From: an uncultured Bacteroidota bacterium
GTDB lineage: Bacteria; Bacteroidota; Bacteroidia; Flavobacteriales; Flavobacteriaceae
DNA length: 64,000 nt
Assembly: GCA_902595555.1 (NCBI GenBank)
Contig: CACJQM010000003.1
Coordinates: forward strand, 62,001-126,000
Reading direction: 5' to 3'
Below are positions 1-64,000 of this stretch, piece after piece. The stretch's first letter is position 1. Every line of letters begins with the position of its first letter. The translations under genes were made by a program, and so were the position numbers. The notes below the pieces were generated by a model. The model did no database searches. It saw only the letters and a program-made list of their open reading frames with translations, and was not told where the DNA came from.

Positions 1-1
1 C

Positions 2-2425
2 GATTTATTATTAAGAAGAGCAACTTCACAAGGATATACTCAATTTGATTTATTGAAGATGGCAAGAGCTCAAGGTTTTACTCAAGCCGATATAGAAAAC
101 TTAGATAAAAGATTTAAATCAGCTCAAACAATAGCAAGAATAGCAGAAAGTGCTACTACTCCTCTTGAAGAAACGAGGTTAAGGAAGCAGTGGCTTCAAA
201 ATCTTGAAGTTTTTAGAGAAACTGATAGTGATGTGTTCGGATATAATGTTTTCAGAGGAACTAGTTTTTTAAGTTTTCAGTCAAATTTGAATTTACCAAC
301 ACCAGATGATTATATTGTTGGTGCTGGAGATAAGCTATTTATTGATATATATGGTCAATCTGAAGCCTATTATCAGGCTGAGATATCCCCGGAAGGATAT
401 GCAATACTTGAAAATATTGGCCCTGTTAATGTCAATGGATTAACAATTAAAGATGCAAGAACAAGATTAATTCAAAGATTTAAGAGAGTCTACAATGGAA
501 TTGATCAAAATAAAACATATATCAATGTTTCTGTTGGAATACCTAGAGCTATTAGAATAAATATTACTGGTGAAGTTCAACTACCAGGGACTTATAATTT
601 TAGTGCATTTAATACTATGTACAATGCGCTTTACGTTGCCGGTGGAATAACTGAAAATGCTACTTTGAGAGATATTAAGCTATACCGTAATAACAAACTT
701 GTTAGTTCAGTGGATGTATATAAATTTTTAACTAGTGGAGATGGTTCATCAAATATAAGATTGGAAAATAATGATTTAATAGTTGTAAGTCCATACAAAG
801 AGAGAGTAGTTGTGGAGGGTGCGGTAAAAATCCCAGGAAGATTTGAAATTAAAGAAGGTGAAAACTTATCTGATTTAATATTTTTTGCTGGGGGATTTAA
901 AGAAAATGCTTATAGAAAATCTGTAAAGGTTACAAGAATTTTTGATAATAAGCTAAAAGTTGTTGATGTTGACTCTGATCAGTTTGACTTTTTTACACCA
1001 AAAGCAGGAGATAAATTTGAGATTGATAGCGTAGTTCAAAAGTATCAAGATAGAATTATTTTGAAAGGATCTGTTTACAGACCAGGTGTTTATTCATTAA
1101 ACTCAGTTAAAAATATTAAGGATTTGATTATCAAAGCTGAAGGTATAAAGTCTGATACTTACCTAAATAAGGCTTACATAACTAGAACAAATGATGATTT
1201 AACAACTACAAATATTCAGTTTAATGTTTATAATCAGTTGAATAATATTGATGAGGGATTGCTTCTGGAAGAAGAAGATGTTGTGACTATATTTTCTAAA
1301 AATGAACTTAAAGATGAAACATACATTGAGATTTCCGGAGAAGTTAAAAAACCTGGTATATATCCATATTCAAATAATTTAAATTTAAGTGATTTGATAG
1401 TAATTGCTGGAGGCGTTAGAAAAAATGCTACTTTAAATAATATTGAAATATCTAGAATTAATTCTTCATTAGAGGGAAATACTGATAATAGTGCTGAAGT
1501 TTTTTATGTGGATATTGATAATATAGACTCCAATTCAAGTTTTGAAATAAAACCATTTGATAATATTATAATTAGAAAAGATCCGATGGTTGAAGAAATT
1601 AAATTTGCAAGAATTGAAGGAGAAGTAAATTATCCTGGTAAATATGCAATATCATCTAAAAAAGAAAGGATTTCTGACCTGCTCAAAAGAGCTGGAGGTC
1701 CAAATGAATATGCGTATTACGAGGGTGCAACTATTATAAGAAAAACAGAATTTGCTGAAGAGTCCTCCCAAATTCAAAACGAAATCAATGATTTAACTAG
1801 ATTAAGAGAAAAATTATCTTTTGATGAATCGGTTTTAACTGAATCAGAAAAATTTTTGATTTCCAGAATTGATAATGATTTAGAGAAATTAAAATTAGAA
1901 AATAACTCGAATCAAGATTTTTCAAATTATGTTAAAAAGGAAAGAATAAATGAAATAGTAAAAAGAAACGCTATGTCTGAAGATATTCCTCTAGCAAAAT
2001 CAGAGTCAATAGGTATTAATCTTGAGCAAATTATTAAGTCTCCAGGTTTAAAATCAGATTTATTACTTGAAGATGGAGACATAATAATAATACCAAAAAA
2101 ATTAGAAACAGTAAGGCTTAGAGGAGAATTATTATATCCAACTACTGTTAGACATTCACCATCAAGAGGATTAAAATATTACATAAATTCAGCGGGAGGA
2201 TTTGATCTAAAGGCTAAAAGAGGAAGTACATATGTAGTTTATGCCAACGGTGATGTAGCTAGAACAAAAAAGTTTTTATTTTTCAATCTATATCCTAAGG
2301 CTGAACCTGGATGTGAGGTTATTGTTCCTAAAAAATCTGTGAAGAATCCATTAGCTGCCTCTCAAATTTTGAATTTTACAACTGGCCTTGCTGCTTTAAT
2401 TTTAGCAATTAATCAGATTAAATAA
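2..2425 (+). CDS. Wza-type polysaccharide export protein with SLBB repeats (5' partial)
   Basis: Outer-membrane polysaccharide exporter of the Wza/SLBB class. The reading frame is open to the left edge, so the start and signal peptide lie outside the window; the TTG at 53 is only an internal codon. A Poly_export domain begins near visible residue 100 (TPDDYIVGAGDKLFIDIYG). It is followed by about five or six SLBB-like repeats, recognisable by recurring 'GxVxxPGxY' and 'AGG' motifs. A charged coiled-coil-like insert follows (visible residues about 590-650), and a hydrophobic helix ends the protein. It is much longer than E. coli Wza (about 380 aa), as is usual in Bacteroidetes. It abuts the Wzz gene with no gap, which points to coupled export and chain-length control. 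Confidence 0.9.
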   Translation, partial: DLLLRRATSQGYTQFDLLKMARAQGFTQADIENLDKRFKSAQTIARIAESATTPLEETRLRKQWLQNLEVFRETDSDVFGYNVFRGTSFLSFQSNLNLPTPDDYIVGAGDKLFIDIYGQSEAYYQAEISPEGYAILENIGPVNVNGLTIKDARTRLIQRFKRVYNGIDQNKTYINVSVGIPRAIRINITGEVQLPGTYNFSAFNTMYNALYVAGGITENATLRDIKLYRNNKLVSSVDVYKFLTSGDGSSNIRLENNDLIVVSPYKERVVVEGAVKIPGRFEIKEGENLSDLIFFAGGFKENAYRKSVKVTRIFDNKLKVVDVDSDQFDFFTPKAGDKFEIDSVVQKYQDRIILKGSVYRPGVYSLNSVKNIKDLIIKAEGIKSDTYLNKAYITRTNDDLTTTNIQFNVYNQLNNIDEGLLLEEEDVVTIFSKNELKDETYIEISGEVKKPGIYPYSNNLNLSDLIVIAGGVRKNATLNNIEISRINSSLEGNTDNSAEVFYVDIDNIDSNSSFEIKPFDNIIIRKDPMVEEIKFARIEGEVNYPGKYAISSKKERISDLLKRAGGPNEYAYYEGATIIRKTEFAEESSQIQNEINDLTRLREKLSFDESVLTESEKFLISRIDNDLEKLKLENNSNQDFSNYVKKERINEIVKRNAMSEDIPLAKSESIGINLEQIIKSPGLKSDLLLEDGDIIIIPKKLETVRLRGELLYPTTVRHSPSRGLKYYINSAGGFDLKAKRGSTYVVYANGDVARTKKFLFFNLYPKAEPGCEVIVPKKSVKNPLAASQILNFTTGLAALILAINQIK

Positions 2426-3478
2426 ATGGACAATCAAAAAGATTTCTCAATTTTATTTGTTTTTGAATCATTTAAAAATTGGTTTAATTATATTTTTAGT
2501 AATGTTAGAAAAATAACAATTTTAACTACTTCATTTCTAGTTATTATATTACTATATAATTATTTAAAATCCCCTGTGCATTATGCTAGAACCTCATTTG
2601 TTTTAGATAGTGAGTCATCTTCTAATTCTATAGGTGATATAGCATCTTTAGCATCTTTAGCGGGAATTAATGCTTCTAGTTTTATTGATGCTAGTAGTCT
2701 TTTTCAAATTGATAATATTCAGGAGCTTTATAGATCATCTTCAATGTTGAAACAAACTTTGATGTCTAATTCCGTTTTTGAAAATAAAAATGAATTATTA
2801 ATTAATAGATTTGGTAACGAAGAAAGTATAGACAAAAAATGGAATAAATTAGGTGTTAATTTTTCTGATAAATATGTTGTAGAATCAAATTCACGATTGC
2901 ATGATAGTGTTTTGATGGAAGCTGTAAAAATTATTAAGGAAAAATATTTATTGGTTGATAAACCCAGTAGAAAGACAACCATTTTAGAGATTGGATTTGA
3001 TCATAAAGATGAGTTGCTTGCAAAGTCATTTAATGAGAATTTAGTATCAATTGTAAACAACTTTTATTTTAAAACCAAAACACAAAAAACAGGCGAAAAT
3101 TTGCAAATTTTACAAAGACAAGCTGATAGTGTAAAAAAAGTTTTAGATAAATCTATATTATTTCTAGCCGAGAAAGATCAAAGCATTCCTAATCCTAATC
3201 CTTTAACTAAAGTTTCATTAGTTCCTTATCAAAAAGCTCTTGTTGATGTTCAAGCCAATGGTGCAATATATCAGGAAATTGTAACTCAATTAGAACTTGC
3301 AAAAGTGACACATAGAAATAAGACCCCTTTAATTCAGATTATTGATAAACCAACTTTACCATTAGAAAACTCTAGATTAAAACTTCTGGAATGTTTAGTT
3401 TATGGATTTTTTGGCGGCCTTCTAATAGCTATAATTTATTTTTCATTATTAAGATTTTATTATTCATTGATTAAATAG
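2426..3478 (+). CDS. Wzz-type chain-length determinant / polysaccharide co-polymerase
   Basis: Inner-membrane polysaccharide co-polymerase, expected to set chain length and contact the Wza exporter. The 350-residue protein has one membrane helix at about residues 29-46, a long periplasmic part with coiled-coil character around 210-260, and a second helix at about 320-342 near the C-terminus. That is the Wzz topology. There is no C-terminal tyrosine kinase domain, so it is not a full Wzc. A short Ser/Ala-rich stretch follows the first helix. The ATG starts directly after the exporter stop codon. The Wzz assignment rests on topology and context. Confidence 0.83.
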   Translation: MDNQKDFSILFVFESFKNWFNYIFSNVRKITILTTSFLVIILLYNYLKSPVHYARTSFVLDSESSSNSIGDIASLASLAGINASSFIDASSLFQIDNIQELYRSSSMLKQTLMSNSVFENKNELLINRFGNEESIDKKWNKLGVNFSDKYVVESNSRLHDSVLMEAVKIIKEKYLLVDKPSRKTTILEIGFDHKDELLAKSFNENLVSIVNNFYFKTKTQKTGENLQILQRQADSVKKVLDKSILFLAEKDQSIPNPNPLTKVSLVPYQKALVDVQANGAIYQEIVTQLELAKVTHRNKTPLIQIIDKPTLPLENSRLKLLECLVYGFFGGLLIAIIYFSLLRFYYSLIK

Positions 3479-3501
3479 TTTATTTTTATATAAACTATTT
3501 T

Positions 3502-4731
3502 ATGTCATCTTGGACTCCATCAATTTTTTATAAAAATTTTATTAATCTTTCTTTAAATCAAGGCGTAAATATTGTTGCAACCTTAATTTATATACCTTTT
3601 TTATTTCAAAATTTGGGAGACGCCAATTTTGGATTAATTAATTTAGCATTTTCCATAATTATAATTTTATCAATAATAGTTAGTTACGGTTATAATCTTA
3701 ATGGCCCAATTCAAATTACAGAATCAAAAAATCTAGAAGCTCAAAACTATACTGTCATTGATATATTATGTTTAAGAACTTTTAACGCATTAATAATTTT
3801 TTTAATTTGTATACCATTTATTAATCATTTTGGCAAGGATGATTTTAATAAAATCCTAATTTTTTCATTTATAATTTTATTCAATGAAGCATTAAACCCA
3901 CTCTTTTATTTACAAGGAAAAAATAAGATTTTTCCTCAAGCAATAATAAATTTATTCTCTAAATCCATATATATAATTTTATTATATTTTTTTATTACCA
4001 GCTCAAATGATGCATATCTAGCAAACTTCTTTTACGGCTTAAGTGCATCAATATGTGTATTAATTTTTTGGTTAAATTATTTTATCAAATCTGGTTTCCA
4101 AGCTTTAAGATTTTCATTCAGAAAAGTAAAAGATAGATTGAAAGAAAACTTCTCACTTTTTTTATCATCTACTTCAACCCACATAATGCTTAATAGTTCA
4201 CTAATTATACTATCCTTTTTTACAAATAACACAGAGTTGGGAAAGTTTACATTATCTTATAAAATTGCTTTTATTATAAGAATGATTCCAGTATTTTTTA
4301 TCCAATCTGCTCTTCAAAAGGCATCGAATCTTTCAAGACAATCTATGACTGAGTTTAATAATTATATATCAAAATATTTTCATTATGGACTAATTATTAC
4401 TTTTTCATTCGGAGTATTTTTAATTACTTTTTCAGAAATGGTTATTGAAGTTTTTGCTGATGAAAAGATTATATACAGTGCTCAAATTTTATGTATTTTA
4501 TCTTTAATACCATTTTTAGCAATGCTGAACTTTAAAAATATAATTTACATATTGGTTTATGAACACAAAAATTTATTAAACAAAGCTACATTTTTATCCC
4601 TAGTTTTTATGCTAATTTCCTCATTGGTTTTAACATATTATTATTCTGGTTATGGTCTAGCAATTGCATTAATTATGACTGAGATCTTTTCTTTTATTAT
4701 ACATTCAATACTATTAAAAAATGTTAAATAA
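3502..4731 (+). CDS. Wzx-type polysaccharide flippase (first of two)
   Basis: Probable lipid-linked oligosaccharide flippase of the MOP superfamily. The 409 residues are mostly hydrophobic, with about 12 predicted membrane helices. The N-terminus (FINLSLNQGVNIVATLIYIPFL) has the opening helix pattern of RfbX/Wzx proteins. It lies 23 bases after the Wzz gene and overlaps the next glycosyltransferase by 11 bases, so it is part of the same operon. A second, unrelated-looking flippase lies at 25572, which suggests two separate glycans are assembled from this region. Confidence 0.83.
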   Translation: MSSWTPSIFYKNFINLSLNQGVNIVATLIYIPFLFQNLGDANFGLINLAFSIIIILSIIVSYGYNLNGPIQITESKNLEAQNYTVIDILCLRTFNALIIFLICIPFINHFGKDDFNKILIFSFIILFNEALNPLFYLQGKNKIFPQAIINLFSKSIYIILLYFFITSSNDAYLANFFYGLSASICVLIFWLNYFIKSGFQALRFSFRKVKDRLKENFSLFLSSTSTHIMLNSSLIILSFFTNNTELGKFTLSYKIAFIIRMIPVFFIQSALQKASNLSRQSMTEFNNYISKYFHYGLIITFSFGVFLITFSEMVIEVFADEKIIYSAQILCILSLIPFLAMLNFKNIIYILVYEHKNLLNKATFLSLVFMLISSLVLTYYYSGYGLAIALIMTEIFSFIIHSILLKNVK

Positions 4732-5623
4732 TTCATCTTTAGCAATTATAATCATAAACTGGAGGAAATATAATTTAACCAAAAATTGTATTCAATCTGT
4801 TATAGATAGTTCATATAAAAACTTTAAAATTATAATAGTAGATAATGAATATCAAAATAATGGATTTGGAGAATTAGAAAAAAATGATAAAATACATATA
4901 ATTAAAAATGAAACTAATGAAGGTTTTGCGAGGGCAAATAATCAAGGAATTAAGTATTCTTTAAAAAATGGATTTGAGTATATTTTACTTTTAAATAATG
5001 ATACTTTAATTAAAAATGATTTACTTGAATTATTAATTAATCAGTCAAATATTTTAAATCAAAAAATAATACAACCCTTAATTTTAAATTATGATGGGTC
5101 CAAGATTTGGAATGCAGGAGGAAAAATAAATAATTTTTTTGGAACTTTTCAAACCTATAAAAAGGGAAAAAGTTTTAAAAATTTCAAAAGTAAAATGGAT
5201 TATACTGATTGGTTCACTGGTTGTTGTGTTTTAATCAAGTCAGAAATTTTCAATGAAATTGGTTGTTTTGATGAAAGATTTTTTGCTTATTATGAGGATG
5301 TGGATTTTTCTATTCGTCTTAAATCGAAGGGTTATTCAATTGCAATGATGAATGATTCATATCTTAAACACTTTGAGTCAGCTTCATCAAAATCTATTAA
5401 TCAAAATGAAGGAAATTTATCACCATATGTACATTATTTAAATATTCGAAATCATATTTTAATATTAAAAAAACATTCAAAATTGTTTAATCCAATTGGT
5501 GTTTTAATAAATCAGCTTATAAAAATATTGTCTTATTTAATATATTTTCTATTCAGATTGAGATTTAATAAATTTAAAATGGTATCGAAAGGATTTATTG
5601 ATGCTGTAAATTATATAAAATGA
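4721..5623 (+). CDS. Family 2 glycosyltransferase
   Basis: GT-A fold glycosyltransferase of family GT2, similar in layout to rhamnosyltransferases. The N-terminal core shows AIIIINWRKYNLTKNCIQS, the nucleotide-binding strand ending in VDN (about residue 40), and NEGFARANN. An acidic NNDT motif at about 92-95 takes the place of DxD. The FAYYEDVDFSIRLK segment near 190 holds the expected catalytic-base acidic residues. It overlaps the flippase by 11 bases and the following polymerase by 4 bases. Donor and acceptor cannot be read from the sequence. Confidence 0.87.
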   Translation: MLNNSSLAIIIINWRKYNLTKNCIQSVIDSSYKNFKIIIVDNEYQNNGFGELEKNDKIHIIKNETNEGFARANNQGIKYSLKNGFEYILLLNNDTLIKNDLLELLINQSNILNQKIIQPLILNYDGSKIWNAGGKINNFFGTFQTYKKGKSFKNFKSKMDYTDWFTGCCVLIKSEIFNEIGCFDERFFAYYEDVDFSIRLKSKGYSIAMMNDSYLKHFESASSKSINQNEGNLSPYVHYLNIRNHILILKKHSKLFNPIGVLINQLIKILSYLIYFLFRLRFNKFKMVSKGFIDAVNYIK

Positions 5624-7005
5624 CATTAATAGGTCTTTTATTTATTGTTTTTTATTTTATAATTTTTATATATACAATTGATAAGATATCAAGAGGAAAA
5701 TTTGAATATATAGTTTTATACATATGTACTTGTTTACCGATATATACAACTCTCCAAGCACAAGCATTTAAGATATTTAATAACGAAATTGTTGTAACAA
5801 TAATCAAGTTGTCAAAAGACATAATATTTGTATATGCATTTATGATATTCCTTTTTGGAAAAAACATCCATTTATTTAAAAGATCATTCAAATTTTCGTT
5901 AGTTGATAAGTTAATTTTAATATTTTCCTTTCTTGTAACGATATATGCTTTAATTCCATTAGGTGAGGCAGATATTTTTTCTAAATTAATATATGCAAAA
6001 AACCTATATATAATTTCAATAACCTATTTGATTGGAAGGAATATTGAAATCGATAAAATGTTTTTTAATAAAATAAAAAAAACACTTAAGTATTTGATTT
6101 TATCAATTACATTTTTTTTATGCTTTGAATTTATTTTCTCTACACACTTTCATACAATTATTGATTTTTCAAATTATAATAATATTATTAATGAAATTGA
6201 TCCCCAAGGAAATTTTGGTTTGAGTTGGTCTTTTGAATCACAAGGCTCATCACCAAGATATGCAGCTTTTTTTGCAGATCCACTGGAGTTATCAGCCTCA
6301 TTATTATTATTGACGTCATTACTAATTTATAATTTTTGGAATAACAAAAATAATATGAATTACTTTTTGCTTTTTCTCGTTGGAATTGCATTTGTTTTAT
6401 CGTTTTCAAGAGGAGCTATAGTTGCATGTATTTTAATTATTTTATTTGGTTTCCTATTAAATAAACAGTATAAAATTTTAATATTAATATTTACAACATT
6501 TTTCTTGTCAACTTTAAGTTTGATTTATTTTGGATCTGAAGAAATAAGATATCTTATAATTGACACCTTAAAATTTGAGAATACTTCATCACTTGGCCAT
6601 CTGATTGAGTGGATTGAGGGTATTCTGTCAATTTTAGAAAATCCATTAGGAATTGGTTTAGCTATGAGTGGAAATGCAAGCGGGGTTGATCAAGCAATAA
6701 AGATCGGAGGTGAAAACCAATTTTTGATATTTGGAGTTCAAATGGGAGTTTTATCTGTTATTATATACTCCTTAATTTTATTTTTTATAATTAAAAGAAG
6801 CTATCAAGTTTATTTAAAAAGCTCAAATTTTATTAAGCAAATATCTTTCATTGTTTGTTGTACAAAGTTTGGCTTATTACTCCCTCTTTTAACTGCTAAT
6901 GCAGAACTATACCTTTTTGTATCTTTAACTACTTGGTTTTTTGCTGGATATGTCGAATCAAGATATACAGAACTTAAATTTGAGAAAAATAAAAGTTTAT
7001 ATTGA
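5620..7005 (+). CDS. O-antigen polymerase/ligase-like membrane protein (Wzy, first of two)
   Basis: Polytopic membrane protein of 461 residues with about 10-12 hydrophobic helices and a larger periplasmic loop in the C-terminal half (about residues 310-365). It fits the Wzy_C/O-antigen ligase superfamily. The 'SFSRGAIVA' segment near residue 260 resembles the conserved SxSRG motif of this superfamily. It starts with a 4-base ATGA overlap on the GT2 gene. Between a flippase and glycosyltransferases, repeat-unit polymerase is the most likely role; ligase is the alternative. Confidence 0.8.
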   Translation: MTLIGLLFIVFYFIIFIYTIDKISRGKFEYIVLYICTCLPIYTTLQAQAFKIFNNEIVVTIIKLSKDIIFVYAFMIFLFGKNIHLFKRSFKFSLVDKLILIFSFLVTIYALIPLGEADIFSKLIYAKNLYIISITYLIGRNIEIDKMFFNKIKKTLKYLILSITFFLCFEFIFSTHFHTIIDFSNYNNIINEIDPQGNFGLSWSFESQGSSPRYAAFFADPLELSASLLLLTSLLIYNFWNNKNNMNYFLLFLVGIAFVLSFSRGAIVACILIILFGFLLNKQYKILILIFTTFFLSTLSLIYFGSEEIRYLIIDTLKFENTSSLGHLIEWIEGILSILENPLGIGLAMSGNASGVDQAIKIGGENQFLIFGVQMGVLSVIIYSLILFFIIKRSYQVYLKSSNFIKQISFIVCCTKFGLLLPLLTANAELYLFVSLTTWFFAGYVESRYTELKFEKNKSLY

Positions 7006-8071
7006 TATTTTTTACTACAAAACTGCACTTTCTGGAATCAAAACATACATCGAGGAGCTAGTACATGGATCACATAAATATGGAAGGAAGGATGTTGAAT
7101 ATATATTTTCTCATGATATAGAAAAATTAAAAAACAGAAAGTTTTTTATCAATTCAAAGTTTAGATTGGTTAGATGGGTATTTCAACTCCGTTACATTAT
7201 TTGGAAACAAATAATATTACCGATAAAATTACTCACAAATTCAGCTGACCTTTTAATTTGTCCTGACTATGTTGCACCTGTCTTTTCTCCATGCAGAAAA
7301 ATTGTTGTTATTCATGATAACCTCTTCTGGAAATATCCTCAAAATTATCCATTATTATGGCGTAAATATTTTATAAAATTGATAAAACTTGGATTATCAA
7401 TAAATGCTGATATTGTAACTACTAGCATATACTCAAAGTATGGTTTGAAAAATATTTTTAATAATAAAAAAATTACCCATATATATCAAAGTTCAGAAAG
7501 GGTATATTACAATAATAAAATAAATAGATCAAAGGATTATATTTTACATGTTGGAACATTTGAAGAGAGAAAAGATTTATTGACTCTTGTAAAAGCTTTT
7601 AAATTATTTAAAGAAAATACTAACTCAAATCATAAATTAGTTCTTGCAGGATCAAAATATATTAATGGCAAAAAACAGGTTTATAAGTCGATTAAAAAAT
7701 ATGTTTTAAAAAACAATTTAATATCATCCATAATTATGCCCGGGTACATCAAAAAAAAACAAGCTATTTATTATTATAACAATGCTTCCTGTTATGTTTT
7801 TCCATCAATTGATGAAGGATTTGGAATTCCATTAATAGAGGCAATGAGAGCCAGAGTGCCAGTTATTTGTTCTGATATTGAAATATTTAAAGAGATTGGG
7901 GATGACACTGTAATTTATTTTAAAAAGCAAGACCATAATGATCTCTTTAATAAGTTGAAATTAATTTTAGAAAATAAAACAGCTGCTAGAGATCTTATTT
8001 TAAAAGCAAATAAAAGAGCTGATTTATTTAATCAAAAAAACTTTATTAAAGGATTTGAAAAACTCTATTAA
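6950..8071 (+). CDS. Family 4-type glycosyltransferase (GT-B)
   Basis: GT-B glycosyltransferase acting at the cytoplasmic membrane. The N-terminal Rossmann domain opens with RKIKVYIDIFYY and a glycine-containing acceptor loop. The C-terminal domain begins at about residue 190 with 'ILHVGTFEERKDLLTLVKAF'. It carries the E-x7-E donor-site motif (DEGFGIPLIEA) near residue 288. The reading frame runs 65 bases back into the polymerase gene. ATG at 6950 was chosen, but a TTG at 6980, just before the first conserved strand, may be the true start. It is closest in layout to mannosyl- or glucosyl-transferases of O-antigen clusters. Confidence 0.83.
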   Translation: MSNQDIQNLNLRKIKVYIDIFYYKTALSGIKTYIEELVHGSHKYGRKDVEYIFSHDIEKLKNRKFFINSKFRLVRWVFQLRYIIWKQIILPIKLLTNSADLLICPDYVAPVFSPCRKIVVIHDNLFWKYPQNYPLLWRKYFIKLIKLGLSINADIVTTSIYSKYGLKNIFNNKKITHIYQSSERVYYNNKINRSKDYILHVGTFEERKDLLTLVKAFKLFKENTNSNHKLVLAGSKYINGKKQVYKSIKKYVLKNNLISSIIMPGYIKKKQAIYYYNNASCYVFPSIDEGFGIPLIEAMRARVPVICSDIEIFKEIGDDTVIYFKKQDHNDLFNKLKLILENKTAARDLILKANKRADLFNQKNFIKGFEKLY

Positions 8072-9179
8072 AAAAATACTAATAGCGCATAGTTCCAATG
8101 ATAATTATGGGGCTAGCAAAATTTTAATTTCTACTATAGATATTTTAATTAAAAATGGTTTTGATATCTTTTTAATCTTACCAAATAATGGCCCTCTAAA
8201 TAATAATGAAATAATAAAAAAAACCAATATTAAAATTTTGAAGCTTGGAGTTTTTAGAAAAAAATACTTCACAATTTTTGGTTTGATTAATCGTCTTTAT
8301 TATATAATAATATCTTCAATCCACATCAGAAAATTTTTAAAAAAAAATCAAATTGATTTAGTTTATATAAATACCTCCACATTAATCAGCCCGTCAATTG
8401 CAGCTAAATTATATGGGATACCATCAATTTATCATATTCATGAAATACCAAATAGTAATTCTATTTATACAAGATTTATGACACCCTTTTTAAATAATTT
8501 TTCTAGGAATATTATATGTGTTTCAAAATCGGTTAAAGATTTTTGGATTCAAAAAGGTATAAAAAACAATAAATTAGAAATTATTAATAATGGATTCATT
8601 TTTAAAAATATAAAACCAAAAGTTTTCAATAATGAAAAAATAATATTTACATCTATTTCTAGAATAATACCATATAAAGGTCATGTATTATTAATTGAAA
8701 TATTTGACGCACTATTTAAAAAAAATAATAAAATTCAGTTGCAAATTGTCGGAGATACTCTACCTCAATATCAAAAATATTTAGATGATTTAAAATTGAA
8801 TATTAAAAAAAAGGGAATTGATGATAGCATTATATTTTTGGGCTTTAGAAATGATATTAGTTATATTTTAACTAATTCTAATTTTTTTATTCATACTCCA
8901 ATATCACCTGATCCATTTCCAACTGTTATTTTTGAGGCTATTCAAACTAAAATACCAGTCATTACAAATAATCTTGGAGGTGCTATTGAAATACTAAATA
9001 ATGGCAATAATGGATTAATTATTGAAAATAATTTAATTAATAAATCTGCTGAGGATATATTGAAATATATAGAAAATCACGAGCTTCAAAAGGAAAACAT
9101 TGAGAATGCATTTCAGTATGTTTATAAAAACTTTTCTTTAGAAAATTTTGAAAAAAAAATTTTAAGAATAATTGGATAA
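8055..9179 (+). CDS. Family 4 glycosyltransferase (GT-B)
   Basis: GT4 glycosyltransferase. The N-terminal domain opens with 'KKILIAHSSNDNYGASKIL', a glycine-containing donor/acceptor loop. The second Rossmann domain starts around residue 195 ('IIFTSISRIIPYKGH'). The donor-binding motif reads PDPFPTVIFEA near residue 290, followed by a GGAIEIL loop. It starts with TTG, 17 bases inside the preceding gene, and ends overlapping the next by 8 bases, so translation is probably coupled. The sugar it transfers is unknown. Confidence 0.84.
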   Translation: MKNSIKKILIAHSSNDNYGASKILISTIDILIKNGFDIFLILPNNGPLNNNEIIKKTNIKILKLGVFRKKYFTIFGLINRLYYIIISSIHIRKFLKKNQIDLVYINTSTLISPSIAAKLYGIPSIYHIHEIPNSNSIYTRFMTPFLNNFSRNIICVSKSVKDFWIQKGIKNNKLEIINNGFIFKNIKPKVFNNEKIIFTSISRIIPYKGHVLLIEIFDALFKKNNKIQLQIVGDTLPQYQKYLDDLKLNIKKKGIDDSIIFLGFRNDISYILTNSNFFIHTPISPDPFPTVIFEAIQTKIPVITNNLGGAIEILNNGNNGLIIENNLINKSAEDILKYIENHELQKENIENAFQYVYKNFSLENFEKKILRIIG

Positions 9180-10290
9180 AAAATTAAAAATAGCGATTAT
9201 TGGCTCAAGAGGATATCCATATGTTTATTCGGGATACGAGACTTTAGTTAAAGAACTTTCTGAAAGATTAGTTAAAAAAGGTCATAATGTGCGAGTGTAT
9301 TGTCATAGACCATTATTTAAAATGAAACCAAAAAATATTAATGGGATTGAATTGGTTTATACACCTTCAATTGAAACTAAATATTTATCACAATTCGTTA
9401 ATTCTTTTTTTTCATTTATTCATGTTTGTTTTTCTAAAATTGATGTTGTTTTAATAGTTAATTCGGCTAATGGGCCATTTGGAATTTTAACAAAATTATT
9501 TGGAAAAAAAACTTGTATTAATGTAGATGGATTAGAATGGTTAAGACCCAAATGGAAAGGATTTGGATCACTTTATTTTAAAATTTCTAGTAAAATGGCA
9601 ACTGTTTTATTTGATGAAATAATAACAGATTCTTTAGAAATGAAAAAAGTGTATCAGAATAAATTTAAAAGATCAACAAAAGTAATTGCATATGGATCAA
9701 CAATGTTAAAATATAATTTTGATAATGATTATTTAAATTTTTTAAATATAGAAAAAGATGATTATTTTTTGATTGTTGGAAGATTGATTCCAGACAATAA
9801 TTCATATTTAATTACAAAGGGTTTTATTAATTCTAGATCAAAAAAAAAGTTAGTAATAGTAGGAGATGTTCCCTATAAAGATTCTTATTCAAAAAGTGTT
9901 AAGTTATTAGAAAATGAAAAAATAATTTTAACTGGCTATATTAAGAGTCAAAAAAAATTATCATTACTATACAAGAATTGCTATTGCTACATACATGGCC
10001 ATGAATTCGGAGGCACCAATCCAACAATGATTAATGCTCTAGATTTAAATTCCAATATCATATCTTTAGAGACTAAATTTAATAGAGAAATGTTAACTAA
10101 TAAAAAAGCAATATTTTTTGACAAAAATGCAAACTCGATAAAAGATGCAATTATAAAATTTGAAAAACAAAAAAATGTAATAATAAAAGACAACTCAAAT
10201 TATATTTTTCCTAAAAAATACAAATGGCAGTACATAACAAATCAGTATTTAGAATTATTTTATGGCCTTACCAATTTCCGAAATAAGTAA
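9172..10290 (+). CDS. DUF1972-type glycosyltransferase
   Basis: GT-B enzyme of the group whose N-terminus matches DUF1972, typified by the Cps2T rhamnosyltransferase. The diagnostic opening 'KIAIIGSRGYPYVYSGYETL' sits at residues 5-24, and NVDGLEWLRPKW is at about 117-128. The C-terminal domain carries HGHEFGGTNPTMINA at about 275. These proteins usually add a rhamnose-like deoxysugar or act early on the lipid-linked unit. No rhamnose synthesis genes are in the window. It has a TTG start overlapping the previous gene. Its 3' end overlaps the convergent Wzi-like gene by 23 bases. Confidence 0.85.
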   Translation: MDKKLKIAIIGSRGYPYVYSGYETLVKELSERLVKKGHNVRVYCHRPLFKMKPKNINGIELVYTPSIETKYLSQFVNSFFSFIHVCFSKIDVVLIVNSANGPFGILTKLFGKKTCINVDGLEWLRPKWKGFGSLYFKISSKMATVLFDEIITDSLEMKKVYQNKFKRSTKVIAYGSTMLKYNFDNDYLNFLNIEKDDYFLIVGRLIPDNNSYLITKGFINSRSKKKLVIVGDVPYKDSYSKSVKLLENEKIILTGYIKSQKKLSLLYKNCYCYIHGHEFGGTNPTMINALDLNSNIISLETKFNREMLTNKKAIFFDKNANSIKDAIIKFEKQKNVIIKDNSNYIFPKKYKWQYITNQYLELFYGLTNFRNK

Positions 10291-11944
10291 GTTTTAAATT
10301 TAAATGAAAATTATTTACATCTCTACCTGGATGGTACCAAGGTTCTGCAAGATCTTCTAATTCCCACTGATAATTTAAGCTCCTAATGTAAACTAAATTA
10401 GACGAAAAATTAAAGTTCCTAAATGACTTGTTGAAGTTAATATGAAAATTAATGTCTTTCCAATATCTCCTATAATCTACTGCTGAGGCAAATGCATCAT
10501 AATAAAAATCATTATCATTATCTATAATTTCTATTCCAACGCCAATCTTATTATCGCCTTTAATTTTATTTAACGATATATAATGAGAATTAGATCCAGG
10601 GCCAATTGAACTTCCTAGAACTTCACCTTTATTTGTATATCCATCATATACCCATCCATGTCTATACCATGAACCAGCTTCTCTAATCATTCTGCTTGCA
10701 GTTTGTTCCATTTGTGTCCACTCCCAATTAAAAAGCCAATTCTTATTATTTACATTAAAAATTTTTTGAATTCCTAATGTCACAGCTCTACTGTGATCGG
10801 AATCTAATATAAGATCTCTTAGGTTTACTTTGGAATCATTATGATGAAATTCAAAGTAAAATTCTGCTTTTGAATCTTTCCAATGCCATCTTAAAAAAAC
10901 TCCTGCTGCTTGATCAGTTTGATCTTCATAATTTTCATATCTATCATTTTTTCTGAATAAGTTTCTAAAGGCTGGAAAATAACTAGGACTTCCTTTAAGC
11001 CATGTATACTTACCTTCAACTAAATCAGAATACATTTGAACCCACCTTATAAAACCAATCGATAGGCCTTCAATCCATTTTGGAGAATAAGAAAATATTA
11101 AACCTTGAAAATACCTCCAATCATCTTCAATACCTAGTTGATTGATTTTTGGAATATATAATTTGGTTCCAGCATATTCGTAATCAGGATTAGGAGGTGT
11201 AAATCCAGAACTTTCTAGTCTTCCTGTAATTATTTGCCACTCAAAATCACCAATGAATGTTTCAATAGGTTTTCTGGTATTAAAAGTTAGGTGTTTAAAT
11301 CCTGAAGCATTGTTACTCATCATTATACTATTACGTATTGATGGCCCCCACCATAAATTTTCATTTGAAATTCCGAGAGATAAATTTTTCCAATTTAATC
11401 TTACACTAGATTGTCCAAAGGTTGTTTTATTATGTTTATTATTTCCAAACCTCTCTGGCATATCAATATGATTCCAAAGGTTGTATCTTTTTGCCCAAAT
11501 TTCAGGATAATGCCCATCCCAAAAACCATCAAATTCTTTATTTTCACTAAAGTGATGTTCAGGTTTTAATTGGATTGTTAAAGGCCCCAATTTTATGAAT
11601 ACTCCAGGTGAGATTATGTGTTGGTATCCCCTGTTGGGAATCATAGTTCCATTATTTCTATTATATGGGTGATGAGAATTTATTTCAGTAAAATAATCTA
11701 TTCCAAGAGTTTTTATTAATATTGATCCAGTTTGATTTTTGTAAATAGTTTTGAATTGTTTTTCAAAGTCTTTTGAAAAAGATTCTAATTCCAAGGGTTT
11801 AATATTCAATGAATAATTACTGTCAATATTATTTAAAAGAATAGAGTTTCTAATTTTTTGATAATTAAAATCATTATTAACATTGATGTTTTGAGAAAAA
11901 ATTGAAATCCCACTAAGAAGAAAAAAAAAGTATTTTATATTCAT
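10268..11944 (-). CDS. wzi: Wzi-like capsule assembly outer-membrane protein
   Basis: 558-residue protein with a signal peptide (MNIKYFFFLLSGISIFSQ). It is followed by a long stretch of alternating aromatic and charged segments typical of an outer-membrane beta-barrel. It matches the 'capsule assembly Wzi' family of Bacteroidetes: 'GPLTIQLKPEHH', 'RLNWKNLSLGISNENLWWG', and a terminal strand ending in LKLTYFGNW with a C-terminal aromatic residue. Wzi proteins help fix exported capsule to the cell surface. It overlaps the upstream lipoprotein gene by 4 bases and converges on the glycosyltransferase cluster. Confidence 0.85.
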   Translation of the reverse strand: MNIKYFFFLLSGISIFSQNINVNNDFNYQKIRNSILLNNIDSNYSLNIKPLELESFSKDFEKQFKTIYKNQTGSILIKTLGIDYFTEINSHHPYNRNNGTMIPNRGYQHIISPGVFIKLGPLTIQLKPEHHFSENKEFDGFWDGHYPEIWAKRYNLWNHIDMPERFGNNKHNKTTFGQSSVRLNWKNLSLGISNENLWWGPSIRNSIMMSNNASGFKHLTFNTRKPIETFIGDFEWQIITGRLESSGFTPPNPDYEYAGTKLYIPKINQLGIEDDWRYFQGLIFSYSPKWIEGLSIGFIRWVQMYSDLVEGKYTWLKGSPSYFPAFRNLFRKNDRYENYEDQTDQAAGVFLRWHWKDSKAEFYFEFHHNDSKVNLRDLILDSDHSRAVTLGIQKIFNVNNKNWLFNWEWTQMEQTASRMIREAGSWYRHGWVYDGYTNKGEVLGSSIGPGSNSHYISLNKIKGDNKIGVGIEIIDNDNDFYYDAFASAVDYRRYWKDINFHINFNKSFRNFNFSSNLVYIRSLNYQWELEDLAEPWYHPGRDVNNFHLNLKLTYFGNW

Positions 11945-12636
11945 TGATATTTAATAACTCTAATTCTTAAATTATCTAACGACCAGCTTTCATCGCACTT
12001 TTGTTGTGAAATTCCATCTTTGTCAATTGCATTAGGCTGATATAATTCATCATAAAATCTTACAACTATACTATTTCCTGAACTCTTAAAGCTTTTTTCT
12101 AACTGATACATAGTTGTTTTTCCGCCAAAAAAAGAATCAGTGCACAATTTTGATAAATTATCTTTAAATGATCCAGTACCTGGATTATTTTCATATGGGT
12201 AGGAGTTTGGATAAGATTGCCTGAAACAATAGTTAGGATAGCAAGGACTATTGGAGAAAGTAGTAGAAAAATTATCCGATGATGGGTCTTTATGCGCATT
12301 CATATCAGGCTTAAATTCCATAATCCATTTATCAGGTTTATCATTATCAGAAAAACCATTAAAATTACCATCCCATGTTCCATGTATATACAAATCAAAT
12401 GAGATAAATACATAATCATGCTCTCCAATATCATCTAGGAAAAGTGTAAATCCATCATTATTGAAATCTCCTAAAACATTCGTGTTGTTAAATTTCATAA
12501 TATCTCCCCCGTCAATTTGATTTAGATTAGAGTTTTCAAAATCATTTTCATATACTAATTCATTACGTATCATTTCAGGATATGAGCATGAATTAACGAA
12601 AACAATGATGATCAAAAAAATTAAAACTTTTTTCAT
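11941..12636 (-). CDS. Surface lipoprotein of unknown function, coupled to Wzi
   Basis: 231-residue lipoprotein. The signal peptide ends in VFVNSC, with the lipidated cysteine at residue 17. The rest is rich in Asp, Asn and aromatic residues and looks like a beta-sandwich. It has ISFDLYIHGTWDGN in the middle and SLDNLRIRV at the end, a finish seen in jelly-roll domains. Several cysteines (CYPNYC, C near 170 and 215) could form disulfides. I do not recognise the family. The 4-base overlap with wzi suggests a partner in surface polysaccharide anchoring; this is inference from position. Confidence 0.75.
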   Translation of the reverse strand: MKKVLIFLIIIVFVNSCSYPEMIRNELVYENDFENSNLNQIDGGDIMKFNNTNVLGDFNNDGFTLFLDDIGEHDYVFISFDLYIHGTWDGNFNGFSDNDKPDKWIMEFKPDMNAHKDPSSDNFSTTFSNSPCYPNYCFRQSYPNSYPYENNPGTGSFKDNLSKLCTDSFFGGKTTMYQLEKSFKSSGNSIVVRFYDELYQPNAIDKDGISQQKCDESWSLDNLRIRVIKYQ

Positions 12637-12707
12637 CCCTCTTACGAAATTAAATTAATTAATTGTTTTTATTTCATCCATCTTTAAGTTTTTTTAATAA
12701 AATTAAG

Positions 12708-12715
12708 TACTTTTG
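12708..12715 (+). promoter_or_regulatory. Candidate Bacteroidetes -7 box upstream of the regulator gene
   Basis: TACTTTTG matches the Bacteroidetes -7 consensus TAnnTTTG exactly. It ends 11 bases before the ATG at 12727, so transcription would start only a few bases before the gene and give a very short leader. I see no clear -33 TTTG partner at the usual distance. It is the only exact -7 box in this divergent 90-base gap and would drive the long plus-strand run. Confidence 0.4.
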
Positions 12716-12726
12716 TTACTTAAAAT

Positions 12727-13233
12727 ATGTTAGAGTCAATAATAACATCGAAGACTAGATTAAATTTATTAATTAAATTTTTTTTGAATATAGCTAATAA
12801 AGGATATTTAAATTCTTTAGCCAATGAGTTTGGAGAGTCTACTAATTCTGTTCGAAAAGAATTAAATAATTTAACCTCTGCAGGCTATTTGGTCAAAAAA
12901 TACACAAATAATAAAGTAATCTACTCTGCAAATGTTAAACATCCCATGTTTTCAATTTTACAATCTGTTGTAAGAAAGCATTTAGGTATCGAAGATATTT
13001 TAACAAAAGTACTATACAATATTGGAAATATTGAAAAAATAGTTTTGTTAGGGGATTATGCAAAAGGAATTGACAGCGGAACAATTGAGGTATTGATTGT
13101 TGGAAAAGATATTGATAAAAAATACTTAGACACAATTCAACCAAAAATTGAAAAAAAAATAAAAAGAAGAATAAATTTTATGATTTCATCTAGAAATACC
13201 ACACAGCCAGGATTAGTTTTATTTGAATCATAA
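12727..13233 (+). CDS. Winged-helix regulator with a degenerate nucleotidyltransferase-like domain
   Basis: 168-residue protein. Residues about 1-75 form an ArsR-type winged helix (SLANEFGESTNSVRKELNNL is the recognition region). Residues about 90-160 resemble a small nucleotidyltransferase fold (VLLGDYAKGIDSGTIEVLIVG). The catalytic GS and DxD residues of that fold are replaced (GD, EV), so the domain probably senses or binds rather than catalyses. Flavobacteria commonly place such a gene at the head of exopolysaccharide loci. Here it heads the co-oriented run and stands divergent from the Wzi pair, so it may control either or both. Confidence 0.78.
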   Translation: MLESIITSKTRLNLLIKFFLNIANKGYLNSLANEFGESTNSVRKELNNLTSAGYLVKKYTNNKVIYSANVKHPMFSILQSVVRKHLGIEDILTKVLYNIGNIEKIVLLGDYAKGIDSGTIEVLIVGKDIDKKYLDTIQPKIEKKIKRRINFMISSRNTTQPGLVLFES

Positions 13234-13319
13234 TTTTATAATTTTTTAATTTTTGATGATAATCTCTATTGTGATTGTCTTAGCGAAGCTGTTTTAATAT
13301 TTTAAATTAAAATTATAAT

Positions 13320-14570
13320 ATGAGCTATATATTTACTTCTGAATCTGTAAGTGAAGGTCATCCAGACAAGGTAGCTGATCAAATAAGTGATGCACTGATA
13401 GATAATTTTCTTGCTTTTGATAAAAATTCAAAAGTTGCCTGTGAAACATTAGTTACTACTGGTCAGGTTATTCTTGCTGGTGAAGTCAAGTCAAAAGCAA
13501 GTCTTGATGTTCAACAAATTGCAAGAAATATAATTAATAAAATTGGATATAATAAAAGCGAGTACATGTTTGATGGAAACTCTTGTGGAGTTTTATCAGC
13601 CATTCATGAACAATCACCAGATATTAATCAAGGTGTTGATAAAAAAAATCCTGAAGAACAAGGTGCTGGGGATCAAGGTATGATGTTTGGTTATGCATGT
13701 AATGAAACAGAAAATTATATCCCTTTACCACTGGACTTATCTCATAAATTATTAATTGAACTTTCAGAATTAAGGAGGGAACATAAAGAAATCAAATACT
13801 TAAGACCTGATTCAAAATCTCAAGTTACATTTGAATATTCAGATGATAATAAACCTGTTAAAATTCTATCAATTGTTATTTCTACTCAGCATGATGATTT
13901 TGATAATGATAATAAAATGTTAGAAAAAATAAAGTCTGATATGATAAATATTTTAATTCCAAGAGTTTTAAATAAATACCCAAGATTAAAAGATTTTTTT
14001 AACAAAGACATAGAATATCATATAAATCCAACTGGTAAATTTATAATTGGTGGACCACATGGCGATACAGGTTTAACTGGAAGAAAAATAATAGTCGATA
14101 CATATGGCGGAAAGGGAGCTCATGGAGGTGGAGCATTTTCAGGAAAAGATCCAAGTAAAGTGGACAGAAGTGCTGCTTATGCAACAAGACATATTGCTAA
14201 GAATTTAGTAGCTGCGGGTGTTGCAGATCAATGTTTAGTTCAAGTTAGTTATGCCATAGGTATTTCAAAACCAATGGGAATATACGTTAATACATACGGC
14301 TCTTCAAAAGTTAATTTAAGTGATGATCAGATAGCATCTTTGGTCGAGGATATTTTTGATATGCGACCATATTTTATTGAAAAAAGACTAAAATTAAGAA
14401 ATCCAATTTATACTGAAACTGCAGCGTATGGTCATATGGGCAGAGAAAATAAGTTAGTAACTAAAACTTTTTTATCATCTAATGGTGAAACTAAAAAATT
14501 AGAAGTTGAACTTTTTACGTGGGAAAAATTAGACTTCGTCAATATAATAAAGAAAAAATTAAAGATTTAA
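13320..14570 (+). CDS. metK: S-adenosylmethionine synthase
   Basis: Cytoplasmic enzyme making S-adenosylmethionine from methionine and ATP. The 416 residues match MetK length. Signature motifs include [14 protein letters not shown] near the N-terminus, [12 protein letters not shown] at about 117-128 and the glycine-rich [20 protein letters not shown] at about 264-283. The gene starts 86 bases after the regulator and ends 2 bases before ahcY, forming a SAM-use/SAH-recycling pair. No SAM riboswitch structure was recognised in the leader. Its place inside a polysaccharide run is unusual for a housekeeping gene. Confidence 0.97.
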
Positions 14571-14572
14571 AA

Positions 14573-15874
14573 ATGAAATATATACAATATAAAGTTAAAG
14601 ATATTTCTCTTGCCGATTGGGGAAGAAAAGAAGTTAATCTAGCAGAAGCAGAAATGCCAGGATTAATGTCTTTAAGGAAAGAATTTAAAGGAAAGAAACC
14701 ATTGAAAGGCGCTAGGATAGCAGGATGCCTTCATATGACAATTCAAACTGCAGTTTTAATCGAAACTTTAGTTGAACTTGGCGCTGAAGTTACTTGGAGT
14801 TCTTGCAATATTTTTTCAACTCAGGACCACGCAGCTGCTGCAATTGCAAAAGCAGGAATTTCAGTATATGCTTGGAAAGGAATGAATGAAGAAGAATTTA
14901 AATGGTGTATAGAAAAAACATTGTTTTTTGGTGAAGAAAAGAAGCCTTTAAATATGATTTTAGATGATGGAGGTGATTTAACAAATATGGTTTTAGATGA
15001 GTATCCTGAACTTGTAAAAAATATAAAGGGACTTTCAGAAGAAACAACCACAGGTGTACATAGACTATATGAAAGAGTAAAAAATGGCAAGCTTCCTCTT
15101 CCTGCCATAAACGTTAATGATTCAGTAACTAAATCCAAATTTGATAATAAATATGGATGCCAGGAAAGTGCAGTTGATGCAGTAAGAAGAGCAACTGACA
15201 TCATGTTAGCTGGCAAGAGAGTTGTTGTTGCTGGATATGGTGATGTTGGAAAAGGTACAGTTTCCTCGTTTAGTGGAGCAGGTTCAATAGTTACAGTTGT
15301 TGAAATTGATCCGATATGTGCTTTACAAGCATCTATGGATGGATATGAAGTAAAAAAAATGAAAACAGTTATTTCAAATGCTGATATCATTGTAACAGCA
15401 ACTGGAAATAAAGATATATTAAGAGAAGAACATTTTAGGTTAATGAAAGATAAAGCAATTGTTTGTAATATAGGCCATTTTGATAATGAAATTGACATGG
15501 CTTGGTTGAATAAAAATTATGGATATTCAAAAGTTGAAATCAAGCCACAAGTTGATTTATATGATATTGATGGCAAGCAAGTAATAGTTTTAGCAGAAGG
15601 TAGGCTGGTAAATTTAGGATGTGCAACTGGACATCCAAGTTTTGTTATGAGTAATTCATTCACAAATCAAACATTAGCTCAATTAGAATTGTGGATTAAT
15701 CATAAAAATTATGAAAATAAAGTTTATATGCTACCAAAACATCTTGATGAAAAAGTAGCCAAATTACATCTCGAAAAATTGGGTGTAGAACTTGAAAATC
15801 TTTCGCATGATCAAGCAAAATATATTGGTGTTAAAGTTGAGGGACCTTATAAACCTGAATATTACAGATATTAA
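14573..15874 (+). CDS. ahcY: S-adenosylhomocysteine hydrolase (adenosylhomocysteinase)
   Basis: Hydrolyses S-adenosylhomocysteine to adenosine and homocysteine, clearing the inhibitor of SAM-dependent methyltransferases. ATG at 14573 was chosen: it lies 2 bases after the metK stop and precedes the conserved '[19 protein letters not shown]'. The longer frame back to 14519 would overlap metK. The NAD site [12 protein letters not shown] is at about residues 220-231. The substrate lysine region reads [13 protein letters not shown], and the C-terminus ends in [10 protein letters not shown] as in the family. 433 residues is normal length. Confidence 0.97.
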
Positions 15875-15938
15875 AATTATTATAAGCTCTAAAATTTTAT
15901 AACTAAAAATATTTTAAAATGAGAAATTTTTATTAATT

Positions 15939-17138
15939 ATGAAAAGGGTTGCTATAATTGGTGGTGGTATATTAGGATTAGCTATAGGTTATAAACTTAC
16001 TAGTAAAAAAAATAAATATAAGGTTGAAATCCTAGAAAAAGAAAATAAACTGGGTAAACACCAATCTGGTAATAATAGTGGTGTTTTACACTGCGGACTT
16101 TATTATGAACCTGGATCACTTAAAGCTAAGCTTGCAGTTGAAGGAATTAGAGAGATGGTTCAATTCTCACAAAATTACGGAGTGAGTCATGATATATGTG
16201 GTAAAATAGTTGTTGCTACGAATAATTATGAGGAAAAATTTCTTCAAAATTTAGCCAATAGAGGAAAAAAAAATGGACTTAAAGGTTTAAAATTTTTATC
16301 AAAAAAAGAACTTTCTTTGAGGGAACCAAACGTAATAGCAACTAAAGCTTTATTGGTTCCTGAAGAAGGAATTATTGATTACAACCATGTTGTTAATGAA
16401 TTATCTAAACGTATTAATTCAAGAGATGGTGAAATAGTTTTAGCATGTGAGGTTTTATCGTCAAAAAAATTAAATGACAATCAGGTTACTTTAATTACTA
16501 ATAAATTTGAAAAAAATTATGATTTGGTTATTAGTTGCTCAGGTCTATACAGTGATAGAGTCTTTAGTAAATTAATTCATAAAAAAAGCCCACTTCAAAT
16601 CATACCTTTTAGGGGTGAATATATGCATGTTAAAAAAGAATATATGGATATTGTAAATCACTTAGTTTATCCTGTACCAGACCCAAAATTTCCTTTTTTA
16701 GGCATTCATTTTACTCGATTAATTAATGGTGGCAGAGAGGTTGGACCAAATGCAGTTTTAGCATTAAAAAGAGAAGGTTACAGCAATAAAGATTTTTCAT
16801 TAAATGATACGATTGAAATCTTAAAATATAAAGGTCTACGAAATTTCATATTGAAAAATTTTGGTTTTACAATTAATGAATTTGTTAGTTCATTTTCCAC
16901 CAAAGCATTTATTAAAAAAGCAAAAAAATTAATTCCTAGTTCTGAAAGATTTATGTTCGAGAAAGGTGGTACATCTGGAGTTAGAGCACAAGCAATTTCT
17001 AAAAATGGTGAATTATTGATGGACTTTAAAATTGTAAGAGAAGATAATCAAATACATATCTTAAATGCGCCATCACCTGGTGCAACAGCATCATTATCTA
17101 TAGCTAAATATATAATTTCAAAATACATCACTAATTAG
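15939..17138 (+). CDS. lhgO: L-2-hydroxyglutarate oxidase
   Basis: FAD-dependent oxidase/dehydrogenase converting L-2-hydroxyglutarate to 2-oxoglutarate, usually membrane-associated. The 399-residue protein opens with the dinucleotide-binding motif VAIIGGGILGLAIGYKL. It then has the family-specific QSGNNSGVLHCGLYYEPGS (about 44-62), and closes with the FAD-binding NAPSPGATASLSIAKYI. Its presence in a sugar-nucleotide locus makes sense if a neighbouring dehydrogenase recycles NADH with 2-oxoglutarate and releases L-2-hydroxyglutarate. The Cj1427-like protein at 22613 is such a candidate. Confidence 0.88.
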   Translation: MKRVAIIGGGILGLAIGYKLTSKKNKYKVEILEKENKLGKHQSGNNSGVLHCGLYYEPGSLKAKLAVEGIREMVQFSQNYGVSHDICGKIVVATNNYEEKFLQNLANRGKKNGLKGLKFLSKKELSLREPNVIATKALLVPEEGIIDYNHVVNELSKRINSRDGEIVLACEVLSSKKLNDNQVTLITNKFEKNYDLVISCSGLYSDRVFSKLIHKKSPLQIIPFRGEYMHVKKEYMDIVNHLVYPVPDPKFPFLGIHFTRLINGGREVGPNAVLALKREGYSNKDFSLNDTIEILKYKGLRNFILKNFGFTINEFVSSFSTKAFIKKAKKLIPSSERFMFEKGGTSGVRAQAISKNGELLMDFKIVREDNQIHILNAPSPGATASLSIAKYIISKYITN

Positions 17139-17156
17139 ATCAAATAAAAAAGGATT

Positions 17157-17708
17157 GTGAATAATAATTTTAAAATTGATAAAAGTTGGAATATATTTTT
17201 AGATCGTGATGGTGTAATTAATAAAAAATTAAAAGATAATTACGTAAAAAATTGGAGTGAATTTGAATTTATTAAAGGATCCCTAGATGCAATTTCAACT
17301 TTATCAAATATTTTTAATAAGATAATTATTGTCACTAATCAGAGAGGTATTGGAAGAGGATTAATGAGTGATAATGATTTGTTTTTAATTCATAAAAAAA
17401 TGATTAATGTTATCGACAAAAATCAAGGAAGAATTGATGGAATATATTATTGTTCAGATATATCTGATAGCTCTAAATTTAGAAAACCCAATACAGGTAT
17501 GGGTATAAAGGCAAAAAATGATTTCCCATCAATAGATTTTAAAACCTCTATTATGATTGGAGATTCATTGAGTGATATGATTTTTGGTAAATCATTAGGT
17601 ATGAAATGCTTTATGATTAATAATATTATGATTAATGAAAATATTGACATGAAATTTAAATCACTTTATGAATGCTCAAACTTTTTGGAAAATAACTTTA
17701 AATATTAA
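17157..17708 (+). CDS. gmhB: HAD-family heptose 1,7-bisphosphate phosphatase-like protein
   Basis: HAD-superfamily phosphatase in the histidinol-phosphate/GmhB group, expected to remove the C7 phosphate from D-glycero-D-manno-heptose 1,7-bisphosphate. HAD motif I is FLDRDGVIN at about 16-24 with the Asp nucleophile, motif II is VTNQRGIGRG, and motif IV is MIGDSLSDM near 136. The zinc-binding Cys loop of typical GmhB (CxH...CxC before RKP) is missing: only one Cys remains before FRKPNTGM. It has a GTG start with an AAGGA-like ribosome site. gmhA, hddA and hddC nearby support the role. Confidence 0.77.
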   Translation: MNNNFKIDKSWNIFLDRDGVINKKLKDNYVKNWSEFEFIKGSLDAISTLSNIFNKIIIVTNQRGIGRGLMSDNDLFLIHKKMINVIDKNQGRIDGIYYCSDISDSSKFRKPNTGMGIKAKNDFPSIDFKTSIMIGDSLSDMIFGKSLGMKCFMINNIMINENIDMKFKSLYECSNFLENNFKY

Positions 17709-17726
17709 TATCAAAAAAATTATTTT

Positions 17727-19034
17727 ATGAAAATTATAGTTGTAGGTACAGGATATGTTGGTTTGGTTACTGGTACTTGTTTTTCTGAGACTGGAAATGA
17801 AGTCACTTGTGTAGATATAGATAAATCCAAAGTAGATAAATTAAATTCAGGACAAATTACAATTTATGAGCCTGGCTTGGAAAAAATTTTTTTAAGGAAT
17901 ATTAAAGAAGGTAGATTAAAATTCACAACAAAATTAGAAGAGGTTATTGAAGATTCCCAAATTATATTTTTAGCATTACCTACCCCGCCAGGTGAGGATG
18001 GAAGTGCAGATTTAAAATATGTATTAAATGTTGCTGATAAATTAGGTAAAATATTAAAAGACTATAAGGTTATAGTTAATAAAAGTACAGTACCAGTTGG
18101 TACTGCTGATAAGGTTAAAAAGATTATTGAGATAAACTATAAAGGAAAATTTGATGTCGTAAGCAATCCTGAATTTCTGCGAGAAGGTGTAGCAGTAGAT
18201 GACTTTATGAAACCTGATAGGATTGTTGTAGGAACAAAATCCGAAAAAGCGAAAAAATTAATAAGTCAATTATATGCTCCATTTGTTAGGCAAGGTAATC
18301 CTGTAATTTTTATGGACGCTCATAGTTCAGAATTAACTAAGTACGCAGCAAATAGTTTTTTGGCAACTAAGATCTCTTTTATGAATGAGATTTCTCAATT
18401 ATGTGAACGTATGGGAGCTAATGTTGATGATGTAAGGAGAGGAATTGGAACAGATGAAAGAATAGGAAAAAGATTTTTATTTCCAGGGATAGGATATGGA
18501 GGATCTTGTTTCCCTAAAGATGTTAAAGCATTAATTAATTCATCTGAAAAAATAAATTATGATTTTAAAATATTAAAATCTGTTGAAAAAGTAAATTCTA
18601 ATCAAAAATTAGAATTAATTAATAAAATTAATTCCTATTACAACAATGATTTAAAGGGTAAACATTTTGGATTGTGGGGGTTAGCCTTTAAACCTAATAC
18701 GGATGATATAAGAGAAGCACCAGCTTTAAATATAATCGATGAACTTATAAAAAGAGGAGTATCATTAAATGTCTATGATCCTGAAGCTATGGCAAATGTT
18801 AAAGATTTAGTAGGAGACAAAATCAAATATTCTAATAATCAATATGATGCTATAAAAAACGTTGATGCATTAATTATTGCTACTGAATGGAATGAATTTA
18901 GAACACCAAATTTCGATCTTATGAAAACATTGTTTAAAAACAAAGTTATTTTTGATGGTAGAAATTTATATCAAATAGAAAAGATGAAAGAATTAGGGTA
19001 TCATTATGAATCTATTGGAAGACCAATCCATTAA
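17727..19034 (+). CDS. ugd: UDP-glucose 6-dehydrogenase
   Basis: Oxidises UDP-glucose to UDP-glucuronate with two NAD. The 435-residue protein has the N-terminal NAD-binding motif VVGTGYVGLVTGTCFSETG. The catalytic cysteine is at about residue 261 in YGGSCFPKDV, and the C-terminal domain contains LWGLAFKPNTDDIREAPAL, diagnostic of the UDP-glucose branch rather than the HexNAc branch. The next gene decarboxylates its product, so the pair makes UDP-GlcA and UDP-Xyl. Confidence 0.94.
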   Translation: MKIIVVGTGYVGLVTGTCFSETGNEVTCVDIDKSKVDKLNSGQITIYEPGLEKIFLRNIKEGRLKFTTKLEEVIEDSQIIFLALPTPPGEDGSADLKYVLNVADKLGKILKDYKVIVNKSTVPVGTADKVKKIIEINYKGKFDVVSNPEFLREGVAVDDFMKPDRIVVGTKSEKAKKLISQLYAPFVRQGNPVIFMDAHSSELTKYAANSFLATKISFMNEISQLCERMGANVDDVRRGIGTDERIGKRFLFPGIGYGGSCFPKDVKALINSSEKINYDFKILKSVEKVNSNQKLELINKINSYYNNDLKGKHFGLWGLAFKPNTDDIREAPALNIIDELIKRGVSLNVYDPEAMANVKDLVGDKIKYSNNQYDAIKNVDALIIATEWNEFRTPNFDLMKTLFKNKVIFDGRNLYQIEKMKELGYHYESIGRPIH

Positions 19035-19054
19035 ATTATATAAATAAATTATAA

Positions 19055-20038
19055 ATGAATCAAAAAAGAGTTTTAATTACTGGAGCAGCTGGTTTTTTAG
19101 GCTCACATTTATGTGACCGCTATATAAAAGAGGGTTATTATGTAATTGGTATGGATAATTTTATTACCGGTAATCCTAAGAATATTAAACATCTTGAAAA
19201 TAACACAAACTTTCAATTTATTAAACATGATGTTACCAATTATATTAAAATAAAAGGCTCAGTGGATTATATTCTTCATTTTGCATCACCTGCAAGCCCT
19301 ATAGATTACCTTAAAATACCTATACAAACTTTAAAGGTAGGAGCACTAGGTACTCATAACTGTTTAGGATTAGCAAAAGCTAAAGGAGCAAGAATATTAG
19401 TTGCAAGTACCAGTGAGGTATATGGAGATCCACAAGTACATCCTCAAAATGAGGAATACTGGGGTAATGTTAATCCAGTCGGACCTAGGAGTGTTTATGA
19501 TGAAGCAAAGCGATTTATGGAGAGTATAACTATGGCTTATAATACATTTCACAATGTTGAAACAAGAATTATAAGAATTTTTAATACTTATGGACCAAGA
19601 ATGCGTCTGAATGACGGAAGAGCATTACCAGCATTTATTGGTCAAATATTAAGAGGTGAGGATATAACTGTTTTTGGAGATGGTTTACAGACAAGAAGTT
19701 TTTGTTATGTTGATGATTTAGTTGAGGGAATTTATCGCTTACTCCTCTGTGACTATAATCAACCAATTAATATTGGAAATCCAAATGAAATAAGTTTGGT
19801 AGAATTTGCAGAAGAAGTGATAAGATTAACTGGTTCAAATGCTAAAATTATTTATAAAAAATTACCTCAGGATGATCCAAAGAAAAGAAGACCTGATATT
19901 ACTAAAGCCAGAAGTATTTTAAAGTGGAAACCTAAAATTAATAGACAAACTGGTTTAAAAATAACTTATGAATATTTCAAGTCATTACCACCAACTGAGT
20001 GGTCAAGAAAACCTAAAGAATTTACTTCAAAAAAATAA
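19055..20038 (+). CDS. uxs: UDP-glucuronate decarboxylase (UDP-xylose synthase)
   Basis: Short-chain dehydrogenase-type enzyme converting UDP-glucuronate to UDP-xylose. It has the NAD motif [13 protein letters not shown] at residues 6-18 and the UXS-specific [16 protein letters not shown] (about 75-90). The serine/tyrosine/lysine site is split over STSEVYG and YDEAKRF (about 120-155), and [20 protein letters not shown] is nearly invariant in this family. 327 residues is normal for the soluble bacterial form. It lies 20 bases after ugd. Confidence 0.94.
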
Positions 20039-20040
20039 TT

Positions 20041-20613
20041 ATGAAGGATGAAATAAAACAAATAATTAAAGAATCTATTGAGATTAAGAATAAAATAATT
20101 TTAGATGATTTAATTCTTAATAATATATCTAAATCAATTGACCTAATTACAAATGCACTAAATAATAGAAAAAAAATACTCTTTTGTGGTAATGGAGGTT
20201 CTGCAGCAGATGCTCAACATTTAGCTGCAGAGTTTTCAGGACGTTTTTACAAAGATAGAAAAGCGCTACCTGCGGAAGCATTACATTGTAATACATCTTA
20301 TCTTACAGCAGTAGGAAATGATTATGGTTTTGAATTTATTTACTCAAGATTAATTGAGGGGATAGGAAATCCAGGTGATGTATTAGTTGGAATTAGTACA
20401 TCAGGTAACTCAAAAAATATTATCAATGCTTTTAGTATCGCAAAAGAAAAACAATTAAAAGTAATTGCTTTAACTGGAGAAACAGGTGGAGATATGAAGA
20501 ATGAGTCTGACATTTTAATTAATGTTCCATCCAATGATACGCCTAGAATTCAAGAATTACATATTTTAATTGGACATATAATTTGTCAAAAGGTGGAGAC
20601 TAATATTTTTTGA
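20041..20613 (+). CDS. gmhA: D-sedoheptulose 7-phosphate isomerase
   Basis: First step of heptose synthesis: sedoheptulose 7-phosphate to D-glycero-D-manno-heptose 7-phosphate. The SIS-domain motifs FCGNGGSAADAQHLAAEFSG (about 55-74), GISTSGNSKNI (about 119-129) and TPRIQELHILIGHIIC near the C-terminus, with its zinc/catalytic Glu and His, fit GmhA. 190 residues is normal. It lies 2 bases after uxs and 9 before hddC, so it is co-transcribed with the heptose nucleotidyltransferase. Confidence 0.93.
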   Translation: MKDEIKQIIKESIEIKNKIILDDLILNNISKSIDLITNALNNRKKILFCGNGGSAADAQHLAAEFSGRFYKDRKALPAEALHCNTSYLTAVGNDYGFEFIYSRLIEGIGNPGDVLVGISTSGNSKNIINAFSIAKEKQLKVIALTGETGGDMKNESDILINVPSNDTPRIQELHILIGHIICQKVETNIF

Positions 20614-20622
20614 TTTTTGTAA

Positions 20623-21315
20623 ATGAAAAAAGAAGCTATAATACTTGCTGGTGGTTTTGGAACAAGGCTAAAGGAAACAGTACCAAGTCTACCTAAATGT
20701 CTTGCTCCAGTCAAGGGAAAACCACTATTAAGTTATATAATAAATTATTTGATAGATAATAAAATTAATAAGATAATTTTTTCGTTGCATTACAAAAGTG
20801 AAATGGTAATTGAATATGTAAAAAGTAATTTTAATTTTATTAATTATGAATTTGTAATTGAGAAAGGTCCACTGGGAACTGGAGGTGCTATAGCTTTAGC
20901 ATTAGAAAAAACAAATACAGATAATATAGTTGTATTGAATGGGGATTCTATTTTTAAAATTGAGCTTGACAGCTTTTACGAGTTTCACAGCGATATGAAT
21001 TCAAGCTTTTCAATTGCATTAAAAAAAATGTCTGACCCTTACAGATATGGAACAGTAAATACAAATAAGGAATGTAAAATAATTTGCTTTAATGAAAAAA
21101 ATGAATCTCTTAAAGATGGGATAATAAATGGAGGTATTTACATAGTTAATAAGACTATTTTTTTAAAAGAAATAATATCTCCATCCTTTTCTCTTGAAAA
21201 TGATTATTTAGCAATAAGTACGGAGAAAAAAAACATATATGGAAAAACTTTTGATGATTATTTCATTGATATAGGTATTCCAGATGATTATAAAAGAGCA
21301 AATATTGAATTATAA
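20623..21315 (+). CDS. hddC: D-glycero-D-manno-heptose 1-phosphate guanylyltransferase
   Basis: Nucleotidyltransferase making GDP-D-glycero-D-manno-heptose from the 1-phosphate and GTP. The pyrophosphorylase signature AIILAGGFGTRLKETVPSLP is at residues 5-24. LPKCLAPVKGKPLL, the LNGDSIF metal-binding Asp near 108 and the C-terminal YFIDIGIPDDYKRA all fit HddC rather than the hexose enzymes. 230 residues matches the family. Partners gmhA directly upstream and hddA at 23571 support the assignment. Confidence 0.88.
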   Translation: MKKEAIILAGGFGTRLKETVPSLPKCLAPVKGKPLLSYIINYLIDNKINKIIFSLHYKSEMVIEYVKSNFNFINYEFVIEKGPLGTGGAIALALEKTNTDNIVVLNGDSIFKIELDSFYEFHSDMNSSFSIALKKMSDPYRYGTVNTNKECKIICFNEKNESLKDGIINGGIYIVNKTIFLKEIISPSFSLENDYLAISTEKKNIYGKTFDDYFIDIGIPDDYKRANIEL

Positions 21316-21327
21316 CAATTAAAATTC

Positions 21328-22593
<1,266 letters not shown>

Positions 22594-22612
22594 ATATAAA
22601 AAATAGATATAA

Positions 22613-23551
22613 ATGAAAAAAGTATTAATAACAGGGGGAGCGGGATATTTAGGCTCAACTCTTTCGGATCATTTACTAACAAATGGTTATAAAGTAACAG
22701 TATTAGATAATTTAATGTATAATCAAATTTCTTTGCTACACCTTTTCAAAAAAAATGGTTTTAAATTCATTCAGGGTGATGTTAGAGATAGCGAAAATCT
22801 TAAGAAAATTGTTAAAAACCATGATATCATAATACCACTAGCTGCAATAGTAGGTATGCCTGCCTGTGAAGCAAACCCAGAATTAACAGTTGCTGTAAAC
22901 TTTAATCAAGTTGAATCTATTCTAGAGGTTTTAAATGATAATCAAAAATTAATATTACCAAATACCAATTCTCAGTATGGATCATCAGATTCTATTATCA
23001 CTGAGGAATCGCCATTTAACCCTCTTTCATTATATGCAAAAACTAAATGCGATGCTGAGGATGCAATGTTGTCAAATGGTAATGGAGTTTCATTAAGATT
23101 GGCTACAGTTTTTGGTGTTTCCCCAAGAATGAGAACAGATTTGCTTGTAAATGACTTTGTTTATAAAAGTATAGTTGATGGTTATTTAGTTTTATTCGAA
23201 GCACATTTTAAAAGAAATTATATTCATGTTCAAGATATAGCAAGAACTTTTCAATTTATAATTGAAAATTATGACTCTTGTAAAGGCCAAGCCTTTAACG
23301 TAGGATTATCAAGTGCAAATTTGAGTAAATTAGAGTTAGCTGAAAAAATAAAATCTCATATTCCTGCTTTAGTAATAAAAGAAGACAATTTTAAAGAAGA
23401 TTTTGATAAAAGAAACTATATTGTTTCAAATGAAAAATTAGAGTCTTTAGGATGGTCTCCTGAATTTGATTTGGATTATGGGATTAAACAACTTGTTTCT
23501 GCTTATAAGTTAATTATTAATAAGAATAATGAAACGTTTACAAACTTATAA
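22613..23551 (+). CDS. Cj1427-like GDP-heptose 4-dehydrogenase (SDR family)
   Basis: SDR-fold enzyme with NAD motif LITGGAGYLGSTL and active-site YAKTK (about 144-148). Several segments match what I recall of Campylobacter jejuni Cj1427: HDIIIPLAAIVGMPACEANP, NTNSQYGSSD, RLATVFGVSPRMRTDLLVND, HFKRNYIHVQDIA, NVGLSSANLSKLELAE and DFDKRNYIVSN. Cj1427 oxidises C4 of GDP-D-glycero-D-manno-heptose and regenerates its tightly bound NAD with 2-oxoglutarate. The gene sits directly before the heptose kinase hddA. The heptose substrate is inferred; a UDP-HexNAcA 4-epimerase is the alternative. Confidence 0.78.
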   Translation: MKKVLITGGAGYLGSTLSDHLLTNGYKVTVLDNLMYNQISLLHLFKKNGFKFIQGDVRDSENLKKIVKNHDIIIPLAAIVGMPACEANPELTVAVNFNQVESILEVLNDNQKLILPNTNSQYGSSDSIITEESPFNPLSLYAKTKCDAEDAMLSNGNGVSLRLATVFGVSPRMRTDLLVNDFVYKSIVDGYLVLFEAHFKRNYIHVQDIARTFQFIIENYDSCKGQAFNVGLSSANLSKLELAEKIKSHIPALVIKEDNFKEDFDKRNYIVSNEKLESLGWSPEFDLDYGIKQLVSAYKLIINKNNETFTNL

Positions 23552-23570
23552 TAATATAAATTTAAACTAA

Positions 23571-24551
23571 ATGGTAATTTCAAAAACACCTATCAGAATA
23601 AGTTTCTTTGGTGGAGGAACAGATTATCCAGATTATTTTAAAAAATACGGAGGAGCTGTTTTATCATCTACAATTAATAAATATATTTATGTTTCAGTAA
23701 AAAGGCTTGAAGTTTCCTCTGAGTTTAAATATAAAATTTATTATTCTAAGTTAGAATTATGTAATAAAATTGAAGAAATTGAACATCCAGTAATTAGAGC
23801 TTGTATAACTTTCTTGAAAATTAATGATCCACTAGAAATACATGTTATTGCAGATTTACCTGCAAGATCAGGAACAGGTTCATCATCATCTTTCACTGTT
23901 GGTCTTTTAAACTCATTTTATAGTTTTAAAGGTCAAATCATTTCTAAAGAAAGATTAGCAATTGAAGCGATTCATATTGAGCAAGTTGTTTTAAATGAAA
24001 GAGTTGGGGTTCAAGACCAATTAGCAGCAGCTCATGGCAGTTTAAACTTATTTCAGATGAGTAAAAAATCCACATTTAAAGTTTGTAAAATCAATATAAA
24101 TTCTCGTAGAAAAAAAGAGCTTGAAGGAAATTTATTAATGTTTTACACAGGCGTAAAAAGATATGCGCATAAAATTTTAAAAGAACAAATTTCAAATACT
24201 AAACAAGATAAAATCAGTTCAGACTTAAATAGAATAAAGGAAATGGTAATTAAAGGAAATGAAATTTTATCAAGTAATGTCTCACTTGATAATTTTGGTT
24301 TGTTGTTAGATGATGCCTGGGAGACAAAAAAAAAATTATCAAAAGCTATTTCATCTACTTTTTTAAATGATATATATACAAGAGCAAAAGATTATGGAGC
24401 AATAGGAGGTAAATTATTAGGTGCAGGTGGTGGTGGATTTTTTATTTTTTACGTAAATAAAGAATTTCAGTCAGAAGTTAGAAAAGGTCTTTCAGATTTA
24501 GTAGAGATTGACTTTAATTTTGAAAATGATGGAAGTAAAATAATTAATTAA
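23571..24551 (+). CDS. hddA: D-glycero-D-manno-heptose 7-phosphate kinase
   Basis: GHMP-family kinase that phosphorylates heptose 7-phosphate at C1. The N-terminal SKTPIRISFFGGGTDYPDYF is the HddA form of the substrate motif. The ATP-binding loop LPARSGTGSSSSFTVGLL is at about 97-114, and the C-terminal GGKLLGAGGGGFFIFY closes the fold. 326 residues is normal. With GmhA, GmhB-like and HddC it completes the four-step route from sedoheptulose 7-phosphate to GDP-D-glycero-D-manno-heptose. Confidence 0.92.
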   Translation: MVISKTPIRISFFGGGTDYPDYFKKYGGAVLSSTINKYIYVSVKRLEVSSEFKYKIYYSKLELCNKIEEIEHPVIRACITFLKINDPLEIHVIADLPARSGTGSSSSFTVGLLNSFYSFKGQIISKERLAIEAIHIEQVVLNERVGVQDQLAAAHGSLNLFQMSKKSTFKVCKININSRRKKELEGNLLMFYTGVKRYAHKILKEQISNTKQDKISSDLNRIKEMVIKGNEILSSNVSLDNFGLLLDDAWETKKKLSKAISSTFLNDIYTRAKDYGAIGGKLLGAGGGGFFIFYVNKEFQSEVRKGLSDLVEIDFNFENDGSKIIN

Positions 24552-24578
24552 AAAAATAAATATTTAAAACTATTTGTA

Positions 24579-25529
24579 ATGATAAAATTAGAAAATAAAA
24601 AATTTTTAGTAACTGGTGGAACTGGCTTTTTTGGAAAAAACTTTGTAAAATATGTTGAAGAAAGAGGTGGTATTGTTGATTATTTTGGTTCTGAATATGA
24701 TTTATCAGATGAAAATAAAGCAATTAAAGCTTTTAAAAAATTTAATTTAAAATATGATTACATAATACATGCAGCTGTATTGCAAGGTGCTGGAGATTGG
24801 CCATTGTTTCACAAAGCAGAACAATTTGATATAAATTGTAGAATTCACTCAAACACTTTAAAATGTTGGAAGAAATATCAGCCACAAGCAAAATTTATTG
24901 GTCTTGGTAGCTCCTGTTCTTATCCCGGATCCATAGTTGAATTGAGTGAAGATGATTATTGGAACGGGAGGATGCATGAATCAGTTGATGTATATGGCTT
25001 AACAAAAAAAGTGATGAATACAGGTATCGAAGCGTATAAAGATCAATATAATTTAAAGGGAACTACTGTTGTATTTGCAACTCTTTATGGCCCTCATGAT
25101 TCATTTGATAGAGAAAAATCTCATGTAGTTTCAGCTCTTGTTAGAAAATTTGTTGAAGGTAAAAATAATAATTCAGATGAGGTTGAAGTTTGGGGAGATG
25201 GTACTCAAACAAGAGAGTTGATATACATAGATGATCAAATTAAAGGTCTTTTAACTGTCATTGATTATGATGGTGAATTGATAAATATTGGTACAGGAGT
25301 TACAGTTACAATTAAGGATTTAGCTGAGACTATAAAGGAAATATGTAACTACAAGGGCAAAATTTTTTACAACATTAACAGATTTGTTGGTGTAAAACAT
25401 AAAGTGTTAAATGTAGAGATGGCCAGAATGAAATATGGATGGACTGATTCTATTAAAGTAGATTCATTAAGAAACAATTTAATTAAAACTATAGATTGGT
25501 TTGATAACAATAAACACTTAATTGATTAA
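24579..25529 (+). CDS. GDP-fucose-synthase-like epimerase/reductase, probably acting on a GDP-4-keto-heptose
   Basis: SDR enzyme resembling GDP-L-fucose synthase (GMER/WcaG). It has NAD motif FLVTGGTGFFGKNF, active-site YGLTK and GDGTQTRELIYIDD. Both residues used by GMER as epimerase acid/base are present: Cys in LGSSCSYP and His in HVVSALVRKF. It could therefore do 3,5-epimerisation plus C4 reduction. No GDP-mannose 4,6-dehydratase lies in the window. The adjacent hddA and Cj1427-like dehydrogenase point to a 4-keto-heptose substrate instead, as in the Campylobacter heptose pathways. Confidence 0.8.
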   Translation: MIKLENKKFLVTGGTGFFGKNFVKYVEERGGIVDYFGSEYDLSDENKAIKAFKKFNLKYDYIIHAAVLQGAGDWPLFHKAEQFDINCRIHSNTLKCWKKYQPQAKFIGLGSSCSYPGSIVELSEDDYWNGRMHESVDVYGLTKKVMNTGIEAYKDQYNLKGTTVVFATLYGPHDSFDREKSHVVSALVRKFVEGKNNNSDEVEVWGDGTQTRELIYIDDQIKGLLTVIDYDGELINIGTGVTVTIKDLAETIKEICNYKGKIFYNINRFVGVKHKVLNVEMARMKYGWTDSIKVDSLRNNLIKTIDWFDNNKHLID

Positions 25530-25571
25530 GTTAAATATATCTTTTTATAAAATTTCTTACATAAGTTTTTA

Positions 25572-26846
25572 ATGCATATAAAAAAAGCTTTAGAATTTAA
25601 ATTTTTAAAAAACCCACTATTAAGAGAATTTATTCCTCAAATAACTATTTTAGTTATTGCTAGAGGACTAAGCCTTGTAAACTCTGTAAAGGCAATAACC
25701 ACTTTAGGGTCCTATAATATTGGTTATACTAATCTCTTACAAACAGCTGCAGCTCAATCATCTGTCCTATATGATGGTGGAATGAATAATATTGGAATTA
25801 GAATGTATAGTGAATCTAATTCTCCAAACTTAGATTATTTACTTCGAATTCTTAGTTTTAGACTTTTAATAATAACTGTTTTTTCAGTTTTTTGGATATT
25901 TACAATTTTACTGTTAAAATTTAAGCATTATGAACTTTGGATTATAACATTTTTAATTATTGTGAATAATGCACTAGATCTGGCTTACATTTTTAGATGT
26001 TTAGGTAAGTATACTACATATATGGTAATTTCGGCAATTAATCCAATTTTGCTTTTTTGCTTATATTTTACATTACTTGAGTCTAATAATTACCTAGGAA
26101 TTGATTTAAAATTAATTATAATATCAACCTCTGTAACATTAATAATTTCATGGCTTTATTTTTATTTTACAGTTGGAATATTTCCATTAAAATTTTTTAA
26201 AATTAATGATTATCATGAATTGTTTAATGAATCAAAATTAATGTGGGCTAACTCTGCTGTTGGTATATTTTATCCAGCTCTTCAAATTTATTTAATTACT
26301 TTGATGTTAGGTATTGAACAGAATGGTATTTACAGAGCAAGTATTTTATTTGTAATCCCCATTGAGATGATAATGACAACATTTATCGGCATTGTTTTAC
26401 CTCATACTAGTAAGTGGAAAACTAATGGAATTAGATTTTTTAAAATGAAAGTTAAACAAACATCATTTTATTTATTATTACTATTTAGTCCCATACTTCT
26501 TTTAGTTTATTTTGCCAATGAAAATATTTTTTTAAAATTACTTGGTGAGGATTATGTTTTTTCTTTGATAGCATTTAAAATACTGGTTTTTGGAAAAATT
26601 TTTCTTATGATTTTTTCTGTTTTTTCATCAAGTATTATAGCAAATAGACATGACAATTTTTTGTTAAAATCCGTTATTTTTATAGCAATTTTTAATGTAA
26701 TATTAAACGTAATTTTAATACCTCGATTTGAATTAATGGGTGCAGCTCTAGCAACAATGTTAACAGATATATTATTGCCAATTTTTTTATTTTACAAATT
26801 TATGACAATAAAAGAGGTACAATTTTTTAAACAATCTAATGATTAA
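25572..26846 (+). CDS. Wzx-type polysaccharide flippase (second)
   Basis: Integral membrane protein of 424 residues with about 12 hydrophobic helices, in the MOP flippase superfamily. After a short cytoplasmic N-terminus, the first helices read FIPQITILVIARGLSLVNS, and the C-terminal half ends in paired helices (NVILNVILIPRFELMGAALA) typical of Wzx. It sits among nucleotide-sugar genes rather than beside the other flippase at 3502. A candidate terminator follows it directly, so it may close a transcription unit. Confidence 0.83.
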   Translation: MHIKKALEFKFLKNPLLREFIPQITILVIARGLSLVNSVKAITTLGSYNIGYTNLLQTAAAQSSVLYDGGMNNIGIRMYSESNSPNLDYLLRILSFRLLIITVFSVFWIFTILLLKFKHYELWIITFLIIVNNALDLAYIFRCLGKYTTYMVISAINPILLFCLYFTLLESNNYLGIDLKLIIISTSVTLIISWLYFYFTVGIFPLKFFKINDYHELFNESKLMWANSAVGIFYPALQIYLITLMLGIEQNGIYRASILFVIPIEMIMTTFIGIVLPHTSKWKTNGIRFFKMKVKQTSFYLLLLFSPILLLVYFANENIFLKLLGEDYVFSLIAFKILVFGKIFLMIFSVFSSSIIANRHDNFLLKSVIFIAIFNVILNVILIPRFELMGAALATMLTDILLPIFLFYKFMTIKEVQFFKQSND

Positions 26847-26849
26847 ATT

Positions 26850-26882
26850 AAAATGCTTTACTTTAGTTAAGGTGAAGCTTTT
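26850..26882 (+). terminator. Candidate intrinsic terminator hairpin
   Basis: A stem-loop at 26855-26878 has ten base pairs, two of them G-T. GCTTTACTTT pairs with AAGGTGAAGC around a four-base AGTT loop. It begins 8 bases after the flippase stop codon and is followed by only four T residues. The short T tract makes it a weak or partial terminator. It would separate the heptose/uronate block from the CDP-sugar block. Confidence 0.45.
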
Positions 26883-26921
26883 GAAATGATAAAATAATAT
26901 ACTTAAATAAAAAAATTTATT

Positions 26922-27695
26922 ATGAAGGTAATAATTCTTGCAGGTGGATATGGTACTCGCATAAGCGAAGAATCAGTTATTAAACCAAAACCAATGGTTG
27001 AAATTGGAGATAAACCAATATTGTGGCATATAATGAAAATTTTTAGTCATTTTGGATATAACGAATTTGTAATTCTACTAGGATACAAAGGTTATTCCAT
27101 AAAAGAATATTTTTCTAACTATTTTCTTCATCAAAGTGACCTAAAAATTGATTTAGAAAATAATAAATGCACATATACAAATTCAAAGTCTGAGAATTGG
27201 AAGATCGATTTAGTTGATACCGGTTTAGAAACTATGACTGGAGGAAGAATCAGTAGGATTAAAGAATTAATTAATAATGAACCTTTCTTTTTGACATATG
27301 GAGATGGTGTTGCTAATATTGATTTGAATGCGCTATTATCGCAACATAAGCTTTCTAAAAAATCTGTTACTATGACAGCTGTTATGCCTGAGGGTAGATT
27401 TGGAGCATTAAATATTTCACCAAATAATACAATCACAAATTTTATGGAAAAACCAAAAGGTGATGGTTCTTGGATTAATGGTGGATTTTTTGTTTGTGAA
27501 AAGGATATTTTCAATTATTTATCTAATAATGATGACGAAATTTTTGAAAGAGAGCCCCTAGAAAAATTAGCAAATGATGGAAAATTAGGAGCTTATAAGC
27601 ACACTGGATTTTGGAAATGTATGGATACTATGAGAGATAAAAATCTTTTAAATGAATTGTGGGATAATGATGATGCAGATTGGAAAATTTGGTAA
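26922..27695 (+). CDS. rfbF: Glucose-1-phosphate cytidylyltransferase
   Basis: Makes CDP-glucose from glucose 1-phosphate and CTP, the entry to CDP-6-deoxy sugars. The 257-residue protein shows the cytidylyltransferase signature ILAGGYGTRISEESVIKPKP, the GDKPILWHIMK segment, VDTGLETMTGGRI, TYGDGVANID (metal site) and the C-terminal HTGFWKCMDTMRDKNLL, all characteristic of RfbF/DdhA. It is followed after 12 bases by its pathway partner, CDP-glucose 4,6-dehydratase. Confidence 0.95.
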   Translation: MKVIILAGGYGTRISEESVIKPKPMVEIGDKPILWHIMKIFSHFGYNEFVILLGYKGYSIKEYFSNYFLHQSDLKIDLENNKCTYTNSKSENWKIDLVDTGLETMTGGRISRIKELINNEPFFLTYGDGVANIDLNALLSQHKLSKKSVTMTAVMPEGRFGALNISPNNTITNFMEKPKGDGSWINGGFFVCEKDIFNYLSNNDDEIFEREPLEKLANDGKLGAYKHTGFWKCMDTMRDKNLLNELWDNDDADWKIW

Positions 27696-27707
27696 AAACT
27701 TTTTAGA

Positions 27708-28832
27708 ATGTTTAATAATATATATAATAATAAAAAAATAATAATAACTGGAAATACTGGTTTTAAAGGAGCTTGGTTGACTACTTGGTTATTAAAATTA
27801 GGAGCTAATGTTTATGGTCTTTCAAAAGATATTCCAACAAAACCCTCTCTCTATGAAGCACTTAAACTAGATTCTAAAATACAACATACTTTTGGAGATA
27901 TACGTGACTATGAAGTTGTAAATAAGCTTTTTAGTGATGTTAAGCCAGATTTTATATTTCATCTTGCTGCGCAGCCCATTGTATCATCATCCTTTGATGA
28001 TCCAATTGAAACTTTTGAAACTAATGTTATAGGCTCTGTTAATGTATTACAAGCATTTAAAAAATTAAATTATAGATCCAATCTAATTTTTATAACAAGT
28101 GATAAATGTTATGAAAATGTTGAATGGACTTTTGGATATAGAGAGATTGATAGGCTAGGCGGTAAAGATCCATACAGTGCCTCAAAAGCGGGTGCAGAAT
28201 TAGCTTTTTCATCATTTTTCAGATCATTTATAAATCATGATAAAAATAAAAAAGCTGTTTCAGCAAGAGCAGGAAATGTAATTGGAGGTGGAGATTGGGC
28301 ATTAAACCGAATAGTCCCTGACGCTATGGTAAGCTGGTCTAATGCTAAAAGTGTTGAAATTAGAAGTCCAAAAGCTACTAGACCATGGCAACATGTGCTT
28401 GAACCAATTAGTGGTTATTTAAGACTAGGACAGTTACTTTACCAAAAAAACAACAGTTTAAATGGTGAGTCTTTTAATTTTGGGCCAGCTTATGATCAAA
28501 ACAAGACAGTTCTAGAGTTATTAAAAAAACTAGGTGACCAGTGGAAATCTTGTAATAACCAATTAAAAACAGATATTTTAATTAATACTCCCAAAGATCT
28601 CTTGGAAGCTAATTTATTGAAATTAAATTGTGATAAAGCTTTACATTATCTCAATTGGAAGCCAGTTCTAAATTTTGAAACTACAATTAAATTTACTGCT
28701 GATTGGTATTATGAGTATTATCACAATGTCAAAAATAAAGAGGGAATGTTTAATTGTACAATTAAACAAATTGAATTATTTGAATCAAAAGCAAAAGAAC
28801 AATTAATTTCATGGACGGAAAACAAGAAATAA
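27708..28832 (+). CDS. rfbG: CDP-glucose 4,6-dehydratase
   Basis: Converts CDP-glucose to CDP-4-keto-6-deoxyglucose. The extended-SDR fold starts with IIITGNTGFKGAWLTTWLLK at about 10-29, the diagnostic RfbG/DdhB opening. HLAAQPIVSSSFDDP and the active-site YSASKAGAE (about 158) follow. AGNVIGGGDWALNRIVPD and RPWQHVLEPISGYL complete the match. 374 residues is typical. It overlaps the epimerase-like gene by 22 bases. Confidence 0.95.
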   Translation: MFNNIYNNKKIIITGNTGFKGAWLTTWLLKLGANVYGLSKDIPTKPSLYEALKLDSKIQHTFGDIRDYEVVNKLFSDVKPDFIFHLAAQPIVSSSFDDPIETFETNVIGSVNVLQAFKKLNYRSNLIFITSDKCYENVEWTFGYREIDRLGGKDPYSASKAGAELAFSSFFRSFINHDKNKKAVSARAGNVIGGGDWALNRIVPDAMVSWSNAKSVEIRSPKATRPWQHVLEPISGYLRLGQLLYQKNNSLNGESFNFGPAYDQNKTVLELLKKLGDQWKSCNNQLKTDILINTPKDLLEANLLKLNCDKALHYLNWKPVLNFETTIKFTADWYYEYYHNVKNKEGMFNCTIKQIELFESKAKEQLISWTENKK

Positions 28833-29272
28833 TTCAGGGACTTGAAATTACTGATTTAAGAGTAATTTCAAATAAAAAAGGTGATATTTATCATGTCTTG
28901 AAATCTTCAGAATCTTCTTATTCCAGTTTTGGAGAAGCATATTTTTCAACTGTTAAAAAAGGAGTTGTTAAGGGATGGAAAAAACATAAAATTATGATAT
29001 CTAATTTAATCGTTCCAATTGGAGAAGTTAGATTAGCCTTTTATGACTGTAGAGTAGACAGTAAAACATTTAAACAGCTCAATATTTTTAATCTTTCAAA
29101 TAAAAATTATAAAAGAATAACTGTTAATCCTGGTATATGGTTTGCTTTTGAGGGAATTGATGATCATAATCTCCTTTTAAATATTTCTAATATTTTACAT
29201 GATCCTAATGAGTCAGAAAATATAGATTTAGAAAATTCATCATTCAATTATTATAAACTTGTAAAAAAGTGA
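28811..29272 (+). CDS. RmlC-like cupin, probable CDP-4-keto-6-deoxyglucose 3,5-epimerase
   Basis: 153-residue cupin in the dTDP-4-dehydrorhamnose 3,5-epimerase family. After the short N-terminal 'IIQGLEITDLRVISNKKGDI', the core shows GEAYFSTVKKGVVKGWKKHK (strand with the substrate-binding Lys/His region), NLIVPIGEVRLAFYDCR and VNPGIWFAFEG. It overlaps rfbG by 22 bases and the reductase by 4. It is therefore expected to epimerise the CDP-4-keto sugar, giving an L- or C3-inverted series. A sugar-nucleotide isomerase of the FdtA type, or action on the 4-keto-heptose, are alternatives. Confidence 0.78.
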   Translation: MDGKQEIIQGLEITDLRVISNKKGDIYHVLKSSESSYSSFGEAYFSTVKKGVVKGWKKHKIMISNLIVPIGEVRLAFYDCRVDSKTFKQLNIFNLSNKNYKRITVNPGIWFAFEGIDDHNLLLNISNILHDPNESENIDLENSSFNYYKLVKK

Positions 29273-30207
29273 AAATATTAATAACTGGTGGTTTTGGTTT
29301 TATTGGAGGAAATTTGATAAAAAAACTTTTTTATAAGAATAAAATAATTATATCAACTAGAAGAAAGAAAATACCTAAATCATTTAATAATTTTAAAAAT
29401 TTAGAGCTGGTTCAACACGAAGATTTATTATCTCAAAAAAAATTTCCAAAAAAAATAGATGTAGTAATTCACTTAGCAAATCTCAATGCAAAAAATTGTA
29501 ATAAATTTCCCTCCGAAGCAATTAATGTAAATATTGATCATTCAAGATTAATATTTCAAAACGCTATAAACAATAATGTTAAACATATTATATACTTTTC
29601 AACATCTCAAGTCTATGGAAATAAACTTCTTGGAGAAATATCAGAAAACTCAATAATTAATCTTGAAAATTTATATTCTCTTACACATAAGGCAGCTGAG
29701 GATGTTCTAAAAGTGTGTTGCACAGATAGCTCAAAAACCATTTATAGCATTCTTCGTTTATCAAACTCATTCGGAGCGCCAATTGATTTAAGGACGGATA
29801 TTTGGGATATTTTTATTAATAACCTATCAAAGGAATGTTCGCTAAATAAATCATTAACTATTAAGTCTAACCCAGAGATATTAAAAGATTTTATTCCAGT
29901 AAGATATGTTGCCGAATGCGTAAGTTTTTTAATTTCTAATGTAAATCAAAATGGTTTGTATAATCTTTCTAGTGAAAGTACTTACACATTATTAGAGATT
30001 GCTAAAAAAATAAAAAATAATTATGAAATTATTAACCCTAAAGTTAAAGTAAAAATTAATTATAGTCATCTAAATTGTGACACTAAAAACCATTTCAAAT
30101 TTTTAAATGGAAACTTAAATAAAATTGGTTTTAAAGTTAAAAAATGTTTAAATGATGAGATAAAAGATTTACTTTATTATTGTGACAATAATTTTAATAG
30201 TAAATAA
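29269..30207 (+). CDS. SDR-family nucleotide-sugar reductase/epimerase
   Basis: 312-residue NAD(P)-binding SDR with a GTG start and a 4-base GTGA overlap on the RmlC-like gene. It has NAD motif ILITGGFGFIGGNL, HLANLNAKNC and FSTSQVYG. The active-site motif reads YSLTH followed by K, so the usual YxxxK lysine is His with Lys one position later. Position suggests it reduces the 4-keto group to complete the CDP-6-deoxyhexose. Which sugar results cannot be told. Confidence 0.75.
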   Translation: MKILITGGFGFIGGNLIKKLFYKNKIIISTRRKKIPKSFNNFKNLELVQHEDLLSQKKFPKKIDVVIHLANLNAKNCNKFPSEAINVNIDHSRLIFQNAINNNVKHIIYFSTSQVYGNKLLGEISENSIINLENLYSLTHKAAEDVLKVCCTDSSKTIYSILRLSNSFGAPIDLRTDIWDIFINNLSKECSLNKSLTIKSNPEILKDFIPVRYVAECVSFLISNVNQNGLYNLSSESTYTLLEIAKKIKNNYEIINPKVKVKINYSHLNCDTKNHFKFLNGNLNKIGFKVKKCLNDEIKDLLYYCDNNFNSK

Positions 30208-30212
30208 ATTAA

Positions 30213-31016
30213 ATGAAAGAAATAATTTATAAAATATCTGGCGTTGAGAGTATTTACGAATCAATTAATCCAATCTATTACATATCAAAATTCTTCTTTA
30301 AATTTTTTGTGAAAATTAATGGAAAAAAAATACTTGATGGACCCTTTAAAGGGCTTCAATTCAAGCATTCCGTTAGAGGATCTGAGTATATTCCAAAATA
30401 TCTTGGTACCTACGAAAATGAACTTTATAAATTTATTAATTCATTTTGCTTAGCAAATGATAAAAAGTTAATTATTGATATTGGCTCAGATGATGGATAT
30501 TATAGTATAGGAATTGCTAAATTAATAAATAAAGGAACTGTTTTATCATTTGAATTAAATTCAGAAAGCTGTATCCAACTAGAGAAAAATGTTAATTTAA
30601 ATTCCGATCTAATAAATAATAATGTCAAAATTGAAATTATTAATAAAAAACTTAACAATTATGATGATTTAGATTTATATATAAGAAATAATAAATTCGA
30701 TTCAATTTTGTTAAAGATGGATATTGAGGGTGGAGAATATCAGTTATTGACAAATGATTTTGTAAAATCAATTAGCTTTCATCCAATAACCCTAATTATT
30801 GAAACACATTTTGATCCAAATGCTGAATTAAAATTGATAAAGAGGTTAAAATCCTTTGGTTTTGAGGTAAATGTGATTGATAAAGTATTGGAAAAAATTT
30901 TAAGTAAAACATTTAATTTAAATTTTATTTCTAAAGCTATATTATCACTTTTTTGGTTCAGATGGACTAATGAACATAGACCTAAACATAATAGGTGGAT
31001 AGTAGCTAATAAATAA
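30213..31016 (+). CDS. FkbM-family methyltransferase
   Basis: SAM-dependent methyltransferase of the FkbM family, which commonly O-methylates sugars in surface glycans. The N-terminal 80 residues are family-like (KILDGPFKGLQFKHSVRGSE). The SAM-binding motif LIIDIGSDDGYYSIGIAKL is at about 86-104, with a GTVLSFELNSES acidic strand and KMDIEGGEYQLL (about 168-180). The C-terminus ends in HNRWIVANK. It starts 5 bases after the reductase. metK and ahcY in the same run would support its SAM use. Confidence 0.85.
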   Translation: MKEIIYKISGVESIYESINPIYYISKFFFKFFVKINGKKILDGPFKGLQFKHSVRGSEYIPKYLGTYENELYKFINSFCLANDKKLIIDIGSDDGYYSIGIAKLINKGTVLSFELNSESCIQLEKNVNLNSDLINNNVKIEIINKKLNNYDDLDLYIRNNKFDSILLKMDIEGGEYQLLTNDFVKSISFHPITLIIETHFDPNAELKLIKRLKSFGFEVNVIDKVLEKILSKTFNLNFISKAILSLFWFRWTNEHRPKHNRWIVANK

Positions 31017-31022
31017 TTTATT

Positions 31023-32216
31023 ATGAATTTATGTATGATAGAGCCAAGATTGATTGGTTACTCTGGACATCTATATAATTATGCAATTAGTGTAAAAAGA
31101 GAGATTGAATCCAGAGGAGGTAAATTTTGCATTTTAGTTTCTAATGAATGTAAAAAAGAAATTATTTCTGAGTTAAATGGTGTGCCAGTTTTTAATAAAA
31201 ACCCATCAAATTCATTATTTAGTTCTTTATTTTCAAGATTTATTTTGGTACCTCTAATATTTAATACTCACCTTTATTTAGGATTATCAAAATTTAAAAA
31301 GATGACTAAATATCGATGGAACTTCTTTATGGGAACTACTCAATATTTTGATATGTTTGCAATTTTTATTTTTAACATCTTTTTAAATAATAACTTAAGT
31401 TTAATATTAACAGCAAGAATGTCAAATTATAATATTGAACACAAAAGATGGTCAATTTCGATTATTTGGTATAAAATATTTTTAAGATTATTATACTTTC
31501 AAAATAAATTTAAAAACAATATCTACTTTATTACTGATTCAGATAATCTAAAATCTGAATATGAAAAAATTTCCAGATTCAAAATAAATTTATTACCAAT
31601 TCCTCATACACTTCATTTGTCTAAAAAAAAATGTAAAGATGATATAAATAATCTAGTAGTAACATCACTTGGCCCCCCTAGAATTCAAAAAGGATTTACT
31701 CAAATTGAAAAATTAATTAAAAATTACTTAATTAATAAAGATGAGTTTGATAAAAAAATTGAATTTCATCTTCAGTGTAATTCAATTCAAGACAAGTCTA
31801 CCTATGATTCAGTTAAAAGTTTAAAAGAATTAAATGATAGTAGAATTATTTTATATGAAAAAAGTTTATCAGAAGAAGACTATTTTAATTTGTTAAGAAA
31901 ATCAAATATTATATTAATACCATACTCTAGATTATCATATTCCGTCCAAACATCAGGAATTTTTACCGAAGCAATGGGTTTTGGAAAATTAACAATAATA
32001 AATAAAGACACATGGATGAGTCAACAACTTAAAAAATATAATATCGATACATACTGTGATACTAATAATGATGATGAGTTTTATCTATTATTTAAACACG
32101 TTTGTAAAAATTATAATAAAATTAAAGTATTGGCTAGTAAAGCAAGTGTAGATTGGAATAATTATCACAATCCAAAAAATTTCGTAAATAAATTAAATCA
32201 ACTAATAAAAAAATAA
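31023..32216 (+). CDS. Glycosyltransferase (GT-B, family 4-like)
   Basis: 397-residue GT-B-like protein. The N-terminus (IEPRLIGYSGHLYNYAISV) has a glycine-containing acceptor loop. The C-terminal domain starts near residue 215 (LVVTSLGPPRIQKGFTQIEK), and the donor site is represented by 'SYSVQTSGIFTEAMGFGKLT' near 315. It is divergent from classical GT4 enzymes but shares their order of motifs. It lies 6 bases after the FkbM gene and 1 base before the next glycosyltransferase. Confidence 0.72.
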   Translation: MNLCMIEPRLIGYSGHLYNYAISVKREIESRGGKFCILVSNECKKEIISELNGVPVFNKNPSNSLFSSLFSRFILVPLIFNTHLYLGLSKFKKMTKYRWNFFMGTTQYFDMFAIFIFNIFLNNNLSLILTARMSNYNIEHKRWSISIIWYKIFLRLLYFQNKFKNNIYFITDSDNLKSEYEKISRFKINLLPIPHTLHLSKKKCKDDINNLVVTSLGPPRIQKGFTQIEKLIKNYLINKDEFDKKIEFHLQCNSIQDKSTYDSVKSLKELNDSRIILYEKSLSEEDYFNLLRKSNIILIPYSRLSYSVQTSGIFTEAMGFGKLTIINKDTWMSQQLKKYNIDTYCDTNNDDEFYLLFKHVCKNYNKIKVLASKASVDWNNYHNPKNFVNKLNQLIKK

Positions 32217-32217
32217 T

Positions 32218-33405
32218 TTGAACTTACTTGTTTTTTCCAGTGCTTCGTCTATCTCTACTAATAGGGCTTATATTAGAGATTTAGTGAATAATCACTCGAC
32301 AAAAGTTCATTTATGTATTTTATACAGGGAAATTCATGGAAACGAGAAAAATAATATTAATCTTAAAAGTGAACCTTTTTCCATTACATTACATAGATTA
32401 GAAGGAATTCACCCGAGACTAGAATCTGTACAAGGCATTAGAAATATCATTAAAAAATTTAGACCTAATCATATATTATTAGAATTTGATCCTGCCTCAA
32501 AATTGGTTAATGATGTAATATATTATGGTAAAAAAATTAATTCTAATATGAATATAAGCTGTATAGTACTTGAGAATAGAAGAAAAACATATCTAAAGGA
32601 TGCTTTCACTGCTTTATTTAAAGGAAAGCTCAAGTTGTTCATTGGAAATCTTTTATGTGAATATTTTAATAGAAATGCAATTAAACATGTAAGTTATTTA
32701 TTTCCTATCTCAAGAGAATCGTGTGATGTTTACTCTAATCTAAATTTTAATACTAATAGAATTCAGCAAGTTCCCCTGGGTATTGATGAAAAACTTTTTG
32801 TAAGTAGAAGTAATAATTTTAAATCTAAAATTAGAAAAAAACTTAAGTTGAATAGTTTTACTATTGCTTATTTTGGAAGATTAGTTCCAGAAAAGGGAAT
32901 TAAATATTTGATTCAATCTTTGTCAATTTTGAAATTTGATGATTGGCAACTATTAATTGATAGTTTTGACACCTATAAATCAAATTTTTCAAAGGAAATT
33001 AAAGAATTAATTTTTTCTAATGGTTTAGAGAAAAAAATTGTATTTTTTGATGCAAATCATGAAAAAATGCCTGATTATTACAGTGCTGTAGACTTATTAG
33101 TTTTACCTTCAATCGAGACACCATATTTTAAGGAACAATATGGAAGAGTTTTGGTTGAAGCTATGTTAACTAAAACCATGGTGATTGGAAGTAATACTGG
33201 CGCAATTCCAGAAATTTTGAGTTCTAAGTATTTAATTTTCAAATCGGGATGTAGTAATTCCTTAGCTGAAAAAATTAATGACATAAAGATGCTTAATAAA
33301 AAATCTAAAAAGGAAATTATTAATCAAAATTATTTAAGGGCCTTTAATTTTTTAACATCTAAAAATCAGGCTAAGGAAATTTTTAATATTTTGAAAAATA
33401 ATTAG
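32218..33405 (+). CDS. Family 4 glycosyltransferase
   Basis: 395-residue GT4 enzyme with TTG start. The N-terminal domain begins with NLLVFSSASSISTNRAYI. Typical elements are VPLGIDEKLF (about 183), FGRLVPEKGIKYLIQSLSI at the start of the nucleotide-binding domain (about 220-238), and the EQYGRVLVEAMLTKTMVIGS donor motif (about 306-325) followed by GAIPEIL. These are the classical GT4 retaining-enzyme signatures. Specificity is unknown. Confidence 0.88.
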   Translation: MNLLVFSSASSISTNRAYIRDLVNNHSTKVHLCILYREIHGNEKNNINLKSEPFSITLHRLEGIHPRLESVQGIRNIIKKFRPNHILLEFDPASKLVNDVIYYGKKINSNMNISCIVLENRRKTYLKDAFTALFKGKLKLFIGNLLCEYFNRNAIKHVSYLFPISRESCDVYSNLNFNTNRIQQVPLGIDEKLFVSRSNNFKSKIRKKLKLNSFTIAYFGRLVPEKGIKYLIQSLSILKFDDWQLLIDSFDTYKSNFSKEIKELIFSNGLEKKIVFFDANHEKMPDYYSAVDLLVLPSIETPYFKEQYGRVLVEAMLTKTMVIGSNTGAIPEILSSKYLIFKSGCSNSLAEKINDIKMLNKKSKKEIINQNYLRAFNFLTSKNQAKEIFNILKNN

Positions 33406-33409
33406 AGTC

Positions 33410-34357
33410 TTGAAAAAAGAAAATCTTACGTATAATTCAATTAATGAAATAGATTATTCTGGGTTAAATAAATTAAATACCAGTCTGTATGGGGATTACC
33501 CAGTTTTAAAATCTGAATTAAAATTAAAAACAACTTATGCTCCTCATCAAGATTTGGGAATAATTGTAAAAAACAAGAAAGGTTTACTAATATCTTCTTA
33601 TTTAGTATTTCCAATCTTAATAAATTACTATGGAGAAATTCTCTGGATTTGTCAAGCTGGAAACACTATGTTAGATCATAAATATATTGGTAGAAATATA
33701 ATTGTTGATTCAGCTTTAAAATTATATAACATCTTGATTAAGATGAAATATAGAGCAATAATTGGAATACCATCTAAATCAATTTTAAGAACAAGAATAA
33801 AACTTTTAAATTGGAAAAAAAATTCAATTATATTAAGTTATAATTTTTTTATTCCAACATTACCATTATTTATATTTTCAAGAAAATTTTTATCAGTTGA
33901 ACTTTTTCATAAATTTTATACTAAAGTTTTAGCTCGTATTTTTTTTTCAAGAGGTGATTATTTTCCAGCATCTGACAAATGCCTAGGAAACAATAATATT
34001 TTTATTGAAAGAAGTAATAAGTATTGGGAATATAAATTGAAAAATTCTGATATTTTACTTTTAAAGTCAGGTAAAACTAATTTTGTAATAAAAATTAGTA
34101 GAGAACTTTATTTAGGAGACATTGATGTAAGATTTGGACTTCCAACCTTTTTTTTTAAGCTAAAGTTTATTTTGTTTCTCATATTATCTTTCAATGCTTC
34201 ATTTCGTTTTTTTTGTACGGAGAATTCCTTTTTAACAGTCTTTTTTAATAAATTAAAAAAGCCAAAATCTACTCTCAATTTTTGCTCTAGAACTTTTCAA
34301 AAAGATTTAGATTTGAAAAATTTTAAATATACTTATTTTGATTTTGACACTTACTGA
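33410..34357 (+). CDS. GNAT/FemAB-like acyltransferase-family protein
   Basis: 315-residue soluble-looking protein with a TTG start. The first half resembles GNAT-type N-acyltransferases found in polysaccharide loci: YAPHQDLGIIVKNKKG, GEILWICQAGNTMLDHKYIG, and a pyrophosphate-loop-like RNIIVDSALKLYNILIKMKY. The second half is hydrophobic in places and not recognised. It lies between glycosyltransferases and a polysaccharide deacetylase/ACP/KAS III set, so acyl transfer to a deacetylated amino sugar is a reasonable idea. The family call is tentative. Confidence 0.55.
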   Translation: MKKENLTYNSINEIDYSGLNKLNTSLYGDYPVLKSELKLKTTYAPHQDLGIIVKNKKGLLISSYLVFPILINYYGEILWICQAGNTMLDHKYIGRNIIVDSALKLYNILIKMKYRAIIGIPSKSILRTRIKLLNWKKNSIILSYNFFIPTLPLFIFSRKFLSVELFHKFYTKVLARIFFSRGDYFPASDKCLGNNNIFIERSNKYWEYKLKNSDILLLKSGKTNFVIKISRELYLGDIDVRFGLPTFFFKLKFILFLILSFNASFRFFCTENSFLTVFFNKLKKPKSTLNFCSRTFQKDLDLKNFKYTYFDFDTY

Positions 34358-34363
34358 TTTATA

Positions 34364-35206
34364 ATGAGTAATAAAATAAAGACCTTTTTAGCTATTGTTT
34401 TTTACTACAGTGGAATTTCTTATCTATCATTTCGTATAAATGTTTTGTTTTCAAAACTTTTTGTAGTTAATTACCATTGTACACCCTTTGAATTCAATTC
34501 TAATTTTGAGTATCAAATAAAATTTTTAAAGAAATTTTATACAAATACATCACTAGACAACTTAAAAGAAATCAATAAATTAAATCCTAATACAAGAAAC
34601 AAGCCTTTTCTAATTATAACATTTGATGATGGACTAAGGTCAAATTATGATAATGCTTTACCAATATTAAAAAAACATGGATTCAGTGGATGGTTTTTTA
34701 TCTGTCCTAAATTTTTAAATAGATCATCATTAAACATCTTGAATGAACATTCGATTTTTCCAAAGCAAAAATATGATGATAATAGATATTGTATGAACAA
34801 GTCTGAGTTATTAAGCTTATCAAGCTCAAATTTTATTGGATCTCACACTTTTAGTCATCATAGATTTAGGAATGATGATTTAGAAAAAAAAATAAATAAT
34901 GAAATAGTAAGTTCTAAAATTAGTTTACAAAAAGAATTAAATCTAAAAATAGATTCATTTGCATGGGTAGGTGGAGAAGAAGATCATTATATAGAAAAAG
35001 CCAATAAAAAAATTATTAAAAACTATAATTTTGTTTTTACTACATTGGTGAAGTCTATTTATTCGAAAGTAAACCATAAAAATATTCCGAGAACTAATAT
35101 AGAAAACACATTTTCAAAAGAAATGTTTTTGTTTCAAATTAGTGGTATATTAGATTTAGTTTACATTTTTAAGAGAAAAAGAGTTAGTAGAATATTAAAT
35201 AAATAA
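34364..35206 (+). CDS. Polysaccharide deacetylase (NodB/CE4-like)
   Basis: 280-residue carbohydrate esterase 4-type protein. Motif 1 ITFDDGLRSNYDNALPIL is at about 85-102 with the paired Asp. Motif 2 GSHTFSHHRF, near 155, has both metal-binding His residues. FAWVGGEED follows at about 204. The N-terminus is weakly hydrophobic (KTFLAIVFYYSG), so it may be membrane-attached. Removing an N- or O-acyl group from a glycan intermediate is the expected role, and the acyl-carrier cassette next to it suggests re-acylation. Confidence 0.85.
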   Translation: MSNKIKTFLAIVFYYSGISYLSFRINVLFSKLFVVNYHCTPFEFNSNFEYQIKFLKKFYTNTSLDNLKEINKLNPNTRNKPFLIITFDDGLRSNYDNALPILKKHGFSGWFFICPKFLNRSSLNILNEHSIFPKQKYDDNRYCMNKSELLSLSSSNFIGSHTFSHHRFRNDDLEKKINNEIVSSKISLQKELNLKIDSFAWVGGEEDHYIEKANKKIIKNYNFVFTTLVKSIYSKVNHKNIPRTNIENTFSKEMFLFQISGILDLVYIFKRKRVSRILNK

Positions 35207-35208
35207 AG

Positions 35209-35436
35209 ATGATAGAAGCTGGTCAATTTATAGATGATTTTAAAGAAATTTTAGTGGAAGAGGAGGATATCTCTTTGAAAACAAATCTTAAGGATTTAGA
35301 TTCATATGATTCATTATTTGTTTTGGAAATAATACAGTTTTTTGATGAAAAGTATAGTATGAACATTGAAGTACAAATCATACAAGAATCAGTGACATTA
35401 GAGGACTTATACAAAAGATCCTTTAATATTAATTGA
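35209..35436 (+). CDS. Acyl carrier protein
   Basis: 75-residue acidic protein with the four-helix ACP pattern. The phosphopantetheine attachment Ser is about residue 35 in LDSYDSLFVLEI, close to position 36 of canonical ACPs. It lies 2 bases after the deacetylase and 1 base before the KAS III-like gene. A dedicated ACP inside a polysaccharide operon points to synthesis of an acyl group for the glycan rather than bulk fatty acid synthesis. Confidence 0.85.
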   Translation: MIEAGQFIDDFKEILVEEEDISLKTNLKDLDSYDSLFVLEIIQFFDEKYSMNIEVQIIQESVTLEDLYKRSFNIN

Positions 35437-35437
35437 A

Positions 35438-36394
35438 ATGGCATATCTAAAATATATTTCTTATTTTCTTCCTGAAAATAAGCTTAGTAATAATGACTTA
35501 TGTGAAGACACTAATGATTTTACGGCTGAAAAAATTTTACATAAAGTCGGTATTTCCAACCGCTACAGGGTTAATTCGAATCAATTTTCATCTGATTTAG
35601 GATGCTCAGCTGCAGAAAAATTATTTAAAGAATATAAAGTTGATAAAGCAGATATTGATTTTATTTTATTTTGTACTCAATCCCCGGATTATCCACTGCC
35701 AACAACAGCTTGTATAATTCAAAATAAATTAGGATTAAATAAAAATTGTGGTGCATTAGATTATAATTTAGGATGTTCAGGCTTTACTTATGGATTAATG
35801 ATAGCAAAGAGTCTTATTGATTCATCTATTGCTAATAATATTTTATTGATTACATCTGAAACATATTCACTACACTTAGAAAAAAGTGATATTTCAAATA
35901 ATTCAATTTTTTCTGATGCAGCATCTGCATCTCTTATAACCAATTGCTCTAAAAATAATATATTAGACTTTATTTACGGAACTGATGGTTCTGGAGCAAA
36001 AAATTTAATTTCCAAAAAAAATAGTTTTAAAAATAGTTCTTCAAAAAATTCATTTTTTATGAATGGTGCAGAAGTCTTTAAGTTTACATTATTTGAAGTA
36101 CCTGCATTAGTTAAAAAGATAATTGAAAAAAATGGTTTAAATTTTGAAGATATTGATTTATTTATTTTTCATCAGGCTAGTAAAGTTGTTCTCAATGCAA
36201 TAAAAAGAAAATTGAAAATTCCAGATGAAAAATTTTTTAATAATATCATAGATATTGGAAATACAGTTTCATCTACTATTCCAGTAGCATTAAAGGATGC
36301 TATATCAAAAAAGAAAATTAAAAAAGGACAACTTGTCTTAATTGTGGGTTTTGGTGTCGGTTATTCTTGGGCAGGTACAATAATTAGATTTTAA
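35438..36394 (+). CDS. 3-oxoacyl-ACP synthase III-like (FabH family)
   Basis: 318-residue thiolase-fold condensing enzyme. The catalytic triad is visible as Cys113 (NLGCSGFTYG), His245 (FHQAS) and Asn275 (IGNTVSSTIP), almost the same numbering as E. coli FabH. An FGVGYSWAGTIIRF C-terminus is also typical. It probably condenses an acyl starter with malonyl-ACP on the adjacent carrier protein. The small acyl chain could then be placed on an amino sugar. A role in lipid-carrier synthesis cannot be excluded. Confidence 0.88.
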   Translation: MAYLKYISYFLPENKLSNNDLCEDTNDFTAEKILHKVGISNRYRVNSNQFSSDLGCSAAEKLFKEYKVDKADIDFILFCTQSPDYPLPTTACIIQNKLGLNKNCGALDYNLGCSGFTYGLMIAKSLIDSSIANNILLITSETYSLHLEKSDISNNSIFSDAASASLITNCSKNNILDFIYGTDGSGAKNLISKKNSFKNSSSKNSFFMNGAEVFKFTLFEVPALVKKIIEKNGLNFEDIDLFIFHQASKVVLNAIKRKLKIPDEKFFNNIIDIGNTVSSTIPVALKDAISKKKIKKGQLVLIVGFGVGYSWAGTIIRF

Positions 36395-36397
36395 TTA

Positions 36398-37507
36398 ATG
36401 AAAATATTATTTACTTATGAATACACTTTTCATAAGTTTGGTTTTGGAGGTGGTCAAGTGATTGCATTAAATCTAATGGAATCTCTCAGTAAAATGGGCC
36501 ATAATGTTTCTATTTGTTGTGCAGGATATGATGATAGCAAATATTCTAAAAATAAAAATTATAATTTTTATTTTAGCGGTAAATATTCAAAGTATTTTTC
36601 ATCTATTCAGAGCTCTTTTCACTCATTGAGGATAATAAAAAAAATTAAGCCAGACTTGGTATGTTCACTTACAGGGGAATCTTTTTTGATCTCCAATTAT
36701 TGTAAAAAGAAAAATATTAATTTTTGTAATTATATATGTGCACCTACATTACCAATTTTTAAATTAAATAATCCTTTAATTAGTCTAAGAAATATCAGAT
36801 ACAACCTAACTCATTTTTTTCAATTTTTGGGTGTTATTCAAAGTGAGTTTAATTTCTCAATCAGTAATTATACTTACAATCAATTGATTAAAAACTGGAA
36901 TATCAATGACAAAAAAGTAATTAATATTGGATGTGGAGTTTCAAATAGTTTTTTTAATAATAATAAAAATGAAAAAAACAGGATTATAGATGTTTGTACA
37001 GTAGGCAGAATTGAATTTAACCAAAAGCCTATTAATATTACAGCTAAAGCCTTAAAGCAAAATTCAATATGGAGTAAATGGGTAATAGTTGGAAATGGTC
37101 ATGATGAAACAAAATTTAAGACATTAATAAAAAAATATGGATTGAATAAAAAAGTAAAATTTTTGGGTAAATTAAATAATTCTGAAATTTCAGATTTGTT
37201 ATCTAAAACTAAAGTATCTGTTTTGGTTTCAACTAAAGAAAGTTTTCTTATTACTGCATATGAAGCTATAGCTTCAAAAAATATTTTAATAGTAAGTGAT
37301 GTTGCGCAAATAAGTTATGACTTTAGTTCTTTCTCCTCTGTTTTAATATTAAAAAAGAACTCTGAAAAAGAAATAAATAAGTTATTAAATTTTAGTTTAA
37401 AAAACTATGATGATCTGTACAAGAACACTGAAGATGCTAAAAATTATGTATTGGCAAATTATACTTGGAATAAAGTTGCAAAAAAACTGATTAAACCTTT
37501 TATATGA
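36398..37507 (+). CDS. Family 4 glycosyltransferase
   Basis: 369-residue GT4 enzyme with N-terminal FGFGGGQVIALNLMESL, a glycine-rich acceptor/donor loop. CGVSNSFF is near 181, and CTVGRIEFNQKPINITAKAL starts the second domain. The donor motif is TKESFLITAYEAIASKNILI (about 280-299), followed by the aspartate-containing loop. It is preceded by the KAS III gene at 3 bases, and its last 4 bases overlap the next ORF. Confidence 0.85.
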   Translation: MKILFTYEYTFHKFGFGGGQVIALNLMESLSKMGHNVSICCAGYDDSKYSKNKNYNFYFSGKYSKYFSSIQSSFHSLRIIKKIKPDLVCSLTGESFLISNYCKKKNINFCNYICAPTLPIFKLNNPLISLRNIRYNLTHFFQFLGVIQSEFNFSISNYTYNQLIKNWNINDKKVINIGCGVSNSFFNNNKNEKNRIIDVCTVGRIEFNQKPINITAKALKQNSIWSKWVIVGNGHDETKFKTLIKKYGLNKKVKFLGKLNNSEISDLLSKTKVSVLVSTKESFLITAYEAIASKNILIVSDVAQISYDFSSFSSVLILKKNSEKEINKLLNFSLKNYDDLYKNTEDAKNYVLANYTWNKVAKKLIKPFI

Positions 37508-37968
37508 TAATTTATATTAGCCGTAAAAACCTAAAAGGTCAATATAGTATATACAAAATTTTTTCAAAATTATCTAGAAATATAGACAACTCATTATATT
37601 TGGAGGTTCCTTTCAAATCCTCTTTTTTTGGAATTATTGGTAATTTATTTTATATATTTTTAATAAGATTTAGATATAATTCTGTATCTATTTTTCATAT
37701 TACTGGAGACATACACTATGCACCCTTAGTTTTGCCTAGAAATAAAACAGTTTTAACAATTCACGACTTATATGGAATTAGAAATCATTACGGACTTAAA
37801 AAGTTATATTTTGATTTTTTATGGATTTATTTGCCTTTAATTTCCACCAAAAATATTTTTGTACCATCAAACTTAATTAAAAGACAACTGAGATATATTC
37901 ACAGTATAAATAGAATAAATAAAAGTGTAAGAATCACTGTTTTAAGTAATCCAATTTTATATGAATAA
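37504..37968 (+). CDS. N-terminal half of a split GT-B glycosyltransferase
   Basis: 154 residues corresponding to the first Rossmann domain of a GT4-like enzyme. It opens with IIYISRKNLKGQYSIYKIF, continues with ILTIHDLYGIRNHYG-type motifs (seen as VLTIHDLYGIRNHYGLKKLY at about 81-100) and NIFVPSNLIKRQL. It stops at VLSNPILYE, the point where the interdomain linker would begin. The next ORF supplies the second domain in another frame with an 8-base overlap. It is either a natural two-subunit enzyme or a frameshifted gene. Confidence 0.72.
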   Translation: MIIYISRKNLKGQYSIYKIFSKLSRNIDNSLYLEVPFKSSFFGIIGNLFYIFLIRFRYNSVSIFHITGDIHYAPLVLPRNKTVLTIHDLYGIRNHYGLKKLYFDFLWIYLPLISTKNIFVPSNLIKRQLRYIHSINRINKSVRITVLSNPILYE

Positions 37969-38461
37969 AATTTTAATTGTTGGTTCTACAAAAAATAAAA
38001 ATATTGAATTAATATATTCAATTGCTGCGGAATTAAAAGACTTGCAGTTTATACTTGTTGGTAACTATTTTAATAATTTAAATCTTAATAATTTTGTTCA
38101 ATATCAAAATATTAGTGAAAAAAGTTTGATTAATTTATACAAATCATCTAATATTTTATTATTTCCAACATTGTCTGAGGGGTTCGGATTACCAATAATT
38201 GAAGCTCAACATTTTGGATTACCTGTAATAACTTCAAAATTTGAACCTATGCGATCTGTTGCCGGTAATAAATCAGCCTTATTCATAAACCCAAGGTCAA
38301 AAGATGAAATAAAGAATGCAATTTATTTAATTTTAAAAAATAATAGTATTAGAAAAAAATTGATTAAAAATGGTTTAAAAAATGTAAAAAGATTCAGATT
38401 TGATTTAATTCTTAGTAAATATGAAGAATGCTACAGAAATATTATTTTACTAAATGATTAG
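37961..38461 (+). CDS. C-terminal half of a split GT-B glycosyltransferase
   Basis: 166 residues forming the nucleotide-sugar-binding domain of a GT4 enzyme. NKILIVGSTKNKNIELIYSI is at the start, FPTLSEGFGLPIIEAQHFGL with the E-x7-E motif is at about 66-85, and the usual C-terminal helix follows. It has no acceptor domain of its own. The ATG overlaps the stop of the preceding half by 8 bases, suited to coupled translation. The interdomain linker seems about 10-15 residues shorter than in fused relatives. Confidence 0.74.
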   Translation: MNKILIVGSTKNKNIELIYSIAAELKDLQFILVGNYFNNLNLNNFVQYQNISEKSLINLYKSSNILLFPTLSEGFGLPIIEAQHFGLPVITSKFEPMRSVAGNKSALFINPRSKDEIKNAIYLILKNNSIRKKLIKNGLKNVKRFRFDLILSKYEECYRNIILLND

Positions 38462-39632
38462 TTTAAATAAACTTAATATGATGACCAATTATGCTTTAAT
38501 AATTGGTATTTTCATTTTAAATAGTACAACTATTTCAAATGTTTTAATTTTCTCGTTAATTTCTTTTCTTTTAATTATCAATTATAGACAAATTAAGGTA
38601 AATACTTTTGAAAAAATTATCTTATGTCTTTTTCTTTTACCATCATTTGCTATTAGTTTTTTATTCGAATTTAATCAACTACAGTTTCTGCGATTTTCTA
38701 GTATTATTATATTAATATTATTGTTCCCCACAACATCTTTTTTTCAACTAAAAAAGAGAAGAATAATATTGGCTATTATTATTTATATTTTTACTATTCA
38801 AATAGCTTTATTATTTAATTTTGAACCAGTAAAGATTTTTGTAGACAACTATTATCCAATTGATATAAATTATTGGGATTATGGCAATGCCGAAGAATTT
38901 TCATCCTTAGCTGATATAGTTGGTTTAAGATTTGGTGGATATTTCTATAATCCTAATGTTTTAGGAATAAATATTTATTTATTGGTTTGTTTATATATTG
39001 GAAATATAAAACTATATAAGGATTATAATAAAACTATTTTACTTACAATACTAATCATTTCATTCATATCAATTTTTTTAAGTGGAAGTCGTACAAGTTT
39101 AATTGTTTTTATAGTAACAATTTTTGTTGCATTTTATAAACAACTTAAATCTTATTTTATTCCAATATCATTTTTTTTAATTATAGTACTTTCTACATCA
39201 TTATTCCAATTTGTTCAAGAATTAAATGATGCACGTGCATTATCAAATATTTTTTCATTATTCACTGATAAAGGTGATTCAGGTTATGCAAAATACTTTG
39301 GATTTTACACCTATTTTAAAGATTATAATTACAGTGATATAAATGAATTACTAGCACTTTTTTTTGGAAAAATGGGATGGAGTTATCAATTTGATGCTGA
39401 TTTAGGATATCTATTGAGTTTCTTTGGATTATTTGCTACAGTTTTAATTATGACCTACTTATTAATTCTATTTAATAAATCTAAAAATGAACTTAAATTC
39501 TTATATATAATATTTTTAGCCAGTGTTGGAGGGACGATAATTATGAATTTCAGATTTAGTATAATAGCACTTTATCTAATATCTTATACTTACAATTTAA
39601 AAAATAAAAGAACAAAAGCATGTGTGGAATAG
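38454..39632 (+). CDS. O-antigen polymerase-like membrane protein (Wzy, second)
   Basis: 392-residue membrane protein with about 10 hydrophobic helices. It has LSGSRTSLIVFIVT near 205-218, comparable to the SxSRT/G motif of O-antigen polymerases, and a large loop at about 255-300. It overlaps the split glycosyltransferase by 8 bases and the AsnB-like gene by 13 bases. Together with the flippase at 25572 it forms a second Wzx/Wzy pair in the window. Confidence 0.78.
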   Translation: MISLNKLNMMTNYALIIGIFILNSTTISNVLIFSLISFLLIINYRQIKVNTFEKIILCLFLLPSFAISFLFEFNQLQFLRFSSIIILILLFPTTSFFQLKKRRIILAIIIYIFTIQIALLFNFEPVKIFVDNYYPIDINYWDYGNAEEFSSLADIVGLRFGGYFYNPNVLGINIYLLVCLYIGNIKLYKDYNKTILLTILIISFISIFLSGSRTSLIVFIVTIFVAFYKQLKSYFIPISFFLIIVLSTSLFQFVQELNDARALSNIFSLFTDKGDSGYAKYFGFYTYFKDYNYSDINELLALFFGKMGWSYQFDADLGYLLSFFGLFATVLIMTYLLILFNKSKNELKFLYIIFLASVGGTIIMNFRFSIIALYLISYTYNLKNKRTKACVE

Positions 39633-41452
39633 CTGGATTGATAGGTAAAAAAATTACGATTAATCAAGTCAATGACTTAAAAAAATCCATGAATCATAGA
39701 GGGCCTGATAATTTTGGAGAATATTATGACTCAAATAATATTCATGTTAATTTATGGCATTCAAGACTAAGTATTATTGATTTAAATACCAGTTCCAATC
39801 AACCATTTTTATCAGCTGATAAAAGATTTATAATTGTTTTTAATGGTGAAATATATAATTTCAAAGAAATAAAAGATAAATTACTTTTATTAGGATATAT
39901 TTTTGAAACTAGTTCAGACACTGAAGTGCTTTTAAATTCTTTTATTGAATGGAATGTAAAATGCTTAAAATATTTAGAAGGCATGTTTGCTTTTTCTATT
40001 TGGGATAATGATAAAAAAATTCTTTTTTCCGCAAGAGATAGATTTGGAGAAAAACCTTTTTATTATTCCTTCAAAAAGAACATTTTTTCTTTTGCATCTG
40101 AAATTAGAACACTACGAATTTTAAGAGATTATGATTTTGATTTAAATAAAAATGATTTAGCATCTTTCTTAAAATATCAAAACTTTACATTTGATAGTAG
40201 CATTGAAAAAAATATTAAAAGCCTATTACCAGGACACTATTTAATTTTAGATAAACATAAAGTTAAAGTCCATAATTATTGGGATGTAAAAAATTTTTTA
40301 GTAGAAAAAATTAATGGTAATTACACTACTTTAAAAAGTTTAAAATCAAAAATTATTGAATCTATCGATAAATCTTTAATTTCTGATGTACCATTGGGAG
40401 TGTTTTTATCAGGCGGAATAGATTCTTCCATAATAACCGCTGTTTCTTCCAAATATCTCAACAAAAAAATTTCAACATTTTCTGTATGTTTTGATGATTC
40501 TGATTTTGTTGATAGAAAGTATGCCAGATATGTTTCTGAAATTTATAAAACTAATCATAATGAAATATTTCTAGATTTAGAAGATTTACCAAGTATAATT
40601 AGTAAAGCTTTGGATTCTGTTGATAATCCAACTGCGGATGGAATAAATACATGGCTTGTTTCAAGAGCTGTAAAAAAAGCTGGTATAAGTGTTGCAATAT
40701 CTGGAATTGGAGCGGATGAAATTTTTGGAGGGTATACTACATTTGATAGATTATATCTATATAATTTAATACCTAAAATCTTTAAAAATCTTTCAAAAAG
40801 GTTACTTCTGAATTTAAACGGAGATATATCACCCTTTAAAAGGTTAATTAAATCAAAAAATATTCATGAAGCATATGGTATTAATAGAACTTTTTTTAAT
40901 GATTATTGGATTAAGAAATTGGTTGTAAATTTTGAAGCTAAAGATGCTTATGCAGATTTTTTAGATGCTAATAAAATAAATGATCAAAAATTTACGACCT
41001 TCGGGCAGACATCATACATGGAACTTGTGTGTTATATGTCAAATGTCTTATTAAAAGATGGTGATCAAATGAGTATGGCACATTCTTTAGAAGTACGTGC
41101 ACCTTTTTTAAATCACAAAGTCATAGAATCTATACAAAAAATTAATTATAATCAAAAATTCAAATTTGGTAAAAGTAAATTATTGCTTAGAAATATGTTT
41201 AAAGATGATTTTAACAATAAATTTTGGAACAGACCAAAACAAGGGTTTGTTATGCCATGGGATAAATGGATGAGAAATGAATTGAGACCTTTATGTGAAG
41301 ATTTATTTGAGAAGTCACTCAAGCAAAATTTATTTAGTAAATCTGGTTTATATGAACTAAGAAATGCTTTTTATAAAAGGAAGATTTCTTGGTCAAGGTA
41401 CTGGTTGGTTTTGAGTTTAACTAATTGGGTTGATAAAAATAATGTTATTTAA
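39620..41452 (+). CDS. asnB: Asparagine synthase (glutamine-hydrolysing) family amidotransferase
   Basis: 610-residue two-domain protein. The Ntn glutaminase domain starts with Cys2 (MCGIAGLIG) and shows HRGPDNFGE and FNGEIYN. The synthetase domain has the ATP-pyrophosphatase loop FLSGGIDSS at about 262-270, then ISGIGADEIFGGY and MAHSLEVRAPFL. In O-antigen and capsule loci such proteins (the WbpS group) are thought to amidate uronic acids, and two UDP-uronate pathways are encoded nearby. True asparagine synthesis is the alternative. Confidence 0.88.
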   Translation: MCGIAGLIGKKITINQVNDLKKSMNHRGPDNFGEYYDSNNIHVNLWHSRLSIIDLNTSSNQPFLSADKRFIIVFNGEIYNFKEIKDKLLLLGYIFETSSDTEVLLNSFIEWNVKCLKYLEGMFAFSIWDNDKKILFSARDRFGEKPFYYSFKKNIFSFASEIRTLRILRDYDFDLNKNDLASFLKYQNFTFDSSIEKNIKSLLPGHYLILDKHKVKVHNYWDVKNFLVEKINGNYTTLKSLKSKIIESIDKSLISDVPLGVFLSGGIDSSIITAVSSKYLNKKISTFSVCFDDSDFVDRKYARYVSEIYKTNHNEIFLDLEDLPSIISKALDSVDNPTADGINTWLVSRAVKKAGISVAISGIGADEIFGGYTTFDRLYLYNLIPKIFKNLSKRLLLNLNGDISPFKRLIKSKNIHEAYGINRTFFNDYWIKKLVVNFEAKDAYADFLDANKINDQKFTTFGQTSYMELVCYMSNVLLKDGDQMSMAHSLEVRAPFLNHKVIESIQKINYNQKFKFGKSKLLLRNMFKDDFNNKFWNRPKQGFVMPWDKWMRNELRPLCEDLFEKSLKQNLFSKSGLYELRNAFYKRKISWSRYWLVLSLTNWVDKNNVI

Positions 41453-42577
41453 ATGAACTTAATTATTGATGCAACAAACATAAAATCTGGTGGTGGATTA
41501 ACGCATTTAAAGGAAATATTGTCTTTTGATTTTGCTTTATCATCAGGATATAAAAAAGTTATAATTTTTGCCCCTGAAAAAACTTTAAAAAAATTACCAT
41601 CTAAACCATGGTTACAAAAAAACACTCACAAATGGATAAACCAGGGTTATTTATTTTTAATTATTTGGAAATTTTTCATTTTTAAAAGATATATAAACAA
41701 AAATGAAGGTTTAATTTTTATTCCCGGTACTGGCTACAGTCCAAAACCTTATGTTACGATGTGTAGAAATTTGTTACCACTTGAGTATTCTGAAATAAAT
41801 CGTTTTTTCTTTAGCAAAGAGTGGATTAGGTTAATTGTATTACGATTTTTTCATTTTTTTTCTTACAAAAAAGCTACAAGTGTAATATTCTTAAATAATT
41901 ATTGTAAAAAAGTTGTAGATAAGACTTTAAATGTTAAGAGTTTTTCAATTATTCCTCATGGAATCAATGATATTAAGTTTAATAAAAATATAGATCAAAA
42001 AAGCATAAAATATAATATTAGTAGACCACTAAAATTAATTTATATATCTACTGTTAATTTATATAAACATCAATGGCGAGTTGTTGAGGCGGTTGATGAA
42101 TTAAATAAAAATGGATTTTTTATTGATTTAACATTAATTGGAGATAATCAATATGATGCTCTTAATTTATTAAACAACAAGTTAAATGAACTAGGTAATC
42201 CTAAAAGAATAAAATATTTAGGACCAAAAAGACACGATGAATTACAAAAATTTTATTGTAATTCTGATGTCTTTATTTTTGCCTCTACATGTGAAACTTT
42301 TGGAATGGTAATACTAGAGGCTATGTCGTGTGGTTTACCGGTTCTTAGCTCAAAACAAAGCTCAATGCCATCTACTTTTAAAGATGTTCCACTATATTTT
42401 GATCCTTTTAAAATTGAATCTATCAAAAAAAGCATAAAGAAAATTTACAATAATCCTAAATTGTTGTTAGATATGTCTGAAAAGTCTTTTTCTTTTTCTA
42501 AGAATTTTTCTTGGAAAAATACATCAGAAAAAACATTTGTATATTTAGCATCAGTCTCAAAATTTATAAAAAATTAA
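41453..42577 (+). CDS. Family 4 glycosyltransferase
   Basis: 374-residue GT4 enzyme. The N-terminal LIIDATNIKSGGGLTHLKEI has the glycine-rich loop seen in many O-antigen GT4 enzymes, and IPHGIND is near 162. The second domain starts with LKLIYISTVNLYKHQWRVVE, with donor motif CETFGMVILEAMSCGLPVLS (about 281-300). It starts immediately after the AsnB-like stop codon and ends 8 bases before the FnlA-type dehydratase. It could transfer FucNAc or another sugar made nearby; this is not determinable. Confidence 0.87.
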   Translation: MNLIIDATNIKSGGGLTHLKEILSFDFALSSGYKKVIIFAPEKTLKKLPSKPWLQKNTHKWINQGYLFLIIWKFFIFKRYINKNEGLIFIPGTGYSPKPYVTMCRNLLPLEYSEINRFFFSKEWIRLIVLRFFHFFSYKKATSVIFLNNYCKKVVDKTLNVKSFSIIPHGINDIKFNKNIDQKSIKYNISRPLKLIYISTVNLYKHQWRVVEAVDELNKNGFFIDLTLIGDNQYDALNLLNNKLNELGNPKRIKYLGPKRHDELQKFYCNSDVFIFASTCETFGMVILEAMSCGLPVLSSKQSSMPSTFKDVPLYFDPFKIESIKKSIKKIYNNPKLLLDMSEKSFSFSKNFSWKNTSEKTFVYLASVSKFIKN

Positions 42578-42585
42578 AATATTTA

Positions 42586-43614
42586 ATGAAATTATTAATC
42601 ACAGGCGGAACGGGATCTTTCGGTAATGCAGTCTTAAATCGTTTTTTAAATACTGATCATTTTACTGAAATTAGAATTTTTTCTCGTGATGAAAAAAAAC
42701 AAGATGATTTACGAAAAAAAGTAAATAATAAAAAAGTTAAATTTTATATTGGTGATGTAAGAGATCGTGACAGTATAGTACCTGCGGTAAGTGGAGTTGA
42801 TTATATATTTCATGCAGCAGCACTTAAACAAGTACCATCTTGTGAATTTTTTCCCTTGGAAGCTGTTAAAACAAATGTGTTTGGAACTGAAAATGTTTTA
42901 ACTCTTTCTAAATTATTTGAAGTTAAAAAAGTAGTTGTTCTTAGTACAGACAAGGCGGCTTATCCCATCAACGCGATGGGAATGTCCAAGGCATTAATGG
43001 AAAAAGTAACTATTGCATTATCTCGTAATCTTGATGATGAAAAAACTATTTTTTGTGCCACCCGCTATGGAAATGTTATGGCTTCAAGAGGCTCTGTAAT
43101 TCCTCTTTTTATAAATCAAATTAAAGAAGGTAAACCAATAACCATTACGGACCCTAATATGACTAGATTTATGATGACATTGGATGATGCACTTGATTTG
43201 GTTATTTATGCATTTAAAAATGCTAATCAAGGGGATCTTTTTGTTCAGAAAGCTCCTTCATGCACAATTAATACTTTAGCAAAAGCATTGATAGATTTGT
43301 ATAAATCCAAAAGTGAAATTAAGATAATTGGGACAAGGCATGGTGAAAAAGTTTATGAAACTCTAGTTAATAGAGAAGATATGTTGAAAGCTGAAGATCT
43401 AGGTAATTATTTTAGAATACCCTCTGACAATAGAGATTTAAATTACGATCAGTTTTATTCCGAAGGAATGAAAGAAGTACAAAATTTAAATGAATATCAC
43501 TCTCATAACACCACGATACTTGGGATTGAAGGGATGAAAAAACTCCTTCTTAAACTACCAAAAATTAGAAAAGATATTTTGGGAGAGGAAGATGTATTAC
43601 AATATCCATATTAA
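42586..43614 (+). CDS. fnlA: UDP-GlcNAc 4,6-dehydratase/5-epimerase (FnlA/CapE type)
   Basis: First enzyme of UDP-L-FucNAc synthesis. ATG at 42586 was chosen because it directly precedes KLLITGGTGSFGNAVLNRF. An upstream in-frame extension to 42511 lies inside the previous gene. The family's modified active site is seen in STDKAAYPINAMGMSKALME (about 121-140), where Met replaces the usual Tyr, and in ARYGNVMASRGSVIPLF. 342 residues fits FnlA/CapE/WbjB. The next two genes encode the remaining pathway steps in order. Confidence 0.92.
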   Translation: MKLLITGGTGSFGNAVLNRFLNTDHFTEIRIFSRDEKKQDDLRKKVNNKKVKFYIGDVRDRDSIVPAVSGVDYIFHAAALKQVPSCEFFPLEAVKTNVFGTENVLTLSKLFEVKKVVVLSTDKAAYPINAMGMSKALMEKVTIALSRNLDDEKTIFCATRYGNVMASRGSVIPLFINQIKEGKPITITDPNMTRFMMTLDDALDLVIYAFKNANQGDLFVQKAPSCTINTLAKALIDLYKSKSEIKIIGTRHGEKVYETLVNREDMLKAEDLGNYFRIPSDNRDLNYDQFYSEGMKEVQNLNEYHSHNTTILGIEGMKKLLLKLPKIRKDILGEEDVLQYPY

Positions 43615-43617
43615 ATT

Positions 43618-44733
43618 ATGATAAATGTTGGAATAACTGGTGCTAATGGTTTTATTGGCTGGCATTTATGCAGACAGTTAAAACATAGAAATGACAAATA
43701 TAATTTAGTATTTTTTGATAGAGATTGGTTTAATGATAATAATAAATTAAATGATTTTGTTAAAAAATGTGACACAATCATTCATTTAGCAGGTTTAAAT
43801 CGTCACAGCGAAGAAAATTTAATTTATGATACAAATATTGATATAGCAAATAAATTAATTAACTCATTAGAACAAACGAATTTTGATGGTCAAATTATTT
43901 TTTCCTCATCCATTCACGAAGAAAATGATAATATTTTTGGAAAATCAAAAAAAAAAGCTAGGTTATTATTTTCAAATTGGGCAAAAAGTTCACAAGGAAA
44001 GTTTAATGGATTAATTATTCCAAATGTTTTTGGTCCATTTGGTAAACCATTTTATAATTCTGTAATTTCCACCTTTTGTTATCAATTGATTAATAAAGAA
44101 ACTCCAAAAATTGATATTGATGCCAAACTTAATCTTATTTATATTGATGATTTAATTGATTCAATAATTAACGTAATTAAAAATAAATCCAATTACAACC
44201 AAATTATTCATCATAAATATGAATATAAAGTTTCCCAAATACTTAAAATCTTGAAAAAATTTAAATTAACTTATTTAAAAAATGGTACAATTCCTAAATT
44301 TACAAATGATATTGATTTTAACTTATTTAATACATTTCGTTCATATATTAATTTAAAAACCTTTTTCCCTGTTAGATATAAAAATAATATTGATGAAAGA
44401 GGTCATTTTGTTGAGATAATTAAGTTAAAATCTGGCGGTCAGATTTCATTTTCTTATACAAAACCTAATGTCGTTAGAGGCAATCACTATCATACAAGAA
44501 AAATTGAAAGATTTTCAGTTATTAAAGGCGAGGCCTTAATTCGCCTTAGAAAAGTTGAAACTAATGAAATATTAGATTATAATCTTTCTGGAAAAGACCC
44601 AAGCTATGTGGATATGCCTATCTGGTATACACACAATATCAAGAATATTGGTGATGATGAATTGTACACAGTATTTTGGATTAATGAGTTTTATGACCCA
44701 AAAAATCCTGATACTTATTTTGAAAATGTATAA
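43618..44733 (+). CDS. fnlB: Bifunctional UDP-sugar epimerase/reductase (FnlB/CapF type)
   Basis: Second step of the UDP-L-FucNAc route. The 371-residue protein has an N-terminal SDR domain (VGITGANGFIGWHLCRQLK, HLAGLNRHSEEN, FGPFGKPFYNS). It also has a C-terminal cupin (about 250-371) with metal-binding residues in VRGNHYHTRKIERFSVIKGE and HNIKNIGDDE, exactly the CapF arrangement. It sits 3 bases after the dehydratase and 10 bases before the 2-epimerase. Confidence 0.93.
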   Translation: MINVGITGANGFIGWHLCRQLKHRNDKYNLVFFDRDWFNDNNKLNDFVKKCDTIIHLAGLNRHSEENLIYDTNIDIANKLINSLEQTNFDGQIIFSSSIHEENDNIFGKSKKKARLLFSNWAKSSQGKFNGLIIPNVFGPFGKPFYNSVISTFCYQLINKETPKIDIDAKLNLIYIDDLIDSIINVIKNKSNYNQIIHHKYEYKVSQILKILKKFKLTYLKNGTIPKFTNDIDFNLFNTFRSYINLKTFFPVRYKNNIDERGHFVEIIKLKSGGQISFSYTKPNVVRGNHYHTRKIERFSVIKGEALIRLRKVETNEILDYNLSGKDPSYVDMPIWYTHNIKNIGDDELYTVFWINEFYDPKNPDTYFENV

Positions 44734-44743
44734 AAATTAAAAA

Positions 44744-45880
44744 ATGGAAAAAAAGTTAAAAATAATGACTGTTGTAGGTACCAGACCTGAAATCATTCGT
44801 TTATCTAGTGTGATTTCTAGTTTAGACTCTGCTGAGTCAATAGAACATGTATTAGTTCATACTGGTCAAAATTATGACTATGAACTAAATCAAATATTTT
44901 TTGACGACTTAGAAATTCGTAAACCTAATTATTTTCTTAATTCAGCCGGAAAAACTGCAACTGAAACTATTGGAAATATTTTAATAAATATCGATCCCCT
45001 ATTAGAAGAAATTAAACCAGATGCTTTTTTAGTTTTAGGCGATACAAATAGCTGTTTATGTGCAATTCCTGCGAAGAAAAGACAAATACCAATTTTTCAT
45101 ATGGAAGCAGGCAATAGGTGTTTTGATCAAAGGGTTCCTGAAGAAACAAATAGAAAAATTGTAGATCATATTTCAGATATAAATTTAACATACAGTGATA
45201 TTGCACGTGAACATTTATTAAGAGAGGGAATTGAACCTGATCGTGTAATTAAAACTGGTTCCCCAATGTTTGAAGTTCTAAATAAATACAAGAATAAAAT
45301 TAATAATTCTAAAATTTTAAAAAATTTGAAATTAGAAAAAGAAAAGTATTTTTTAATTTCTGCACATAGAGAGGAAAATATTGAATCCTCAAATTTCTTC
45401 AGTTTGGTGGATAGTCTTAATGTTATTGCTGAAACTTATGGTTTACCAATTATTATTTCAACCCATCCTAGAACAAAAATTAAAATTGAAAAATCTAAAA
45501 TAAAATTTAACAAATTAATTAAAATGATCAAACCCATAGGTTTTATTGATTATAATAATTTGCAGCAGAATTCAAAAGCTGTTCTCTCCGACAGCGGAAC
45601 AATTTCTGAAGAATCCTCAATCTTAAATTTTCCTGCGTTGAATATTAGAGATGCTCATGAAAGACCAGAGGCAATGGAGGAGGCATCTGTTATGATGGTT
45701 GGTCTTTCAAAAGAAAGAATAATGCAAGCCTTAAAAATTATTTTTAAACAAAAAAGGGGTAAAGATCGTTCACTACTATTAGTAGATGACTATTCAAAAC
45801 CTAATGTTAGTAATAAGGTATTAAGAATTATAATATCATATAGAGATTATGTCAAAAAAAAAGTATGGAATAAATACTAA
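44744..45880 (+). CDS. fnlC: UDP-N-acetyl sugar 2-epimerase (FnlC/CapG type)
   Basis: Last step to UDP-L-FucNAc: C2 epimerisation of the UDP-L-PneNAc intermediate. The WecB-like 378-residue fold shows MTVVGTRPEIIRLSSVI at the N-terminus, GDTNSCLCAIPAKK, HMEAGNRCFDQRVPEETNRK (about 123-142), SAHREENIES and LSDSGTISEESSILNFP. The CFDQRVPEE form is typical of the FnlC/WbjD branch rather than WecB. It overlaps the next glycosyltransferase by 32 bases. Confidence 0.92.
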   Translation: MEKKLKIMTVVGTRPEIIRLSSVISSLDSAESIEHVLVHTGQNYDYELNQIFFDDLEIRKPNYFLNSAGKTATETIGNILINIDPLLEEIKPDAFLVLGDTNSCLCAIPAKKRQIPIFHMEAGNRCFDQRVPEETNRKIVDHISDINLTYSDIAREHLLREGIEPDRVIKTGSPMFEVLNKYKNKINNSKILKNLKLEKEKYFLISAHREENIESSNFFSLVDSLNVIAETYGLPIIISTHPRTKIKIEKSKIKFNKLIKMIKPIGFIDYNNLQQNSKAVLSDSGTISEESSILNFPALNIRDAHERPEAMEEASVMMVGLSKERIMQALKIIFKQKRGKDRSLLLVDDYSKPNVSNKVLRIIISYRDYVKKKVWNKY

Positions 45881-47072
45881 AAAAATTTTATTTTTTTCAC
45901 TTTTCAAAATTGAATCTTTAAAAGATCAAGGAATATACCCAGATTTGTTAGGAGAGTTCAGTAAAAAAGGTTACGAGCTTTATATTCTTTCACCCTCAGA
46001 AAGAGGTCAAAAAATAAAAAAAAAGTTTTCAAAAGTTGATAATGTTACAATAATACAAGTTAAGAGTCTAAAAACTCAAAAAACTAATAGATTTGAAAAA
46101 TTAGCTTCATCTCTTCTTCTTGAATTTTTGTTCATATGGACATACTACAGGAAATTATCGAATATAAAATTTGATTTGGTGCTTTTTCCTACTCCTACAA
46201 TTTTTGTCACTAATTTTTTAAAAATAATTAGACTAAATAAAACAGGTGTAAAATACTTGTTAATTAAGGATATATTTCCACAGAATGCAATTGATTTAAA
46301 TTTTATAAAACAAAAGTCAATACTTTCTAATTTTTTTGAAAATAAAGAAAAAAAACTCTACTCCAGTGTTGATTATATTGGATGTATGTCAAATGCAAAT
46401 CTTAAATATTTAAAGGATAAGAAATCTGTAGACACCCACAAGCTTGAAGTAAATCCTAACTCAATTGATATAAGCAAATATCCATTATTAAAGTGTAATG
46501 AATTTAGAAAAGCTCAAAAAATTTCATTGCATGATTTAGTTTTTGTTTATGGTGGAAATTTAGGCAAACCCCAAGGCATTAATAAGATTTTAAATTTTAT
46601 GAAATATATTGAATCAAAAAAATCAATTCATTTTATTATTTGTGGCCAAGGAACTGAATCAGATTTAATTAAGAAGTTTATAAAAAAACATAAAATCATT
46701 AAAACTCGATTATTTACTAATCTAAGTAAACAAGAATACTTACAAATCGTTAAAGAATCTAATATTGGTTTGGTATTTCTTCATAATTCATTTTCTATAC
46801 CTAATTACCCATCTAGAATACTTGATTATATGTATTACAAATTACCAGTATTGTCATGGACTGACAAGGCATCTGATGTTGGAGATATTTTCAAATTTAA
46901 CAATGCAGGTTTTTCCTTTAAATCAGAAAATAGCTTTGGAGAGATAAAATCATTAATTGATAAAATAGATTTTAATCAAATTAAAATTATGGGAGAAAAC
47001 TCACATAAAATATTAATAGATAATTTTCAATCTAAACATTCGTTTAGTTTGATAGAAAAAAAAATTAATTGA
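45849..47072 (+). CDS. WbuB-like glycosyltransferase (putative L-FucNAc transferase)
   Basis: 407-residue GT4 enzyme of the WbuB group. KILFFSLFKIESLKDQGIYP gives the N-terminal loop, LIKDIFPQNAIDL is near 139, MSNANLKYL follows, and VFVYGGNLGKPQGINKIL starts the second domain. The donor region is SIPNYPSRILDYMYYKLPVL (about 316-335). WbuB-type enzymes are typically encoded beside fnlABC and add L-FucNAc, which fits here. The ATG lies 32 bases inside fnlC; a start further in is possible. Confidence 0.85.
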   Translation: MSKKKYGINTKKILFFSLFKIESLKDQGIYPDLLGEFSKKGYELYILSPSERGQKIKKKFSKVDNVTIIQVKSLKTQKTNRFEKLASSLLLEFLFIWTYYRKLSNIKFDLVLFPTPTIFVTNFLKIIRLNKTGVKYLLIKDIFPQNAIDLNFIKQKSILSNFFENKEKKLYSSVDYIGCMSNANLKYLKDKKSVDTHKLEVNPNSIDISKYPLLKCNEFRKAQKISLHDLVFVYGGNLGKPQGINKILNFMKYIESKKSIHFIICGQGTESDLIKKFIKKHKIIKTRLFTNLSKQEYLQIVKESNIGLVFLHNSFSIPNYPSRILDYMYYKLPVLSWTDKASDVGDIFKFNNAGFSFKSENSFGEIKSLIDKIDFNQIKIMGENSHKILIDNFQSKHSFSLIEKKIN

Positions 47073-47704
47073 TGATTTGTTTAATTTTTTCTGACGTTCA
47101 TGGTAATCTTCCTGCTCTTGAAAGTGTTTTAAAGAAAGAAAAACATATTGATTTGTATATTAATTTAGGAGATGTTGTTAATTATGGTCCATGGAGTAAT
47201 GAATGTGTGGAACTAGTAGATAGTTTAAACTGTATAAATATTCTTGGGAATCATGAACAATATTTTATTGATGGAGTGTGTAATGTTAATAACAATATAG
47301 TCAAGGCTTTTTTTGATAAAAACTATGAACAATTTAATTTTGATTCAATAATTCATAAATACAATAAAGAAATTATTTTTAATAATTATCTTTTAACTCA
47401 TAATCTCGTTGGAAAAGAATATGTTTTTCATGACACCCAAGTTCAAATCAAACAAAATACCATGATTGGTCATTCTCATCAACAGTATATAAGATCAATA
47501 GATAATTATAGTTTAATTAACCCTGGAAGTGTTGGGCAAAACAGAACTAATATTGAATTTTCTAATTATTTAATATGGGACACCTATAAGGATAAATTCT
47601 ATAAAAAGAGATTAAAAGTAAATATTGATTTAATGGTAAAAGAATTTAAAATTAGAAAATACCCTGACTATTGTATCAATTACTATCTTAATAAAATAAA
47701 ATGA
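47069..47704 (+). CDS. Metallophosphoesterase (YfcE/MJ0936-like)
   Basis: 211-residue calcineurin-like phosphoesterase. Metal-binding motifs are present in order: FSDVHGNLPAL (about 7-17), LGDVVNYGP, ILGNHEQYF, and GHSHQQY with NPGSVGQNR towards the C-terminus. It overlaps the preceding glycosyltransferase and the following ATP-grasp gene by 4 bases each. A phosphatase here could act on a phosphorylated sugar or carrier intermediate, but the substrate is unknown. Such genes are not standard members of O-antigen operons. Confidence 0.87.
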   Translation: MMICLIFSDVHGNLPALESVLKKEKHIDLYINLGDVVNYGPWSNECVELVDSLNCINILGNHEQYFIDGVCNVNNNIVKAFFDKNYEQFNFDSIIHKYNKEIIFNNYLLTHNLVGKEYVFHDTQVQIKQNTMIGHSHQQYIRSIDNYSLINPGSVGQNRTNIEFSNYLIWDTYKDKFYKKRLKVNIDLMVKEFKIRKYPDYCINYYLNKIK

Positions 47705-48675
47705 GATATAATATAGCAGTTACAGGTACTGGAAGTTTAATAGGTCAAGCTATTATTAAGTGTATTATAAAATCAACTAGCAAAAATGTTTATAAAATAA
47801 TTGGTTTTGATTACTTCAAAGAAACCGTCGGCTCATTTTTATGTGATAAGAATATTATTTTAAGTGATATATATATTAATCCAGAATTAGAAAAAAAATG
47901 GCTTGATGAAATAGTTTTTCATTTAAATGATAATTCTATTGATATATTATTTGTAGGTATCGACTTTGAACTCAAATATTTTTCAAAACATAAAAAATAT
48001 TTTGAGGATAAAGCAAAATGTAAAATTGTAGTAAGTCCAGAAAAAGTTATAAATATTGGAAATGATAAGTACCTCACATATAAATTTTTAAAAGATAATA
48101 ATCTTTATTACCCCAAAACATTTTTACCACATGAAGTTGATTTAAAAAATATTGATTATCCAGTAATAATTAAACCGCGTGTTGGTGCAAGAAGTAGAGG
48201 AGTATATAAAGTTAATAATTTAGAAGAGCTAAATAACAAAATAATTAAAATTAAAAATCCAATTATTCAAGAATACATAGGTGATAATAAAAGTGAGTAT
48301 ACCTGTGGTGTAATTTGCTTTGATGGTGAGTTAAAGAAGGTTATTGTTTTAAAAAGATCTCTTAAAGATGGGAACACTTACATATCTGAACACAAAAAAA
48401 ATGCAGAAAAAATTATATATGATTATATAAAAAAAATTACAAATAAGTTAAAGCCCTATGGATCATGTAACTTACAATTAAGAATGGATAAGAATGGTAT
48501 TCCAAAATTATTTGAAATTAATCCAAGACATTCTGGCACCACCTATATCAGATCTCTTTTTGGTTATAATGAGGTAATATATATAATTAACTATCTAATA
48601 CATGGAAAAGAATGTAAATTCTCTTTAGTGGATGGAAAAGCATTAAGATATTTTGAAGAAAAACTCATAAAATGA
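47701..48675 (+). CDS. ATP-grasp ligase, carbamoyl-phosphate-synthase-like
   Basis: 324-residue ATP-grasp protein with an N-terminal pre-ATP-grasp Rossmann domain (AVTGTGSLIGQAIIK). The ATP-grasp core has IIKPRVGARSRGVYKVNN (about 157-174), IQEYIGDNKSEYTCGVICFD, and the metal site FEINPRHSGTTYIRSLFG (about 279-296). It would couple ATP hydrolysis to amide or carboxylate ligation. Lying between a phosphoesterase and sugar-modifying enzymes, it might attach an amino acid or acyl acid to an amino sugar or uronate; this is inference. Confidence 0.83.
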   Translation: MRYNIAVTGTGSLIGQAIIKCIIKSTSKNVYKIIGFDYFKETVGSFLCDKNIILSDIYINPELEKKWLDEIVFHLNDNSIDILFVGIDFELKYFSKHKKYFEDKAKCKIVVSPEKVINIGNDKYLTYKFLKDNNLYYPKTFLPHEVDLKNIDYPVIIKPRVGARSRGVYKVNNLEELNNKIIKIKNPIIQEYIGDNKSEYTCGVICFDGELKKVIVLKRSLKDGNTYISEHKKNAEKIIYDYIKKITNKLKPYGSCNLQLRMDKNGIPKLFEINPRHSGTTYIRSLFGYNEVIYIINYLIHGKECKFSLVDGKALRYFEEKLIK

Positions 48676-49496
48676 AAATTCTTATTACAGGTGTTAGCGG
48701 ATTTATAGGTAGTTCAATAGCCATTGAATTAAGTAAAAAATTTGATGTGTATGGAATTTCTAATCAAAAATCAACCAATAAAAATGAGTCTTATTTAGAT
48801 TTATTAGATTTAGATAGCTGTTGTAAATATTTTGATAAAAATAATTTTGATATAATTATACACTTAGCTTCAATTATGGCTAGTAAAAAAACAACTAATG
48901 ATTTTTCATTAATTGATAATAACCTTTTAATGACAAAAAACTTAATCCATTCATTAAGAAACAAAAAAAAGGGATATTTAATTAATTTTTCTAGCTCAGC
49001 AGTTTATCCCAATATCACTGGTAAATTTCACGAAGAAAGTAAAATTGATAGCTCTAAAAATTCCGATTGTCTTTATGGTTTGTCAAAATTTAATAATGAG
49101 ATATTATTTAATTATTTTTTAAAAAATCATAAAATTCTCAACTTAAGACTTGGATATGTTTATGGTGAAAATATGAATCAATCTAGAATTCATAAAGTGT
49201 TTGAAAATGAAATAAAGAAAAAAAATAAGATTACTATATGGGGAAATGGTGACAGGATGTTTCCTCAGCTAAGTATTGAATATTTAAGTAAAATATTGAT
49301 TGAGATAATTGATAATCAACTGGAAGGAACTTATAATTTAGCAGAAGAAAATATTTCATTAATGAATTTAGCAAAAAAGTACATTAAGTTATATGGAAAT
49401 AAAAAGAGTCAAATTTTATTTAATAATCAGTATAATAATAATAGTAAATTTGAAATGGATTCAGATAAATTAAATATTAAATTAAATAAAAAATGA
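48672..49496 (+). CDS. NAD-dependent epimerase/dehydratase (SDR)
   Basis: 274-residue extended SDR with a 4-base overlap on both sides. It has NAD motif ILITGVSGFIGSSIAIEL, HLASIMASKKT, FSSSAVYPN, active-site YGLSK (about 138-142), LRLGYVYGENM and IWGNGDRMFPQLSIEYL. It could reduce or epimerise the 4-keto sugar of the downstream dehydratase or another intermediate. At 274 residues it is on the short side for the family. Substrate unknown. Confidence 0.8.
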   Translation: MKILITGVSGFIGSSIAIELSKKFDVYGISNQKSTNKNESYLDLLDLDSCCKYFDKNNFDIIIHLASIMASKKTTNDFSLIDNNLLMTKNLIHSLRNKKKGYLINFSSSAVYPNITGKFHEESKIDSSKNSDCLYGLSKFNNEILFNYFLKNHKILNLRLGYVYGENMNQSRIHKVFENEIKKKNKITIWGNGDRMFPQLSIEYLSKILIEIIDNQLEGTYNLAEENISLMNLAKKYIKLYGNKKSQILFNNQYNNNSKFEMDSDKLNIKLNKK

Positions 49497-50641
49497 TACC
49501 TCTTTCAGTCCCAAATATTATTGGAAATGAATGGGAATATGTTAAAGATTGTTTAGATACTGGTTGGATTTCATCTGCTGGTGAATATGTTAATAAATTT
49601 GAACTTGCTATAAAAGATTATACAGGATCTAAATATGCAATAGCATGTATGAATGGTACTGCAGGTCTTCACATCTCGTTAAATCTAGCAAACATTGGTT
49701 CTGATGATATTGTTATAGCACCTAATTTAACATTTGTAGCTACCCTTAATTCAATTTCTTATACGGGTGCACAAATAATCTTAATAGATGCATTTAATGA
49801 TTCATGGCAAATTGATGTTAATTTAATTCAAAAATGGTTAGAAAAAAATACTGAAACTAAAATTATTAATGGTAAACCAACAACATTTCAAAAATCTTCT
49901 GGTAAAAAAATTGGTGCGATTGTTCCAGTTTATGTTTTAGGTGGATTTGTAGAAATTGATAAACTTTTAAAAATCAGTTACAAATATGGTATTCCATTAA
50001 TTGAGGACAGTACAGAAGCATTAGGAAGTTTTAAAAATAAAAAACATGCAGGTACTTTTGGATTAACAGGTGTTATAAGCTTTAATGGAAACAAAATTAT
50101 CTCAACTGGTGGCGGAGGAATGATTTTGACTGATAATGAAAAAATTGCTATTAAAGCAAAACATATAACCACGACAGCAAAAAAAGATCCATTACATTAT
50201 TTTCATGATGAAATAGGATATAATTATAGACTCGTTAATATTCTTGCAGCTATTGGATTAGGACAAATAGAAAAATTCAGCACTATTTTAAAAAGAAAAA
50301 AAGAAATTGATTTTATTTATAGAAGTGAATTAAGTGGAATAGCAGATATTAAGTTTCAAAAAAATTCCGCAAGTTCAAATCCAAATTGTTGGTTATTTAC
50401 TTTTAGGACAAAAAAAATGTCAAAATTATTAAACTATTTAAATTCTAAAGGAATCCAAAGCAGGCCTCTTTGGACTCCAATGAATAGACTACCCATGTAT
50501 AGTAAATTGAATTATATTTCTGAAAATGATTATTCAAATCAACTATATGAAGAATGTATAAGTATTCCATCATCCTCAAATCTTAAACAATCTGATCAGG
50601 AAATAGTAGTTTCAGCAATTAAAAATTTTTATAATAAATGA
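49493..50641 (+). CDS. DegT/LegC-family PLP-dependent sugar aminotransferase
   Basis: 382-residue aminotransferase of the LegC branch of the DegT/DnrJ/EryC1 family. It opens with 'PNIIGNEWEYVKDCLDTGWI', typical of LegC. CMNGTAGLHISL binds the cofactor phosphate, IEDSTEALGS supplies the Asp, and the PLP Lys is about residue 201 in FNGNKIISTGGGGM. It should aminate C4 of the UDP-4-keto-6-deoxy-HexNAc made by the next gene's enzyme. The downstream legionaminic acid genes (LegG, LegI, LegF) are absent. Confidence 0.9.
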   Translation: MIPLSVPNIIGNEWEYVKDCLDTGWISSAGEYVNKFELAIKDYTGSKYAIACMNGTAGLHISLNLANIGSDDIVIAPNLTFVATLNSISYTGAQIILIDAFNDSWQIDVNLIQKWLEKNTETKIINGKPTTFQKSSGKKIGAIVPVYVLGGFVEIDKLLKISYKYGIPLIEDSTEALGSFKNKKHAGTFGLTGVISFNGNKIISTGGGGMILTDNEKIAIKAKHITTTAKKDPLHYFHDEIGYNYRLVNILAAIGLGQIEKFSTILKRKKEIDFIYRSELSGIADIKFQKNSASSNPNCWLFTFRTKKMSKLLNYLNSKGIQSRPLWTPMNRLPMYSKLNYISENDYSNQLYEECISIPSSSNLKQSDQEIVVSAIKNFYNK

Positions 50642-51849
50642 TTTTACCTAATATTCAAGATTTTATTCAAAGTAATATAACCAATCGAAAGGAAAGTTTT
50701 TTTAAAAAGGACTTGGAGAACAACAAAAAAAAATTACATAAAGAGATAAATGGAAAATCTGTTTTAGTAATTGGTGGGGCTGGAACTATTGGTTCATCAT
50801 TTATAAAAGCAGCTTTATTATATAACCCATCAGAACTAGTGGTTGTAGACACAAATGAAAATGGATTAACAGAGCTAACTAGAACACTGCGAAGTAATAT
50901 TAATATTAAAATACCAAATGTTTATTTAACATATCCAATGTCCTTTAATTCAATTATATTTTATAAAATGTTTAAATCCCATGGAAAATTTGATATTGTT
51001 GCAAATTTTGCAGCTCATAAACATGTAAGAAGTGAAAAAGATCAATTTTCAATTGAAGCAATGATAAAAAACAATGTTATTGACGCTAAAAAGTTTTTAG
51101 ATTTTTTAAAATCATTTAAACCTGAACATTTTTTTTGTGTATCGACAGACAAAGCTGCTAATCCCGTAAATGTTATGGGTGGTTCAAAAAAATTAATGGA
51201 ACACGTTATAATGTCATATTCAAACAAATTAAAAATTACTACTGCTAGATTTGCAAATGTCGCTTTTTCAAATGGATCATTATTGTATGGTTTTTTGGAA
51301 AGGCTTTTACAAAGACAACCTATATCATGCCCATCTGATGTAAAAAGATTTTTCGTATCTCCGGAAGAAAGTGGAGAAATATGTTTGTTAACTTGTATTC
51401 TCGGAAAAAGTGGGGATATTTACTTTCCCAAATTAGATGCAAATCAGCTAGTTAGCTTTAAAAAAATCACAATAGATTTTTTTAAGTATTTAAAAAGAGA
51501 TATTAAATTATTTGATAGTGAGGATGAAGCCAAGAAAGCTAGCTTATCCATTTCTGATATATCACCCTACCCAGTATATTTCTTTAAATCTGACACAAGT
51601 GGAGAAAAATTATATGAAGAGTTTTACTCTAATGAGGATGTGGTGGAACTAGATAAATATGAATCAATAGGTATTATTACTAATTCTGCTAAACCAACTA
51701 ATAGCGAAATTGATTCAATTATTAATGAAATAAAATTGATTTTTAATAATGAGATTTATATAAAAAGTGATATAATTAAAGCTCTGAATAAATTAATACC
51801 TGACTTCCAGCATATTGAAAAGGGTAAAAATCTTGATGAAAGAATGTAA
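50638..51849 (+). CDS. UDP-N-acetylglucosamine 4,6-dehydratase (LegB/CapD-like)
   Basis: 403-residue protein with an N-terminal helical extension of about 45 residues before the SDR core. The NAD motif is VLVIGGAGTIGSSFIKAALL. NFAAHKHVRSEKDQFSIEAM and VSTDKAANPVNVMGGSKKLM (Met in place of Tyr, with conserved Lys) are typical of CapD-superfamily 4,6-dehydratases. So are TARFANVAFSNGSLLYGF and RFFVSPEESGEICLL. It is coupled by a 4-base overlap to the LegC-type aminotransferase, so the pair makes a UDP-4-amino-4,6-dideoxy-HexNAc. Confidence 0.88.
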   Translation: MILPNIQDFIQSNITNRKESFFKKDLENNKKKLHKEINGKSVLVIGGAGTIGSSFIKAALLYNPSELVVVDTNENGLTELTRTLRSNINIKIPNVYLTYPMSFNSIIFYKMFKSHGKFDIVANFAAHKHVRSEKDQFSIEAMIKNNVIDAKKFLDFLKSFKPEHFFCVSTDKAANPVNVMGGSKKLMEHVIMSYSNKLKITTARFANVAFSNGSLLYGFLERLLQRQPISCPSDVKRFFVSPEESGEICLLTCILGKSGDIYFPKLDANQLVSFKKITIDFFKYLKRDIKLFDSEDEAKKASLSISDISPYPVYFFKSDTSGEKLYEEFYSNEDVVELDKYESIGIITNSAKPTNSEIDSIINEIKLIFNNEIYIKSDIIKALNKLIPDFQHIEKGKNLDERM

Positions 51850-51851
51850 TT

Positions 51852-52523
51852 ATGTATTTAATTATAAAAAGATTTTTTGATCTAGTATTAGCTTTTGTTG
51901 CAATATTGTGTTTGTTACCTATCTTACTGCCAATAATTTTAGTATTACTTGTCACAGGTGAGGGATACGTTTTTTATAAGCAAAAAAGGGTTGGTATTAA
52001 TAAAAAAATATTTTTCATATATAAATTTGCAACAATGCTGAAGGATAGCCCTAATCTTTCAGGTGGCATTATCACAACAAAAAATGATCCTAGAATAACT
52101 CCTTTTGGAGGATTCTTGAGAAAGACTAAAATAAATGAATTACCACAATTATTAAACATATTATTTGGTCAAATGTCAGTAGTTGGACCTAGACCTGTTA
52201 TGCAAAAAAGTTTTGATGCATACCCAGAAGATGTTAAAAGTTCAATATATAATATTAAACCAGGCTTAACTGGTATTGGATCAATTATTTTTAGAGATGA
52301 AGAAGTTCTTCTAAATGATGTTAAAATTCAAGGTGATGATACATGGGAATTTTATAAGAAAAAGATTTATCCCTTTAAAGGCAAAATAGAATTATGGTAT
52401 CAAAAACGAATGGGATTTCTATTAGATTTCAAACTTATAATTTTAACTGCTTGGGTTATTTTATTTCCAAAAAGTAAAATCTATGAAAAATTATTTAAAG
52501 ACTTACCGAAGAGAAATTTTTAG
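51852..52523 (+). CDS. PglC/WcaJ-type initiating phosphoglycosyl transferase
   Basis: Monotopic phosphoglycosyl transferase that loads the first sugar phosphate onto undecaprenyl phosphate. The 223-residue protein has one N-terminal reentrant hydrophobic helix (FFDLVLAFVAILCLLPILLP) and the catalytic domain with KQKRVGINKKIF, KTKINELPQLLNILFGQM and SVVGPRPVM. It is the short PglC form. The catalytic Asp-Glu dyad reads Asn95-Glu96 here, so the usual nucleophile is replaced. The last gene of the run, it probably uses the 4-amino sugar made just upstream. Confidence 0.9.
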   Translation: MYLIIKRFFDLVLAFVAILCLLPILLPIILVLLVTGEGYVFYKQKRVGINKKIFFIYKFATMLKDSPNLSGGIITTKNDPRITPFGGFLRKTKINELPQLLNILFGQMSVVGPRPVMQKSFDAYPEDVKSSIYNIKPGLTGIGSIIFRDEEVLLNDVKIQGDDTWEFYKKKIYPFKGKIELWYQKRMGFLLDFKLIILTAWVILFPKSKIYEKLFKDLPKRNF

Positions 52524-52954
52524 TTAAATTTTTTAACTACGTAGGTAACTATTCCCCAAATAATAAGTTCATTTTCTTCATTTATTTCTATCTTTTTATA
52601 ATATTTATTTTCGGGTTTTAAGTATAGTTTTTCTCCAATTTTATTAATTCTCTTTACTGTAAAATCACCATCTAAATAACATACTGCAATTTTATTATTT
52701 TTTGGCTCAATACTTCTGTCAATAACCAATAAATCGCCATCTGATATTCCTGCATCTTCCATGGAATTTCCACTTACTCTTGCATAAAAAGTTGCTTCTT
52801 CATTGCTTATTAGCTCTTTATCTAGGCTTATTCTAATTTCTTTAAAATCATCAGCTGGAGATGGAAATCCAGCTGAAATTCCTTGTTCAACCAACCATTG
52901 ACCTAATGAGTCACCTTTTTTTGGTTTTAAAAATTTGAGGTTATTTTTTTTCAT
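52520..52954 (-). CDS. umuD: UmuD-like S24 self-cleaving protein
   Basis: 144-residue LexA/UmuD-type protein, self-processed to activate translesion polymerase. The cleavage site is probably Ala28-Gly29 ([12 protein letters not shown]). The Ser/Lys catalytic dyad is Ser64 ([13 protein letters not shown]) and Lys101 (GDFTVKRI). There is no DNA-binding domain, so it is UmuD rather than LexA. It overlaps umuC by 4 bases but lies downstream of it, the reverse of the E. coli umuDC order. Its stop overlaps the stop of the convergent sugar transferase. Confidence 0.93.
52521..52539. terminator. Short palindromic hairpin at a convergent gene end
   Basis: TAGTTAAA and TTTAACTA form a perfect 8-base-pair stem around a three-base TTT loop. 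It lies exactly across the stop codons of the converging sugar transferase and umuD genes. It could act as a weak bidirectional terminator. The stem is AT-rich and no T tract follows on the plus strand, so confidence is low. Confidence 0.28.
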
Positions 52955-54210
52955 TTTACCTTGATAATTTCATCTACTTTACAAGTGTAATTAGGACTTA
53001 ATTTTTCTTGTTTCATTTTCCACCTTTTCCTTAAATCTTGAGAGGCAAGTTTAATTTTACTTTGACCTTCTTTTTTCTGAATAAAATCTATAGTTTTCAT
53101 TAAATATTTATGTTTTGGATCTTCATTATCAAATAAATTAAGCTGATGGTTGTTTGATGAATCCAATCCCATTACTATAGCTCCTGCTTTTTTATAATTA
53201 ATTCCTTGCTTAAATATTTTTTTAAGGCCTTCAATAGCATATTTACTTATTATCATATTTGAATTTGTAGAGAAAGGAATTGTCATTAATATTCCATTTC
53301 TGTATTGTGTTTTATTTTTTTGAAACTTATTGCTTCTCACAAATACATATATAGAATTACAATTACTTTTTTGAGCTCTTAGTTTTTCAGCGCAGCATAT
53401 AGCAAAAGTTGAGATTCTCTCTTTAATTTTTTCATAATCAGTAATTGTTCCTTCAAAACTTCTAGTTGTAGCAATTGCCTTTTTTGGAGACCTAATTTCT
53501 TCTAAGTTTAGTACAGATTTTCCTTCTAGTTCTTTTTTTAATCTTACGCCCACTACACTCATATTTTTTCTTACCCAGCCGTCTTCAAGATTTATAAAAT
53601 CATATGTAGTATTTATTTTAATATTTTTTAATTTTTCTGCATACCTAAAACCTATCCCCCAAACGTCACCAATATTTAACCATTTTAAAGCTTTAATTCT
53701 CTTTTCCTCTGAGTTTATCAAATAAATCCCTTTTGTTCGATTTGGAAATTTCTTAGCAATTCGATTGGCAACTTTTGCAAGTGCTTTTGTTGGGGCAATT
53801 CCTATACTGATTGGTATTCCTGTCCATTTAAGTGTCATGTCTTTTATTTCTTGACAATAAGATTCTAAATTATAGTTTTCAAAACCTTCAAATTTTAGAA
53901 AGGCTTCATCAATGCTATATATTTCAATATTTGGGGTAAATTTTGAAAGTATACTCATTACTCTACTGCTCATATCGCCATACAATGGGAAATTTGAAGA
54001 AAAAACCTGAACATTATTTTCTCGAAATATTTTTTCATATTTAAACGCAGGTGCTCCCATTGGTATGCCAAGAGCTTTTGCTTCATTACTTCTTGATATT
54101 GCACAACCATCGTTGTTTGATAAAACTACAACAGGTTTATTATTAAGTTTCGGATTAAAAACTCTTTCACAAGACACGTAAAAATTATTACAATCGATTA
54201 GGGCAAACAT
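52951..54210 (-). CDS. umuC: DNA polymerase V catalytic subunit (Y family)
   Basis: 419-residue Y-family translesion polymerase. The N-terminal catalytic Asp is in [40 protein letters not shown] follows, and the active-site [11 protein letters not shown] is at about 97-107. Then come the thumb/HhH region ([20 protein letters not shown]) and a little-finger domain ([20 protein letters not shown]). Full length for UmuC. It is the first gene of the umuC-umuD pair and diverges from the cupin gene 70 bases away. No LexA box was recognised in the gap. Confidence 0.95.
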
Positions 54211-54268
54211 TCATTTAAAAATACACTGAAATAACAGCTAATTCAAGATATTTTTGTTAAAATTTGGA

Positions 54269-54276
54269 TAACTTTG
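54269..54276 (+). promoter_or_regulatory. Candidate Bacteroidetes -7 box, possibly leaderless start
   Basis: TAACTTTG is an exact match to TAnnTTTG and ends 4 bases before the ATG at 54281. If used, transcription would begin at or next to the start codon, giving an essentially leaderless mRNA for the cupin gene. A TTG at 54254-54256 lies closer than the usual -33 distance, so the upstream element is not convincing. Confidence 0.38.
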
Positions 54277-54280
54277 GAAC

Positions 54281-54763
54281 ATGGATTATTTACATGAAGT
54301 TGAGAATGAAATTAGTGATTTAGGTTTTGAAATTATTTCAAAAGATTTCGAAAGACCATGGGGAGGATTTTTGGTTATAAATGAAAATCAAGCACAAGAA
54401 TTTGCAAATAAATTTTTTGATGGTATTGATATTGAATCTTTAAAAATAGGGGGAAAGCTAAGTCCAAAAATTCTTATAGTAAAACCAAATTCAAAACTTT
54501 CATGGCAGTATCACCACAGAAGAGAGGAAATTTGGAAGGTTTTTAAGGGAAACGTTGGTATTTCGAGGAGTCACGATAATAACCAAAATCCTATTGTAAA
54601 ACTTGATGAAGGTGATCAGGTTAAGTTAGAAAAAGGAGAAAGGCACAGGCTTATAGGATTGGATAATTATGCAGTTTTAGCTGAGATTTGGCAGCACACA
54701 GATTCTAATAATCCGTCTGATGAGAATGATATAGTTAGATTAGATGATGATTATGGAAGATAA
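54281..54763 (+). CDS. Phosphomannose isomerase type II-like cupin
   Basis: 160-residue single-domain cupin related to the C-terminal isomerase domain of ManC/mannose-6-phosphate isomerase type II. RPWGGFLVI is at about 25, KILIVKPNSKLSWQYHHRRE (metal-binding His pair) is central, and GDQVKLEKGERHRLIGLDN gives the second cupin motif. It likely interconverts mannose and fructose phosphates, feeding sugar nucleotide synthesis. It lies 59 bases before sucA and diverges from umuC. Confidence 0.8.
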   Translation: MDYLHEVENEISDLGFEIISKDFERPWGGFLVINENQAQEFANKFFDGIDIESLKIGGKLSPKILIVKPNSKLSWQYHHRREEIWKVFKGNVGISRSHDNNQNPIVKLDEGDQVKLEKGERHRLIGLDNYAVLAEIWQHTDSNNPSDENDIVRLDDDYGR

Positions 54764-54822
54764 TTTAAATTATTCTGTTTTAAATTCGAGATTAGTTGTA
54801 ATTTTAAATAGATAAAGGATTT

Positions 54823-57558
54823 ATGGATCCCTATTCATTTTTAAACACAGCCCATACAGCTTATTTTGCTGAGCTTTACGATCAATATTTAATTAATCCT
54901 GAATCTGTTGAACCAACATGGCGTGCTTTTTTTCAAGGATTTGAATTTGGAATTGATAAGGCATCAAAAAAGGAACAAGAAGTTCCTGAAAATATCTTAA
55001 AAGAATTTAAGGTTGTTAAGCTCATTAATGCTTACAGAACTAGAGGACATCTATTTACCAAAACGAATCCTGTTCGTGATAGAAGGAAATATTCACCAAC
55101 TTTAGATTTAGAAAATTTCGAGCTTTCAAAAGATGATTTAGACTTAAGTTTTAGTGCTGGTGAAATAATTGGAATAGGTAACTCTACTTTGGCTGATATA
55201 CTAATTCATTTAGAGAGAATTTATTGCGACTCAATAGGTATTGAATATATGTACATTAGAACACCTGAAAGAATTAAGTGGATTCAGAGTAAACTTAATG
55301 AAAATGACAACAGACCTAATTTTAATAAAAAACAAAAGAAACACATATTAAAAAAATTAGTTCAAGCCACTAATTTTGAACAATTTTTACAAAAAAAGTA
55401 TGTCGGTCAAAAAAGATTTTCCCTTGAGGGTGGAGAGTCATTAATTCCTGCTCTTGATTCAATTTTTGAGAATGCTGCATCAATGGGAGTTAAAGAATTT
55501 GTGGTTGGTATGGCGCACAGGGGAAGACTTAATACATTGTCAAATATTTTTGGTAAACCAGCAAAAGAAATTTTTAATGAGTTTGATGGAAAAGACTATG
55601 AAGAGCAAATTTTTGATGGAGATGTTAAATACCATCTTGGTTGGACATCAAAAAGAAAATCTGATGGAGGAGTAAATGTATACATGAATTTAGCACCAAA
55701 TCCTTCGCATTTAGAATCAGTAGGTCCAGTTGTTCAAGGAATTTCTAGAGCTAAACAAGATAAGTATCACAAGGATAATGTAAAAAATGTATTACCCGTA
55801 ATTATACATGGTGATGCTGCAATAGCTGCCCAAGGGGTTGTTTATGAAGTTGTGCAAATGGAAAGGTTAAAGGGATATCGAACTGCTGGTACAATTCATA
55901 TAGTTGTTAATAACCAAATTGGATTTACCACAAATTATATTGATGGAAGATCATCAACCTATTGTACGGATGTTGGAAAAGCTAATCTTTGTCCAATTCT
56001 TCATGTTAATGCTGATGATGTTGAAGCTGTTGTTCACGCATCTAATTTTGCTTTAGAATATCGAATGAGATATGAAAGAGATATTTTTATTGACCTATTG
56101 GGTTATAGAAAGTATGGCCACAATGAAGGTGATGAGCCAAGGTTTACCCAGCCTAAGCTGTATAAATCAATTTCAACTCACCCCGGTGTTAAAGAAATAT
56201 ATTCGAATCAACTTGTAAATGAGAAAGTAATTGATAAAGATGAAATTAAGAATATTGAAAATGATTATAGTGAAGATTTAAATGAAGATTTATCAGATTC
56301 TAAAAAGGAAAAAAATGTTGTTATTACACCTTTTATGCAGCATGAGTGGAAAGGTTTATCAAGAGTTAAGAGAAAAGTAATGCTAAAAACTTTCTCAACC
56401 GATGTTAATAAGAACGTATTAGAAAAAGTTGCTAAAAATATTTTTAAGTTAGATAATCCTGATCTTTATTTAAAAAAAGTAGCGAGATTAATGAATGATA
56501 GACACAATATGTTTTTCAAAGAAGATAAAATTGATTGGGCCATTGCTGAATTACTTGCATATGGAACCTTATTGGATCAAAATTATAATGTTAGAATCTC
56601 TGGTCAAGACGTTGAGAGAGGAACATTTTCTCATCGACACGCAATATTAAAAACAGAGAAAACAGAAAAAGAGTTTATACCATTAAATAATATTTCGAAA
56701 GATCAAGGCTCATTTCAAATTTATAATTCATCTTTGTCAGAGTATGGAGTCATGGGCTTTGAATATGGTTATGCACTAGCTTATCCTAATACTTTAACAG
56801 TTTGGGAAGCTCAATTTGGAGATTTTAGTAATGGAGCTCAAATTATGATTGATCAATACCTTTCCTCAGCTGAGGATAAGTGGAAGCTTCAAAATGGACT
56901 AGTATTAATGCTTCCCCATGGATATGAAGGTCAGGGTGCTGAACATTCATCTGCAAGGTTGGAAAGATATTTACAATTATGCGCCAAGGATAATATGTAT
57001 GTGGCTAATTGCACAACTCCAGCAAATTTGTTCCACATACTTAGAAGGCAATTGGTTACAAATTTTAGAAAGCCTCTAGTATTATTAACTCCCAAAAGTT
57101 TACTAAGGCATCCAAAAGTAATTTCAAAAACTAGTGATTTAATTAACGGAAAATTTTTACCTGTAATTGATGACAGAGATAAACAAAAAAATGTAAAATC
57201 TTTAGTCTTTTGTAGCGGTAAATTTTATTATGACCTGCTACATTATAAAAGACAGAACAAAATTTCAAATGTAGCGATTGTAAGAATAGAACAGTTGTTC
57301 CCTTTACCAAAGAAAGAGATTGAACGTATTATTGAAAGCTATTCATTTGATGAGATAGTATGGGCTCAAGAAGAGCCAAGAAATATGGGTGCTTGGGGAC
57401 ATTTATTAATGCATTTAGATAAAGCAAAAGAATTCAGGGTTGCTTCAAGAAGATTTTATGGAGCTCCAGCTTCTGGAAGTAAAGCTAGATTTGATAAAAG
57501 ACACAATGAAGTCATTGAATATGTATTTGATAAATCAAAAAACAATTTTAAAAAATAA
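54823..57558 (+). CDS. sucA: 2-oxoglutarate dehydrogenase E1 component
   Basis: Thiamine-diphosphate decarboxylase of the TCA-cycle 2-oxoglutarate dehydrogenase complex. The 911 residues cover the N-terminal helical segment (SFLNTAHTAYFAELYDQYL), GMAHRGRLNTLSNIFGKP at about 230, IHGDAAIAAQGVVYEVVQME, the ThDP-binding VNNQIGFTTN, the transketolase-like pyrimidine domain with GFEYGYALAYPNTLTVWEAQ, and the C-terminal REPR-type EEPRNMGAW. The usual partner, sucB, lies downstream but is separated by a glycosidase gene. Confidence 0.97.
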   Translation: MDPYSFLNTAHTAYFAELYDQYLINPESVEPTWRAFFQGFEFGIDKASKKEQEVPENILKEFKVVKLINAYRTRGHLFTKTNPVRDRRKYSPTLDLENFELSKDDLDLSFSAGEIIGIGNSTLADILIHLERIYCDSIGIEYMYIRTPERIKWIQSKLNENDNRPNFNKKQKKHILKKLVQATNFEQFLQKKYVGQKRFSLEGGESLIPALDSIFENAASMGVKEFVVGMAHRGRLNTLSNIFGKPAKEIFNEFDGKDYEEQIFDGDVKYHLGWTSKRKSDGGVNVYMNLAPNPSHLESVGPVVQGISRAKQDKYHKDNVKNVLPVIIHGDAAIAAQGVVYEVVQMERLKGYRTAGTIHIVVNNQIGFTTNYIDGRSSTYCTDVGKANLCPILHVNADDVEAVVHASNFALEYRMRYERDIFIDLLGYRKYGHNEGDEPRFTQPKLYKSISTHPGVKEIYSNQLVNEKVIDKDEIKNIENDYSEDLNEDLSDSKKEKNVVITPFMQHEWKGLSRVKRKVMLKTFSTDVNKNVLEKVAKNIFKLDNPDLYLKKVARLMNDRHNMFFKEDKIDWAIAELLAYGTLLDQNYNVRISGQDVERGTFSHRHAILKTEKTEKEFIPLNNISKDQGSFQIYNSSLSEYGVMGFEYGYALAYPNTLTVWEAQFGDFSNGAQIMIDQYLSSAEDKWKLQNGLVLMLPHGYEGQGAEHSSARLERYLQLCAKDNMYVANCTTPANLFHILRRQLVTNFRKPLVLLTPKSLLRHPKVISKTSDLINGKFLPVIDDRDKQKNVKSLVFCSGKFYYDLLHYKRQNKISNVAIVRIEQLFPLPKKEIERIIESYSFDEIVWAQEEPRNMGAWGHLLMHLDKAKEFRVASRRFYGAPASGSKARFDKRHNEVIEYVFDKSKNNFKK

Positions 57559-57564
57559 TTTATT

Positions 57565-58947
57565 GTGATAAAGAAACCTTTCATCATCTTTAGTTTTATC
57601 TTTTTAATATTGAGTTGTGGAGCAGATGAGTCATCAACAAATGAAGTAGTCCTTCCCCAAAATCCAACAATTATTACAGACAAAACTTCAATTTCTTTTG
57701 ATGATACCATGGTATCTAAATCCTCATCTGCATCATCTGTTTTAATTGAAAGTAAAAATGTGGATTCATCCTTAAATATTTCAAGTTCTGATGGATTTGA
57801 AATTTCTTTTAATAATCTTGATTTTAGTAATTCGTTGACCATTGAGGCAAATCAATCCAAAACAATTTATGTTCGTTTTAGTCCATCAAAAATTCAAAAT
57901 TACAATGGTAATATCAATATACAGAATACTCAGGCAACTGATTTGAAAATTAATTTGTCAGGTGAAGGAATTCAGCTAAAGTACAACTATAAAACTTTCT
58001 CTAAAAAAAGATTGGCTTGGGGTTCAGGCTACAGTCAAGGTGCTTCACAAAACTTTGATTTGCACAATGACAACTCGAATATTGAAAGTATAAAAATGTA
58101 TATCAGATTAGAGTGTCCATCTGGTGGTTGTGATCCTTGGGATAGATTCGCTAATATTTTAGTTAAAGATACAGACACGAATCAATGGTATGAAATGGCT
58201 CGTCATATAACGCCATATGGAGTTGGAAATTCAGTCTTGGATAGAGGTTTAGAAGTCGATGTTACCGACTTTAAATCAATGCTAACCGGAAACGTTGAAC
58301 TTAGGACTTATGCTGAAACTTGGGTAGCTAGCGGTTGGGTTATTTCTTTAGAATTTGATTATCTGGCAGGTGAACCTGATTATAAATATTATCAAATCAC
58401 ACCTGTTATACAGTTTAATAGGAACTCGTTGTCAGGTGTTCCTTATGGTGGAGAAAATGGTAATACCCAGCTGGATGAAACTAAATTTGATTTAAAAAAA
58501 TCTATCTCATTTGGAGCTAATATTAAAAGTGCTCATTTTAGAACAATTATCTCTGGATGGGGTCATGCAACACCAGCTGATAGTGATGGAAGAGCTTGTG
58601 CGGAATGGTGTTTTAGAACACATAAAATTAAAATTGATAATGCAAATAAGTTTAGTCATTACATGGGTCCTATTGGTTGTGGTTCTAACCCAATTAGTAA
58701 CCAAGGTGGAAATTGGGCTCCAGACAGAGCTGGATGGTGTCCAGGTATGATTGTTCCTGTTAGATTAGATAAGTTTGATTCAGATTTGTCAAACAGTACA
58801 ATAAATTTTGAATATTATTTTCAACCGTGGACTAATAATTTTGCAGGTACACCAGGTTATAATAATAAAAATGCCTACAATGCTATATCAACATTTATTG
58901 TATTAAAAAGTGATCAACAAATTGATGCAGCAACCATTTCAGACTAA
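57565..58947 (+). CDS. Peptide-N-glycosidase F-type lipoprotein with N-terminal ASH-like domain
   Basis: 460-residue lipoprotein; the lipobox cysteine is residue 18 (FLILSCG). Residues about 35-130 look like an ASH/choice-of-anchor beta domain (VRFSPSKIQNYNGNINIQN). Residues about 140-455 match PNGase F, which cleaves N-glycans from Asn by amide hydrolysis. The three key acidic residues of the Elizabethkingia enzyme (Asp60, Glu118, Glu206) correspond to Asp193 (GCDPWDRFAN), Glu251 (YAETW) and Glu347 (CAEWC). GWGHA and GNWAPDRAGWCPGM also match. It has a GTG start 6 bases after sucA. Confidence 0.9.
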   Translation: MIKKPFIIFSFIFLILSCGADESSTNEVVLPQNPTIITDKTSISFDDTMVSKSSSASSVLIESKNVDSSLNISSSDGFEISFNNLDFSNSLTIEANQSKTIYVRFSPSKIQNYNGNINIQNTQATDLKINLSGEGIQLKYNYKTFSKKRLAWGSGYSQGASQNFDLHNDNSNIESIKMYIRLECPSGGCDPWDRFANILVKDTDTNQWYEMARHITPYGVGNSVLDRGLEVDVTDFKSMLTGNVELRTYAETWVASGWVISLEFDYLAGEPDYKYYQITPVIQFNRNSLSGVPYGGENGNTQLDETKFDLKKSISFGANIKSAHFRTIISGWGHATPADSDGRACAEWCFRTHKIKIDNANKFSHYMGPIGCGSNPISNQGGNWAPDRAGWCPGMIVPVRLDKFDSDLSNSTINFEYYFQPWTNNFAGTPGYNNKNAYNAISTFIVLKSDQQIDAATISD

Positions 58948-58986
58948 AAGAATAAAAGTGTTAAATTTAAAATTAAAACACAGCTA

Positions 58987-60207
58987 ATGATTATAGAAAT
59001 GCCCGTCCCATCACCTGGAGAATCAATTTCAGAAGTAGAAATTGCACAATGGTTGGTTAAAGACGGTGATTATGTTGAAAAAGATCAAACTATAGCTGAA
59101 GTTGATTCTGATAAGGCAACCCTAGATTTGCCTGCACAGGAAAGCGGTACGATAACTCTAAAAGCTCAAGAGGGCGATACTGTGTTAGTTGGAGATATAG
59201 TTTGTTTAATAGATACAAGTGGAAAAAAAGTGTCAAAGAAAAATAATGATGTAAAACCTCCAGCTGACACTCAAAAAGAAAATCCAAAAGTTGTTGAAAA
59301 TAAATCTGAAAAGAAGGAAAACACTTCGCATTTAGGCATTCCATCCCCTGCAGCTAGAAAAATATTGGAAGATAAAGGAGTTAATTACGAAAATGTTAAA
59401 GGAACCGGAAAAGGAGGCAGAATATCTAAAGAGGATGCTTTAAAAACATTACCAAGAGTTGATATTGATAGTATTTCAAAAGATAGAAAAGTTGATACAT
59501 CAAAAATGTCATTGCTTAGGCGTAAACTTTCTCAAAGGCTTGTTGCTGTCAAAAATCAAACAGCTATGCTAACTACTTTTAATGAAGTTAACATGACACC
59601 CATTTTTGAAATTAGAAAAAAGTATAAAGAAACTTTCAAAGCAAAACATGAAGTTGGTTTAGGTTTTATGAGTTTTTTCACTAAAGCTGTTGTATCAGCT
59701 CTTAAGGAATTTCCTGATGTACACTCTATGATTGATGAGGATCAACAAATTAAATTTGATTTCTATGATATTAGTATTGCAGTCTCTGGACCAAAAGGAT
59801 TGATGGTTCCTGTTGTTCGTGATGCTCAAGATTTAACATTTTCTGGAATTGAAAAAGAAATTAAGAGACTCGCAATTCGTGCTCGTGACGGATTAATTAC
59901 AGTGGAGGATATGTCAGGTGGTACATTTACTATTTCTAATGGTGGAGTTTTTGGATCAATGCTTTCAACACCAATTTTAAACCCTCCACAATCTGCTATT
60001 TTGGGTATGCATAATATAATTGAAAGACCAATTGCTGTAAATGGCAAGGTTGAGATTCACCCTATGATGTTTGTTGCCTTGAGCTATGATCATAGAATAA
60101 TTGATGGAAAAGAATCAGTCGGTTTCCTCTTGAAGGTAAAAGAATTATTAGAAAATCCAGTGGAAGGATTGATGAACAATAATATTAAAAAGTCTCTTGA
60201 ACTTTAA
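58987..60207 (+). CDS. sucB: 2-oxoglutarate dehydrogenase E2 (dihydrolipoyl succinyltransferase)
   Basis: 406-residue E2 core. One N-terminal lipoyl domain has the lipoylated Lys in [11 protein letters not shown] (about 41-45). A Lys/Glu-rich linker follows, then a peripheral-subunit-binding domain [20 protein letters not shown] (about 118-137), and an acyltransferase domain ending with the catalytic [16 protein letters not shown] (His and Asp). Full length. It lies 39 bases after the PNGase F-like gene in the sucA direction. Confidence 0.96.
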
Positions 60208-60641
60208 TCTTTTATGAATAGTTTATTGCTAGAGTAATCAATAATTGCCTTTCCTTTTTTTAACAAATCTGAACCGATTATTCCATTAACTCTTTCCGCA
60301 CCTTGATCAACAAGAGTTTTATTTATAAATGACATATCAAATAACACAATCGATATGTTTTTTTTCATCCACTTACCAATCTTAATTTTATTACTTTTTG
60401 AAATCATAGTTTTTGAAATTTCGTCAGTAGCGCTTGATGCTTTTTCTGGACTTTCCTCTGGATATATCTTAAAAAGTTTATAATTTTCTAAATCTATACA
60501 AGTATTTGAAGCACCAGTATCTATTATGAAAACCCCTTTTAACCCATTAATTTCGGCCTTGATTTGAATATGATTTGTTTTTATTCGCTTAAATGTAACT
60601 GATGAGTAGGAGCTTTCTTGTAAAAACGTTTTTAATTTCAA
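60204..60641 (-). CDS. Retropepsin-like aspartyl protease
   Basis: 145-residue protein with one Asp-Thr-Gly-Ala motif ([13 protein letters not shown], Asp about residue 41), and [20 protein letters not shown] near the end. This is the single-domain retropepsin type, active as a dimer. TTG at 60641 was chosen: it gives the start [13 protein letters not shown]...[13 protein letters not shown] typical of flavobacterial homologues. The longer frame from ATG 60704 would overlap the divergent tatD start. It converges on sucB with a 4-base overlap. Function in the cell is unknown. Confidence 0.8.
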
Positions 60642-60677
60642 AATATAATTTTCAACTAATGTAATAACTTTACCACA

Positions 60678-61451
60678 ATGGAAATAATCGATACACATAC
60701 ACATTTGTATTTAGATCAATTTGATCATGATTTTGATGAGATGATTCAAAGGTCATTTGATTGTGGGGTAAAAAAGTTTGTATTTCCATCTATTAGCTCA
60801 AAATACAATGAAAAAATGCTTGGCAGATTAAAAAAATATCCAGATAATATTTTTATGATGGCTGGACTGCATCCAGTCTATGTGAAAGATGATTATGAGA
60901 ATGAATTAAAAATTGTAAAAGAAAACCTTAAAAAATATAAATGCGTAGCTGTAGGAGAAATCGGTATAGATAAACATTGGGATTTATCTTTCCTGGAGCA
61001 ACAAAAAATTGCTTTTCAAAGTCAAATTGATATGGCTTTAGAAAGGGATTTACCTGTAGTTATTCATTGTAGAGATGCTTTTGATGATATTTATGATATT
61101 CTTATTAAAAATAAGTCAGATAAACTTAAGGGTATTCTTCATTGTTTTACTGGTAGTTTGGATGATGCAAAAAAAATAATTGATCTAAACTTTAAAATTG
61201 GAATTGGAGGAGTTGTGACCTTTAAAAATGGTGGAATTGATAAATTTTTGGATCAAATAGATATTTCAAATATTGTTCTTGAAACAGACTCACCATACTT
61301 ATCCCCAACTCCCCATCGTGGAAAGAGAAATGAAAGTTCATATATAACTTATGTTATAGATAAACTTTCTGAAATTTATGGTCTTTCTAACTCTGATATA
61401 ATTTCCCAAACATCATTAAACGCAAATGATGTTTTTGATTTTAATAATTAA
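60678..61451 (+). CDS. tatD: TatD-family metal-dependent DNase
   Basis: 257-residue amidohydrolase-fold nuclease with metal ligands in order: IDTHTHLYLDQF (residues 4-15), VGEIGIDKHW (about 92-101), VIHCRDAF, ILHCFTGSLDDA and LETDSPYLSPTPHRGKRNES (about 201-220). Length and motifs fit TatD/YcfH. It diverges from the aspartyl protease and ends 19 bases before tRNA-Ser. Housekeeping role in DNA degradation or quality control. Confidence 0.95.
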   Translation: MEIIDTHTHLYLDQFDHDFDEMIQRSFDCGVKKFVFPSISSKYNEKMLGRLKKYPDNIFMMAGLHPVYVKDDYENELKIVKENLKKYKCVAVGEIGIDKHWDLSFLEQQKIAFQSQIDMALERDLPVVIHCRDAFDDIYDILIKNKSDKLKGILHCFTGSLDDAKKIIDLNFKIGIGGVVTFKNGGIDKFLDQIDISNIVLETDSPYLSPTPHRGKRNESSYITYVIDKLSEIYGLSNSDIISQTSLNANDVFDFNN

Positions 61452-61470
61452 GATTATTTTTGCCGGAATT

Positions 61471-61558
61471 AGAGAGGTGGCCGAGTGGCTTAAGGCGCAC
61501 GCTTGGAAAGCGTGTATATGTTAATAGCATATCGAGGGTTCGAATCCCTTCCTCTCTG
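61471..61558 (+). tRNA. tRNA-Ser (GGA anticodon)
   Basis: 88-base class II tRNA. The acceptor stem AGAGAGG (61471-61477) pairs with CCTCTCT (61551-61557), with G as discriminator base. The anticodon stem CACGC/GCGTG encloses TTGGAAA with anticodon GGA at 61505-61507. The long variable arm folds ATATG against CATAT, and the T loop is TTCGAAT. CCA is not encoded. It lies between tatD and a convergent lipoprotein gene that ends 5 bases beyond it. Confidence 0.96.
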
Positions 61559-61563
61559 CTAAT

Positions 61564-62652
61564 TCACTCATATTTTATAATTCCTTCTTGATTAATTGTA
61601 TAAATGAAGTCATCGATTTGATTTTTACATTTAATCAGAAAACCATCTTTTGTTTTTATAAATTCAGCACTTATATTATTGTTTTTCAAAGATTTGGAAT
61701 TGAATTGTATTCTTTCACCAATCGCTTTATCATTTAAATATTTTAATTCTCTATACTTTATTTTTTCGAAAAGAGCATAACCATATTGTTCTGTTTTAAT
61801 ATCAATTTTTAAATCAAAATCTGTATTTATTTCATGTTTGTCGTTGAAGTAAATAAATCCCCAATTTTCGGGAATATGCATATTTATTTGACCCTGTCTA
61901 GTCCAAACCCAATTATACTCTCTTATTAATTTATTGTTTTCTTTTTTTCTTGAATATTTACCATTTGTTAAATCATGCTCCCATTGTACTCTAGAAAAAT
62001 TTCCTCTCCAAAAATCTCCACTTTTAACTTTTTTATAATCAGACCCATTAATTTCAAGAATCTCATTTAATGGTATTGAAATTTCGGTTGACCAATAATT
62101 ATCTTTATCACTTGAATCATTAATGGTGCCTGAAATGTAAACGTCAGATTTTAAATTATCTATATTCCATTTGGTATTGGCTTTTCCACCAAGCCTGTAT
62201 GGTTTATTAAGAAGAAGATCCCAAACTGTTCCTAGCGCATTAATCTCAAGTTCTCCATAGTTGGTGTGAATAATGGATGGTTTTAAAAAAACTTCAAAAT
62301 CATTATTTTTAAAAATGACGGCATCTCTCTTTGTTATATCTCCCCAAATATGTTCCTCATAAAGCCTTGCATAAATGTATAAGTTTTCATCATCCCACAG
62401 CATTTTCATGTAAGTCTTCTGTAAAGGTTTTTTATTATTGGCAATATCAATAAAATCAGCCGTTTTTGGTGCTTTTTTCCATTGTAGTTCATTATCCTTA
62501 CCGTCAATATCTATTTCTGAGTCAATGTAATTGACACTATATTTTTTTGGAATTATTAAAGAATTAGCCAAGTCAACTTCAACATTTTCTATGTTATTAC
62601 ATCCTAAAAAAATTAGAAAAGAAAAGACAATAAAAAGTCTGCTTTTAAACAT
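61564..62652 (-). CDS. CBM9-like carbohydrate-binding lipoprotein
   Basis: 362-residue lipoprotein; the lipobox is FLIFLGC with Cys18. Residues about 45-260 match the CBM9-like 'carbohydrate-binding family 9-like' proteins of Bacteroidetes: IDIDGKDNELQWKKAPKTAD, MKMLWDDENLYIYARLYEEH, FEVFLKPSIIHTNYGELEIN, and WRGNFSRVQWEHD followed by WVWTRQGQINMHIPENWGFI. The C-terminal 90 residues are not recognised. It is likely a surface or periplasmic glycan-binding protein. No polysaccharide-utilisation genes adjoin it. Confidence 0.85.
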   Translation of the reverse strand: MFKSRLFIVFSFLIFLGCNNIENVEVDLANSLIIPKKYSVNYIDSEIDIDGKDNELQWKKAPKTADFIDIANNKKPLQKTYMKMLWDDENLYIYARLYEEHIWGDITKRDAVIFKNNDFEVFLKPSIIHTNYGELEINALGTVWDLLLNKPYRLGGKANTKWNIDNLKSDVYISGTINDSSDKDNYWSTEISIPLNEILEINGSDYKKVKSGDFWRGNFSRVQWEHDLTNGKYSRKKENNKLIREYNWVWTRQGQINMHIPENWGFIYFNDKHEINTDFDLKIDIKTEQYGYALFEKIKYRELKYLNDKAIGERIQFNSKSLKNNNISAEFIKTKDGFLIKCKNQIDDFIYTINQEGIIKYE

Positions 62653-62721
62653 ACTTTAATATATAAATTAAAATTTAAATGTATTCTGTAAATGAAAAAT
62701 TCAATCCATTTTTATAATTCA

Positions 62722-62752
62722 TTTGAGTTTTTAACTTTTTTGTATATATTTA
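62722..62752 (+). promoter_or_regulatory. Candidate promoter for the ExbB-type operon
   Basis: TTTG at 62722-62725 and TATATTTA at 62745-62752 are separated by 19 bases, matching the Bacteroidetes -33/-7 pattern except for A in place of the last G. It lies 28 bases before the ATG at 62781 in the largest intergenic gap of the window. This is the best-spaced promoter candidate seen. Confidence 0.45.
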
Positions 62753-62780
62753 GCATTCCTAAAACTATAATAATAGAACC

Positions 62781-63560
62781 ATGAAAAAAATATTATCATT
62801 ATCAGTAATTTGTTCATTTTTCCTTTTGATAGGACAAGTAAATTATGCTACAATTAATCAGGACCAAGATTCTGTTGAAGTAGCAGAAACGATGCAAGAA
62901 GAACAAACGGTGGCTGAGCAACCTCAAGCTGTAGGATTCACTCAAGAATTAAAAAATAGATTTATTGAGGGTGGCCCAGGATTTATGGGAATTGTTCTTG
63001 CCTGTTTAATTCTAGGTTTGGCAATTGCCATTGAAAGAATTATATATCTAAATTTTGCTACAACAAATACTGAAAAATTAACAAGTGATGTTGAAAGTGC
63101 TCTTAAGTCGGGAGGTGTTAATGCTGCTAAAGAAGTATGTAAAAATACACCTGGACCAGTAGCTTCTATATTTTACCAAGGCCTCGACAGAGCAGGTGAG
63201 GGAGTGGAAAGTGCTGAAAAAGCAGTAGTTGCTTATGGTGGTGTTCAAATGGGACAGCTTGAGAAGAATGTCTCTTGGATTTCTTTATTTATTGCCTTAG
63301 CTCCAATGTTAGGGTTCATGGGTACTGTAATTGGTATGATTCAAGCATTTGATAAGATTCAGGCTGCTGGAGATATGCAACCTTCGCTTGTTGCAGGTGG
63401 TATTAAAGTTGCACTTTTGACAACGGTATTTGGTCTTATTGTTGCGATTATCCTTCAAATATTTTATAACTATATAGTTTCTAAAATAGATAGTATTGTA
63501 AATGACATGGAAGATGCATCAATCACATTAATAGATATCTTAGTTTCACACAAGAAATAA
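62781..63560 (+). CDS. MotA/TolQ/ExbB proton channel family protein
   Basis: 259-residue inner-membrane proton channel subunit. It starts with a hydrophobic signal-like segment and a Glu/Gln-rich linker (residues about 25-50). Three membrane helices follow: MGIVLACLILGLAIAIERII (about 73-92), LFIALAPMLGFMGTVIGMIQ (about 169-188) and the final VALLTTVFGLIVAIILQIFY. The GFMGTVIGMIQAF and GLIVAI segments are the ExbB/TolQ channel signatures. It likely energises TonB-dependent outer-membrane transport. A small membrane protein gene follows after 8 bases. Confidence 0.92.
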   Translation: MKKILSLSVICSFFLLIGQVNYATINQDQDSVEVAETMQEEQTVAEQPQAVGFTQELKNRFIEGGPGFMGIVLACLILGLAIAIERIIYLNFATTNTEKLTSDVESALKSGGVNAAKEVCKNTPGPVASIFYQGLDRAGEGVESAEKAVVAYGGVQMGQLEKNVSWISLFIALAPMLGFMGTVIGMIQAFDKIQAAGDMQPSLVAGGIKVALLTTVFGLIVAIILQIFYNYIVSKIDSIVNDMEDASITLIDILVSHKK

Positions 63561-63568
63561 TATAAAGT

Positions 63569-64000
63569 ATGAATTTTCAAAAAATCACAAACATCTCTGT
63601 TGTTTTATTGGCTGTTTTGGCTTTAATAGTTCTGGGAGTTATAATTGGGCAGGGAGATGAGTATATTGAAATGTCTGCAATGCAGGGTAATTTTGGTGCC
63701 GTATCCGTTATGATTAATTTGGCACTTTTTGTCCTATTGGTTACAGTTTTGATGACTTTAGTTTTTTCAATGAAAAATCTATTTTCAGAAAAATCTAAAT
63801 TGAAAAAAGCGGGTATATCCATTGGATCATTTTTATTTGTTTTTATAGTTGCATTTGTTTTGTCATCAGGTATTGATACCCCAATGCAAGATGGTAAGAT
63901 GCTTTCGGCTTTGCAGTCCAGATTTGTTGAAGCTGGTATAAGAACATTTTATTTATTAACATTAATCGCTGGAGGAATCATGGTATACTTTTCAGTAAGC
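63569..64000 (+). CDS. Small membrane protein of the ExbB operon (3' partial)
   Basis: Open reading frame from ATG 63569 without a stop to the window end (144 codons visible). It has three or more hydrophobic helices: residues about 9-25 (VVLLAVLALIVLGVIIG), 48-70 (MINLALFVLLVTVLMTLVFS) and 83-100. Bacteroidetes often place such a membrane protein between the ExbB-type channel and the ExbD genes, which presumably lie beyond the edge. Function unknown. Confidence 0.82.
   Translation, partial: MNFQKITNISVVLLAVLALIVLGVIIGQGDEYIEMSAMQGNFGAVSVMINLALFVLLVTVLMTLVFSMKNLFSEKSKLKKAGISIGSFLFVFIVAFVLSSGIDTPMQDGKMLSALQSRFVEAGIRTFYLLTLIAGGIMVYFSVS

What the first reader, a model, noticed from the sequence alone, without database searches (positions are those of the whole stretch)
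15939..23551. L-2-hydroxyglutarate oxidase paired with a Cj1427-like heptose dehydrogenase: a possible built-in co-substrate recycling loop
The SDR at 22613-23551 shares many segments with Campylobacter Cj1427. Established biochemistry (from memory of the literature) shows that Cj1427 oxidises GDP-heptose at C4 and regenerates its tightly bound NADH with 2-oxoglutarate, releasing L-2-hydroxyglutarate. The same operon run carries lhgO (15939-17138), which returns L-2-hydroxyglutarate to 2-oxoglutarate. A dedicated clean-up enzyme would explain why a central-metabolism oxidase lies in a glycan locus. The by-product link is inference.
Basis: partly seen in the sequence, partly recalled or inferred. 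Interest (0 to 1): 0.85.

Follow-up and report, generated by a model that had tools for sequence, protein, structure and literature searches.

The report
Sugar oxidation with built-in co-substrate recycling
A bacterium's surface-sugar gene cluster pairs an enzyme that probably oxidises a heptose by turning 2-oxoglutarate into the waste product L-2-hydroxyglutarate with the enzyme that turns the waste back, and similar pairings recur in unrelated bacteria and on phage contigs.

Summary
15939-17138 is a full L-2-hydroxyglutarate oxidase/dehydrogenase gene (lhgO; NF008726 461 bits, cut-off 299). 22613-23551 is closest to Campylobacter Cj1427 (54% identical to PDB 6vo6, 343 bits; next PDB sequence 83), not to a 4-epimerase. 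Both lie in one same-strand run with gmhA, gmhB-, hddC- and hddA-like genes (GDP-heptose supply) and a GDP-fucose-synthase-like reductase. lhgO was found in none of 22 congeners (55-87% complete) nor beside metK-ahcY in 12 congeneric loci, so it belongs to the exchangeable glycan cassette. In Bacteroidota, of 31 Cj1427-superfamily genes in lhgO-bearing genomes 7 lie within about 90 bp downstream of lhgO; of 111 control UDP-xylose-synthase genes, 0. lhgO also shares loci with such SDRs in Chlamydiota, Verrucomicrobiota, Planctomycetota, Chromatiaceae, a sulfate reducer's plasmid and phage contigs, on LhgO branches that do not form one clade. Best reading: C4 oxidation of GDP-heptose reduces 2-oxoglutarate to L-2-hydroxyglutarate and LhgO re-oxidises it, making 2-oxoglutarate a recycled electron shuttle. 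The enzymology here is inferred. The D-isomer analogue (WbpB with D2HGDH) is published; the L-version as a recurring gene cassette I did not find in print. Most Cj1427-like loci seen lack lhgO, so it is optional.

The parts
15939..17138 (+). lhgO, L-2-hydroxyglutarate oxidase/dehydrogenase (FAD); proposed recycler of 2-oxoglutarate
   Evidence: NF008726 460.8 bits over cut-off 299; PDB 8w75 266.9 bits; tree group of glycan-locus and phage-contig copies
17157..17708 (+). gmhB-like heptose-bisphosphate phosphatase (HAD-IIIA)
   Evidence: best NCBIfam PRK08942 130.9 bits, below its cut-off 178; TIGR01656 above cut-off
17727..19034 (+). UDP-glucose 6-dehydrogenase type (ugd)
   Evidence: TIGR03026 469 bits over cut-off 189.8; not part of the proposed loop
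19055..20038 (+). UDP-glucuronate decarboxylase-like SDR (uxs), used as control query
   Evidence: SDR family matches, none above an equivalog cut-off; 51-76% identical genes in other genomes; name from general knowledge
20041..20613 (+). gmhA, sedoheptulose-7-phosphate isomerase
   Evidence: TIGR00441 214.9 bits over cut-off 209.45
20623..21315 (+). hddC-like heptose-1-phosphate guanylyltransferase
   Evidence: NF049965 207.3 bits (cut-off 300); best PDB 6jq8 'putative 6-deoxy-D-mannoheptose pathway protein'
21328..22593 (+). TviB/WbpA-type nucleotide-sugar 6-dehydrogenase
   Evidence: NF011729 575.5 bits (cut-off 592); TIGR03026 over cut-off
22613..23551 (+). Cj1427-like SDR, proposed 2-oxoglutarate-dependent GDP-heptose C4-dehydrogenase; proposed source of L-2-hydroxyglutarate
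   Evidence: PDB 6vo6 343.5 bits, 54% identity, next 82.7 bits
23571..24551 (+). hddA-like heptose-7-phosphate kinase (GHMP)
   Evidence: NF049969 138.5 bits (cut-off 600); best PDB 3k85 D-glycero-D-manno-heptose kinase
24579..25529 (+). GDP-fucose-synthase-like SDR; proposed C4-reductase, the role of Cj1428
   Evidence: NF047922 153.8 bits (cut-off 500); best PDB 1bws GDP-4-keto-6-deoxy-D-mannose epimerase/reductase
13320..15874 (+). metK-ahcY, conserved anchor upstream of the variable cassette; not part of the loop
   Evidence: metK and ahcY over cut-offs; 12 congeneric loci

Best explanation
The run makes a GDP-activated heptose (gmhA, hddA, gmhB, hddC). The SDR at 22613-23551 oxidises it at C4 with its own bound NAD+, and the resulting bound NADH is discharged onto 2-oxoglutarate, giving L-2-hydroxyglutarate. 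The 4-keto sugar is then reduced with changed stereochemistry by the fcl-like enzyme, perhaps after epimerisation. LhgO (15939-17138) oxidises L-2-hydroxyglutarate back to 2-oxoglutarate and passes the electrons to the quinone pool, as the E. coli enzyme does. 2-Oxoglutarate would thus act as a catalytic electron shuttle between sugar oxidation and respiration, the waste product would not build up, and the unfavourable alcohol oxidation would be pulled forward. Shown here: gene identities, order, association against a control, pairing on several LhgO branches. Inferred: substrate, 2-oxoglutarate use and L-stereochemistry (from 54% identity to Cj1427), and the metabolic coupling.
For: SDR closest to Cj1427 by a wide margin; neighbours whose best PDB matches are heptose or GDP-sugar enzymes. 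lhgO in 0 of 22 congeners and in 0 of 12 congeneric metK-ahcY loci, so it came with the cassette. In 395 Bacteroidota genomes 30 of 37 with a Cj1427-superfamily SDR also have lhgO, against 122 of 358 without one; 7 of 31 SDR hits within 100 bp of lhgO against 0 of 111 UXS controls, p about 1e-5. 6 of 80 Cj1427-like loci across phyla hold lhgO, roughly 0.14 expected. 5 of 20 lhgO loci of viral contigs have such an SDR on the contig, some of them near-copies. Solidesulfovibrio magneticus plasmid pDMC1 has the same set. The SDR-paired LhgOs are rejected as one clade, p-AU 7e-5. csiD not found in this genome.
Against: No enzyme was assayed. 74 of 80 Cj1427-like loci across phyla lack lhgO in the stretch held (only 33 have full flanks), and 77 of the 80 viral stretches lack it (one of these, L148, has it elsewhere on its contig), so LhgO is not required. 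lhgO also has other homes: of 100 Bacteroidota loci not picked for an SDR (high in the ranking, not a random draw), 29 have ahcY within 6 kb and almost no glycan genes, 23 sit next to wcaJ, and 5 have an SDR or WbpB-type gene. In the window the two genes are 5.5 kb apart, not adjacent; in L013 and L016 they are on opposite strands. hddA, hddC and gmhB scores are below NCBIfam equivalog cut-offs. Genomes are related, so Fisher p-values are too small; one control gene only. The genome is 83% complete and its congeners are 55-87% complete.
Confidence: 0.72

Rival explanations
1. LhgO is an ordinary central-metabolism gene (repair of L-2-hydroxyglutarate made by promiscuous malate or lactate dehydrogenases, or glutarate/lysine breakdown with CsiD) that merely sits at the edge of the glycan locus beside metK-ahcY.
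For: In 29 of 100 Bacteroidota lhgO loci not picked for an SDR, ahcY lies 0.7-5.7 kb away, so an old ahcY-lhgO neighbourhood may exist; lhgO here directly follows ahcY.
Against: lhgO found in 0 of 22 congeners, which are incomplete; 12 of 12 congeneric metK-ahcY loci lack it and 9 of 12 have other glycan genes after ahcY. The window LhgO falls with glycan-locus and phage-contig copies (SH-aLRT 100 for 5 rows; 96 and 99 for 16 rows), not with the ahcY-linked group. csiD not found in the genome.
Confidence: 0.1
2. LhgO serves several 2-hydroxyglutarate-producing sugar dehydrogenases in glycan loci, WbpB/WlbA-type enzymes as much as Cj1427-type ones, and is a general glycan-locus gene.
For: wbpA-lhgO-wbpE-wbpB neighbourhoods in G012, G095, G210 and G308, and lhgO with wbpE-wbpD-wbpB in G026; lhgO with wbpA and wbpB in G432. 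35 of 58 WbpB genomes have lhgO against 117 of 337 others. WbpB makes 2-hydroxyglutarate in P. aeruginosa (PMC8651671, passages).
Against: WbpB hits are never within 100 bp of lhgO (0 of 38), and four of the five genomes with one within 10 kb are one genus. The P. aeruginosa product is the D-isomer, not the substrate LhgO is named for. Two congeners have WbpB-like genes (30-33%) and no lhgO in the stretch.
Confidence: 0.12
3. The LhgO-like protein has changed substrate and oxidises a sugar or hydroxy-acid intermediate of the glycan itself.
For: The LhgOs of Solidesulfovibrio and Thiosymbion, which sit in such loci, are highly diverged (60% identical to each other, about 37% or less to the others among the best 12 matches).
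Against: The window LhgO scores 461 bits against the LhgO model and keeps motifs invariant across 11 aligned LhgOs (NSGV.H.G.YY, PF.G.Y, YPV, PFLG.H.T).
Confidence: 0.06

Closest known systems
Campylobacter jejuni Cj1427 with Cj1430/Cj1428 (GDP-heptose C4 oxidation, epimerisation, reduction)
   Same: SDR 54% identical to PDB 6vo6; GDP-heptose supply genes and a GDP-fucose-synthase-like reductase beside it
   Different: An lhgO gene is in the run. The text of PMC10680097 holds neither 'lhgO' nor 'oxidase'; the C. jejuni genome was not searched here. No clear Cj1430-type epimerase is next to the heptose genes; an RmlC-like protein (28811-29272) lies after the CDP-glucose genes.
P. aeruginosa WbpB coupled to D-2-hydroxyglutarate dehydrogenase (D2HGDH)
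   Same: A sugar-nucleotide dehydrogenase that reduces 2-oxoglutarate to 2-hydroxyglutarate and a second enzyme that recycles it (PMC8651671, passages)
   Different: D-isomer, unrelated enzymes on both sides; the text holds neither 'Cj1427' nor 'heptose'; whether D2HGDH lies in the wbp locus I did not check
E. coli CsiD-LhgO lysine/glutarate pathway
   Same: The same LhgO family; LhgO membrane-bound and quinone-linked (PMC6265302, abstract and passages)
   Different: The L-2-hydroxyglutarate there comes from CsiD, for which no gene was found in this genome
LhgR-controlled lhgO of Pseudomonas putida W619
   Same: lhgO without csiD; a published lhgO neighbourhood analysis (PMC8206213, passages)
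   Different: That text holds no 'polysaccharide' or 'heptose' (0 occurrences); the passages describe csiD-type clusters and the lhgR-lhgO pair

Membership tests
L-2-hydroxyglutarate oxidase/dehydrogenase (LhgO, NF008726) | Score above curated equivalog cut-off over the full length | tested here: met
   460.8 bits against 299, residues 3-393 of 399
L-2-hydroxyglutarate oxidase/dehydrogenase (LhgO, NF008726) | Oxidises L-2-hydroxyglutarate, electrons to quinone | not testable with these tools
   needs purified enzyme
Cj1427-type GDP-heptose C4-dehydrogenase | Sequence closer to Cj1427 than to 4-epimerases, dehydratases or decarboxylases | tested here: met
   343.5 bits against 82.7 for the next PDB sequence; that 6vo6 is Cj1427 is recalled
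Cj1427-type GDP-heptose C4-dehydrogenase | Made beside a GDP-heptose supply pathway and a C4-reductase | tested here: inconclusive
   gmhA above cut-off; hddA, hddC and fcl-like have the right best hits but lie below equivalog cut-offs, and so does gmhB
Cj1427-type GDP-heptose C4-dehydrogenase | Tightly bound NADH, ping-pong turnover with 2-oxoglutarate, L-2-hydroxyglutarate product | not testable with these tools
   published for Cj1427 (PMC10680097); inferred here
UDP-sugar 4-epimerase (GalE, WbpP, TviC) | Best match to that family above cut-off | tested here: not met
   galE 96.5 bits against cut-off 262.3; TviC 39.9 against 760
CsiD-LhgO glutarate pathway | csiD in the genome | tested here: not met
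   PF08943: 0 matches in own genome, 83% complete; control E. coli rings
WbpB/D2HGDH couple | Gfo/Idh/MocA dehydrogenase and D-specific recycler | tested here: not met
   no WbpB-type hit in own genome at 1e-50; the recycler in the run is LhgO; D2HGDH was not searched for

The most novel reading that the evidence does not exclude
A portable redox module: a 2-oxoglutarate-discharged sugar-nucleotide SDR plus LhgO, recruited several times independently by glycan loci of bacteria, plasmids and phages, which uses 2-oxoglutarate/L-2-hydroxyglutarate as a local shuttle to couple sugar oxidation to the respiratory chain. It would make the whole Cj1427-like superfamily, including the lhgO-SDR-DegT aminotransferase cassettes (SDRs about 36-37% identical to the window's in the two aligned), 2-oxoglutarate-dependent, so those cassettes would make 4-amino sugars that keep their 6-hydroxyl.
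Probability: 0.45. Interest if true: 0.78.

Novelty: new variant of a known kind. Interest (0 to 1): 0.66.

Why it matters
It explains why a 'central metabolism' oxidase turns up in surface-sugar loci and even on phage contigs, gives a genome-readable marker for 2-oxoglutarate-dependent sugar dehydrogenases (an SDR directly downstream of lhgO), assigns a likely further source of L-2-hydroxyglutarate in bacteria besides CsiD, and makes a redox coupling testable with purified proteins and perhaps in a named organism (Solidesulfovibrio magneticus RS-1).

Tried and rejected
Rejected: lhgO as ancestral metK-ahcY neighbour. Rejected: a chance match of the SDR to Cj1427, or a 4-epimerase. Dropped: the FAD oxidoreductase of G412 (L371), first counted as LhgO-like next to a distant SDR; it scores 192 bits, below the LhgO cut-off of 299. 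It was still in the first tree and left out of the second. Weak hits not counted: WbpB 27% in L266, SDR 27% in L278. Not in the count: G225 (L259), where a 33% SDR lies next to lhgO, because it missed the 1e-40 limit. Looked for an LhgO-SDR fusion among the 6 of 143 LhgO frames over 430 aa: none convincing; the extensions look like start-calling artefacts. Promoter and terminator scan 14400-27000: 77 and 4 found against 81 and 3 in shuffles. G+C 25-33% over 13-26 kb, no clear island edge.

Plasmids: 173 records with lhgO and 13 with the SDR. I opened 6 of the 13 SDR records; 1 (S. magneticus) has lhgO near. Five lhgO records opened (of 60 listed) show no such SDR among their annotated features.

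Trees: 'quick' method; ahcY- and wcaJ-linked rows thinned to one in three; long branches L371, L078, L062, L205 and L333 left out, where the Solidesulfovibrio row is itself very long. The group held together was chosen after the first tree had been seen.

Papers: searches listed no paper that describes lhgO with Cj1427-type genes. PMC3234257 and PMC6510165, listed, were looked at in passages: lhgO there is with csiD, or in a table of deletions. Most of the other listed papers were seen as listings only. The original Cj1427 papers are not held.
Full report
1. What is there. The window is G000:C3:62001-126000 of a 1.4-Mb, 15-contig, 83%-complete genome. Position 53 to about 52.5 kb is largely a polysaccharide locus: SLBB/Poly_export, Wzx-like, O-antigen-ligase-like, several glycosyltransferases, CDP-glucose genes, Polysacc_synt_2, bacterial sugar transferase. 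Inside it lies metK-ahcY (13320-15874) and then a same-strand run: lhgO, gmhB-like, ugd, uxs-like, gmhA, hddC-like, TviB-type, the Cj1427-like SDR, hddA-like and an fcl-like SDR, with gaps of 2-27 bp from lhgO on and 64 bp between ahcY and lhgO.

2. Identity of the two genes. The SDR matches PDB 6vo6/6vo8 with 343.5 bits over residues 2-301; the next PDB sequence has 82.7 bits. 164 of about 302 columns are identical. That 6vo6/6vo8 are Cj1427 is recalled; the PDB name shown is 'putative sugar-nucleotide epimerase/dehydratease'. Among the 25 best NCBIfam matches shown, no model comes near its cut-off. LhgO passes its equivalog cut-off by 160 bits. Of the heptose-supply genes only gmhA passes an equivalog cut-off. 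The best PDB relatives of hddA, hddC and the fcl-like gene are a D-glycero-D-manno-heptose kinase (3k85), a 'putative 6-deoxy-D-mannoheptose pathway protein' (6jq8) and GDP-4-keto-6-deoxy-D-mannose epimerase/reductase (1bws).

3. Published chemistry. A paper on C. jejuni heptose pathways says that the C4-dehydrogenase (Cj1427) is isolated with tightly bound NADH, that 2-oxoglutarate oxidises it and becomes L-2-hydroxyglutarate, and that the enzyme is a ping-pong dehydrogenase (PMC10680097; passages). E. [quoted passage not shown] abstract and passages). In P. aeruginosa WbpB makes D-2-hydroxyglutarate, and its coupling to D2HGDH is described as helping LPS precursor synthesis (PMC8651671; passages).

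4. Does lhgO belong to the cassette? lhgO was found in 0 of 22 other genomes of the genus (55-87% complete) and in 0 of the 14 other same-family genomes of that call. In the phylum sample only the window's genome and G296 of the family are listed with a match. The Cj1427-type SDR is also absent from the 22 congeners apart from one 38% hit in G412. ahcY was found in 13 congeners. G412's copy is divergent (58%, partial), probably on a foreign contig. The other 12 were fetched with flanks: none has lhgO in the stretch, 9 have other glycan genes after ahcY, and 3 have a homologue of window gene 57565-58947 there. So metK-ahcY is the fixed edge and lhgO is the first gene of the variable cassette.

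5. Association in Bacteroidota. In 395 genomes lhgO (E 1e-40) is in 152, the SDR superfamily (query L201 SDR, E 1e-40) in 37, WbpB type (query from L202, E 1e-50) in 58. lhgO is in 30 of 37 SDR genomes and 122 of 358 others (p 4e-8), and in 35 of 58 WbpB genomes and 117 of 337 others (p 4e-4) (not corrected for relatedness). By position, among hits in genomes with a placed lhgO: SDR 7 of 31 within 100 bp, 9 within 10 kb, 11 within 20 kb; WbpB 0 of 38, 6 and 6; UXS control 0 of 111, 1 and 1 (the window itself). That count used 151 lhgO places in 143 of the 152 genomes, since the listing is cut; one place (G100:C16) I derived. At 10 kb SDR and WbpB do not differ significantly (p 0.24); at 100 bp they do (p 0.002). 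The SDR query came from a locus already known to adjoin lhgO, which favours that subfamily. In all seven adjacent cases (G181, G121, G114, G227, G274, G100, G344; families f18, f24, f36) lhgO is directly upstream on the same strand, 22-90 bp between matches. In G181 and G114 a DegT aminotransferase follows; in G121 the contig ends inside the SDR; in G100 DegT, neuB and neuC follow. The G114 and G100 SDRs are 36 and 37% identical to the window's (the other five were not aligned), and the L201 (G181) SDR also has 6vo6 as best PDB match (196 against 115 bits).

6. Outside Bacteroidota. The 80 best Cj1427-like loci of genome contigs (47-64% identity, many phyla, some near-duplicates) hold lhgO in 6: L013 and L016 (Chlamydiota), L062 (a Pacearchaeota bin), L073 (Verrucomicrobiota), L078 (Thiosymbion), L085 (Gemmataceae). 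It is adjacent to the SDR in L073, L078 and L085, on the other strand in L013 and L016, and 7 kb off in L062. L085's copy is cut by the contig end; the other five exceed the LhgO cut-off. About 0.14 would be expected from the Bacteroidota density of lhgO over the 1.27 Mb held (rough, using about 161 copies and 3.7 Mb per genome). Solidesulfovibrio magneticus RS-1 plasmid pDMC1 carries a kinase, GDP-fucose synthase, DegT, the SDR (52.6%), a nucleotidyltransferase, then lhgO (so named in the record; not scored here) 5.2 kb further on and a SIS-domain gene, all on one strand.

7. Phage contigs. In IMG/VR the SDR's relatives reach 83% identity, closer than any bacterial one found (64%; very near genomes may be left out of that scan). 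Only 20 lhgO loci were found there. Four of the 20 contigs also hold a 60-63% Cj1427-like SDR (L319, L320 and L323 directly; L330 by being the contig of L148), and L325 has a distant SDR (32%) 5 bp upstream of lhgO. Six others (L315-L317, L321, L324, L328) begin at a contig end within 1.3 kb upstream of lhgO, so their upstream side cannot be judged. The 20 are not independent: several LhgOs are identical or nearly so. Viral character rests on the collection and on matches such as dUTPase and dNMP kinase. The L158 LhgO has no PHROG match at 1e-6.

8. LhgO history. In both trees the window LhgO groups with L201, L203, L204 and L202 (SH-aLRT 100), inside a 16-row group (96 and 99) made only of glycan-locus copies (6) and phage-contig copies (10), apart from the ahcY-linked and other copies. 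Holding all 15 SDR-paired rows as one clade is rejected (p-AU 7e-5), though long branches are in play and the group was named after the first tree. The Solidesulfovibrio and Thiosymbion LhgOs form a second, distant lineage (60% identical). So the pairing probably arose more than once.

9. Against. LhgO is optional: 74 of 80 loci across phyla and 77 of 80 viral stretches lack it in the DNA held. Of 100 Bacteroidota lhgO loci not picked for an SDR, 29 have ahcY 0.7-5.7 kb away, 23 sit next to wcaJ, and 5 have an SDR (1) or WbpB gene (4), so lhgO has other roles. Identity of 54% does not prove 2-oxoglutarate use. Relatedness inflates the p-values.

10. Verdict. The principle (a 2-oxoglutarate-discharged sugar dehydrogenase with a recycler) is published for the D-isomer. 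The L-version as a recurring gene pair, in bacteria, a plasmid and phage contigs, was not found in the searches named, which cover only openly licensed PubMed Central papers.

Noticed in passing
L092-L125 (IMG/VR loci): SDRs on viral contigs are 74-83% identical to the window's, far closer than the best bacterial locus found (64%), in sugar-nucleotide gene clusters: a sign of exchange of heptose genes between phages and bacteria.
   Followed up: partly
L213, L214, L218, L221, L229, L233, L235-L238, L243, L245, L247, L249, L250, L252, L255, L257, L258, L261, L263, L279, L293: lhgO lies next to wcaJ, usually as a wcaJ-dpm-GT2 block, in 23 of 100 loci not picked for an SDR (family f17 where the tree shows it), with no 2-hydroxyglutarate-producing enzyme seen in the stretch; unexplained.
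   Followed up: no
L384, L385, L386, L387: Two-gene TPP-dependent E1/transketolase pairs lie beside the Cj1427-like SDR in Solidesulfovibrio and in three Azospirillum plasmids; similar-looking pairs (by eye) are in phage loci L158 and L166. Perhaps they supply the seven-carbon precursor.
   Followed up: no
L313 (ON073792.1, Aphanizomenon phage Yong-DA): A record named as a phage shows replication, ParA and ParB genes and polysaccharide genes, including lhgO and a distant Cj1427-like SDR, and no structural genes in the stretch shown; it looks like a plasmid. Two further records of the same length match.
   Followed up: partly
window 13320-15874 and L359-L370: metK-ahcY is a fixed neighbour of a variable glycan locus in this genus: in 9 of 12 congeners different glycan genes follow ahcY.
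   Followed up: yes
window 26922-30207: A second sugar-nucleotide set (CDP-glucose rfbF and rfbG, a weak RmlC-like protein, an SDR) directly follows the heptose run and a flippase; the RmlC-like protein could be the missing C3/C5 epimerase for either sugar.
   Followed up: no
L371 (G412:C51): A contig binned with a congener carries divergent metK-ahcY (51-52%), an FAD oxidoreductase below the LhgO cut-off and a 38% SDR; probably a foreign contig in that bin.
   Followed up: partly
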